Source of the DNA: an uncultured Actinomycetes bacterium
Lineage (GTDB): Bacteria > Actinomycetota > Acidimicrobiia > Acidimicrobiales > Microtrichaceae
Reading direction: 5' to 3'
DNA length: 36,058 nt
Assembly (NCBI GenBank): GCA_903873135.1
Contig: CAIQNH010000119.1
Coordinates: 1-36,058 of the forward strand
Positions 1-36,058 of the stretch are shown one piece after another. The position numbers were made by a program, and so were the translations under genes. The notes beneath the pieces are model-generated. The model ran no database searches. It was not told the origin of the DNA and was given only the letters and a program-made list of their open reading frames with translations. The stretch's first letter is position 1. Every line of letters begins with the position of its first letter.

Positions 1-66
1 CATGCGGACGCATGGAGCTCGCACCACAGAGCAGGGAGGGCGGGAGGGATCGGGACGGGGCGGGGG
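1..66 (-). terminator. C-rich tract plus hairpin downstream of nuoN (possible Rho-type end)
   Basis: Directly after the nuoN stop codon the transcript would be strongly C-rich over about 33 bases (plus-strand 34-66 is almost all G with a few A, C and T). It then meets a perfect 6-bp inverted repeat with a two-base centre at 1-14 (CATGCG/CGCATG). There is no U run, so this is not a classical intrinsic terminator. C-rich, poorly structured RNA is what Rho loads on, so a Rho-dependent end of the long respiratory operon is an inference. The window edge cuts the region, so a further downstream gene cannot be excluded. Confidence 0.3.
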
Positions 67-1611
67 TCAGGGGGCGGCGACGACGAGCTGGGCCACGGCC
101 TCGTTGGCCCAGTCGCTCACCGGACCCGGCACGATGCCGAGCAGCAGCACCCCGACCACCGACAGCCCGAGCGCCACGCCCGTGGCGGCCGGGATCCGCA
201 GGGCCGGAGCCCCCTCGGGGGCGTCGGCGAAGTACATCGTCGCCACGATCCGCAGGTACATGAACGCCGAGACCACGGCGGTCAGCATGGCGACCACAGC
301 CACCCAGTCGAAGCCGGACTCCACCGCGGCGGTCACCACGTAGAGCTTGGCGAGGAACCCCACCGTCAGCGGCACACCCGCCTGGGAGAGGAGCAGGACC
401 GTGAACACCAGCGCCAGACCGGGGCGCACGGAGGCCAGTCCCCGGTAGTCCTCGAGCGACTGGCGGTGCTCCCCGGTGCGACCGACGACCGTGACCACGG
501 CGAAGCTACCGGCCGCCATGAACGTGTAGGCGAGCAGGTAGAACAGCGCCGACTCCGTGCCGGCCGCCGAGGCCGCCAGCACGCCCAGCAGGATGAACCC
601 GGCGTGGTTGATCGACGAGTAGGCGAGCATCCGCTTGACGTTGGTCTGCGAGATGGCGGCGAACGCACCGACGACGAGGCTCAGGACGGCGAGCACGGCC
701 ACCAGGGGCTGCCACTCCTGGCGGTACGCCGGGCCGAACGCCACGACGAACACCCGCAGGAGCGCTGCGAACGCTCCGAGCTTCACGGCACCGGCCATGT
801 AGCCCGAGATGGGCGTCGGCGCTCCCTGGTAGACGTCGGGCGCCCACGAGTGGAACGGCACGGCGCCCACCTTGAACCCGAGGCCGACGAGCATGAACGC
901 CAGACCACCGAGCAGGAGGGCGTTCTGTGTCACAACGTCACCGGCGAGGAAGGCCTGGATCTCGGCGAGGTTGGTCGAACCCGTCGCGCCGTAGGTGAGC
1001 GCGATCCCGTAGAGGAGGAAGGCCGAGGAGAACGCGCCGAGCACGAAGTACTTGAGGCCGGCCTCCTGCGAGGTGACCCGACGGCGGTGCATGGCCGTCA
1101 TGACGTAGGCGGCCACCGAGAGGATCTCGAGGCCCACGAACAACACGATCAGGTCGTCGGCCGATGCCATCGTGACGGCACCCGAGGCCGACAGCAGGAC
1201 GAGCACGTACCACTCGGGCGACTCGAGGGACTCCCGAGGCAGGTAGTCCGCGAGCAGGAGCGCCACGAACACCACGGCGATGCACACGACCACGGTGGCG
1301 AACAACGAGAACCCGTCGAGACCGACCGCACCGCCGACGAGCGTCTCGGGACCGGTGTCGGCGAACCGTTGCCAGAGGGGCACCACCGCGCACCCGGCGG
1401 CCACCGCCGCCGAGATCGTCCACACCGGGGCGAACCACGACGGCACCCGGCGCTTCAACACCGACACGACGGTGAGCAGGAGGATGCTGCCGAGCATGAG
1501 GATCAGGTTCGGGGCGATGCCCGCCCAGTCGATCGACGGCACCTCGAAACCGGGCGCCGGCTCGATGAGCACGTCCTGGAGTGCTGCGGCGAGGACGGAG
1601 GGACCGGACAT
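67..1611 (-). CDS. nuoN: NADH-quinone oxidoreductase subunit N
   Basis: Membrane-arm subunit of complex I, one of three antiporter-like proton-pumping subunits (N, M, L). The 514-residue product is a polytopic membrane protein with about 14 predicted segments and a little longer than E. coli NuoN (about 485). It shows the family signature of a lysine-bearing helix (FKVGAVPFHSWAPDVYQGAP, around residues 245-265) and the conserved QTNVKRMLAYSSINHAGFIL stretch typical of this proton-pumping fold. The ATG start shares one base with the nuoM stop (TGATG), which indicates translational coupling. It is the last gene of the nuo operon. The identification is secure from sequence and from its place at the end of a full nuoA-N set. 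Confidence 0.97.
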   Translation of the reverse strand: MSGPSVLAAALQDVLIEPAPGFEVPSIDWAGIAPNLILMLGSILLLTVVSVLKRRVPSWFAPVWTISAAVAAGCAVVPLWQRFADTGPETLVGGAVGLDGFSLFATVVVCIAVVFVALLLADYLPRESLESPEWYVLVLLSASGAVTMASADDLIVLFVGLEILSVAAYVMTAMHRRRVTSQEAGLKYFVLGAFSSAFLLYGIALTYGATGSTNLAEIQAFLAGDVVTQNALLLGGLAFMLVGLGFKVGAVPFHSWAPDVYQGAPTPISGYMAGAVKLGAFAALLRVFVVAFGPAYRQEWQPLVAVLAVLSLVVGAFAAISQTNVKRMLAYSSINHAGFILLGVLAASAAGTESALFYLLAYTFMAAGSFAVVTVVGRTGEHRQSLEDYRGLASVRPGLALVFTVLLLSQAGVPLTVGFLAKLYVVTAAVESGFDWVAVVAMLTAVVSAFMYLRIVATMYFADAPEGAPALRIPAATGVALGLSVVGVLLLGIVPGPVSDWANEAVAQLVVAAP

Positions 1612-3209
1612 CAGCCCTCACCCCCACCGGAACCGGAGTGACCGTCCGACGACTCCGGGGACGACTCGGGGCTCGGGCCCACGAACTCGTAGCGGGTCTC
1701 CGAGAACCCGTCGACCGCCTCGTCCACGTGGGCGACGAGCGCCTTCACCGACGGTTCCATGCGGTCGATCATGAGGCCGGGGAACAGCCCGAGCACCACG
1801 ATCAGCACCAGCAGCGGGGCCATGACGAGGAACTCCGAGGGTCGCATGTCCCGCACCGTGGCGTTCTCCCCCGTGGCGGGGCCGTGGAACGTCCGCTGGT
1901 AGGCCCACAGCAGGTAGAGCGCCGCCAGGATCACCCCCGACACGGCGATCACTCCCCACACCCGGGAGGTCTGGAAGGCGCCGAGGAGGGCGAGCAGCTC
2001 ACCGGGGAAGCCGTTCAGGCCGGGCAGACCCACCGAGGCGAGCACCACGACGGTCATCACGGCGGCCAGCAGCGGCGCCGACTTCTGCAGTCCGGAGAGC
2101 TGCGAGATCTCCCGGGTGTGCCGCCGTTCGTAGACCATGCCGACGAGCAGGAAGAGCGCGCCCGTGGTGATGCCGTGGTTCACCATCACGAGCACCCCGC
2201 CCTCGATCCCCACGACCGTCAGGCTGAAGATGCCGAGCACGATGAACCCGAGGTGGGCGATCGAGGAGTAGGCGACCAGGCGCTTGAGGTCGGTCTGCAT
2301 GGTGGCGACGATGGCCCCGTAGGTGATGCCCAGCACGGCCAGGGTCAGCAGCACCGGCTTGGCCCAGACGGCCGCCTCCGGGAACAGGAAGATGCCGAAG
2401 CGCAGGAACCCGTAGGTGCCGAGCTTGAGCATGACCGCCGCGAGGATCACCGACCCCGCCGTGGGTGCCTGGGTGTGGGCGTCGGGCAGCCAGGTGTGCA
2501 GCGGCACCAGCGGCACCTTGATGGCGAACGCCACGGCGAACGCCACGAAGATCAGCCGGGCGGCGTTGGTGGAGATCGCCGGATCCCTGGCGATCTCGAG
2601 CAGGTCGAAGGTCAGCTGCCCGCCGACGCCGCGCTGGTGCAGCACCGCCGTGGCGACCAGGCCGACGAGCATGAGGGCCGACCCGAACATCGTGTACAGG
2701 AAGAACTTGGTGGCCGCCGCCGTGCGCTCGGCGTACCCCCAGAGCCCGATGAGGAAGTACATGGGGACGAGCACCAGCTCGAAGAACACGAAGAACAGCA
2801 CCAGGTCGAGCGCGGTGAACACACCCATCGACGCACCCATGAGCACGCACAACCACGCGTAGTAGGGCTTGGGGTCGTGGTGCGGCGTGGCGCCGAGCAT
2901 GGCGATCGGGAAGATGACGCCGGTGAGCACCACCAGGAACAGGGAGATCCCGTCCACACCGAAGGTGAGCGAGATCCCGAGCCGCTCCACCCAGGGTTGG
3001 TCGAGGGCGAACTGGAACCCGGCCTCGGAGCCGTCGAACTGCGTCAGCAGGTAGACGGACAGGATCCCGGTCGTGGCCGAGAACAGCAGCGCCACCGGCC
3101 GGAACAGCTCGGCCCGGCGGGCGGGCATCAGCGCGAGCACCGCCGCGCCGACGAACGGGGTGAGGATCAGGGCCGGCACCAGCCAGTTGAGGGACTCGGA
3201 GGCGATCAC
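1611..3209 (-). CDS. nuoM: NADH-quinone oxidoreductase subunit M
   Basis: Antiporter-like proton-pumping subunit of the complex I membrane arm, 532 residues and all-helical. Recognisable family stretches are KVPLVPLHTWLPDAHTQAPT (about residues 230-250), with the conserved pumping-channel lysine and the PDAH motif, followed by LAAVMLKLGTYGFLRFGI and TDLKRLVAYSSIAHLGFIVLG. The C terminus ends in a polar Pro/Ser/Glu/Gly/His tail (PSPESSPESSDGHSGSGGGEG-like), which is absent from the usual enterobacterial form. The start overlaps the nuoL stop by four bases (ATGA), and the stop shares a base with the nuoN start. Function and identity are secure; the tail function is unknown. Confidence 0.97.
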   Translation of the reverse strand: MIASESLNWLVPALILTPFVGAAVLALMPARRAELFRPVALLFSATTGILSVYLLTQFDGSEAGFQFALDQPWVERLGISLTFGVDGISLFLVVLTGVIFPIAMLGATPHHDPKPYYAWLCVLMGASMGVFTALDLVLFFVFFELVLVPMYFLIGLWGYAERTAAATKFFLYTMFGSALMLVGLVATAVLHQRGVGGQLTFDLLEIARDPAISTNAARLIFVAFAVAFAIKVPLVPLHTWLPDAHTQAPTAGSVILAAVMLKLGTYGFLRFGIFLFPEAAVWAKPVLLTLAVLGITYGAIVATMQTDLKRLVAYSSIAHLGFIVLGIFSLTVVGIEGGVLVMVNHGITTGALFLLVGMVYERRHTREISQLSGLQKSAPLLAAVMTVVVLASVGLPGLNGFPGELLALLGAFQTSRVWGVIAVSGVILAALYLLWAYQRTFHGPATGENATVRDMRPSEFLVMAPLLVLIVVLGLFPGLMIDRMEPSVKALVAHVDEAVDGFSETRYEFVGPSPESSPESSDGHSGSGGGEG

Positions 3210-5191
3210 AGGCTCATCCTGACGACGGCGAAGAGCACGAGCGCCACCGCACCGATCCCGATGCCGAACGCGTAGCTGCGGACGAACCCGGTCTGGATGC
3301 CCCGGACCGCCTCACCGGCCTGCTGGGTGACACCGCCGACGCCCCGCACCGCACCGTCGACGACCTCGTGGTCGAAGTCGGCCAGGCCCTGGAACGCCGC
3401 CTCACCCGGTCCGCCGGCCACCCGGGCGTAGCTGTCGTCGATGTACCAGGCGTGCGCCAGCACCGGCTGCTCGAGCTTGGCCCGGTCGACCCGGTGCTGC
3501 TGGTAGACCCGCCAGGAGAACCACACGCCGAGCAGCGCCCCGACGATCGACACCAGCGCGAGCCCCCACTGCACGGCCGCCGACGGCAGACCGCTCTGAC
3601 CCTCGAGGACCGGCTCCACCCAGTGGTCGAGGAAGTGGAGCTGGTCGGCGAACGGCAGGTTGAGGAGGCCGGCCAGCGCTGCGAACACCGCGAGGATCAC
3701 GAGCGGCGCCAGCATGATCACCGGGGCGTCCTTCGGGTTGTGCTCCGGCGTGAGGTGGTGGGCGTGGTGGTCGTCGTGGGCACCAGCGTGGGCGTCGGTG
3801 TGGTCGTCGGTGTGGTCGTCGCCGGGGACCTCCGGGAGGGACTCCGCTGCGGGCGTGCGCCACTGCTCGGTCCCGCCCGCGAACGTCATGAGCATGAGGC
3901 GGGTCATGTAGAAGGCGGTCAGCACGGCGGCGATGATCCCGGCGACCCAGAGCAGCTGACCGGCCGGCTGGACCTGGAACGACCCGGCGAGGATCTCGTC
4001 CTTGGACCAGAACCCCGAGAACGGCGGGATGCCGCTGATCGCCAGCCAGCCGATGAACATCGTGGCGAACGTCACGGGCAGGTAGCGGCGGAGCTGTCCG
4101 TAGCGGCGCATGTCCTGCTCGTGGGCCATCGAGTAGATGACCGCGCCGGCGCCCAGGAAGAGCAGCGCCTTGAAGAAGGCGTGCGTGATCATGTGGAACA
4201 GCGCCCCGACGTAGTTCTGCGACCCGATGGCGATGAACATGAAGCCGAGCTGTGAGACCGTCGAGTAGGCGAGCACCTTCTTGATGTCGTTCTGCGCCAC
4301 GGCAGCGCCGGCGGCGAGCAGCGCCGTGATGGCACCCACCCAGGCGATGAGGTCGTTGGCCCAACCGGCGGCCTCCAGGATGGGGCTGAGCCGGGTGAGC
4401 AGGAACACACCGGAGGTGACCATGGTGGCTGCGTGGATGAGCGCCGAGACCGGGGTCGGACCCGCCATGGCGTCGGGCAGCCACACGAACAGCGGCAGCT
4501 GCGCCGACTTGCCGGTGGCGGCCAGGAAGAACAACAGGGCGATGGCGGTCGCCGTACCGGCCGAGACCCCCGGGGCGGCCTGGTCGATCTGCAGGTAGTC
4601 GATCGTCCCGAAGGTGACGAACACGAGGAACGTGCCGAGCATGTACCCGAAGTCGCCGATCCGGTTGGTGACGAACGCCTTCTTGCCGGCCGACGCGTTG
4701 GCGGGTTCGGTGAACCAGAAGGAGATCAGCAGGTAGGAGCACGCACCCACGCCCTCCCAGCCGAGGAACGTGAGGATCAGGTTGTCACCGAGGACCAGCA
4801 GGAGCATCGAGGCGATGAACAGGTTGAGGTAGGTGAAGAACCGGGCGTAGTCCGGATCGCCCTTCATGTACCCGATCGCGTAGACGTGGATGAGCGCGCC
4901 GACCCCGGTGATGAACAGGCACATCATCAGGCTGAGCTCGTCGGCCAGCAGGCCGAAGGACACCTGGAACGAGTCAGCGGGGATCCACGCCCACAGCGTC
5001 TGGGTGACCTGCCGCGACCCCTCCGGCTCCTGGGCCAGGGTGAGGGCGACCGCGACCGAGGCCGCGAAGGAGCCCACGACGGCGAGGGTGCCGAGGGCCC
5101 CGGCGCCCGGGTCGCCGATGCGCCGACCGAGGGCGGCGAGCAGCACGAACCCGAGCACGGGGAACGCAGGGATGAGCCAGATCAGTTCCAT
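3206..5191 (-). CDS. nuoL: NADH-quinone oxidoreductase subunit L
   Basis: Distal proton-pumping subunit of complex I, 661 residues. It contains the typical FLGWEGVGACSYLLISFW motif (about 140-160), the NRIGDFGYMLG stretch, and QLPLFVWLPDAMAGPTPVSALIHAATMVTSG (about 230-265) with the pumping-channel residues. About residues 454-484, between the last conserved transmembrane block and the C-terminal region, form an unusual Asp/His-rich insertion (repeated DDHTDDH, then DDHHAHH and PEHNP). This may bind metal or protons but could simply be a low-complexity loop. The C-terminal region then includes the piston-like amphipathic helix area. The gene has an ATG start and lies 16 bases after the nuoK stop. 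Confidence 0.97.
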   Translation of the reverse strand: MELIWLIPAFPVLGFVLLAALGRRIGDPGAGALGTLAVVGSFAASVAVALTLAQEPEGSRQVTQTLWAWIPADSFQVSFGLLADELSLMMCLFITGVGALIHVYAIGYMKGDPDYARFFTYLNLFIASMLLLVLGDNLILTFLGWEGVGACSYLLISFWFTEPANASAGKKAFVTNRIGDFGYMLGTFLVFVTFGTIDYLQIDQAAPGVSAGTATAIALLFFLAATGKSAQLPLFVWLPDAMAGPTPVSALIHAATMVTSGVFLLTRLSPILEAAGWANDLIAWVGAITALLAAGAAVAQNDIKKVLAYSTVSQLGFMFIAIGSQNYVGALFHMITHAFFKALLFLGAGAVIYSMAHEQDMRRYGQLRRYLPVTFATMFIGWLAISGIPPFSGFWSKDEILAGSFQVQPAGQLLWVAGIIAAVLTAFYMTRLMLMTFAGGTEQWRTPAAESLPEVPGDDHTDDHTDAHAGAHDDHHAHHLTPEHNPKDAPVIMLAPLVILAVFAALAGLLNLPFADQLHFLDHWVEPVLEGQSGLPSAAVQWGLALVSIVGALLGVWFSWRVYQQHRVDRAKLEQPVLAHAWYIDDSYARVAGGPGEAAFQGLADFDHEVVDGAVRGVGGVTQQAGEAVRGIQTGFVRSYAFGIGIGAVALVLFAVVRMSL

Positions 5192-5207
5192 GACAGGTTC
5201 CTCGACC

Positions 5208-5516
5208 TCATCCCCTCAGCAACGACACGTCGTCGGCGTTCGCCTCGGCCCGGCGACGCATGATGGCCACGATGATCGCCAGACCCACGACCACCTCGGC
5301 GGCGGCCACGACCAGCACGAAGAACACGACCGTCTGACCACCGACGTCGCCGAGGAGGTTCCCGAACGCCACGAAGGTGAGGTTGACCGCGTTGAGCATG
5401 AGCTCGACGCACATGAACATCACGAGCGGGTTCCGCCGGACGATCAGGCCGACTGCCCCGATGGCGAAGATGATCGCCGCCAGGACCAGGTACCAGGAGT
5501 CACCGAAGGTGAACAT
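5208..5516 (-). CDS. nuoK: NADH-quinone oxidoreductase subunit K
   Basis: Small membrane subunit of complex I, 102 residues with three predicted transmembrane helices, matching the usual length of about 100. It carries the conserved [19 protein letters not shown] stretch, in which the buried glutamate (CVELMLN) takes part in proton translocation, and a second glutamate in [11 protein letters not shown]. The ATG start shares one base with the nuoJ stop. The product packs beside NuoJ, NuoA and NuoN at the quinone-proximal end of the membrane arm. Identity is secure. Confidence 0.97.
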
Positions 5517-6241
5517 CAGCTCGTCACCTCGGAGTCGGCGGACTCGTCGTCCTGCCCGTCGGCGTCACCGGTGTCGGTCGCATCGTCGCCCGACCCGTCC
5601 TCGCCGTCGGCGTCGGCGTCGGCGTCGGCGGTGTCCTCGTCGACGAGGGCACCGGGGTGATCCGAGACCCACACGTCGTAGGCGGAGCCGTCGGGGAACT
5701 CCTCGAGGTCGATCGGGGTCCCGGTCGACCTCCGGGTGAGCACCACCGCACCGACCACCGCCACGGTCAGGAGCAGCGCGGTGATCTCGAAGGCGAACAC
5801 GTAGTCGGTGAAGATCGCCCGACCGAGTCGCTCGACGTCGGGGACCGCCGGGTCGAGCGGCGCCGTGGCGGCCTCACGACCGGTGGTCCGCTGCCCGGCT
5901 GCGAGCAGGATCGCCACGCTCCCCGCCAGGAGGACGGCACCGCCGAGCACCGTGATCGTGCGGCGCAACCGGAACGGGTCGCGTTCGATCGCCTCGGCCT
6001 GATCCACTCCGAGCAGCATGATCACGAACAGGAACAGGATGACGATGGCCCCGGCGTAGACGATCACCTGGATGGCCGCGAGGAAGTAGGCCTCCTGGGC
6101 GATGAACAACACGGCGACCCCGAAGAGGGTCGCCACCAGGCTCAGCGCGTTGTGCACGGGGTTGCGGAACAACACGACGCCGAGCGCACCGCCCACGCAG
6201 ATCGCCCCGGCGACCAGGAACGTGAAGACCTCGACCCGCAT
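5516..6241 (-). CDS. nuoJ: NADH-quinone oxidoreductase subunit J with acidic C-terminal tail
   Basis: Membrane subunit of complex I, 241 residues with five predicted helices in the first 170 residues or so. The family stretch [23 protein letters not shown] is present, including the conserved Tyr/Gly pi-bulge region of helix 3. The protein is about 55 residues longer than the enterobacterial form. From about residue 197 to the end the tail is very acidic (Asp, Glu, Ala, Gly, Ser), partly coded by a four-fold GTCGGC repeat that gives alternating Asp-Ala. The start shares a base with the nuoI stop and the stop shares a base with the nuoK start. The tail role is unknown. Confidence 0.96.
5606..5629. 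repeat. Four tandem copies of GTCGGC inside nuoJ
   Basis: Positions 5606-5629 are four perfect copies of the hexamer GTCGGC. On the coding (minus) strand they specify alternating Asp and Ala in the acidic tail of NuoJ. A six-base unit keeps the frame, so copy-number change by slippage would lengthen or shorten the tail without breaking the gene. Confidence 0.85.
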
Positions 6242-6915
6242 CAGTGACCCGCACCGTGGTGGTCGTCGTGGTGGCCATCGTCGTGGTCGTCGTCGGTCTC
6301 CTGCTCGAGCGTCTGGCCACCCTCCGGCGAACGGACCCCGTAGCCGAGCTCGCCCGACCAGGCCACGACACCCTCGAACGAGGCGTCACCGCTCGGGGCG
6401 GTCGCCCGCATCCAGCCGGAGGTGTCCTCGGCCGGATCGAACCCGTCGCCCCAGTGCTCCCACGGGAGCTGCTGCGGACGGCCGTCGTCACCGACGAGCA
6501 GCTCGGACTTGGTGTAGATGGCGTCGGAGCGATTGGTGAAGGCGAACTCGAAGAGCTTCGTCTCGGTGATCGCCTCCGTCGGGCACGCCTCCACGCACAG
6601 GTCGCAGTGGATGCAGCGCAGGTAGTTGATCTCGTAGACGAACCCGTACCGCTCACCCGGCGAACGCGGGTCCTCCGGGTCGTTGTCGGCGCCGCGCACG
6701 TAGATGCACCGGGCGGGACACACCCCGGCGCACAGCTCGCACCCGATGCACTTCTCCATGCCGTCCTCGTAGCGGTTGAGCACGTGGCGACCGTGGAAAC
6801 GCGGCGGCTTCGGTCGGGTCTCCTCGGGGTACTGCACCGTGATGCGCCGACCCGTGTCCGACCGGGTGCCGAACCACTTGCGGAACGTGACCGCGAACCC
6901 GTCGAGGTACCCCAT
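6241..6915 (-). CDS. nuoI: NADH-quinone oxidoreductase subunit I with His/Asp-rich tail
   Basis: Peripheral-arm iron-sulphur subunit of complex I, 224 residues, carrying clusters N6a and N6b that pass electrons to NuoB. The two 4Fe-4S motifs are intact: Cys56, 59, 62 and 66, and Cys101, 104, 107 and 111, each CxxCxxCxxxCP. The ATG at 6915 was chosen because it shares one base with the nuoH stop and gives [16 protein letters not shown], the normal family start. The same frame stays open upstream but is antisense-like low-complexity sequence there. The protein is longer than the usual roughly 180 residues because of a C-terminal extension whose last 18 or so residues are mostly His, Asp and Gly ([17 protein letters not shown]). 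Confidence 0.96.
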
Positions 6916-8132
6916 CAGGACTCTCCCCCCGCCGCCACGTCGGCGGTCACGTCGTCGAGGTCGTCGCCGGAGGCGGCCCGGATCGACGAACGGAGCAGCA
7001 CGGCACCGACGACCACGACGGCGGCCGTGACGGCGACCGCCACCACCGGGTTCCAGCCCTGGTCCTCGGCGACCTTCAGGGACGTCAGGATCAGGAACCA
7101 CCCGAGGGCGAGCGGGATGAGGAACTTCCAGCCCAGGTCCATCAGCTGGTCGTAACGGAACCGGGGCAGGGTGGCCCGGAACCACACGAACACGAACAGG
7201 AAGATGAACAGCTTCCCGAAGAAGTACGTGAGGGGCAGCAGGTAGTCCTGCACCCAGCCCGGGGCACCGGACGGGATGGGGCCCTCCGGCCCGCCCAGGA
7301 ACAGGGTGACGATCACCGCCGACATGGTCACGGTGTTCATGAACTCCGCCAGGAAGAACAGGGCGAAGCGGATCGAGGAGTACTCCGTGTGGAAACCGCC
7401 CACGAGCTCCTGCTCGGCCTCGACCAGGTCGAACGGCGGCCGGTTGAGCTCGGCGGTGGCGGCGATCACGAACACGACGAACGGCACGAGCAGCGTCATC
7501 CAGAGGTTCCAACGCCACCCGGACTGCTCGGCCACGATGCCGTTGGTGGTGAGCGTGCCCGCGAGCAGGAGCACCGAGGCGACCGACAGACCGAGCGCCG
7601 CCTCGTAGGAGACCATCTGCGCCGAGGCGCGGACGGAACCGAGGAGCGGGTACTTCGAACCCGACGACCACCCGGCGAGCATCACGCCGTAGACGGCGAC
7701 CGAGCTCATGGCGAGCACGAACAGGATGCCCATCTGCGGGTTGGCGACCTGCATGAGGGTCTCGTGCCCGAGGAGCGTCACCACCCCGTCGTTGCCGTCG
7801 GAGAAGTTGCCGGCGATCGGGATGACGGTGAACACCAGGAACGCCGGCACCAGCGAGAGGTAGGGCGCGAGCTTGAAGACGAACGGGTCGGACCGCTCCG
7901 GCTGCAGATCCTCCTTGAAGAACAGCTTGATGCCGTCGGCCAGCGTCTGGAGGAGCCCGAACGGACCGGCCCGGTTGGGTCCGATGCGGTTCTGCATGTC
8001 GGCCACGAGCTTCCGCTCGAACCAGACCATGAGCATGACGCCCACCATCAGGGCGGCGAACGAGACCACCACCTTGAGCAGGACGATCAGGACCTCGGTC
8101 AGGCCGATCTCCCCGGAGAGCAGCGGGTCCAT
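6915..8132 (-). CDS. nuoH: NADH-quinone oxidoreductase subunit H
   Basis: Membrane subunit of complex I that forms much of the quinone cavity and links it to the proton path; 405 residues. The most conserved part of the family is visible near residues 39-62: [20 protein letters not shown] followed by PFGLLQ and GIKLFFKED. Further on are the acidic loop region with [20 protein letters not shown] and the [17 protein letters not shown] stretch. The protein is longer than E. coli NuoH (about 325) owing to an extra C-terminal hydrophobic segment and polar tail. ATG start sharing a base with the nuoG stop. Confidence 0.97.
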
Positions 8133-10612
8133 CAGGCGAGCTCCACCCTGACGTCGCAGGCGACCTCGTCGGCGGACAGGAGCGTGATCGGGTCGGAGCC
8201 CTCGAGCCGGTGGACCAGGTGCGCCGTGCCCCTCGGGATCCCTGCGCTCACCCGGGCCGGGAGGGTGGACGACCCCCGTTCGCCGCGGACGACCAACGGC
8301 GTCCCGTCCTCGACGCCGAGGCGCTCGGCGTCACCCACCGAGATCCCCACGGTGGGGGTGCGGGACAAGCCGGCCATGGACTCGGAGCGGCCGAGCAGCT
8401 CCCCCTCGTCGTAGAGCTCCCGGCTGAGCACGAGTCGGAGCGAGTAGCTGTCGACCTGCGGCACCGGTGCCGGGGTCCCCGGGTCGAACCCGCCGCCGGT
8501 CAGGTCCACCAGCACGCCGTCGTCGGCGGCCTCGAGCTCGGCCCACGTGGTCCCGGCGAGCCGGGGGGAGCCGGCCACCAGCTCGTCACGGAGGGCCTCC
8601 ACCGACGTGGCCGACCAGGTGGCCCCCAGGCGTCGGGCCAGCTCGACGGCGACCGCCCAGTCGGCCCGGGCGGTCCCGGGTGGGGTCACCTTGGGTCGAA
8701 CCCGACTGACCCGACCCTCGAGGTTCGTGGTGCTGCCGTCGACCTCACCGAGCATCGCTGCCGGCAGGACGACGTCGGCCCGGAGGACCGAGGGCGTCGG
8801 GAAGGAGTCGATCGCCACGATGGTCCCGACCCGGTCGAGCGCACGCTCGGCGAGCGCCCGGTCCGGGGCGTCACGCAGCGGGTCGGCACCGAGGAGCACC
8901 AGGGTCGAGATCGCGCCGTCGGCGGCGGCGGCCAGGATGCCCATCGCGTCCGCACCGACCTCGGTCGGCACGGTGGACCAGACCCCGGACCACCCGGCGT
9001 CCCCGTCGAGTCGGCCGCCCCCCGGCAGGCGACCCGGTGCCATGCCCGCCGTCACGGCGCCCCGCACGTTGCCGCGCCGGACCGCCGGGAGGAACCGCAC
9101 GCCGGGCAGGGCGCTGAGCGCCGCTGCGGCGTCGAGGACGACCTGCGGGGACTCGGCCAGGTTCGCCCGACCGAGCACCACCGTCACCGGACCGTCGGCC
9201 GCACCGAGGACCGCTGCGGCGGCTCGGAGATCGTCGGCGGACACGCCGGCCACACCGTCGGCGGGGGCGTCACCTGCGACCAGCGCCTCGGCCACGGCGG
9301 CCAGCTCGCCCGGTCGGGGTCGCACCCCGGCGGCCGAGTAGGGCGTCAGGCTCGTGGAGGTCGGGGTGACCTCGACGATCCGGACCCGGTCGCGCTGGGC
9401 GGCGTGCTTGAGGCGCAGGAAGAGGACGGGGAGCTCCTCCTTGGGGTCCGGACCCACGTAGAGGACGGTCCCACCCGGTCGGCACACCTCGTCGATCGTC
9501 GCCCCCGGCAGGTCGAACACCGCGGCGGGCAGGCCGTCGCCGAGCTGGGCGTCGACGTGGTCGGTCCCGACGACTCCCTTGGCGAGCGCCGCCCAGGCGT
9601 AGGCCGACTCGTCGGTCGAACGGGAGCCGCCGAGGACGGCCACGCTCGACGGGTCGGCGGAGCCGAGTGCGTCGGCCACGGCGGCGAGCGCCTCGGACCA
9701 CCGCACCGGTTCGAGGGAGCCGTCCGCACCACGCCGCAACGGCTCGGTGAGCCGGTCCTCGCTGTTGGTCGCCTCGAACGCGAACCGGCCGGCGTCGCAG
9801 AGCCAGGACCAGTTGACCGGGTCGGCGTCGACGCCGTTGATCCGCAGCATCCGGTCACGACTCGACTCGAGGGTCACCCGGCAGCCGACCGAGCAGACCG
9901 TGCAGGTCGACTCGGTGCGCTCCAGGTCCCACGGCCGCGCCCGGAACCGGTACGGCGTGGCCGTCAGCGCACCCACCGGGCAGATCTGCACCGTGTTGCC
10001 CGAGAAGTAGGAGCTGAACGGATCGCCGGGGAAGGTGTTCACCTCGGTGTTGGAACCCCGGTTGATGAAGTGGATCAACGGGTCGTCGGTGACCTCGGAG
10101 GCGAACCGGGTGCAGCGGTCGCAGAGGATGCAGCGCTCACGGTCGAGCAGCACCAGCGGCGAGATCTCGATCGGCTTCTCGTAGTGCCGCTTCTCCTCCA
10201 CCCAGCGGGACTCACCCGGCCCGTAGGCCATGGTCTGGTCCTGCAGCGGACACTCCCCACCCTTGTCGCAGACGGGGCAGTCGAGCGGGTGGTTGGCGAG
10301 CAGGAACTCGAGCACGCCGTCCTGGGCCTTGGTGACCCGCTCGCTGGTCGTCTCCACCACCATGTCGGGAGCCGTGGGGATCATGCAGCTCGGCTGCAGG
10401 GCCGGACCGCGACCGGTGTCGACCTCGACGAGGCACATCCGACACATGCCCACCGGCTCCATGCGGGGGTGGTAGCAGAACCGCGGGATGTAGGCGTCGT
10501 TGCGCTCGCACGCGTCGATCAGCAGTTCGCCGCGCTGCACCTCCACCTGACGACCGTCGACGGTGATCGTGACGGGGTCGGTGACCTCGATCGGGCGGGG
10601 GCGCTCAGACAC
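8132..10612 (-). CDS. nuoG: NADH-quinone oxidoreductase subunit G
   Basis: Largest peripheral subunit of complex I, 826 residues, which carries electrons from NuoF/NuoE toward NuoI. All cluster ligands can be placed: the 2Fe-2S site Cys46, 57, 60 and 76; N5 with His108, Cys112, 115 and 121; N4 with Cys161, 164, 167 and 211. The optional off-path cluster N7 is also complete, with Cys237, 240 and 244 followed, 27 residues later, by Cys272. The C-terminal two thirds is the molybdopterin-oxidoreductase-like domain, which has no cofactor in complex I. Start is GTG at 10612, overlapping the nuoF end by eight bases; no nearby ATG fits better. Confidence 0.96.
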
Positions 10613-12020
10613 CGTCGCCTCCCGATCCGGCAGCAGCCACCGGGATCAGGTCCCGCCGGGTGATGCGGGCCTCGAACTCGTTGCGGAACCGGCGGATGGC
10701 CGAGGTGATGGGCGCCACCGACGACGGTCCGAGCGGGCAGATCGTCGTCTGCTTGGGCGGGAACGGCACCGCCTCGAGGCCGTGTTCCGGGTCGGCGGCG
10801 ACGGGGTACGGACCGGGGCTGATGTTGTCGGCCACGTCGAGGAGCAGGTCGATGTCCGACGGGCGGCCGTGACCCTCGAGGATCCGCTCGAGGATCTTCT
10901 CCTCCCAGGTGGTGCCCTCACGGCACGGGGTGCACTTGCCGCAGGACTCGCGAGCGAAGAACCGCACCAGCGAGTAGCACGCCTCCACGGCGTCGGTGGT
11001 CTCGTCCATCACGACCACCGCACCGGAGCCGAGCATGGAGCCGGCAGCACCGACGGGCTTGGCCTCGAGCGGCAGGTCGATCTGCTCGGGGAAGAACCAC
11101 GGTGCCGAGGCGCCCCCCGGGATGAACATCTTGAGCTCGTTGCCGTCCCGGATCCCGCCACCGTAGCGATCGTCGTGGAACAGGTCCCGGAAGGTCGTGG
11201 TCCCCTGCGGCACCTCGTACACACCGGGGCGACGGACGTGGCCCGACAGCGCGATCAGCCGCGTCCCGGGCGACGTCTCGGTGCCGACGGCCCGGTAGGC
11301 GTCGACGCCGTGGTGGAGGATCCACGGGAGGTTCGAGAGCGTCTCGACGTTGTTGACGATGGTGGGCTGCATGTAGAGCCCCTTGGCCGCCGGGAAGAAC
11401 GGCGGCTTGAGCCGCGGCATGCCCCGGTTACCCTCGAGCGACTCGATCAGCGCCGTCTCCTCGCCGACGATGTACGCCCCCGCACCCCAGTGGAGGACCA
11501 CGTCGACGCTGAAGTCGGTGCCCATGATGTTGCGACCGACGAGTCCGGCGGCCAGGGCCTCGTTGAGGGCGCCGGCGATGCGCTCCTGCGCGTGGGGCAT
11601 CTCGCCGCGGACGTACAGGAAGACCTGGGCGGCGCCGATCGCGTAGGCCGCCACGAGCGCACCCTCGATCAACTGGTGCGGGTCACGCTCCATGAGGAGG
11701 CGGTCCTTGAACGTCCCCGGTTCGGACTCGTCGCCGTTGACCACGACGTAGCGGGGCCAGACACCCGGCGGGCAGAAGCCCCACTTCACACCGGCCGGGA
11801 AACCAGCGCCTCCCCGGCCGAGGAGCGTGGCGGACGCCACCGTCTCCCGGACCTCGTCCGGCGTCCGGTCCAGCGCGGCGGCCAGTCCGGCGTAGCCGGG
11901 GAAGGAACCGGAGTTCCGGTAGACGTCGAGGGTGTGGGCCTCGGGGACGTCGAAGCGGGACGAGACGATGAGCGGGGTGTCCCCCGATCCGCCGGTCCGC
12001 TCCGCGGGTGCGTCGCTCAC
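10605..12020 (-). CDS. nuoF: NADH-quinone oxidoreductase subunit F
   Basis: NADH- and FMN-binding subunit of complex I, 471 residues. The FMN/NADH glycine-rich motif GRGGAGFPAGVKWGF (about 69-82) is followed by VVNGDESEPGTFKDRLLME. The N3 4Fe-4S ligands are Cys360, 363 and 366 (ESCGKCTPC) and Cys428. The gap from the third to the fourth ligand is 61 residues, about 21 more than in the E. coli or Thermus proteins; the extra part is Pro-rich (SPGPYP to PFPPKQ). The start is GTG at 12020, overlapping the nuoE stop in GTGA; the frame is open further upstream but reads shadow sequence of nuoE. Confidence 0.95.
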   Translation of the reverse strand: MSDAPAERTGGSGDTPLIVSSRFDVPEAHTLDVYRNSGSFPGYAGLAAALDRTPDEVRETVASATLLGRGGAGFPAGVKWGFCPPGVWPRYVVVNGDESEPGTFKDRLLMERDPHQLIEGALVAAYAIGAAQVFLYVRGEMPHAQERIAGALNEALAAGLVGRNIMGTDFSVDVVLHWGAGAYIVGEETALIESLEGNRGMPRLKPPFFPAAKGLYMQPTIVNNVETLSNLPWILHHGVDAYRAVGTETSPGTRLIALSGHVRRPGVYEVPQGTTTFRDLFHDDRYGGGIRDGNELKMFIPGGASAPWFFPEQIDLPLEAKPVGAAGSMLGSGAVVVMDETTDAVEACYSLVRFFARESCGKCTPCREGTTWEEKILERILEGHGRPSDIDLLLDVADNISPGPYPVAADPEHGLEAVPFPPKQTTICPLGPSSVAPITSAIRRFRNEFEARITRRDLIPVAAAGSGGDGV

Positions 12021-12646
12021 GATGCTCCCTCCTCGGCCGTCGCGTTGCGGGCGAACCACACGGGTTCGACCTGCTGCTCCGGCGGCGTCACGTTGGCGAG
12101 GTCGTCCGGCCCGAGTTCCTGGCGCACGAGCCCCAGCGTCCCGTGCGGGGGGAACTCCTCGGCCCGGCCGGTCCCGGCGCGCAGGTCGTCGATCAGGGCG
12201 TCGAGCAGGTCGGCGTCGACCCGCTCCACGTAGCGGTAGTTGACCTGCAGCGCCGGCGCCTCGGTGCACGCAGCGATGCACTCGACGTCCTCGAGCGTCA
12301 CCTGACCGTCGGCGGTGGTGCCACCCGCCCGCACCCCGAGCCGCTCCTCGGCCCGGGCGAGCAGGTCGGCCGCGCCGACGATCCGGCACGAGATGTTGGT
12401 GCAGATGTTCAGGCAGTAGCGGCCGACGGGATGCAGCTTGAACATCTCGTAGAAGCTCGCCGTGCCCAGGACCTCCGCCGGCGTGCAGCCGACGAGCTCG
12501 GCCACGTGCTCCATGGCGTCGGTGGCCAGGTGGCCGTCCTGCTCCTGCGCCAGGTGGCACAGGGGGATCGTCGCCGACTTGGGCACCGGGTACCGGGCCA
12601 CGATGCGGCGTGCGAGCGCCTCGTTCTCCGGGGTGAACCTCGCCAC
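12017..12646 (-). CDS. nuoE: NADH-quinone oxidoreductase subunit E
   Basis: Thioredoxin-fold 2Fe-2S subunit (cluster N1a) of complex I that pairs with NuoF; 209 residues. Ligands are Cys82 and Cys87 (CTNISC, C-x4-C) and Cys123 and Cys127 (CIAAC, C-x3-C). The N-terminal helical region and HLAQEQDGHLATDAMEHVAE are typical. The start is GTG at 12646, supported by a strong Shine-Dalgarno AGGAGG with six bases between, 13 bases after the nuoD stop. The C-terminal 55 residues or so beyond the fold are polar and not conserved in shorter family members. Identity is secure. Confidence 0.95.
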   Translation of the reverse strand: MARFTPENEALARRIVARYPVPKSATIPLCHLAQEQDGHLATDAMEHVAELVGCTPAEVLGTASFYEMFKLHPVGRYCLNICTNISCRIVGAADLLARAEERLGVRAGGTTADGQVTLEDVECIAACTEAPALQVNYRYVERVDADLLDALIDDLRAGTGRAEEFPPHGTLGLVRQELGPDDLANVTPPEQQVEPVWFARNATAEEGAS

Positions 12647-12659
12647 GGACGCCCTCCTC

Positions 12660-13994
12660 TCAGCGATCCACGTCGCCCATGATCGGGTCGACCGACGACA
12701 CGATGGCGACCGTGTCGGCGATGAGCGAGCCCTGCATGAGGTGCGGGAGTGTCTGGAGGTTCACGAAGCTCGGCGCTCGGATGTGCATGCGGACGGGATG
12801 GGACGACCCGTCGGAGACCAGGTAGCAGCCGAGCTCCCCCCGAGGGTTCTCCACCGCCACGTAGACCTCACCCTCGGGAACCTTGAAGCCCTCGGTGAAG
12901 ATCTTGAAGTGGTGGATGAGCGCCTCCATGGACTCGTCGATCCGAGCCCTCGGCGGCGGGGTCACCTTCTTGTCCTGGATCCGGTAGTCGCCAGGGGGCA
13001 TCTTGTCCATGCACTGCCGGACGATGCGAATCGACTCGCGGATCTCGGCCAGGCGGATGCTGTACCGGTCGAAGCTGTCACCGTGGGTCCCCACGATGAC
13101 GTCGAAGTCGAGCTGGTCGTAGCAGAGGTAGGGCAGGTCCCGACGCAGGTCCCACGCGTAGCCGGTCGACCGGAGGATCGGGCCGGTGGCCCCCAGCGAG
13201 ATCGCCTCCTCGGCGGTGATCACGCCCACCCCCTGCAGCCGGTCACGCCAGATGGGCTGGCCGGTCATCAGGGTGTCGAACTCCTCGAGTCGCTCCGGGA
13301 GCACCGACAGGACGCGATCGAGTTCGTCCTCCCACCCGTCGGGCAGGTCGGCGGCCACGCCACCCGGCCGGATGTAGTTGTGGTTCATCCGCAGTCCGGT
13401 CACCTGCTCCAGGAACCGGAGGAGCTCCTCGCGCTCGCGCCAGCCGTACAGCATCATGCCGACCGCGCCCAGATCCATCCCGTTCGTGGCCATGAACAGC
13501 ATGTGGGAGGAGATCCGGTTGACCTCGCACATCAGGGTGCGGATCCACTGGGCCCGCTCGGGAACCTCGACGCCGAGGAGCTGCTCGGTGGCCATGGAGA
13601 ACACCAGCTCGTTGAAGAGCGGGGCGGCGTAGTCCATCCGGGTCACGTTGGTCGGACCCTGCAGGTACGTGAGCTGCTCGGCGGTCTTCTCCATCCCGGT
13701 GTGGAGGTAGCCCACGACCGGGCGGGACCGGGTGATCTCCTCGCCGTCGAGCTCCAGGACCAGCCGCAGCACGCCGTGGGTCGACGGGTGCTGGGGGCCC
13801 ATGTTCATGATCATCCGCTCGCCCAGACCCTCGTCGGTGGGCGGCTGGTAGCCGGAGCGCTCCTCGGCCTCCGTGGCGGAGAGTCGCAGCACGGCGTCGT
13901 CGGTGGCCAGACGCGTCCGGGCCTCGTCGAGGACGGACAGGTCCACGACGGCGTCGGCGTCGTCCACGGTGGTCGGGTCCACGACCTGGCTCAC
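12660..13994 (-). CDS. nuoD: NADH-quinone oxidoreductase subunit D
   Basis: Quinone-site subunit of complex I, related to the large subunit of NiFe hydrogenases but without the metal ligands; 444 residues. The conserved NMGPQHPSTHGVLRLVLELDGE stretch (about 63-85) holds the quinone-contact histidine, and later blocks such as GFLHTGMEK-like VVGYLHTGMEKTAEQLTY and the C-terminal GVLGSVDPIMGDVDR-like end (VSSVDPIMGDVDR) match the family. It is a separate gene from nuoC, as in most bacteria and unlike E. coli. The start is GTG at 13994, overlapping the nuoC stop (GTGA). The first 55 residues or so are an extension without recognised function. Confidence 0.96.
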   Translation of the reverse strand: MSQVVDPTTVDDADAVVDLSVLDEARTRLATDDAVLRLSATEAEERSGYQPPTDEGLGERMIMNMGPQHPSTHGVLRLVLELDGEEITRSRPVVGYLHTGMEKTAEQLTYLQGPTNVTRMDYAAPLFNELVFSMATEQLLGVEVPERAQWIRTLMCEVNRISSHMLFMATNGMDLGAVGMMLYGWREREELLRFLEQVTGLRMNHNYIRPGGVAADLPDGWEDELDRVLSVLPERLEEFDTLMTGQPIWRDRLQGVGVITAEEAISLGATGPILRSTGYAWDLRRDLPYLCYDQLDFDVIVGTHGDSFDRYSIRLAEIRESIRIVRQCMDKMPPGDYRIQDKKVTPPPRARIDESMEALIHHFKIFTEGFKVPEGEVYVAVENPRGELGCYLVSDGSSHPVRMHIRAPSFVNLQTLPHLMQGSLIADTVAIVSSVDPIMGDVDR

Positions 13995-14533
13995 GGTCTC
14001 GCTCCCCCGCTGGCGGTCGGGTCCTTGAACTGCACCGGGATCCGACCCACCGACTCGTCCTTGCGCAGCGGGTGGCCGACCCAGTCGTCGGGCAGCAGGA
14101 TCCGGCTCAGGTCCGGGTGTCCGCTGAAGACGATCCCGAGCAGATCGTGGGTCTCACGCTCCGAGGCCTCCAGCCCGGGGTGGACCTCGAACAACGACGG
14201 CACGACGGCGTCGTCCTCCGGCACCTGCAACCGGATCCTCGTCCGACGCCGGTTGCGGTGGTCGAGCAGGTTGACGACCACCTCGAAACGCTCCGGCTCG
14301 ACACCGGCCGGCAGACCGCGGCGACCGGGGTTGGTGAGGTGGTCGACGCCGCAGAGGTCCACCGCCACCCAGTAGCCCTCGGACCGGAGGCGCTCGACCA
14401 GACCGACGTACTCCCCACGAGCGGGGTGCAGGACCTCCTGCCCGTGCGACTCGGTGACGGGGACGCCGTGGCGGAGCTCCACCCGGGGCTCGGACGCCTC
14501 GGCAGGCGTGTCGGTGGTGTCGACCTCGCTCAC
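13991..14533 (-). CDS. nuoC: NADH-quinone oxidoreductase subunit C
   Basis: Peripheral-arm subunit (30-kDa family) of complex I with no cofactor, 180 residues. The family signature is clear near the C-terminal half: SERETHDLLGIVFSGHPDL then SRILLPDDWVGHPLRKDE. It interacts with NuoD and NuoB near the quinone site. The start is GTG at 14533, 13 bases after the nuoB stop; no good Shine-Dalgarno is visible, so translation may depend on coupling with nuoB. The first 30 residues are polar and variable, so a slightly later start is possible. Confidence 0.93.
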   Translation of the reverse strand: MSEVDTTDTPAEASEPRVELRHGVPVTESHGQEVLHPARGEYVGLVERLRSEGYWVAVDLCGVDHLTNPGRRGLPAGVEPERFEVVVNLLDHRNRRRTRIRLQVPEDDAVVPSLFEVHPGLEASERETHDLLGIVFSGHPDLSRILLPDDWVGHPLRKDESVGRIPVQFKDPTASGGARP

Positions 14534-14546
14534 GGGTTGGGACCGA

Positions 14547-15151
<605 letters not shown>

Positions 15152-15152
<1 letters not shown>

Positions 15153-15619
15153 CAGGCCGCCACCTCCCGGGAGTCGGCACGACCCTCGCTGCCCACCCGA
15201 CGGATCGTCGTCGAGGAGGTCCGGCCCGGCTCGGACCGGAGACGGGTGCGTCGGGCCCGCACCACCGGACCCCACTCGAGGGCCCCGTTGCGGATCAGGT
15301 ACAGGAACGACTCGAACACGGCGACGGCGAAGATGCCGATGGCCACGAGACCGAACGCGCCCAACTGACCGGCGACCTGGGTGAACGGGTAGAAGAAGAT
15401 GATCTCGATGTCGAAGACGATGAAGATCATGGCGATCAGGAAGAACCGGACGGGGAAGCGCTCCGGCGGATCGGCCTGGTCCACGATGCCGCACTCGTAG
15501 GGAGAGACCTTCACCGGGTTCGGACGACGCGGCTGGAGCAGGCTCGACGCCACGAAACTCAGGGCCGCGAACAGCGCGGCCAGCACGATCATGGCCACGA
15601 TCGGCAGGTACTGGCCCAC
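15152..15619 (-). CDS. nuoA: NADH-quinone oxidoreductase subunit A
   Basis: Small three-helix membrane subunit of complex I, 155 residues from the chosen start. The conserved loop is seen as [23 protein letters not shown], with the Cys that lies close to the quinone channel, followed by the acidic helix [11 protein letters not shown]. The start is taken as GTG at 15619, two bases after the TAA stop of the preceding gene; an ATG at 15664 would overlap that gene by 43 bases and add 15 residues with no family support. The C-terminal 40 residues are polar, with many Arg and Ser. It opens the nuo section of the operon. Confidence 0.93.
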
Positions 15620-15621
15620 GG

Positions 15622-16614
15622 TTACGGCACTCCGGCCGGCAACTCGGCCGTGGACGGGTCCCACTCCGCCCGCACCGCCATCGCCCGCTTGTCACGGTTG
15701 TGGAGCATCCACACCAGGGCGAAGAAGATGATGCCCGAGAACAGGGTGAAGAGGAACGGGATCAGCCGACGGGTCCCCAGGTTGCGGAGCAGCACCACCG
15801 TGACGGTGTCGGCCTCCTCGTCGATCTTGGGCGGAGGTGGAGCCTCGCCGGGGGCGACGATCTGGGGCACGTTCTTCTGCACCGTGACCGCCGCGTACAG
15901 CGGTGGGTTCTTGGGTTCGAACACGGTGACGACCCGCCGCCACGCCTTGTCGAGCAGCGACCGCTCACCCTTGACGGTCTCGGGTTCCGAGGCCGACTTC
16001 CCGCCGAAGAAGAACACGTCCTTGACCGTGTAGACGGAGGAGGAGGTGGACTCGCCGAACGCCTTCGACTCCGCCAGGAGGGCGTCGGCGGCGGCCACCG
16101 CGTCACCGCGGCGGGAGTCGGTCTCCGGGAGGATGCGCCACCCGTTGAGCTGGTCGTCGAGCTGGGACTTGAGCGACGGCGCCACCGTGACGGCGTCGGT
16201 GAGGGTCTCGGCCGTGAACCCCTCTCCCTCGGTCTCGGCGATCTGCTGGGCCAGGTCGGGGTTGGTGACCAGGTAGTCCGCCAGCAGGGTCTGCGGGTCG
16301 GGCAGCGCGTCGGAGGCGGGCAGCTGCTCCACGACCTCCGTGGCCACGGCCTCGGATCGGGAGAAGTTGACCTCCTTGGAGATCCACGACGGGTCCGCGC
16401 CCCGCAGGCCGATGCCGTAGATCCACCAGATGATCCCCATGGAGAACATCCACCCCATGAGGCCGGCCAGCGCGATCAGGAAGCCGTTGCGGACACCCGT
16501 GTTGGTGGCGAGCAGCAGGTAGACGGAGCCGCACAGCACGACCACGCCCACGGCGACCACGAGGGCGCCGCGGATGTTCGGGTCGAAGGCGATGGCGGAG
16601 AGCACGAGAGACAT
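15622..16614 (-). CDS. Unrecognised membrane protein between the bc and nuo gene sets
   Basis: I do not recognise this 330-residue protein. It has two hydrophobic helices near the N terminus (about 14-36 and 44-66), a roughly 215-residue soluble part with many Ala, Glu and Asp, and a third helix near 285-308 followed by a short basic-then-acidic tail. The soluble part contains short phrases resembling helical repeats ([20 protein letters not shown]) and a Pro-rich linker ([16 protein letters not shown]) before the last helix. No haem, iron-sulphur or nucleotide motif is visible. It lies between the cytochrome c gene (26-base gap) and nuoA (two-base gap), so it is surely co-transcribed; a role in assembly or in holding the two complexes together is conjecture. 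ATG start. Confidence 0.85.
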
Positions 16615-16640
16615 TCAGGTTCCTGTGGACGACGCGAGGG

Positions 16641-17873
16641 TCACTCGCTGGGTGAAGGTCGCGGGACGTCGATGAACGACGGGGACTCGGCGGTACCGGC
16701 CACGGGCGACTTGACCGTGGATGCGTTGGAGAGGTTCCGCTCGTAGGTGACGATCGCCCAGACCTGCTCGGGGGTGAGCTGACCCTCCTTGCCCAGGTCG
16801 GGGATCCCCTCGTCCGAGCGTCCGGAGTTCCTGTTGACGCCGAAGCCCGGCATCTGCGGGTTGCCCTGCTTGCGGGAGAAGTAGAGCTTGCCGGAGTCCA
16901 TGCCCTTCCAGATCAGGTCGAAGTGCTGCTGCTCCGTGGCCTCGGCCTCGACGCCGACGAGACTCGGTCCGAACGATCCGTACTGGAGACGCTCGAACGG
17001 CTCCCAGCCCTTGCCGTAGCTGGCGCCGGCCACGTGGCACCGGGCGCAGGAGTAGGAACCGGCGGCGAGCTCCTGGTTGTTGAACAGGATCTCGCCGAGC
17101 TTGATCTCGTCGCCGCGGGAGAGACGGTTGGCGTCGACCGGCTCCACGTCGCCGTTGGGCGCCACGTCGGCGTTGGACCGCCGCACCTCCATCATGCGCT
17201 CGTAGAGGCCCGGGTCGATCCCCTTCACGAACTCGTCGACGGTGAGCCGCATCTCCTCGACCGGGAGCTGCACCGACCACAGGTAGTCGATCACCTCGTC
17301 GATCTGCTGGGTGGTGAGCGGACCGCCGCCCTCGGCACCCCAGGCGGCCATCGGCGAGCCGGGGCGGCCGTAGTTGAGGACGTAGCGGACCTGGTCCTCG
17401 TCGTAGCGGTACAGGACGTTGTTCAACGCCGGCGCGATCCAGTTCACCTGGGCCACGAAGCTGCCGCTCTGGTCGTTGATGACGAAGTTCGCCAGACCAC
17501 CCACGCCGGCACCGCCGTGGCAGTTCACGCACTGCGCACCGTTCTCGTAGATCTCCAGCCCACGACGCACGAACGTCTCGTCGAAGGTCTCGACGGCGCC
17601 CTCCTGGCGGCCCGGCTCACCGAGCCAGTAGAGCGGCAGTCCGACGGCGATCGTGGCGAGCAGCCCGAGCGCCGAGAACAGCGCCACGTTGAGCCGCTTG
17701 CCCTCGAGCTCCTCGTCGGGGGTGCCCGGCCGCCGGTTGGCCGCCAGCTCGATCTCGGAGCCGATCTCGTCACGGCCCGAGCGCAGGTTCACGAACAGCC
17801 ACAGCAGGAAGCCGATCACGACCAGCACCAGGATCACGAAGCCGATCGCCCGTTGGGTGGTTGCGAGGAACAT
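16641..17873 (-). CDS. Membrane-anchored two-haem cytochrome c of the bc complex
   Basis: Electron carrier subunit of the quinol oxidase-feeding bc complex, 410 residues. Two hydrophobic segments (about 9-29 and 63-84) precede two class I cytochrome c domains, with haem sites Cys115-Cys118-His119 (CVNCH) and Cys276-Cys279-His280 (CARCH). Likely methionine ligands are in GSPMAAWG and in the PQMPGFG region. Two haems on one subunit is the plan of actinobacterial QcrC, which passes electrons directly to the terminal oxidase; however, this protein has two N-terminal helices rather than one C-terminal anchor, so I do not assign the qcrC symbol. ATG start; 46 bases after the Rieske gene. Confidence 0.9.
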   Translation of the reverse strand: MFLATTQRAIGFVILVLVVIGFLLWLFVNLRSGRDEIGSEIELAANRRPGTPDEELEGKRLNVALFSALGLLATIAVGLPLYWLGEPGRQEGAVETFDETFVRRGLEIYENGAQCVNCHGGAGVGGLANFVINDQSGSFVAQVNWIAPALNNVLYRYDEDQVRYVLNYGRPGSPMAAWGAEGGGPLTTQQIDEVIDYLWSVQLPVEEMRLTVDEFVKGIDPGLYERMMEVRRSNADVAPNGDVEPVDANRLSRGDEIKLGEILFNNQELAAGSYSCARCHVAGASYGKGWEPFERLQYGSFGPSLVGVEAEATEQQHFDLIWKGMDSGKLYFSRKQGNPQMPGFGVNRNSGRSDEGIPDLGKEGQLTPEQVWAIVTYERNLSNASTVKSPVAGTAESPSFIDVPRPSPSE

Positions 17874-17919
17874 CAGGTCGTCGAGTTTCCTTCAGGAGAG
17901 GTGTCTGGTCGAATCCGGA

Positions 17920-18804
17920 TCAGCCGCTGTGGCCGCCCGAGGCGGCACCGATGCAGTTGGGACCCTCGGCCTCCTGGCCGGTGGTGTTGGTGCCGATCGG
18001 CGGGCCCTGGATCACCTGGCCGGTGTTGACCACGAGCACGCCGCCGTTGACCTCGGTGGCGAAGCGGTCCATGCCACGGGGTGCGGGACCGCCCTTCTTC
18101 TCGCCGGCCTGGTTGTACTGCGAGCCGTGGCACGGGCACTCGAACCACTGGGAGCTCTTGCAGTCCGGCACCCGGCAGCCCAGGTGCGGACACTTCTGGT
18201 AGAGCACGGCGATCCCGGCCTTGAGCGAGTTCAGCACGGGAGCGGAGTAGACCTGCTCGGCCTTCGGGAGCGCTGCCGACGGGTAGTTCGTCAGCCACAT
18301 GCGGCCCTCGGGCTTGTAGAGGAACCCGCCGCCCTTCTCGATCTCGGACTTGAGGTCCGCCACCGACCCGACCCGGATCTTGGAGCCGAACCCGCCGCCG
18401 CCGGAGGGCCACAGGAAGCCGACGATCGCCACGCCGAACACGGTGAGTCCCAGCCCGAACAGAGCGAACACGCCACGGTTGAGGAACTGACGTCGGGTGA
18501 CGCCGTAGGTCTCCGGGTCCGGCGGCACGAACACCGCCGGCGGAGCGGAGTCGTCGACGTTCGCCACGGCACCGGCGCCGACCCGGGCCAGAGCGGCGCT
18601 CCGCTCGACCTCGGCGCCGGACACCGGGGTGTCGACCACCGAGGAGGCCTCGGCCTTGCGGGCCGCAGCGTCGCGCTGCTTGGTCTCCCGGGCCAGGGTG
18701 CCGACGGCAGCGTCGACGTCCCGGCGGCGGATGGCACCGGCCAGGGCGACCGCGGCGAGCACCACGACCACCAGGACCGACAGGAGGATGAAGACACCGT
18801 TCAC
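17920..18804 (-). CDS. Rieske iron-sulphur protein of the bc complex
   Basis: The 2Fe-2S subunit that takes the first electron from quinol; 294 residues. The Rieske boxes are CPHLGC (Cys205, His207, Cys210) and CPCHGS (Cys223, Cys225, His226). By family rule the ligands are Cys205, His207, Cys223 and His226, with a Cys210-Cys225 disulphide. An extra Cys215 lies between them. There are two membrane segments: one at residues 4-24 and one at about 111-132, the latter preceded by a twin-arginine signal-like TRRQFLNR, as expected for Tat-exported Rieske proteins. Start is GTG at 18804, with GAGGTG overlapping the stop of the preceding gene as Shine-Dalgarno. Confidence 0.93.
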   Translation of the reverse strand: MNGVFILLSVLVVVVLAAVALAGAIRRRDVDAAVGTLARETKQRDAAARKAEASSVVDTPVSGAEVERSAALARVGAGAVANVDDSAPPAVFVPPDPETYGVTRRQFLNRGVFALFGLGLTVFGVAIVGFLWPSGGGGFGSKIRVGSVADLKSEIEKGGGFLYKPEGRMWLTNYPSAALPKAEQVYSAPVLNSLKAGIAVLYQKCPHLGCRVPDCKSSQWFECPCHGSQYNQAGEKKGGPAPRGMDRFATEVNGGVLVVNTGQVIQGPPIGTNTTGQEAEGPNCIGAASGGHSG

Positions 18805-18816
18805 TTCGCAGTCACC

Positions 18817-19617
18817 TCACAGTTCGAAGAAGAGGCCGTCGATCCAGGGCAGGGTGAAGTTGAACCCCGGGCCCCGGAAGAACGAGCCGATGATGACGAG
18901 GACGGCCCAGAACATCAGGAAGAGCGTCATCAAGGAGATGGCGAACTTCCGGTCCTCGGGCTTGTTGGACGGGTTCTTGTCCATGTAGGGGGCCAGGATC
19001 AGCAGGAAGATGCCCATGCCCGGGATGGTCACGCCGGCGACCATCGGGTGGAACATCGTCAGCAACTCCTGGAGGCCCAGGAAGTACCACGGCGCCTTGG
19101 ACGGGTTGGGGGTCTTGTTGAAGTCCGCCAGTTCGAGCAGCGGGGCGTTGACGAACCAGGAGAAGAACAGGAGGAACGACGAGCAGGCCAGGGCAGCGAC
19201 GAACTCGCCGACGATCAGGTGGGGCCAGACGTGGACCTTGTCCTGGGGCTTGGCCTTCACGTCCTGGATGGAACCGGCCTTGACCACCGTGAGGAGGCGC
19301 TGGGTGTGCCCGCCGGGGCCGGCGGCGAGCGGAGGACCGCCTGCGGCCACCACGGCTCCGCCGGTCGACGCCGTGGCCACGGCCGTGGCCGTCCCGCCAC
19401 CGGACTCGCTCGCCTCGGCGTCGTCACCACCCGCCTTGCGGGACTTGGCGGCCTTGGACCGCTCGAGCAGGTGCGCCGGAATCCGGCTGTCGCCGCCACC
19501 CGACGACGGGGCCGCGGTCTCCTCGGCGGCACCCTCGGCCGGCGTCTCGGCCTGGCTCGCCGCCTTGTCTCGGGCTGCCTTGGCCCGCTTCAACAGGTGC
19601 TCTGGAACCTCGGTCAT
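18817..19617 (-). CDS. Cytochrome b C-terminal half (subunit IV type) with repeated N-terminal motif
   Basis: Second half of a split cytochrome b, 266 residues; the last 135 or so form three membrane helices that complete the quinol-oxidation site. The stretch NPSKAPWYFLGLQELL (171-186) stands where PEWY occurs in subunit IV; here the acidic residue before WY is replaced (APWY), a form known from other bacterial subunit IV-like proteins. The first 105 residues are an unusual polar tail rich in Ala, Glu, Ser and Gly, holding two copies of a short basic helix motif at 4-19 (VPEHLLKRAKAARDKA) and 46-61 (IPAHLLERSKAAKSRK). A similar motif begins the divergent cytochrome c gene. ATG start; product faces the cytoplasm at its N terminus by topology inference. 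Confidence 0.9.
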   Translation of the reverse strand: MTEVPEHLLKRAKAARDKAASQAETPAEGAAEETAAPSSGGGDSRIPAHLLERSKAAKSRKAGGDDAEASESGGGTATAVATASTGGAVVAAGGPPLAAGPGGHTQRLLTVVKAGSIQDVKAKPQDKVHVWPHLIVGEFVAALACSSFLLFFSWFVNAPLLELADFNKTPNPSKAPWYFLGLQELLTMFHPMVAGVTIPGMGIFLLILAPYMDKNPSNKPEDRKFAISLMTLFLMFWAVLVIIGSFFRGPGFNFTLPWIDGLFFEL

Positions 19618-19666
19618 CTGTTCGCTCCAGGGTCGGTCAGGGTCGGGGTCGGGAACTGGTCTCGGG

Positions 19667-20452
19667 TCACAGCGGTCCGGAGATGCCGCCGTCCTTGCGG
19701 ACTCTCCAGAAGTGGATCGCCATGAAGATCACGGTGATGAACGGGAAGAACAGGACGTGGAGTACGTACCATCGCAGCAGCGTGTCGGTGCCGATCTCCG
19801 CACCGCCGAGCAGCACGAACCGCACCTGCGAGCCGAACACCGGTGTGTAGCCCATCATGTTGGTGCCCACCGTCACGGCCCAGAGCGCCAGCTGGTCCCA
19901 CGGCAGCAGGTAGCCCGTGAACGACAGCAGCAGGGTCAGGGTGAGCAGCACCACGCCGATGACCCAGTTGAACTCCCGGGGCGCCTTGTAGGCGCCGTGG
20001 TAGAAGACGCGGGCCATGTGCAGGAACACCGTCAGCACCATCAGGTGCGCACCCCACCGGTGCATGTTCCGCACCAGCAGGCCGAACGTCACCGACGTCT
20101 GGAGCGTGTAGATGTCGTCCCACGCCTGCGCTGCGGTCGGTCTGTAGAAGAACATCAGGAAGATGCCGGTCACCGTCAGCACGATGAACACGAAGAAGCT
20201 GAGTCCGCCGAGGCAGAGCGTGTAGCTGACCTTGACGGCGTGCCGCTTCACCTTCACCGGGTGCAGGTGGTAGAGCACGCTGTTCATGATCACGTAGGAC
20301 CGGTTCCGGGGGCTGTCGGAGTAGCCCTTCCGGAAGATCGAGCCGGGCCGGAAGATCGAGTTCCAGGCCTGCGAGCTCTGCACCTGGTCGGTGACCTGGC
20401 TGATCTTGTCCTGGATCTTGGTCTTGGGCGAACCCTGCATGGTCTTGGCCAC
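19667..20452 (-). CDS. b6-type cytochrome b with predicted extra covalent haem
   Basis: N-terminal four-helix half of a split cytochrome b, 261 residues. Haem b ligands are His131 and His145 (14 apart) and His232 and His247 (15 apart), and PWDQ lies at 184-187. Cys80 in CLGG lies 51 residues before His131, the same spacing as Cys35 to His86 in plant and cyanobacterial cytochrome b6, where that Cys holds haem c_n (c_i). A covalent third haem is therefore predicted; Firmicute b6-type proteins share this. Start is GTG at 20452, six bases after AGGAG; an ATG four codons later is possible but lacks such spacing. Confidence 0.93.
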   Translation of the reverse strand: MAKTMQGSPKTKIQDKISQVTDQVQSSQAWNSIFRPGSIFRKGYSDSPRNRSYVIMNSVLYHLHPVKVKRHAVKVSYTLCLGGLSFFVFIVLTVTGIFLMFFYRPTAAQAWDDIYTLQTSVTFGLLVRNMHRWGAHLMVLTVFLHMARVFYHGAYKAPREFNWVIGVVLLTLTLLLSFTGYLLPWDQLALWAVTVGTNMMGYTPVFGSQVRFVLLGGAEIGTDTLLRWYVLHVLFFPFITVIFMAIHFWRVRKDGGISGPL

Positions 20453-20509
20453 GTGTCGCTCCTGTTCCGTTCCTGGTCGTCGTGAGTGCTTCGTCGTCCG
20501 GTCGGCTGG

Positions 20510-20926
20510 TCAGCCGAGCCGCATCCCGTAGCCGTAGCCGTGGGTCGAGGTCCGTTGGTGGAGGTCACCCGCAGCGGCAGGGTCGCCGACCTTGCCGAGG
20601 ATGATCACGCCGGTCGGGCACCGGTCCACGCACAGGGCGCAACGGGTGCAGACGTCGTCGTCGATGAGGAAGACCACGTGGTCCGACGGGTCGGTGCCCG
20701 GCCGGTCGACGCCGATCGACTCGTCGATCGCATCGGTGGTGACCATGTGGATGCACTTCCACGGGCAGATGTCGACGCAGCCCTCGCACATGATGCACTC
20801 GGACTGGTCGATGTGGATGAACTGCTTGGGCTTGACCGCCTTGGCCAGGTAGTCGGCGTCGACCTCCTGGAGGACGTAGTCGTCGACGAACTCCGGCATC
20901 GGTGGGTTGGCATCTGTCGTGGTCAC
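20510..20926 (-). CDS. 2[4Fe-4S] ferredoxin in the bc operon
   Basis: Small iron-sulphur protein, 138 residues. Two complete motifs are seen: Cys44, 47, 50 and 54 (CIMCEGCVDIC) and Cys93, 96, 99 and 103 (CTRCALCVDRC), each followed by Pro. About 35 residues with many Asp separate the motifs, more than in a minimal clostridial ferredoxin, so it looks like a NuoI-type electron-wire module. The C-terminal 25 residues include a Gly/Tyr/His-rich end. No membrane segment. Start is GTG at 20926 with AGGAGG upstream. Its position between a small membrane protein and cytochrome b suggests it exchanges electrons with the bc complex or with quinone, but the partner is inferred only from context. Confidence 0.9.
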   Translation of the reverse strand: MTTTDANPPMPEFVDDYVLQEVDADYLAKAVKPKQFIHIDQSECIMCEGCVDICPWKCIHMVTTDAIDESIGVDRPGTDPSDHVVFLIDDDVCTRCALCVDRCPTGVIILGKVGDPAAAGDLHQRTSTHGYGYGMRLG

Positions 20927-20986
20927 CGGTCAACTCCTCCTTCCGTGGTCTGGTTGGTCATCGTGTCGGTCGCCGCTCGGTGCCGC

Positions 20987-21421
20987 TCAGGCCCGCTTCA
21001 TCAGCGGGCGTCCGTAGGTCGACGTGGGCTCGATGGCCGCGAGCTGCTCGGCACGGATGCCCCGCTTCTGCCACCAGGCCCACATCCAGATCTGGCCGCC
21101 GAGGAACACCACGTAGATCAGGGTGGCGATGATGTCGCGGATCACCTGCGCCGAGACCTGCACCGGGAACACCTCGAGGAGGGAACCACCCGGACCGAAC
21201 CAGATGGTGTCGGGGCGCCAGTTGAGCTCCGAGTCCGCCCAGGTCAACCAGTGGTGCGGCACGACTCCGTAGATCCAGAAGAGGACGAAGAAGATGTACG
21301 TCCCGCCGAGGATCGCCTCACCCCACGTCAACGGTGTGCCGACCGGTCGACGCTTGGCGTAGGGGAAGATCGGAGCGACCATGACCACCGTCAACAGCAG
21401 CGATGTCAGGAACGCAACCAC
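20987..21421 (-). CDS. Unrecognised three-helix membrane protein, first gene of the respiratory operon
   Basis: I do not recognise this 144-residue protein. Three hydrophobic segments are visible: the N terminus (about 2-20), the middle (about 45-66, ending in VVPHHWLTW) and about 95-118 (rich in Trp: QIWMWAWWQKRG). Between segments two and three is a loop with SELNWRPDTIWFGPGG. The adjacent His-His after the second helix could be a haem or metal ligand but no family is matched. The start is GTG at 21421, six bases after GGAGG; upstream codons of the same frame are promoter DNA. It heads the operon, 60 bases before the ferredoxin gene, so it is probably a small subunit or membrane anchor for the ferredoxin. 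Confidence 0.82.
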   Translation of the reverse strand: MVAFLTSLLLTVVMVAPIFPYAKRRPVGTPLTWGEAILGGTYIFFVLFWIYGVVPHHWLTWADSELNWRPDTIWFGPGGSLLEVFPVQVSAQVIRDIIATLIYVVFLGGQIWMWAWWQKRGIRAEQLAAIEPTSTYGRPLMKRA

Positions 21422-21434
21422 ACTCGGCCTCCGC

Positions 21435-21452
21435 TCGTGAAACTTCTCACAA
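21435..21452. promoter_or_regulatory. Putative Rex (or CRP-family) operator at the respiratory operon promoter
   Basis: On the minus strand the 18 bases read TTGTGAGAAGTTTCACGA, an imperfect dyad with arms TTGTGA and TCACGA around six bases. The actinobacterial Rex operator (TGTGAACNNNTTCACA in Streptomyces) is matched at 10 of 13 fixed positions, and the CRP consensus TGTGA-N6-TCACA at nine of ten. The dyad begins within the predicted -10 box and runs into the leader of the operon, a place where a bound repressor would block RNA polymerase; a CRP activator would normally bind further upstream. Rex is encoded in this same window and in Streptomyces controls nuo, cyd and rex-hem genes. Binding is inferred. 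Confidence 0.55.
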
Positions 21453-21480
21453 GATAGTCCGTCCGCGGCCGTCGGGGGAA
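21451..21480 (-). promoter_or_regulatory. Predicted promoter of the bc-nuo operon
   Basis: On the minus strand a -10-like TATCTT (21451-21456) lies 18 bases after a weak -35-like TTCCCC (21475-21480). Transcription would start near 21445, giving a leader of about 25 bases with the GGAGG ribosome site before the GTG at 21421. The -35 match is poor, so only the -10 should be trusted. Confidence 0.4.
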
Positions 21481-21591
21481 CGCGGGCGTGCACGTGGTCT
21501 ACCACTCCCGGGGTCGACGGGGCACATCCGTGACGCCGGTGACCGACCCGACGTCGCCGGCCGATCCGACCGGGGCCACGCGGTCGTGAGC

Positions 21592-21622
21592 TTGTTCCCG
21601 GGCTCTCCCGGCGGCGTAGAGT
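21592..21622 (+). promoter_or_regulatory. Predicted promoter of the divergent cytochrome c gene
   Basis: TTGTTC (21592-21597) and TAGAGT (21617-21622) are separated by 19 bases, slightly wide for a housekeeping sigma promoter. The leader to the TTG start at 21668 would be about 40 bases and includes GGAGG at 21657-21661. It faces away from the bc-nuo promoter about 170 bases to the left. Confidence 0.4.
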
Positions 21623-21667
21623 GAGCGGCGGTGAACCCGTCGTCCTCGACCCGCTGCGGAGGCTGCG

Positions 21668-22417
21668 TTGACTGAAGTTCCCGAGCACCTGCTGGCCCGG
21701 AGCCGCGCCCGACGGGCTGCGCTGTCCGGCGAGGCCGTCGACGCCCCGGCCCCGGCCGCCGAGGCCTCGTCCGCCCCGGTGCCCACCTCCCAGGAGACGG
21801 CGCCCGCCGCCACGACGGCCGCCGCTGCCCCCGCAGCCGTGACCCCCGCAGCCGTGGAGCCCACCCCACCGTGGGTCGAGGCTGCGTCACGTCGGCGGAA
21901 GATCCCGTTCTGGGCCGTCCCCGTGCTGGCGCTCCTGCCCTTCTGGGCGGTGCTGTACGCCCTCACCCTGGACCCGCCCACACCCAAGGACTCCCCCATC
22001 GCCCTGGGCGACGAGGTCTACGCCAACAAGGGGTGCAGCGGTTGCCACGGCGCCGGCGGTGGCGGCAACGGCAACATCCCGGCCCTGATCGGTGACACCG
22101 CCGTGACGAAGGTGTGGCCGACCCCGGCCAAGCAGGTGGCCTGGATCGCCCTGGGCTCCGAGGGCTGGAAGAAGGCCGGCGAGACGACCATGGAGAACGG
22201 TCTGGCCGTCAAGGGCGGCATGCCGTCGTTCAAGGCCGCGCTCGACCCCGAGGAGATCATGGCGGTCACGCTCCACGAGCGACTCCTCAACGGCGAGGCG
22301 TTCGACGCCGAACTCTGGTCGAAGGACTTCGCCGCCACCGTGGAGGAGTACCTCCCCGAGCAGGCCGCCGAGTACGAGAAGGTGCTCGAGGAGTGGACGG
22401 CCCAGCCCCCGGTCTGA
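21668..22417 (+). CDS. Membrane-anchored mono-haem cytochrome c
   Basis: Class I cytochrome c tethered by one helix, 249 residues. Haem site Cys123-Cys126-His127 (CSGCH), with a likely Met ligand in KGGMPSF. One membrane helix lies at about 79-101, so the haem domain is outside the cell membrane. The first 75 residues should be cytoplasmic: they start with VPEHLLARSRARRAAL (4-19), the motif also found in the subunit IV-like protein, followed by an Ala/Pro-rich linker. Start is TTG at 21668, supported by GGAGG five bases upstream and by the motif starting at residue 4. It probably carries electrons between the bc complex and an oxidase; no oxidase gene is in the window. Confidence 0.9.
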   Translation: MTEVPEHLLARSRARRAALSGEAVDAPAPAAEASSAPVPTSQETAPAATTAAAAPAAVTPAAVEPTPPWVEAASRRRKIPFWAVPVLALLPFWAVLYALTLDPPTPKDSPIALGDEVYANKGCSGCHGAGGGGNGNIPALIGDTAVTKVWPTPAKQVAWIALGSEGWKKAGETTMENGLAVKGGMPSFKAALDPEEIMAVTLHERLLNGEAFDAELWSKDFAATVEEYLPEQAAEYEKVLEEWTAQPPV

Positions 22418-22920
22418 CCGGGCCGGCCGCTCCCCGATCCGCTCCGTCGCTCGGTCGGCTCGCCGTCCTCGCCCTGCTCGTCGCTGGCCTCGTCGTCGGG
22501 GGTTGCCTGGTGATCACCGGCGGTGGCTCCGGTGACACCCCGCCGACCACGCTGCCACCCAGACCGACCTCGACCCTCCCGCTCGGCGACCTGTCGCTCG
22601 CCGGCGTGGAGGCCCTCAGCGGGATCGACGTCCCCGACGGTGCGCAGGACTTCCTGAGCGCCCGGCTCGACGGCGACCGTCAGCTCGACGTCTCCTTCAC
22701 CCTCGCGCCCGACCAGGTCGACGCGCTCGTGACCACCTCCGACCTGCCGCCGCTGGCGGACGGAGCCCGGGTCATCCTGCACTCGTCGCCGCTGTGGAAG
22801 CTCAACCCCGGCACCCCGCTGAGCGGCGCCGCCGACGTCCGGGACGGCATCAACCGGGCCGTGGAGGTCACGCCCGAGGGCGACCGCATCCGGGTCCGGC
22901 TCACCCTCCAGGCCGCCTGA
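22393..22920 (+). CDS. Probable lipoprotein of unknown function
   Basis: Unrecognised 175-residue product. A hydrophobic stretch ends in a lipobox-like VVGGC (LAVLALLVAGLVVGGC), followed by a Thr/Pro-rich linker and a roughly 120-residue domain with Leu/Asp-rich beta-like character. This suggests a lipid-anchored protein outside the membrane. The start is uncertain: GTG at 22393 gives a sensible N-terminal segment but overlaps the cytochrome c gene by 25 bases; a CTG at 22414 that overlaps the stop (CTGA) is an alternative. It follows the cytochrome c gene directly and is probably co-transcribed. The lipobox match is imperfect (Gly before Gly-Cys). Confidence 0.7.
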   Translation: MDGPAPGLTGPAAPRSAPSLGRLAVLALLVAGLVVGGCLVITGGGSGDTPPTTLPPRPTSTLPLGDLSLAGVEALSGIDVPDGAQDFLSARLDGDRQLDVSFTLAPDQVDALVTTSDLPPLADGARVILHSSPLWKLNPGTPLSGAADVRDGINRAVEVTPEGDRIRVRLTLQAA

Positions 22921-22922
22921 GC

Positions 22923-22934
22923 GGCGCGGGCGCC
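22923..22934. terminator. Short GC hairpin between convergent genes
   Basis: GGCGC-GG-GCGCC lies in the 18-base gap between the lipoprotein gene and the oppositely oriented AI-2E gene. A five-pair stem with a two-base centre and no T run is weak, but the place suits a two-way terminator. Confidence 0.25.
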
Positions 22935-22938
22935 GACG

Positions 22939-24078
22939 TCAGCCGGTCGCGTCCGCGGCGGCCGCCCGGTGGCGGCGCCAACGTTCGAGCAACCCGTCAC
23001 CCGACGTCCTCGGGGGCGGGTCGATCCCCCGCAGGTGCTGGACGATCGCCTTGACCGCACCGGTCACGGGCACGGCGAACAGGGCCCCCGGGATGCTCGC
23101 CACGGTGAGCCCGACGATGGTCGCGAGCATGGTGGTGGGAGCGGAGAGGCTGACCGCCCGACCGACGATGAGCGGCTGCAGGGCGTGGTTGGTCACCAGC
23201 ATGATCACCAGGAACGACGCGCACACGATCGCTGCGGGCAGGAGACCAGCGGTCAGGCTCACCAACGCGACGAGGGCGAACCCGAGCAGGCCACCGATCT
23301 GCGGGATGAGGGAGGTCACCGCCGCCCACAGCCCGAGCACCGGGGCCAACGGGACCCCGGCGACGAGCGCCGAGACGGTGACCCAGACCCCGTTGATCAC
23401 GGCGATCAGGAGGCTGCCGGCGAAGTACCTGGCGATGACCTCGTAGACGATCCGTCCGAACGCGTCGACCCGTTCCCGACGGTCCGCCGGAACGGCGGCG
23501 CGGACGACGGCGACCAGCCGGGGACCGTCGAAGAGCACCCCGGCGACCAGCACCCCGAACAGCACGGCCACGCCCAGTCCCACGCCGAACCCCTCGGCGA
23601 GCCGGGACAGGCTGGCGTCGGTCGCCTCGATCTTGGCCGGGATCGAGCTGATGAACTCGCTCACCCGGGCCGGGGCGTCCGCGTTGCGGAGCCACTCGCC
23701 CACCAGCGGGAGCTCGGTCATGGACGAGACGGTCCTCGGGAGCTCGACGCCGAGCGACCGGGTCTGGCGGACGAGCTCCGGCCCGGCGAGCGCGGCGAAG
23801 AGGGCGAGGGCCACGGCCGCGACCGCTCCGACGATCACGACCGACCACCCGCGACTCGGCCAACCCGAGTCCCGACCCCGACGCTCCAGCGCCGTCACGA
23901 TCGGGTCGAGCGCCAGGGCGACGAACACCGCCACCACCGTCACGGTGACCACCGGCGACGCGATGCTCAGCACGCTGACGACGAACCCCAGGGCGGTGAG
24001 TGCCACCAGGGTCCAGACGACGCTGCGCCAGTCGAGATCCACGACCAGCACGCGGGGGCGGTCCCGCTCGGGGGGCAC
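22939..24078 (-). CDS. AI-2E family membrane protein (first copy)
   Basis: Member of the AI-2E transporter (PerM/TqsA/YtqA) superfamily, 379 residues with about eight predicted helices and a long central region. Recognisable parts are PVVTVTVVAVFVALALDPIVTALERRG near the N terminus and the C-terminal block VTSLIPQIGGLLGFALVALVSLTAG, NHALQPLIVGRAVSLSAPTTMLATIVGL with the typical PxIGG-like and ALQPLIVGR signatures. The substrate cannot be told from sequence; the family includes proteins for quorum-signal and for sodium/proton exchange. Start is GTG at 24078, six bases after a TAGAGT box, so it is probably leaderless. The C-terminal tail is polar and Arg-rich. Confidence 0.9.
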   Translation of the reverse strand: MPPERDRPRVLVVDLDWRSVVWTLVALTALGFVVSVLSIASPVVTVTVVAVFVALALDPIVTALERRGRDSGWPSRGWSVVIVGAVAAVALALFAALAGPELVRQTRSLGVELPRTVSSMTELPLVGEWLRNADAPARVSEFISSIPAKIEATDASLSRLAEGFGVGLGVAVLFGVLVAGVLFDGPRLVAVVRAAVPADRRERVDAFGRIVYEVIARYFAGSLLIAVINGVWVTVSALVAGVPLAPVLGLWAAVTSLIPQIGGLLGFALVALVSLTAGLLPAAIVCASFLVIMLVTNHALQPLIVGRAVSLSAPTTMLATIVGLTVASIPGALFAVPVTGAVKAIVQHLRGIDPPPRTSGDGLLERWRRHRAAAADATG

Positions 24079-24084
24079 GTTCCG

Positions 24085-24090
24085 ACTCTA
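24085..24090 (-). promoter_or_regulatory. Leaderless -10 box of the first AI-2E gene
   Basis: On the minus strand TAGAGT is followed by six bases and then the GTG start at 24078. The distance from -10 to start codon is that expected if transcription begins at the start codon itself. No convincing -35 box is present. Confidence 0.5.
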
Positions 24091-24220
24091 GGCTCGGCGG
24101 ATCGACGATCCGCGGCACGACCCCACGCCTCCGTCACACGACGGGGACCGCCACCCGGGCGCCGCGTCCGACGTCAGCGACGACGGCGACGTCGCAGCGG
24201 TCGGGGCGGGCGACCGTCCG

Positions 24221-25306
24221 GTGCTCCGGCTCAGCGTCGGTTCAATCGTCAGGGCCGTGGCCGTGGTCGCCGTCGCCGTGGCCCTGGGTGCCGTCGCACT
24301 CCGCGCCGTCCACCCGCTGGTGTCGTTCCTCGAGGCGGCGGTGATCGCTGCGCTCGCGCGGCCGGCGGTCGTGCGACTGGGTCGGCGGATCCCCGAGTGG
24401 CTCGCCGTGCTCGGTCTCACCGGCGCGGCCGTCGTCGTCATCGGTGGACTGGGGGCGGTCGGGTTCAACGAACTGCGGGCCGAGAGCGCCCGTCTGGCGG
24501 AACGGGCACCAGCCGCAGCGGCGGACCTCGAGGCCACGGAGCCGCTCGGCCCGATCCTCGCCGACCTGCGGTTCTCCGAGCAGGTCCGCGACCTCTCCGG
24601 GCGGATCGCCCGCACGCTCGACCTGGGGGGCCAGGACCTGCCCGGCATCGCCAGCGCCGTGGGCGGTCGGTTGTCCTCGGCGTTCATCGTGTGGGTGCTC
24701 GCCGTGATGCTGGTGTTCGCCGGACCGGCGATGGTGACCGGTGCCGTGGGGCTGGTGCCGCCGGACAACCGGACCCGCGCCGAACGGGTCCTCCGGGCCG
24801 CGCACCGCTCGACGCTGGTCTACCTGGGTCTCACCACGCTGCGGGCGATCGCCGTGGGAGCGGTGGCCTTCGTGGCCGCCGAGCTGCTCCAGCTCGACCT
24901 GGCCGCCGTCCTGGCCGTCGTCGCAGCGCTGGCCTCGTTCGTGCCGAGGGTCGGCATCCTGCTCGGTCTCGCCCCGATGGTCGTGGTGGCGACGCTCGAG
25001 GGAGGCGCCGCGGTGGCCGTCGCAGTCGTCGTGGCCGTCGGCCTCCAGGTGCTCGACGCTGCGGTCGTGCAGCCCCGGATCAACGAGCGGTCGGTGCGGA
25101 TCGGGATCTTCGTCACCGTCGTCTCGATCGCGCTCGGCGCCAGCCTCTACGGCGTCGTCGGAGTCTTCATCGGACTGTTCGTCGGCTGCCTGCTCGTGGC
25201 CGTCCTGACCCACGCCGGCGACGAGGACAGCGGGCCCGACGGACCCGACGACGGCCCGGTCCGCGAGGTCAGTCCGGCCGGGGCGAGCGGACCCAACCGG
25301 GCGTGA
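24221..25306 (+). CDS. AI-2E family membrane protein (second copy)
   Basis: Second AI-2E superfamily protein, 361 residues and divergent from its neighbour (22939-24078). Similar architecture: N-terminal helices with PLVSFLEAAVIAALARPAVVRLGRR, a soluble central segment, and the C-terminal block ALASFVPRVGILLGLAPMVVVATLEGG followed by QVLDAAVVQPRINERSVRIGIFVTVVSIALG. The PRVG and VVQPRI stretches match the family block. Identity between the two copies is low by eye, so they are paralogues or unrelated members rather than a recent duplication. Start is GTG at 24221 with no clear ribosome site; the exact start is uncertain. It overlaps the next gene tail to tail by 38 bases. Confidence 0.87.
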   Translation: MLRLSVGSIVRAVAVVAVAVALGAVALRAVHPLVSFLEAAVIAALARPAVVRLGRRIPEWLAVLGLTGAAVVVIGGLGAVGFNELRAESARLAERAPAAAADLEATEPLGPILADLRFSEQVRDLSGRIARTLDLGGQDLPGIASAVGGRLSSAFIVWVLAVMLVFAGPAMVTGAVGLVPPDNRTRAERVLRAAHRSTLVYLGLTTLRAIAVGAVAFVAAELLQLDLAAVLAVVAALASFVPRVGILLGLAPMVVVATLEGGAAVAVAVVVAVGLQVLDAAVVQPRINERSVRIGIFVTVVSIALGASLYGVVGVFIGLFVGCLLVAVLTHAGDEDSGPDGPDDGPVREVSPAGASGPNRA

Positions 25307-26192
25307 CCCGCGCCGCCGAGGCGACGAACCGGGCGGCGACCGACTCGAGCAGCGACGTGGGCGCACCCCCCGAGGCCAGCCCGTCGAGCACGGACTCGAG
25401 GTCCTCGTCGACGTCGGCGAGGTAGGCCCGCCGGGCCGCAGCCACGCCGACACCTCCGGCCACGGCGACCGGCACGCCGAGCCACGCCCACGCCGTCCAG
25501 TCGACGGCGGCGACGGCCGAGGTGAGCGCCCCGGAGCCAGCGACCGTCGCACCACCGGCAGCGGCCGTGATCCGACTCGCAGAGGTGTCGACGCGCAGCA
25601 CGACCAGGCTGCGGTCCGGGCCGACGGCGGTCACGGCGGCCTCGAGTCGTCGGACCCGCGCCAACCGCTCGCTCCCCCGCACCGCCCGCACCGCCCGCTG
25701 CGCGACCGCGACCGGGTCGGAACGGCGCGTGTAGACGGCCCGGTCGGCGTCGCACCGACGACGACGCAGCACCCGCCCCAGTCGCATCCACGCGTCGAGG
25801 CGTTCCAGCACGTCCCCGGGCGTCCCGTCCACCACGCGGGCGACGACCACCTGGTCCGGCCCCAGCAGCCGGTCGCCGCGACGGACGTCGGGGCGGAGCA
25901 GTCCGAGCTGCTCCTCGGCGGCGGCCCGCAGGATGCCGTCGGCGGGCACGTCCAGCTCCTCGGCCGCGGCCAGGAGGGAGGAGATGTCCACGGTGTCGTG
26001 CGGTGCGTCGGCCTGCTCCCCCAGCTCGATGGCTCGACGGAGGACCCGTTCGGCGGCGTCCCGCTCCAGCGCCGGCGCCGGTGGAGCGGGACGAGCGCGA
26101 CCGGACGACGTGGCCCCGGACGGAGGGGCGGTGTCGGCCGCGTGGCCCTGCGCCGGATCCGGGGCACCCGCCGACCGGGTCGCTGTGCTCAC
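25269..26192 (-). CDS. Unrecognised protein with helical N terminus and C-terminal membrane segment
   Basis: I do not recognise this 307-residue protein. Residues 1-43 are low-complexity (Ala, Pro, Ser, Gly). Residues 44-102 look like a helical domain (ERVLRRAIELGEQADAPHDTVDISSLLAAAEELDVPADGILRAAAEEQL) of a kind seen in many actinobacterial membrane proteins of unknown role. An Arg-rich central part follows, then one or two hydrophobic segments at about 220-257 and an acidic end (DVDEDLESVLDGL). GTG start at 26192, six bases after TAGGCT, so it is probably leaderless. It overlaps the AI-2E gene's 3' end by 38 bases on the opposite strand. Function unknown. Confidence 0.75.
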   Translation of the reverse strand: MSTATRSAGAPDPAQGHAADTAPPSGATSSGRARPAPPAPALERDAAERVLRRAIELGEQADAPHDTVDISSLLAAAEELDVPADGILRAAAEEQLGLLRPDVRRGDRLLGPDQVVVARVVDGTPGDVLERLDAWMRLGRVLRRRRCDADRAVYTRRSDPVAVAQRAVRAVRGSERLARVRRLEAAVTAVGPDRSLVVLRVDTSASRITAAAGGATVAGSGALTSAVAAVDWTAWAWLGVPVAVAGGVGVAAARRAYLADVDEDLESVLDGLASGGAPTSLLESVAARFVASAARVTPGWVRSPRPD

Positions 26193-26198
26193 CGCACC

Positions 26199-26204
26199 AG
26201 CCTA
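26199..26204 (-). promoter_or_regulatory. Leaderless -10 box of the 25269-26192 gene
   Basis: On the minus strand TAGGCT lies six bases before the GTG at 26192, the same spacing as at rex and the first AI-2E gene. It lies just downstream of the hairpin that follows hemL, so the operon could end and the next gene start within about 40 bases. Confidence 0.4.
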
Positions 26205-26209
26205 GGGAA

Positions 26210-26227
26210 CCCACCGGCACCGGTGGG
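26210..26227 (-). terminator. Hairpin after hemL
   Basis: A perfect eight-pair stem (CCCACCGG/CCGGTGGG) with a two-base centre lies seven bases after the hemL stop, read on the minus strand. There is no T run, but the strong stem in the 42-base gap suits termination of the rex-hem operon. Confidence 0.45.
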
Positions 26228-26234
26228 CTCGGGT

Positions 26235-27518
26235 TCAGTCGTGCCGGGCGAGTTCGGCGGCCACCTCGTGCGCCGCCCCGACCACCAGCTCGAGGTCGGC
26301 GTCGGTGTGGGCGAGCGACGGGAACATCACCTCGTACGGTCCCGGTGCCAGGGCCACCCCGCGGTCGAGCATCCCGTGGAAGAACGCGGGGTAGCGACCA
26401 CCGGCGACCGACCGGGCCGCACCGTCGAAGTCCACCGGGGTCTCCGGTCCGAGGAACAGTCCGACCAGCGGACCGCACCTCGGCACGACCGCTTCGACGC
26501 CAGCGGCGTCGAAGGCCAGCCGCAACCCGGTGGCGAGCGCCGTGGCGGTGGTCTCGAGCTGCTCGTAGGCCGCGGCGTCGAGCGCCTCGAGGACCGTGAG
26601 TCCGGCGGCCGTGGCGAGCGGGTTCCCCGACAACGTCCCGGCCTGGTACACGGGTCCGGTGGGGGCGAGCGCCGCCATCACCGCTGCGGACGAGCCGAAC
26701 GCCCCGACGGGCAGTCCCCCGCCGATCACCTTGCCGAAGCACCAGACGTCGGGTTGCACACCGAACCGCTCGGTGGCACCGCCGGCGGCGAGCCGGCAAC
26801 CGGTGATCACCTCGTCGTAGAGGAGGAGCGCACCCACGCGGTCGCACTCGGCGCGGAGACCCTCGAGGAACCCGGGCACGGGCGGCACCAGACCCATGTT
26901 CGCCGCGACCGGTTCGACGCAGACCACTGCCACGGACTCGTCGAGGGTCGGGACGACGTTGTAGGGCAGCACCACCGTGTCGGCCACCGCGCCAGCGGTC
27001 ACGCCGGCCGAGTCGGGCACCACCTCGGACCCGATCACCCCCTCGGCCACGCCGGAACCAGCGGCCGCGAGCAGCGCGTCGGAGTGACCGTGGTAGTTGC
27101 CGGCGAACTTGATCGCCGTCGACCGACCGGTGACACCGCGCGCCAGCCGGAGCGCCGACATGGCCGCCTCGGTGCCCGAGCTGACCAACCGCACCTGTTC
27201 GAGTCCCGGGTAGCGGGAGGTGAGCGCCTCCGCGAGCAGGACCTCCCCCTCCGTCGGGGCGCCGTAGGTGGACCCGCGACCTGCGGCCTCGCGCACCGCC
27301 GCCACCACGCGCGGATCCGCGTGCCCGAGGATCGACGCCCCGTAGCTCTGCACCAGGTCGACCAGCCGCCGGCCCTCGACGTCCCAGACGTGGGCACCCT
27401 CGGCACGGGACACGAAGTAGGGCGTCCCGCCGACGGACCGGAACGCCCGAACCGGCGAGTTCACGCCGCCCGGGATGACCCGCAGTCCCCGCTCGAAGAG
27501 CTCGGCGTTGCTCGTCAC
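26235..27518 (-). CDS. hemL: Glutamate-1-semialdehyde 2,1-aminomutase
   Basis: PLP enzyme that converts glutamate-1-semialdehyde to 5-aminolevulinate, the second step of the C5 haem pathway; 427 residues, the usual size. The active-site lysine is Lys263 in CFGKVIGGGLPVGAFG, and the family stretches RVIPGGVNSPVRAF and VSSGTEAAMSALRLAR are present, with KFAGNYHGHSD and YDEVITGCR following. Start is GTG at 27518, overlapping the hemB stop (GTGA); further upstream the frame reads shadow sequence of hemB. Last gene of the rex-hem operon, although it acts early in the pathway. Identity secure. Confidence 0.97.
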   Translation of the reverse strand: MTSNAELFERGLRVIPGGVNSPVRAFRSVGGTPYFVSRAEGAHVWDVEGRRLVDLVQSYGASILGHADPRVVAAVREAAGRGSTYGAPTEGEVLLAEALTSRYPGLEQVRLVSSGTEAAMSALRLARGVTGRSTAIKFAGNYHGHSDALLAAAGSGVAEGVIGSEVVPDSAGVTAGAVADTVVLPYNVVPTLDESVAVVCVEPVAANMGLVPPVPGFLEGLRAECDRVGALLLYDEVITGCRLAAGGATERFGVQPDVWCFGKVIGGGLPVGAFGSSAAVMAALAPTGPVYQAGTLSGNPLATAAGLTVLEALDAAAYEQLETTATALATGLRLAFDAAGVEAVVPRCGPLVGLFLGPETPVDFDGAARSVAGGRYPAFFHGMLDRGVALAPGPYEVMFPSLAHTDADLELVVGAAHEVAAELARHD

Positions 27519-28495
27519 TGGAGCCGCTCCGCGAGCGACCGGGCGAAGTAGGTCAGCACGAGGTCGGCACCGGCGCGCACCACGGCGGTGATCTGCTCGA
27601 ACGCCACGGCGTCGCCGTCGATCCAGCCCCGCTCGGCAGCGGCGTGCACCATCGCGTACTCCCCCGACACGTGGTAGGCGGCCAGGGGGACGTCGACCAT
27701 CGACCGGGCCCGGGCGAGCACGTCCAGGCAGGTCATCGCCGGCTTGACCATCAGGGCGTCGGCGCCCTCGGCCAGGTCGAGACGCAGCTCCTCGAGCGAC
27801 TCCCGGACGTTGGCCGGGTCCTGCTGGTAGGCGCGGCGGTCGCCGCCGTCGGCGATCTCCACGTCGACCGCGTCGCGGAACGGTCCGTAGAGGGCCGACG
27901 CGTACTTGGCGGCGTAGGCCAGGATCGCCACGTCGAGGGCCCCCGACGAGTCGAGCGCCGAACGGATCACCCGCACCTGGCCGTCCATCATCCCGGACGG
28001 GGCGCAGACGTCGGCGCCGGCCGCGGCCTGGGCCACGGCCACCTCGGCGTACCGCTCGAGGGTGGCGTCGTTGTCGACCAGACCGCGGTCGTCGAGCACG
28101 CCGCAGTGCCCGTGGTCCGTGTACTCGTCGACGCACAGGTCGGCCACCAGGACCACCTGGTCGCCGAACCGGTCCCGCAGGTCGCGCAGCGCGACCTGGA
28201 CCACACCGTCGGGGTCGGAGGCACCGCTCCCCACGGCGTCCTTGCGCTCCGGCACCCCGAACAGGATGACGGCGGGGATGCCGAGGTCCACGAGCTCACC
28301 GACCTCCCGCACGAGCGAACGCCGGGAGTGCTGCACCACGCCCGGGAGCGACGGCACGGGCACCGGGTCGTCGACCCCCTCACGGACGAACAGCGGTGCC
28401 ACCAGGTCGTCGACACCCAACCGGGTCTCGGCGACGAGTCGGCGGAGCGCCGCGGTGCGGCGGAGGCGGCGGGGGCGTCGGACGGGAAGGTCCAC
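27515..28495 (-). CDS. hemB: Porphobilinogen synthase (5-aminolevulinate dehydratase)
   Basis: Joins two 5-aminolevulinate molecules into porphobilinogen; 326 residues. The Schiff-base lysines are in AYAAKYASALYGPFRDAV and in LMVKPAMTCLD. The metal-binding stretch reads DLCVDEYTDHGHCG: Cys and Cys flank an Asp, an intermediate form between the zinc (three Cys) and magnesium (Asp-rich) types that is usual in actinobacteria. Start is GTG at 28495, nine bases after the TAG stop of the HAD gene. In a coupled operon with hemL; identity is secure. Confidence 0.97.
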   Translation of the reverse strand: MDLPVRRPRRLRRTAALRRLVAETRLGVDDLVAPLFVREGVDDPVPVPSLPGVVQHSRRSLVREVGELVDLGIPAVILFGVPERKDAVGSGASDPDGVVQVALRDLRDRFGDQVVLVADLCVDEYTDHGHCGVLDDRGLVDNDATLERYAEVAVAQAAAGADVCAPSGMMDGQVRVIRSALDSSGALDVAILAYAAKYASALYGPFRDAVDVEIADGGDRRAYQQDPANVRESLEELRLDLAEGADALMVKPAMTCLDVLARARSMVDVPLAAYHVSGEYAMVHAAAERGWIDGDAVAFEQITAVVRAGADLVLTYFARSLAERLQ

Positions 28496-28504
28496 GCCGA
28501 GAGC

Positions 28505-29176
28505 CTACGGCTCGGTGCGCCCGACGAGTCCAGCCAGCACCGTCGGGTCGAGCTCGGCGCACGACTCCACCACCAGGTCGGCGGAGGAGAAGTCCATGCC
28601 GGAGGTGAGCGAACTCGGGACGGCCACGGCCCGCAGACCCGCCGATCGGGCTGCTGCGACCCCGTGGACCGAGTCCTCGACGGCCACCACCCCCGACGCC
28701 GGGACACCGAGACGGGACACGGCGAGCAGGTAGAGCGCCGGGTCCGGCTTGGTCCTCGGCACCTCGTCGCCGCTGCACACGGTCACCATCCGGTCGAGCA
28801 GACCACGCTCCTCGAGGTGGGCCACCACCCAGTCCGCCGGAGAGGACGACGCCACGGCGATCGGCACGCCCGCGGCGACGAGCGCGTCCATGAGCTCGAT
28901 CACCCCGGGCAACGGCTCCAGCCCCCGGGCGCACTCCCAGTTGGCCAGGCGACGGCGCGGCACCAGCTCCGCCCGGTCGACCGGACGACCCAGGTCGGCC
29001 TCCAGGATGTCGGCCCAGTGAGGGTGGTCCGTCGTCCCGATGAACGTGCGCCACAGGTCGAGGGAGAGCTCCACGCCGTGCTCGGCGAAGATCGCCGCAG
29101 CGGTCGCGTACTCGCACCACTCGGTGTCGATCACGAGGCCGTCGAAGTCGAACACGACGGCGTGGAGGCCGGTCAC
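28505..29176 (-). CDS. HAD-superfamily phosphatase in the haem operon
   Basis: Haloacid dehalogenase-type hydrolase of the phosphoglucomutase/phosphatase-like class, 223 residues from GTG 29176. Motif I is DFDGLVIDT (nucleophile Asp and general acid Asp), motif II is in VASSSP, motif III lysine in RTKPDPALYL, and motif IV is VEDSVHG. An alpha-helical cap lies between motifs I and II. The start overlaps the cobA-hemD stop (GTGA); the frame is open upstream but reads shadow sequence. Substrate is unknown: the location between uroporphyrinogen and porphobilinogen genes suggests a link to tetrapyrrole or cofactor metabolism, but HAD enzymes with this cap act on many small phosphates. Confidence 0.9.
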   Translation of the reverse strand: MTGLHAVVFDFDGLVIDTEWCEYATAAAIFAEHGVELSLDLWRTFIGTTDHPHWADILEADLGRPVDRAELVPRRRLANWECARGLEPLPGVIELMDALVAAGVPIAVASSSPADWVVAHLEERGLLDRMVTVCSGDEVPRTKPDPALYLLAVSRLGVPASGVVAVEDSVHGVAAARSAGLRAVAVPSSLTSGMDFSSADLVVESCAELDPTVLAGLVGRTEP

Positions 29177-30636
29177 GGCGTTCCCGCCCACCGTCGGAGC
29201 GCGTCGACGAGACCCGGGATCGTGTGCTCGTCGGCCACCAGGTCCACGGTCAGACCGCGCGCCTCGGCCGTCGCAGCGGTGACGGGCCCGATGCACGCCA
29301 CCACCGCCGGGACGGCGGCAGGTCCGAACGCGTCGAGGAACCGCTCGACGGTGGACGAGCTGGTGAAGGTCACCACGTCGGCCGACGACACCCGGTCACG
29401 AGCGGCGTCGTCGGGACGGGCCGGATCGGTCCGGTAGGCAGCGACCACGTCGACCTCCCATCCCCGGCGACGCCACCCGTCGGGGAGCACGTCCCTGGCC
29501 TGTTCGGCTCGGGCCAGGAGGATGCGCCCGCCGCCGGGGGGCGGGTCCGGGAAGACCTCGAGGAGCGACTCGGCGACGAACCGGGGTGGGACCAGGTCGG
29601 CGACGAGGCCCCGCTCCGCCAGCACCCGGGCCGTGCCGGGGCCGATCGCTCCGATGTGGACCCCGGCCAGGTCCCGACCGTCACGCAGTCGGTCGCAGAC
29701 CCGGGCAGCACCGTTGGGCGAGGTGAGGACCAGCCAGTCGTAGCGGTCGACCCCGGCGAGGGCCTCGGCCAGCCCGGCCCCGCCGTCGGTCGGATCGACG
29801 ATCGAGATGACCGGGGCCTCGACCACCTCCGCACCCGCCGCCCGGAGGGCGGTGGCGAGCTCCGAGGCCTGGGGTCGGGCCCGGGTGACCACGACGCTGC
29901 GACCGAACAGGGGGCGTCGCTCGAACCAGTCGAGCTCGGCGGCCGCCACCTCACCCACCACGATCGTGGCCGGCGCCTCCACGCCGGCGTCGGCGATCGT
30001 CCCGAGCGTGGCCCGCACCGTGCGCTGGTTCGGACGCGTCCCCCAGGTCACGGCCGCCACCGGCGTCCCGGCCGGGAGCCCTCCCGCCCGGAGTCGCTCG
30101 GCGATCGTGCGCAGGTGGGTGACCCCCATCAGGATCACGATCGTCCCGCCCACCCGGGCGACGGCCTCCCAGTCCACCTGCGGCTCACCCTTGGCCGGGT
30201 CCTCGTGGCCGGTCACCACGGTCACGCTCGTCGAACGGTGGCGCAACGTCACCGGGATGCCCGCCGAGGCGGGCACCGCGAACGCCGCCGACACCCCGGG
30301 CACCACCTCGAACTCGACTCCGGCGGCAGTCAGTGCGGCGACCTCCTCGGCTCCCCGGGCGAACACGTACGGGTCGCCGCCCTTCAACCGGACGACCTCC
30401 AGTCCGGACCGACCGCGGTCGACCAGGACCGCGTTGATCTCGTCCTGCGTCATGGTCGGGTGACGGGGGGACTTGCCCACGTCGATCCGCTCGGCGGAAC
30501 CGGGCACCAGCTCCAGGAGCTCGGGCGGAGCGAGCCGGTCGTGCACGACCACGTCGGCCCGGGACAGGAGCTCCGCACCGCGGACCGTCACCAGGCCCGG
30601 ATCCCCGGGGCCGGCCCCGACCAGGTAGACGGTCAC
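29173..30636 (-). CDS. cobA-hemD: Fused uroporphyrinogen-III C-methyltransferase and uroporphyrinogen-III synthase
   Basis: Two-domain enzyme, 487 residues. Residues 1 to about 242 are the SAM-dependent methyltransferase (SUMT/CobA): VYLVGAGPGDPGLVTVRGAELL, VRLKGGDPYVFARGAEEV and RHRSTSVTVVTGHE are family signatures. Residues from about 245 to the end are HemD, which closes hydroxymethylbilane to uroporphyrinogen III; RSVVVTRARPQASELATALR and TFTSSSTVERFLDAFG are recognisable. The fusion places the product of one step beside the enzyme that diverts it to precorrin-2 (sirohaem or cobalamin). This fusion is common in actinobacteria. GTG start, overlapping the hemC stop (GTGA). Confidence 0.96.
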   Translation of the reverse strand: MTVYLVGAGPGDPGLVTVRGAELLSRADVVVHDRLAPPELLELVPGSAERIDVGKSPRHPTMTQDEINAVLVDRGRSGLEVVRLKGGDPYVFARGAEEVAALTAAGVEFEVVPGVSAAFAVPASAGIPVTLRHRSTSVTVVTGHEDPAKGEPQVDWEAVARVGGTIVILMGVTHLRTIAERLRAGGLPAGTPVAAVTWGTRPNQRTVRATLGTIADAGVEAPATIVVGEVAAAELDWFERRPLFGRSVVVTRARPQASELATALRAAGAEVVEAPVISIVDPTDGGAGLAEALAGVDRYDWLVLTSPNGAARVCDRLRDGRDLAGVHIGAIGPGTARVLAERGLVADLVPPRFVAESLLEVFPDPPPGGGRILLARAEQARDVLPDGWRRRGWEVDVVAAYRTDPARPDDAARDRVSSADVVTFTSSSTVERFLDAFGPAAVPAVVACIGPVTAATAEARGLTVDLVADEHTIPGLVDALRRWAGTP

Positions 30637-31550
30637 GCCAGCTCCGCCAGCGCTGCCCGCAGGTCGACCGCAGCGCTGCGACCGAGGCGGTCCGGGTCGT
30701 CGCCGTGCAGCTCGACACGGGCGACCGGTGCCGGGTGGCCCGTCCAGTCGGCCGGGGAGAGCACGGCGTGCAGGACCAGCCCGTCGCCGGCGGCCCGGGC
30801 GTGGGCACCGGCCGGCAGGTCGCAGTCACCGCCGAGCTCGGCCAGGAACGCCCGCTCGGCGTCGACGCAGCGCCGGGAGTCGACGTCCTCGATCGAGCGC
30901 AGCAGCTGCAGGACGCGGTCGTCGTCCGCACGGCACTCCACGGCGAGCGCACCCTGGCCGACCTGGGGGACGAACGACCCCGGGTCGAACACCTCCGACG
31001 CACCCGGCTCCAGACGACCGGACCAGCCGAGCCGGTCGAGCGCGGCCACCGCCACGACCACGGCGGCGATCGAGTCGCGACCGACCCGGTCGAGTCGGGT
31101 GGCCATGTTGCCGCGCAGGTCCACGAAGCGCAGGTCCCCACGCAGGTGGGCCAGCTGGACCCGACGACGACGAGAGCCCGTGGCCACGGTGGCACCGGTC
31201 GGGAGCCTGTCGAGCGACGCACCCACCAGCGCGTCCCGGGGGTCGGCCCGCTCGGGCACGGCACCGATCACGAGCCCGGGCGGCGTCAGCGCGGGGAGGT
31301 CCTTGGCGGAGTGGACCGCCACGTCGGCACGGCCGGCGAGGAGCGCAGCCTGGACCTCGGTGGCGAACACACCCTTGCCGCCGAGTTCGCTCAGGGGCAC
31401 GTCGGTGCGACGGTCCCCCTCGGTCACGAGCGGGACCGCCTCGACCTGCAGGTCCGGCGCAGCGGCCCGGAGCATCGCGGCCACCAGGTCGGTCTGGGCC
31501 AGGGCCAGCGGCGACGAGCGCGTCGCGATCCGCAACGGACTGGCGGTCAC
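30633..31550 (-). CDS. hemC: Hydroxymethylbilane synthase (porphobilinogen deaminase)
   Basis: Polymerises four porphobilinogen units into hydroxymethylbilane; 305 residues. The dipyrromethane cofactor is bound by Cys243 in the GGDCDLPAGAHA stretch (Cys242 in E. coli). The N-terminal RIATRSSPLALAQTDLV, GGKGVFATEVQ and AVHSAKDLP blocks, the last holding the catalytic Asp, and the Arg-rich substrate channel (GSRRRRVQL) are all present. Start is GTG at 31550, six bases after the hemA stop. Identity secure. Confidence 0.97.
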   Translation of the reverse strand: MTASPLRIATRSSPLALAQTDLVAAMLRAAAPDLQVEAVPLVTEGDRRTDVPLSELGGKGVFATEVQAALLAGRADVAVHSAKDLPALTPPGLVIGAVPERADPRDALVGASLDRLPTGATVATGSRRRRVQLAHLRGDLRFVDLRGNMATRLDRVGRDSIAAVVVAVAALDRLGWSGRLEPGASEVFDPGSFVPQVGQGALAVECRADDDRVLQLLRSIEDVDSRRCVDAERAFLAELGGDCDLPAGAHARAAGDGLVLHAVLSPADWTGHPAPVARVELHGDDPDRLGRSAAVDLRAALAELA

Positions 31551-31556
31551 GTCGGG

Positions 31557-32903
31557 TCAGCTCGACGCCGGTGGCTGCTCCGGAGCGTCACCACGGTCGA
31601 CGCCGCCGGTGGTCCCGCCGTCCCGCCCGGGCGCTGGACCCGGTTCGACCAGGTCGAACAGGTCACGCACCGACTCGGCGAGTCGGTCACCCAACGAGGT
31701 GCCCGCGGCACGCTTCAGGCTCACCGTCGGCTCGTGGAGCAACTTGGCGACCAGCGACCGGGTGACCTCCTCGACCGCCTGCGCCTGCTCGGGGCTGAGC
31801 CGGCCGACGCTGCGGTCGAGCTCCGTCCGGCGGACCTCCTCGAACCGGTCCCGCATGGCCCGGACCACCGGGTCGACCTCACGGGCGCTCGCCACGGCTG
31901 CGAACCGGGCCAGTTCCTGCTCGAGGATCTGCTGGACCGCCACGACCTCGCGGTGGCGCTCGGCCAGGCTCGCGTCGGTCAGGGCCGTCACGGCGTGGAG
32001 GTCGAGCAGCGTCACGCCGTCCACCCGACCCGCGGCCGGGTCCACGTCCCGGGGCAACCCGATGTCGACGACGAGGAGTGGTCGCTCCGTCCCGGCCCGG
32101 CCGGCCTCGACCAGGTCGGCGCTCACCACGGCGTCCGGTGCGCTCGTCGCCGTGACCACCAGGTCGACCCGGCCGAGGACCTCGCCGAGGCGGTCGAGCT
32201 CCACGGCGACGCAGTCGTCGGAGCCGAGCTCGGCGACGAGGTCCGTGGCGGTCCCGATGCTCCGGTTGGCGACGGTCAGCGACGCCACGCCGGCGTCGAG
32301 GAGGAACCCGCCGACCGATCGACCCATGGAGCCGGCACCGACCAGCAGGGCGTCGCGGCCGCGCAGCGAACCGAGGTGGTCGGCAGCGATCACCACCGCC
32401 GCCTGCGGGACGGAGGTCACGCCCTGGGCGATCGCTGTCTCGGTCCGGGCGCGCTTCCCGACCTCCACCGCGTGCCGGAACAGCGCGTTGAGCTGGCGAC
32501 CCGACACGCCCTCGTCCCGGGCGGCCTCCCACGCGCCGCGCAGCTGGCCGAGCACCTCGTGCTCGCCCGGCACGGCGGAGTCGAGACCAGCGGCCACGGC
32601 GAAGAGGTGCCGCACGGCGTCGTCGTCGTGGTGCACGTAGAGCGAGTCGGCGAACCGCTCGGGTGGGAGGTAGGTCAGGTCGGCGAACACGTCCCGGGCC
32701 TCGTCGTACGCGCCGTGGAACCGCTCCGCCACCAGGTAGACCTCGGTCCGGTTGCAGGTGGAGAGGACCACCGCCTCCGAGATGTGCTCGGCCGCTGCGA
32801 GCGACGCGAGGACCTTGACGAGCCGCGAGCGGTCGACGGTCATCAGCTCGAGCAGCTCGAGCGGTGCCGATCGGTGGTTGGCTCCTACGACGACGACAGA
32901 CAC
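31557..32903 (-). CDS. hemA: Glutamyl-tRNA reductase
   Basis: First committed enzyme of the C5 pathway, reducing glutamyl-tRNA to glutamate-1-semialdehyde with NADPH; 448 residues. The catalytic Cys50 is in VVLSTCNRTEVY, GANHRSAPL lies near the start, and the NADPH-binding glycine-rich region is LLVGAGSMGRSVGGFLLDAG. With GTG at 32903 as start, the catalytic Cys falls at residue 50, as in the best-studied family members; the frame could be extended 32 codons upstream but that is shadow of the preceding gene. The start lies inside the last 19 bases of the precorrin-2 dehydrogenase gene and uses AAGGAG as ribosome site. The C-terminal dimerisation helix ends in a Gly/Pro-rich tail. Confidence 0.96.
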   Translation of the reverse strand: MSVVVVGANHRSAPLELLELMTVDRSRLVKVLASLAAAEHISEAVVLSTCNRTEVYLVAERFHGAYDEARDVFADLTYLPPERFADSLYVHHDDDAVRHLFAVAAGLDSAVPGEHEVLGQLRGAWEAARDEGVSGRQLNALFRHAVEVGKRARTETAIAQGVTSVPQAAVVIAADHLGSLRGRDALLVGAGSMGRSVGGFLLDAGVASLTVANRSIGTATDLVAELGSDDCVAVELDRLGEVLGRVDLVVTATSAPDAVVSADLVEAGRAGTERPLLVVDIGLPRDVDPAAGRVDGVTLLDLHAVTALTDASLAERHREVVAVQQILEQELARFAAVASAREVDPVVRAMRDRFEEVRRTELDRSVGRLSPEQAQAVEEVTRSLVAKLLHEPTVSLKRAAGTSLGDRLAESVRDLFDLVEPGPAPGRDGGTTGGVDRGDAPEQPPASS

Positions 32904-33532
32904 GCCAGCAGGCGCTCCTTCGCTTCGGCCCGACGGCCACGACGGATGAGGTCCAGCAGGACCGGATCCAGCATGGTCCGATCCAGTCCCGACCGCCAAT
33001 CTACGCCCCCCGGGCCGAGCCCCTCAGGCACGTCCGAGCGCACCTCGGCGAGGAGTTCGGCGAGCAGCGACCTGCCGCCGGGATCGAGCTGCACCAGGTC
33101 GTCGAGCGCCCCGGCGATCCGCTCGGCCACCCAGCGGGAGAGTCCAGGTACCCGGGCAGGTGTGGCGACCGTCACGACCACGCCGTCGGCCACTGCGACG
33201 GCCGGGAACGACACCTCGGTGCGCGCCGCGTCCCCCGACCGGGCCACGAGGGTGCCGGGGTCGGCGGCGGCGACGACCCGATCGTCGACCGCCGCCGAGT
33301 CGGTGGCCACGACCACCAGCCGGACGCCGGCGGCGTCGGAGTCCTCGAACGGCCGTGGCTCCCAGCGCAGTCGACCCGAGTCGTGGGCCGAGCGCAGCTG
33401 GGCCGTGGCGTCCGGGGCGACCACCACGACCGAGGCTCCGGCGTCCACCAGACGCTCGGCCCGACGGGTGCCGACCGGTCCGCCACCGACCACGAGGCAC
33501 GGCCAGCCGCGGAGGTCGAGGTCGAGGAGCAC
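32885..33532 (-). CDS. Precorrin-2 dehydrogenase / sirohydrochlorin ferrochelatase family protein
   Basis: CysG N-terminal/Met8-type enzyme, 215 residues. The NAD-binding fold is visible at the start (LVVGGGPVGTRRAERLVDAGASVVVVAP), followed by RLVVVATDSAAVDDRVVAAA and the conserved RSGDAARTEVSFPA region (NVVDDxxxxxFxxPA-like). It oxidises precorrin-2 to sirohydrochlorin; whether it also inserts iron, as Met8 does, cannot be told. The start is uncertain: GTG at 33532 is used, 14 bases after the rex stop and lacking a good ribosome site; a CTG overlapping the rex stop (CTGA) is an alternative. The gene lies between rex and hemA, so sirohaem and haem synthesis share the Rex-linked operon. Confidence 0.88.
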   Translation of the reverse strand: MLLDLDLRGWPCLVVGGGPVGTRRAERLVDAGASVVVVAPDATAQLRSAHDSGRLRWEPRPFEDSDAAGVRLVVVATDSAAVDDRVVAAADPGTLVARSGDAARTEVSFPAVAVADGVVVTVATPARVPGLSRWVAERIAGALDDLVQLDPGGRSLLAELLAEVRSDVPEGLGPGGVDWRSGLDRTMLDPVLLDLIRRGRRAEAKERLLACLSSS

Positions 33533-33546
33533 GGGCCCGGCGGCGC

Positions 33547-34224
33547 TCAGGCGCTCGCCGACTCCTCCACCGGCTCGTCCGTGCCGCTCCGACGGCCCTC
33601 GTGGAACGCCAGGATCTGGAGCTCGACCGCGAGGTCCACGTTGCGGACGCCCACCCCGTCCGGCACGTCGAGGACGGTCGGAGCGAAGTTGAGGATGGAC
33701 CGGACGCCGCAGGCGACCAGACGGTTGGCGGCGTCCTGGGCGGCGGCGGGGGGCACGGCGACGACGCCGATCAGCACGCCGTGGTCGGCGACGATCCGCT
33801 CGAGCTCGTTCTGGTGGGCCACCGTCAGCGAGGCGATCGGCCGACCGATGCGGTCGGGGTCGACGTCGACGACACCGACCACCTCGAAACCACGCTCGCG
33901 GAACCCGCCGAAGGCGGCGAGCGCCGAGCCGAGGTTGCCGGCACCGACGATCACGCAGGGCCAGCTCGAGGTGAGTCCGAGCTCCCGCCGGAGGTCGACG
34001 AGCAGCTGGGTGACGCCGTAGCCGACGCCGCGGGTGCCGTAGCTGCCGAACAGCGACAGGTCCTTGCGGACCATGGCGGCGTTGACGCCCGCCAGTTCCG
34101 CCAGCTGTTCGGAGGAGACGGTGGGACGACCCTCGGCCTCCAGTTCGAGGAGGACCCGGTGGTAGATCGGCAGCCGGGCCACTGCGGCATCCGGAACGCT
34201 CCGCCGCGGACCCTCGCTCACCAT
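33547..34224 (-). CDS. rex: Redox-sensing transcriptional repressor Rex
   Basis: NADH/NAD+-sensing repressor, 225 residues from ATG 34224. The N-terminal winged-helix domain (YHRVLLELEAEGRPTVSSEQ, then AELAGVNAAMVRKDLSLFGSYG) is followed by the Rossmann fold with VIVGAGNLGSALAAFGGFRERGFEVVGVVD, and the C-terminal domain-swap helix (LAVELQILAFHE). High NADH releases Rex from operators of respiratory genes. It is first in the rex-hem operon, an arrangement established for Streptomyces Rex. The start is ATG at 34224 or the adjacent GTG at 34221; there is a TACCGT box six bases upstream, so it is probably leaderless. An open frame reaches further upstream but through promoter DNA. Confidence 0.96.
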   Translation of the reverse strand: MVSEGPRRSVPDAAVARLPIYHRVLLELEAEGRPTVSSEQLAELAGVNAAMVRKDLSLFGSYGTRGVGYGVTQLLVDLRRELGLTSSWPCVIVGAGNLGSALAAFGGFRERGFEVVGVVDVDPDRIGRPIASLTVAHQNELERIVADHGVLIGVVAVPPAAAQDAANRLVACGVRSILNFAPTVLDVPDGVGVRNVDLAVELQILAFHEGRRSGTDEPVEESASA

Positions 34225-34230
34225 GTGTCG

Positions 34231-34236
34231 ACGGTA
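34231..34236 (-). promoter_or_regulatory. Leaderless -10 box of rex
   Basis: On the minus strand TACCGT lies six bases before the ATG at 34224, with a -35-like TTGTGG 18 bases further upstream. No ribosome site is present, which fits leaderless transcription. I found only a half-site (TTTGTG) of a Rex operator here, so autoregulation by Rex is not supported by a clear dyad. Confidence 0.5.
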
Positions 34237-34269
34237 ACGCGCCCCGGATCGGCCCCACAAAGCCCACCC

Positions 34270-34320
34270 CCGAACTCGTACGGCTGGTTCGTCTCAGACG
34301 AACCAGCCGTACGAGTTCGG
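34270..34320. repeat. Perfect 51-bp palindrome between rex and the acyl-CoA synthetase gene
   Basis: The 25 bases at 34270-34294 are the exact reverse complement of 34296-34320, with one central base (34295, C). The arm begins CCGAACTCGTACGG and ends TTCGTCT. It is long for a transcription terminator and has almost no loop, so it can form a cruciform or a 25-pair RNA hairpin. It lies 47 bases after the acyl-CoA synthetase stop and 45 bases before the rex start. Together with the adjacent G/A tract it may form the 3' end of the acyl-CoA synthetase transcript; a dispersed short repeat element is the other possibility. Confidence 0.9.
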
Positions 34321-34321
34321 C

Positions 34322-34367
34322 GAGGAGGGGGTAGGGAGGGGGGAGGGAGAGGGGGGGGAGGGAGGGG
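34322..34367. other. G/A-rich tract beside the acyl-CoA synthetase stop
   Basis: 46 bases of almost pure G and A on the plus strand (a single T at 34332), with several runs of three to eight G. The plus strand can in principle form a G-quadruplex, and the minus-strand transcript is C/U-rich, like a Rho loading site. It starts next to the acyl-CoA synthetase stop codon and ends one base before the palindrome. Confidence 0.8.
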
Positions 34368-35861
34368 TCAGGTCTGGTCGCGGAGGTGTCGACGCAGGAC
34401 CTTGCCGGTCACGCTGTGGGGCACCTCGTCGACGAACCAGATCTTGTTCGGACACTTGTAGCGAGCGAGACGGTCGGCGCAGAACCCGACGAGCTCCTCC
34501 TCCTCGACCGAGAACCCGGGTCGCACCTGCACGTAGGCCCGGATGGTCTCGCCGGTGTAGGGGTGGGGCACACCCACCACGGCGCACCCGGCGACCGCCG
34601 GGTGGTGGAGCAGCACGTCCTCGACCTCCGCCGGGTAGACGTTGAACCCCGAGACGATCACCAGGTCCTTCGCCCGGTCGACGATGTAGACGAACCCGGC
34701 GTCGTCGACCACCGCCATGTCGCCCGTGTGCAGCCAGCCGTCGACGATCACCCGGTCGGTCGCCTCGGTGTCCTCCCAGTACCCGGCGAAGACGTTCGGA
34801 CCCCGGACCACCAGGTTGCCGACGTCGCCGATGAGCACGTCCGCCCCGGCGTCGTCGACGATCCGGAGCTCCAGCCCCGGCACCGGCACACCCACCGATC
34901 CGAACGGCGCACCCGTCCCCGACGAGGCCGTGACGACCGGTGACGCCTCGGTGAGCCCGTAACCCTCGTCGAGGTGCACCCCGAAACGGGCCTCCATGGC
35001 CTGGGCGACCTCGACCGGCAGCTTGGCAGCACCCGACACCGCCGTACGGACCGACGCGAACGACTCCTCGGACACCCCGGGCATGCCGGCGAAGGCGGCC
35101 CACATGGTGGGTGGGCCGGCGATCACGGTGACACCGTGGCGCTCGATGGCCTCGAGCGCCGAGGACGGGTCGAACCGCTCGACGAGGAGCACGCTCGACC
35201 CGGTGGCCAGGGACAGACCGAGCACCACGTTCAGACCGAAGATGTGGAACAGCGGGAGCAGGCCGAACACGACGTCCTCGGCGCCCTGCCGATCGGGTTG
35301 GGCGGCGAGCGCCTGCTGGATGTTCGAGAACAGGTTGGCGTGGGTGAGCATCGCCGCCTTGGGCGACCCGGCCGTCCCCGACGTGAAGATCAGCACCGCC
35401 AGCGTGTCCGGGGGCACGTCCACGACCGGGGCGGGTTGGCCCGACATGAGCTCGTCGAGGTCGAGGCCGTCCTCGGAGGAGCCGGTCCGCACGACGTAGC
35501 GGATGGAACCGACGCCCCGCAGGTCGTCCTCCTCGAACGTGCCCTGGCCGGTCGGCCCGAGGACGACCGCCGCCGCGCCCACCGACTCGAGCTCCCACTG
35601 CAGCTCGGCGGCAGGACTCTGCGGGTTGAGCGGCACCGCCACCAGACCCGAGCCGATCACCGCCAGGTAGGACACCACGGCGTACCAGTTGTTGGCGGCG
35701 ACGATCGCCACTCGCTCACCCGGCTCCAGCCCGAGCCGGAGCAGCCCACCCCGGAGACGGGCCACCTGCTCGCTCAACTCGCCGTACGTGGTCGTCCGGC
35801 CCCGACTGATCAGCGCCACCTGGTCGGAGGCGTGGGACTCGATGACGTTCGCCAGGTTCAC
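34368..35861 (-). CDS. Acyl-CoA synthetase (AMP-forming, fatty-acid type)
   Basis: Member of the adenylate-forming superfamily (ANL), 497 residues, activating a carboxylic acid to its CoA thioester through an acyl-AMP. Core motifs are the P-loop IFTSGTAGSPKAAMLTH (about 158-175), GYGLTEASPVV, LHTGD and RAKDLVIVSGFNVYPAEVE, followed by the C-terminal VDEVPHSVTGKVLRRHLR that carries the catalytic Lys. Closest by general look to medium- or long-chain fatty acyl-CoA synthetases; the substrate cannot be read from sequence. GTG start at 35861 with a TAGGGT box nine bases upstream. Monocistronic and separated from rex by the palindrome. Confidence 0.93.
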   Translation of the reverse strand: MNLANVIESHASDQVALISRGRTTTYGELSEQVARLRGGLLRLGLEPGERVAIVAANNWYAVVSYLAVIGSGLVAVPLNPQSPAAELQWELESVGAAAVVLGPTGQGTFEEDDLRGVGSIRYVVRTGSSEDGLDLDELMSGQPAPVVDVPPDTLAVLIFTSGTAGSPKAAMLTHANLFSNIQQALAAQPDRQGAEDVVFGLLPLFHIFGLNVVLGLSLATGSSVLLVERFDPSSALEAIERHGVTVIAGPPTMWAAFAGMPGVSEESFASVRTAVSGAAKLPVEVAQAMEARFGVHLDEGYGLTEASPVVTASSGTGAPFGSVGVPVPGLELRIVDDAGADVLIGDVGNLVVRGPNVFAGYWEDTEATDRVIVDGWLHTGDMAVVDDAGFVYIVDRAKDLVIVSGFNVYPAEVEDVLLHHPAVAGCAVVGVPHPYTGETIRAYVQVRPGFSVEEEELVGFCADRLARYKCPNKIWFVDEVPHSVTGKVLRRHLRDQT

Positions 35862-35870
35862 CGGCTGAGC

Positions 35871-35876
35871 ACCCTA
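35871..35876 (-). promoter_or_regulatory. Predicted -10 box of the acyl-CoA synthetase gene
   Basis: On the minus strand TAGGGT lies nine bases before the GTG at 35861. The distance would leave a leader of about two bases or none, similar to the leaderless promoters at rex, 24078 and 26192. No ribosome site is visible between them. Confidence 0.35.
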
Positions 35877-35907
35877 CCGGCCCGCCGACCCGGCGGTCGC
35901 CCCGGGA

Positions 35908-35923
35908 CGGTCCGGCCGGACCG
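35908..35923. repeat. 16-bp perfect palindrome downstream of the micro-ORF
   Basis: CGGTCCGGCCGGACCG is its own reverse complement. It lies eight bases after the micro-ORF stop (minus direction). An alternative longer stem is CGGCGGTC (35891-35898) with GACCGCCG (35919-35926). It may end the micro-ORF transcript just before the acyl-CoA synthetase promoter. Confidence 0.5.
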
Positions 35924-35931
35924 CCGGCCGC

Positions 35932-36021
35932 TCAGCGGGCCAGGACGACGAGCTGCAGGAAGGTCGCTCCGACGATGACCAGCAGCAGGACGACCAGAGC
36001 GATCGTGGTGTTGCGACGCAT
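35932..36021 (-). CDS. 29-residue single-helix membrane peptide
   Basis: Short open frame, ATG at 36021 to TGA at 35932, giving MRRNTTIALVVLLLVIVG and then ATFLQLVVLAR. Basic at the start, one hydrophobic helix of about 22 residues, and one Arg at the end. A strong ribosome site (GGGAGGA, eight bases before ATG) is the best argument that it is real. It resembles small respiratory or membrane-regulatory peptides, but no family is recognised. The frame is complete in the window, and a gene further right may be in the same operon. Confidence 0.55.
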   Translation of the reverse strand: MRRNTTIALVVLLLVIVGATFLQLVVLAR

Positions 36022-36058
36022 CTCAGAAGTCCTCCCCTCGGGACGTCGGGTCCCCCGC

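Follow-up and report, generated by a model that had tools for sequence, protein, structure and literature searches.

Why should the genes of a cytochrome bc complex be headed by a ferredoxin gene? On its cytoplasmic side, complex III is normally viewed as closed to everything but quinone, and the exchange of electrons between b6f-type complexes and ferredoxin or NAD(P)H is an open question for cyclic electron flow. The stretch of DNA analysed here (36,058 nucleotides, "the window") carries an operon of this kind on its reverse strand. As the initial annotation had it, the first gene encodes a small three-helix membrane protein (144 amino acids; positions 20987 to 21421) and the second a 2[4Fe-4S] ferredoxin (138 amino acids; 20510 to 20926); both positions and their place at the head of the operon are correct. 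These two genes are followed by those for a cytochrome b6-type subunit (19667 to 20452), a C-terminal half of cytochrome b that resembles subunit IV and is extended at length at its N-terminus (18817 to 19617), a Rieske [2Fe-2S] protein (17920 to 18804), a dihaem cytochrome c with two CxxCH motifs (16641 to 17873) and a membrane protein of 330 amino acids with no assigned function (15622 to 16614). The successive intergenic gaps are 60, 57, 49, 12, 46 and 26 nucleotides, and GGAGG-like ribosome sites precede several of the starts. The 330-residue protein, also found 3' of the cytochrome c gene in many relatives, has no Pfam match and is possibly a further subunit.

The operon continues straight into a complete nuoA-N cluster for complex I (67 to 15664, same strand), in which NuoI is a separate gene; we treat this cluster as a neighbour and do not claim it as part of the bc complex. 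In all eight loci of the same order that were read to 20 kb the bc operon likewise runs into nuoA. Other families of the class have nuo upstream of the bc genes in divergent orientation (L081, L093, L097, L098, L101, L105, L106 and L108) or show no nuo genes in the stretch read. On the other side of the window operon a divergent gene for a monohaem c-type cytochrome (21668 to 22417, forward strand) adjoins it, as in many relatives. Its product and subunit IV have the N-terminal motif TEVPEHLLxRxxAxR in common, and subunit IV carries a second, similar copy; the cross-match between the two proteins recurs in several relatives. A genome search with the subunit IV N-terminus gave no clear further copy of the motif, the search being insensitive enough to miss the cytochrome c itself.

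The core of the complex resembles cytochrome b6f. Cytochrome b is split into b6 and subunit IV, and the b6 subunit aligns with plastid and cyanobacterial b6 over residues 75-261 (E 1.9e-49). This alignment places its Cys80 at Cys35 of the solved b6, the cysteine of haem c_n. Unlike plastid and cyanobacterial b6f, the window has a ferredoxin gene in the operon and lacks cytochrome f: the domains of the c subunit are only Cytochrom_C/CBB3, with no match to a cytochrome f family, so that the complex is better described as b6f-like than as strictly b6f. It also differs from the actinobacterial bcc complex (QcrABC), which is the complex III of related genomes and has one long QcrB in place of b6 and subunit IV; against the QcrB model NF050120 the window b6 scores 120.6 bits, below the cut-off of 500. 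By NCBIfam rules the b6 would be named ExtP, since it scores 306 bits against NF040969 (cut-off 290), whereas subunit IV reaches only 52.4 bits against ExtQ (NF040970, cut-off 150). ExtP and ExtQ belong to selenite and tellurite reduction operons, while the setting here is one of Rieske protein, dihaem cytochrome c and nuo genes, and the name ExtP probably tells little about the function of the window b6.

The ferredoxin itself was correctly identified from the outset, having two CxxCxxCxxxC motifs and several Pfam Fer4/dicluster domains above cut-off. Its eight cluster cysteines are invariant in 62 aligned sequences, the window included, and likewise in 73 unique sequences. The C-terminal tail (residues 120-138, with HGYGYGMRL) is kept in most of the class and is shorter or absent in other classes; it is disordered in the model of the isolated ferredoxin (mean pLDDT 74.3 over the whole model) and may fold on a partner. 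A displaced NuoI or other complex I subunit was ruled out by a score of 39.8 bits against TIGR01971 (cut-off 113.05), by the separate NuoI and by the linkage to b6.

For the small protein, three long hydrophobic stretches and an all-helical AlphaFold2 model (mean pLDDT 90.8) bear out the three-helix membrane protein of the initial annotation. It has no match in Pfam (E ≤ 0.001) or NCBIfam (E ≤ 0.1); Foldseek on the PDB with the model gave no match at E ≤ 0.001, and a PDB sequence search returned only weak, unrelated matches (best E 0.0039). The best VIA-align match, to channel helices, had a Z of 5.3, which means little for a helical protein. Among 59 sequences the conserved residues are W33 (59), P55 (58), D96 (57), Q118 (58) and S134 (55), together with G137-R138-P139 (56 each). 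The annotation had also drawn attention to a His-His beside a helix end. The two residues are there, at positions 56-57, but the first is histidine in 38 of the 59 sequences and the second in the window alone (1/59), and a role as haem or proton site is ruled out by this lack of conservation. Basic residues mark the cytoplasmic segments of membrane proteins (the positive-inside rule), and their distribution suggests that loop 1 and the C-terminus are cytoplasmic, which would put the His-His at the p side, across the membrane from a cytoplasmic ferredoxin.

Does the pair belong to this form of bc complex? We surveyed 148 genomes of the class for the small protein (E ≤ 0.001), the ferredoxin (E ≤ 1e-20) and cytochrome b (E ≤ 1e-15) and found matches in 93, 120 and 142 genomes, respectively. 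Directly 5' of a window-type b6 lie 119 of the 124 ferredoxin matches; of the remaining five, one is an additional copy in G107 and four are contig-end pieces in G076, G131 (two) and G139. Similarly, 89 of the 94 small-protein matches are followed by the ferredoxin, the exceptions being two at contig ends (G096 and G084) and three with b6 directly next (G110, G036 and G018). A profile search of the 57 window-clade loci placed a small-protein match upstream of b6, in the same orientation, in 56. Of the 57 loci, 36 are seeds of the profile, directly or as the same genome; 20 of the 21 others were found, and the sole miss (L128) is cut off by a contig end. Twenty window-type loci were also fetched from other classes, picked from search matches so as to cover families, and 19 of them carry the ferredoxin 5' of b6.

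Presence of the ferredoxin largely alternates with that of QcrB. A single match to the window cytochrome b is present in the window genome (98.3% complete), where a search for QcrB at E ≤ 1e-60 gave nothing. In fourteen genomes of this order the sole cytochrome b is a distant one (E 1e-22 to 1e-29), and both the ferredoxin and the small protein are missing at the thresholds used; the three of them that were checked (G014, G047 and G059) have a QcrB above the curated cut-off. Of the 59 genera sampled in the order, ferredoxin without QcrB is found in 27, both in 12, QcrB only in 19 and neither in one, this last being represented by a genome (G768) that is 70% complete. Put otherwise, 27 of the 28 genera without QcrB have the ferredoxin, and 19 of the 20 without the ferredoxin have QcrB (Fisher p 1.5e-6 for the 59 genera, uncorrected for relatedness). 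The claim that the pair is tied to this bc form, for which gene order in related genomes had been named as the check, thus comes out clearly in favour. Operon linkage and the alternation with QcrB together argue that the ferredoxin and small protein belong to this bc form, with QcrABC as the alternative form of complex III in the same order. Gene order is not, however, the same thing as physical association.

Four genomes depart from this pattern: G110, G018, G036 and G256 keep the window-type b6 and the small protein, and the ferredoxin is absent beside them. Genome-wide, the best matches to the ferredoxin profile are 1.1e-10, 2.2e-10 and 6.8e-9 in the first three, and G256 has none at 1e-6. 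The weak match of G110 falls inside nuoI, and those of the other two are probably of the same kind. The ferredoxin is thus dispensable to the core of the complex, and the small protein does more than hold the ferredoxin. Altered n-side sites of b6 were considered as a docking footprint and set aside, since the b6 sequences of these four genomes show no clear excess, with 2 changes at 39 near-invariant n-side sites and 2 at 68 others. KOR/POR, considered as a conceivable source of reduced ferredoxin, was likewise rejected as an obligate partner. POR_N (PF01855, E ≤ 1e-20) occurs in 129 of the 148 genomes and in 10 of the 14 QcrB-type genomes; it was not found in the window genome and 14 other genomes with the ferredoxin complex, 11 of these 15 being more than 90% complete and the other four counting as weak absences.

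The origin of the ferredoxin is suggested by more distant relatives. At least 19 of the 148 genomes have a second, paralogous b6 (50-65% identity among the matches listed), and three of the carriers (G038, G062 and G109) have no window-type b6. At 12 paralogue loci the ferredoxin match is the C-terminal part of an ORF of more than 600 residues that has GltD-like motifs and lies 5' of b6. A scan of named genome contigs with this paralogue, in which 80 loci were kept of 180 relatives, found a two-cluster ORF just 5' of b6 in all 80; 73 of these have a GltD-like match, and the remaining seven have less than 1.2 kb of upstream contig. Twenty-six of the 80 loci are titled Chloroflexota (one as Ca. 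Limnocylindrales), with a b6 that is 56-64% identical to that of the window. Pfam searches of three flavoprotein-ferredoxins gave Pyr_redox_2 and Fer4 in all three and Fer4_20 in two, and we take the flavoprotein part to be a GltD-like FAD/NAD(P) oxidoreductase. In each of eight Chloroflexota genomes searched whole, the flavoprotein-ferredoxin is the only match to the window ferredoxin profile (E ≤ 1e-6), its C-terminal 2[4Fe-4S] domain being the part that matches; the window has no counterpart of the FAD/NAD(P) part. Not all Chloroflexota loci carry the module. Of 50 loci, a non-random set made up of the 30 best and 20 from further down the list, the flavoprotein-ferredoxin is present in 20 and a ferredoxin-like ORF without a GltD match in one (L267); the remaining 29 have neither, at least one of them (L245) being truncated at a contig end.

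None of the 57 window-clade loci has a GltD-like match upstream, although L128 has nearly no upstream sequence. A quick maximum-likelihood tree was built from 88 b6 sequences; its outgroup is not set apart by a single branch, several of its long branches are doubtful and its deepest splits are unsettled. In this tree the window type forms one group (SH-aLRT 97), with the ferredoxin in 18 of its 22 rows, nothing in four and the flavoprotein never; the paralogue forms another (SH-aLRT 99), three rows of which are without upstream contig. A single loss of the flavoprotein, at the root of the window clade, is the simplest reading. The opposite order, with an original ferredoxin to which the flavoprotein was fused later, more than once, may apply instead. 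Of 61 actinobacterial paralogue loci, 49 have, just 5' of the flavoprotein gene, a relative of the small protein that is two-helix by its hydrophobic pattern; this count includes eight paralogue seed loci and several genomes fetched twice. The relative was found there in 0 of 24 Chloroflexota loci, and no window-clade locus has a match in that place. With this relative beside the flavoprotein-ferredoxin, the small protein and the ferredoxin look like a module common to two old paralogous complexes. One locus (L135, in G030) has two different Rieske/b clusters about 5 kb apart, a b6 of 42% identity as against the paralogous form with flavoprotein-ferredoxin.

The explanation that we favour, and that on balance we expect to hold, is that of a b6f-like complex with an n-side ferredoxin module left from a GltD-like oxidoreductase. 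It draws on the operon linkage, the flavoprotein homology, the small-protein relative, the invariant cluster cysteines and the window-clade tree. The operon would encode a Rieske/cytochrome b complex that bears a further redox module at its cytoplasmic (n) face. The ferredoxin would once have been the electron-transfer domain of a GltD-like FAD/NAD(P)H oxidoreductase, whose flavoprotein part disappeared in this lineage while the ferredoxin stayed on as a subunit in its own right, and the small membrane protein would belong to the same module. The ferredoxin is probably a redox subunit of the complex. It could dock over the n-side haems b_N/c_n and pass electrons between these, hence the menaquinone pool, and soluble cytoplasmic carriers, menaquinone presumably being the quinone of these bacteria. 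An electron inlet from ferredoxin to quinone had been put forward in the initial annotation, and the idea of an n-side redox module gains support from the homologous operons in which the ferredoxin is fused to an NAD(P) oxidoreductase.

The annotation had further noted that the haem c_n site of the neighbouring cytochrome b faces the right side for such an inlet. The cysteine is indeed present in the window b6, and its CLGG pattern occurs in all 57 window-clade loci, but it occurs in 0 of 63 paralogue loci with the flavoprotein-ferredoxin (some genomes counted twice). In Chloroflexota it is found in 44 of 47 loci with the module and in 24 of 29 without it. Since the paralogue loci have the module and lack the cysteine, the case for c_n as a required gateway is weakened; haem c_n is predicted here, yet does not go together with the ferredoxin module.

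The least certain step is the direction of net electron flow. Flow from a carrier through the ferredoxin and c_n/b_N to menaquinone would give the complex a quinone-reducing inlet beside the normal Q cycle. This inward direction is chemically the simplest but wasteful beside complex I, and we propose it only tentatively, as the slightly favoured one. Outward flow by bifurcation of quinol seems to us unlikely; in it one electron of menaquinol would pass to a high-potential Rieske protein and the second through b_P and b_N to the ferredoxin, yielding reduced ferredoxin or, by way of a soluble reductase, NAD(P)H. The homologous operons of GltD-ferredoxin and b6 speak for an outlet, as does the complex I of the same cluster, beside which an NADH inlet would be wasteful. 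A precedent is offered by anammox bacteria, for which NAD(P)-linked Rieske/b complexes have been described, with measured Rieske potentials of +303 and +335 mV (PMC12954380). Hauser et al. favour outward flow with a high-potential Rieske protein in Kuenenia, and they regard an inlet beside complex I as wasteful there too (PMC12954380). The same source ties a Ser and a Tyr of the Rieske protein to high potential (PMC12954380); both are present in the window (CPCHGSQY) and kept, as CPCHGS-x-Y, in 49 of 54 window-clade motif entries. Relatives that have no ferredoxin often carry this motif as well, so that it is not diagnostic. It was discarded as a marker of the ferredoxin form for that reason, and so was the LHxHP-type histidine of b6, which is conserved in relatives without ferredoxin as well. 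Against an outlet stand also the absence of the flavoprotein itself from the window and the short circuit that a working n-side quinone site would create, a problem named for the anammox complexes too (PMC12954380).

The likeness to those complexes, as judged from their published description, is partial. The Kuenenia stuttgartiensis clusters Kustd1480-1485 and Kuste4569-4574 have, like the window, a b6-like four-helix cytochrome b, a SUIV-like subunit and a Rieske protein (PMC12954380). An Fe-S module is encoded beside b6 in the window as well. For the anammox type an extra haem b at the b6 dimer interface is predicted; the feature of the present b6 to set beside it is the LHxHP-type histidine, conserved with and without a ferredoxin. 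In Kuenenia, however, the cytoplasmic-side subunit is an Fe-S/FAD NAD(P) oxidoreductase (PMC12954380), whereas the window has only the ferredoxin-like domain; a flavoprotein of this kind is present in the paralogue and in part of the Chloroflexota loci. Kuenenia further has multihaem c subunits where the window has a dihaem c, and the available part of the source describes no small three-helix protein such as the window encodes (PMC12954380).

A structural or assembly role for the ferredoxin, as a remnant of the lost flavoprotein with no net current through its clusters, is quite improbable in our estimate. Its absence from four genomes at separate places in the window clade, with the core intact, would fit such a role, as would the lack of a clear footprint of loss in b6. 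The eight cluster ligands are nevertheless invariant throughout the 62 sequences, including that of L083 from a family (f15) with genomes of about 1 Mb, which would be surprising for an idle remnant. That the two proteins serve complex I instead of the bc complex is very improbable and largely refuted by linkage: nuo genes do lie directly downstream here and in the eight same-order loci, or divergently upstream elsewhere, but the ferredoxin still adjoins b6 where the stretch has no nuo genes (L079, L083, L084, L085 and others), nuo has its own NuoI, and 19 of 20 order-mates without the ferredoxin have a QcrB-type bc complex.

NAD(P)-linked Rieske/b complexes are already known from anammox bacteria. 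The ferredoxin-only form, the small protein, the spread through Acidimicrobiia and other actinobacterial classes and the Chloroflexota operons are apparently unreported: a search of open-licence papers turned up no description of bc operons from actinobacteria or Chloroflexota that include a ferredoxin or flavoprotein-ferredoxin, which, given that coverage, is weak evidence of novelty. Of the 148 sampled genomes of the class, 120 have the ferredoxin encoded with complex III, among them members of a family whose genomes measure about 1 Mb. It is possible, though short of probable, that in most sampled Acidimicrobiia, and in several other actinobacterial classes, complex III works as a quinol/quinone enzyme coupled to ferredoxin, with a built-in ferredoxin that feeds or draws low-potential electrons at haem c_n. 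Like every claim of bc-ferredoxin coupling made here, this one rests on genomic comparison and models. Such a complex might exchange electrons with the cell interior, unlike the textbook complexes, and if so would be a bacterial working example of the long-sought direct link between ferredoxin and quinone in b6f complexes. Metabolic reconstructions in which these genes are labelled as a standard menaquinol-cytochrome c reductase would overlook a point where low-potential electrons may enter or leave. The natural series of flavoprotein-ferredoxin, ferredoxin only and none offers a testbed for electron exchange of b6f-type complexes with ferredoxin or NAD(P)H, and bears also on NAD(P)H production in anammox bacteria, which is an open question (PMC12954380).

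Two further observations concern other Rieske/b systems. Among eight distant actinobacterial b6 loci (L137-L144), none has a two-cluster ferredoxin ORF just upstream, and six (L137, L139, L140, L141, L142 and L144) adjoin ORFs with 4 to 11 CxxCH motifs. In Marine Group II archaea, genes for cytochrome b and a Rieske protein are reported in the absence of a canonical bc1 complex, along with an orphan RnfB-like Fe-S protein (PMC6336850); this protein might be a similar ferredoxin module.
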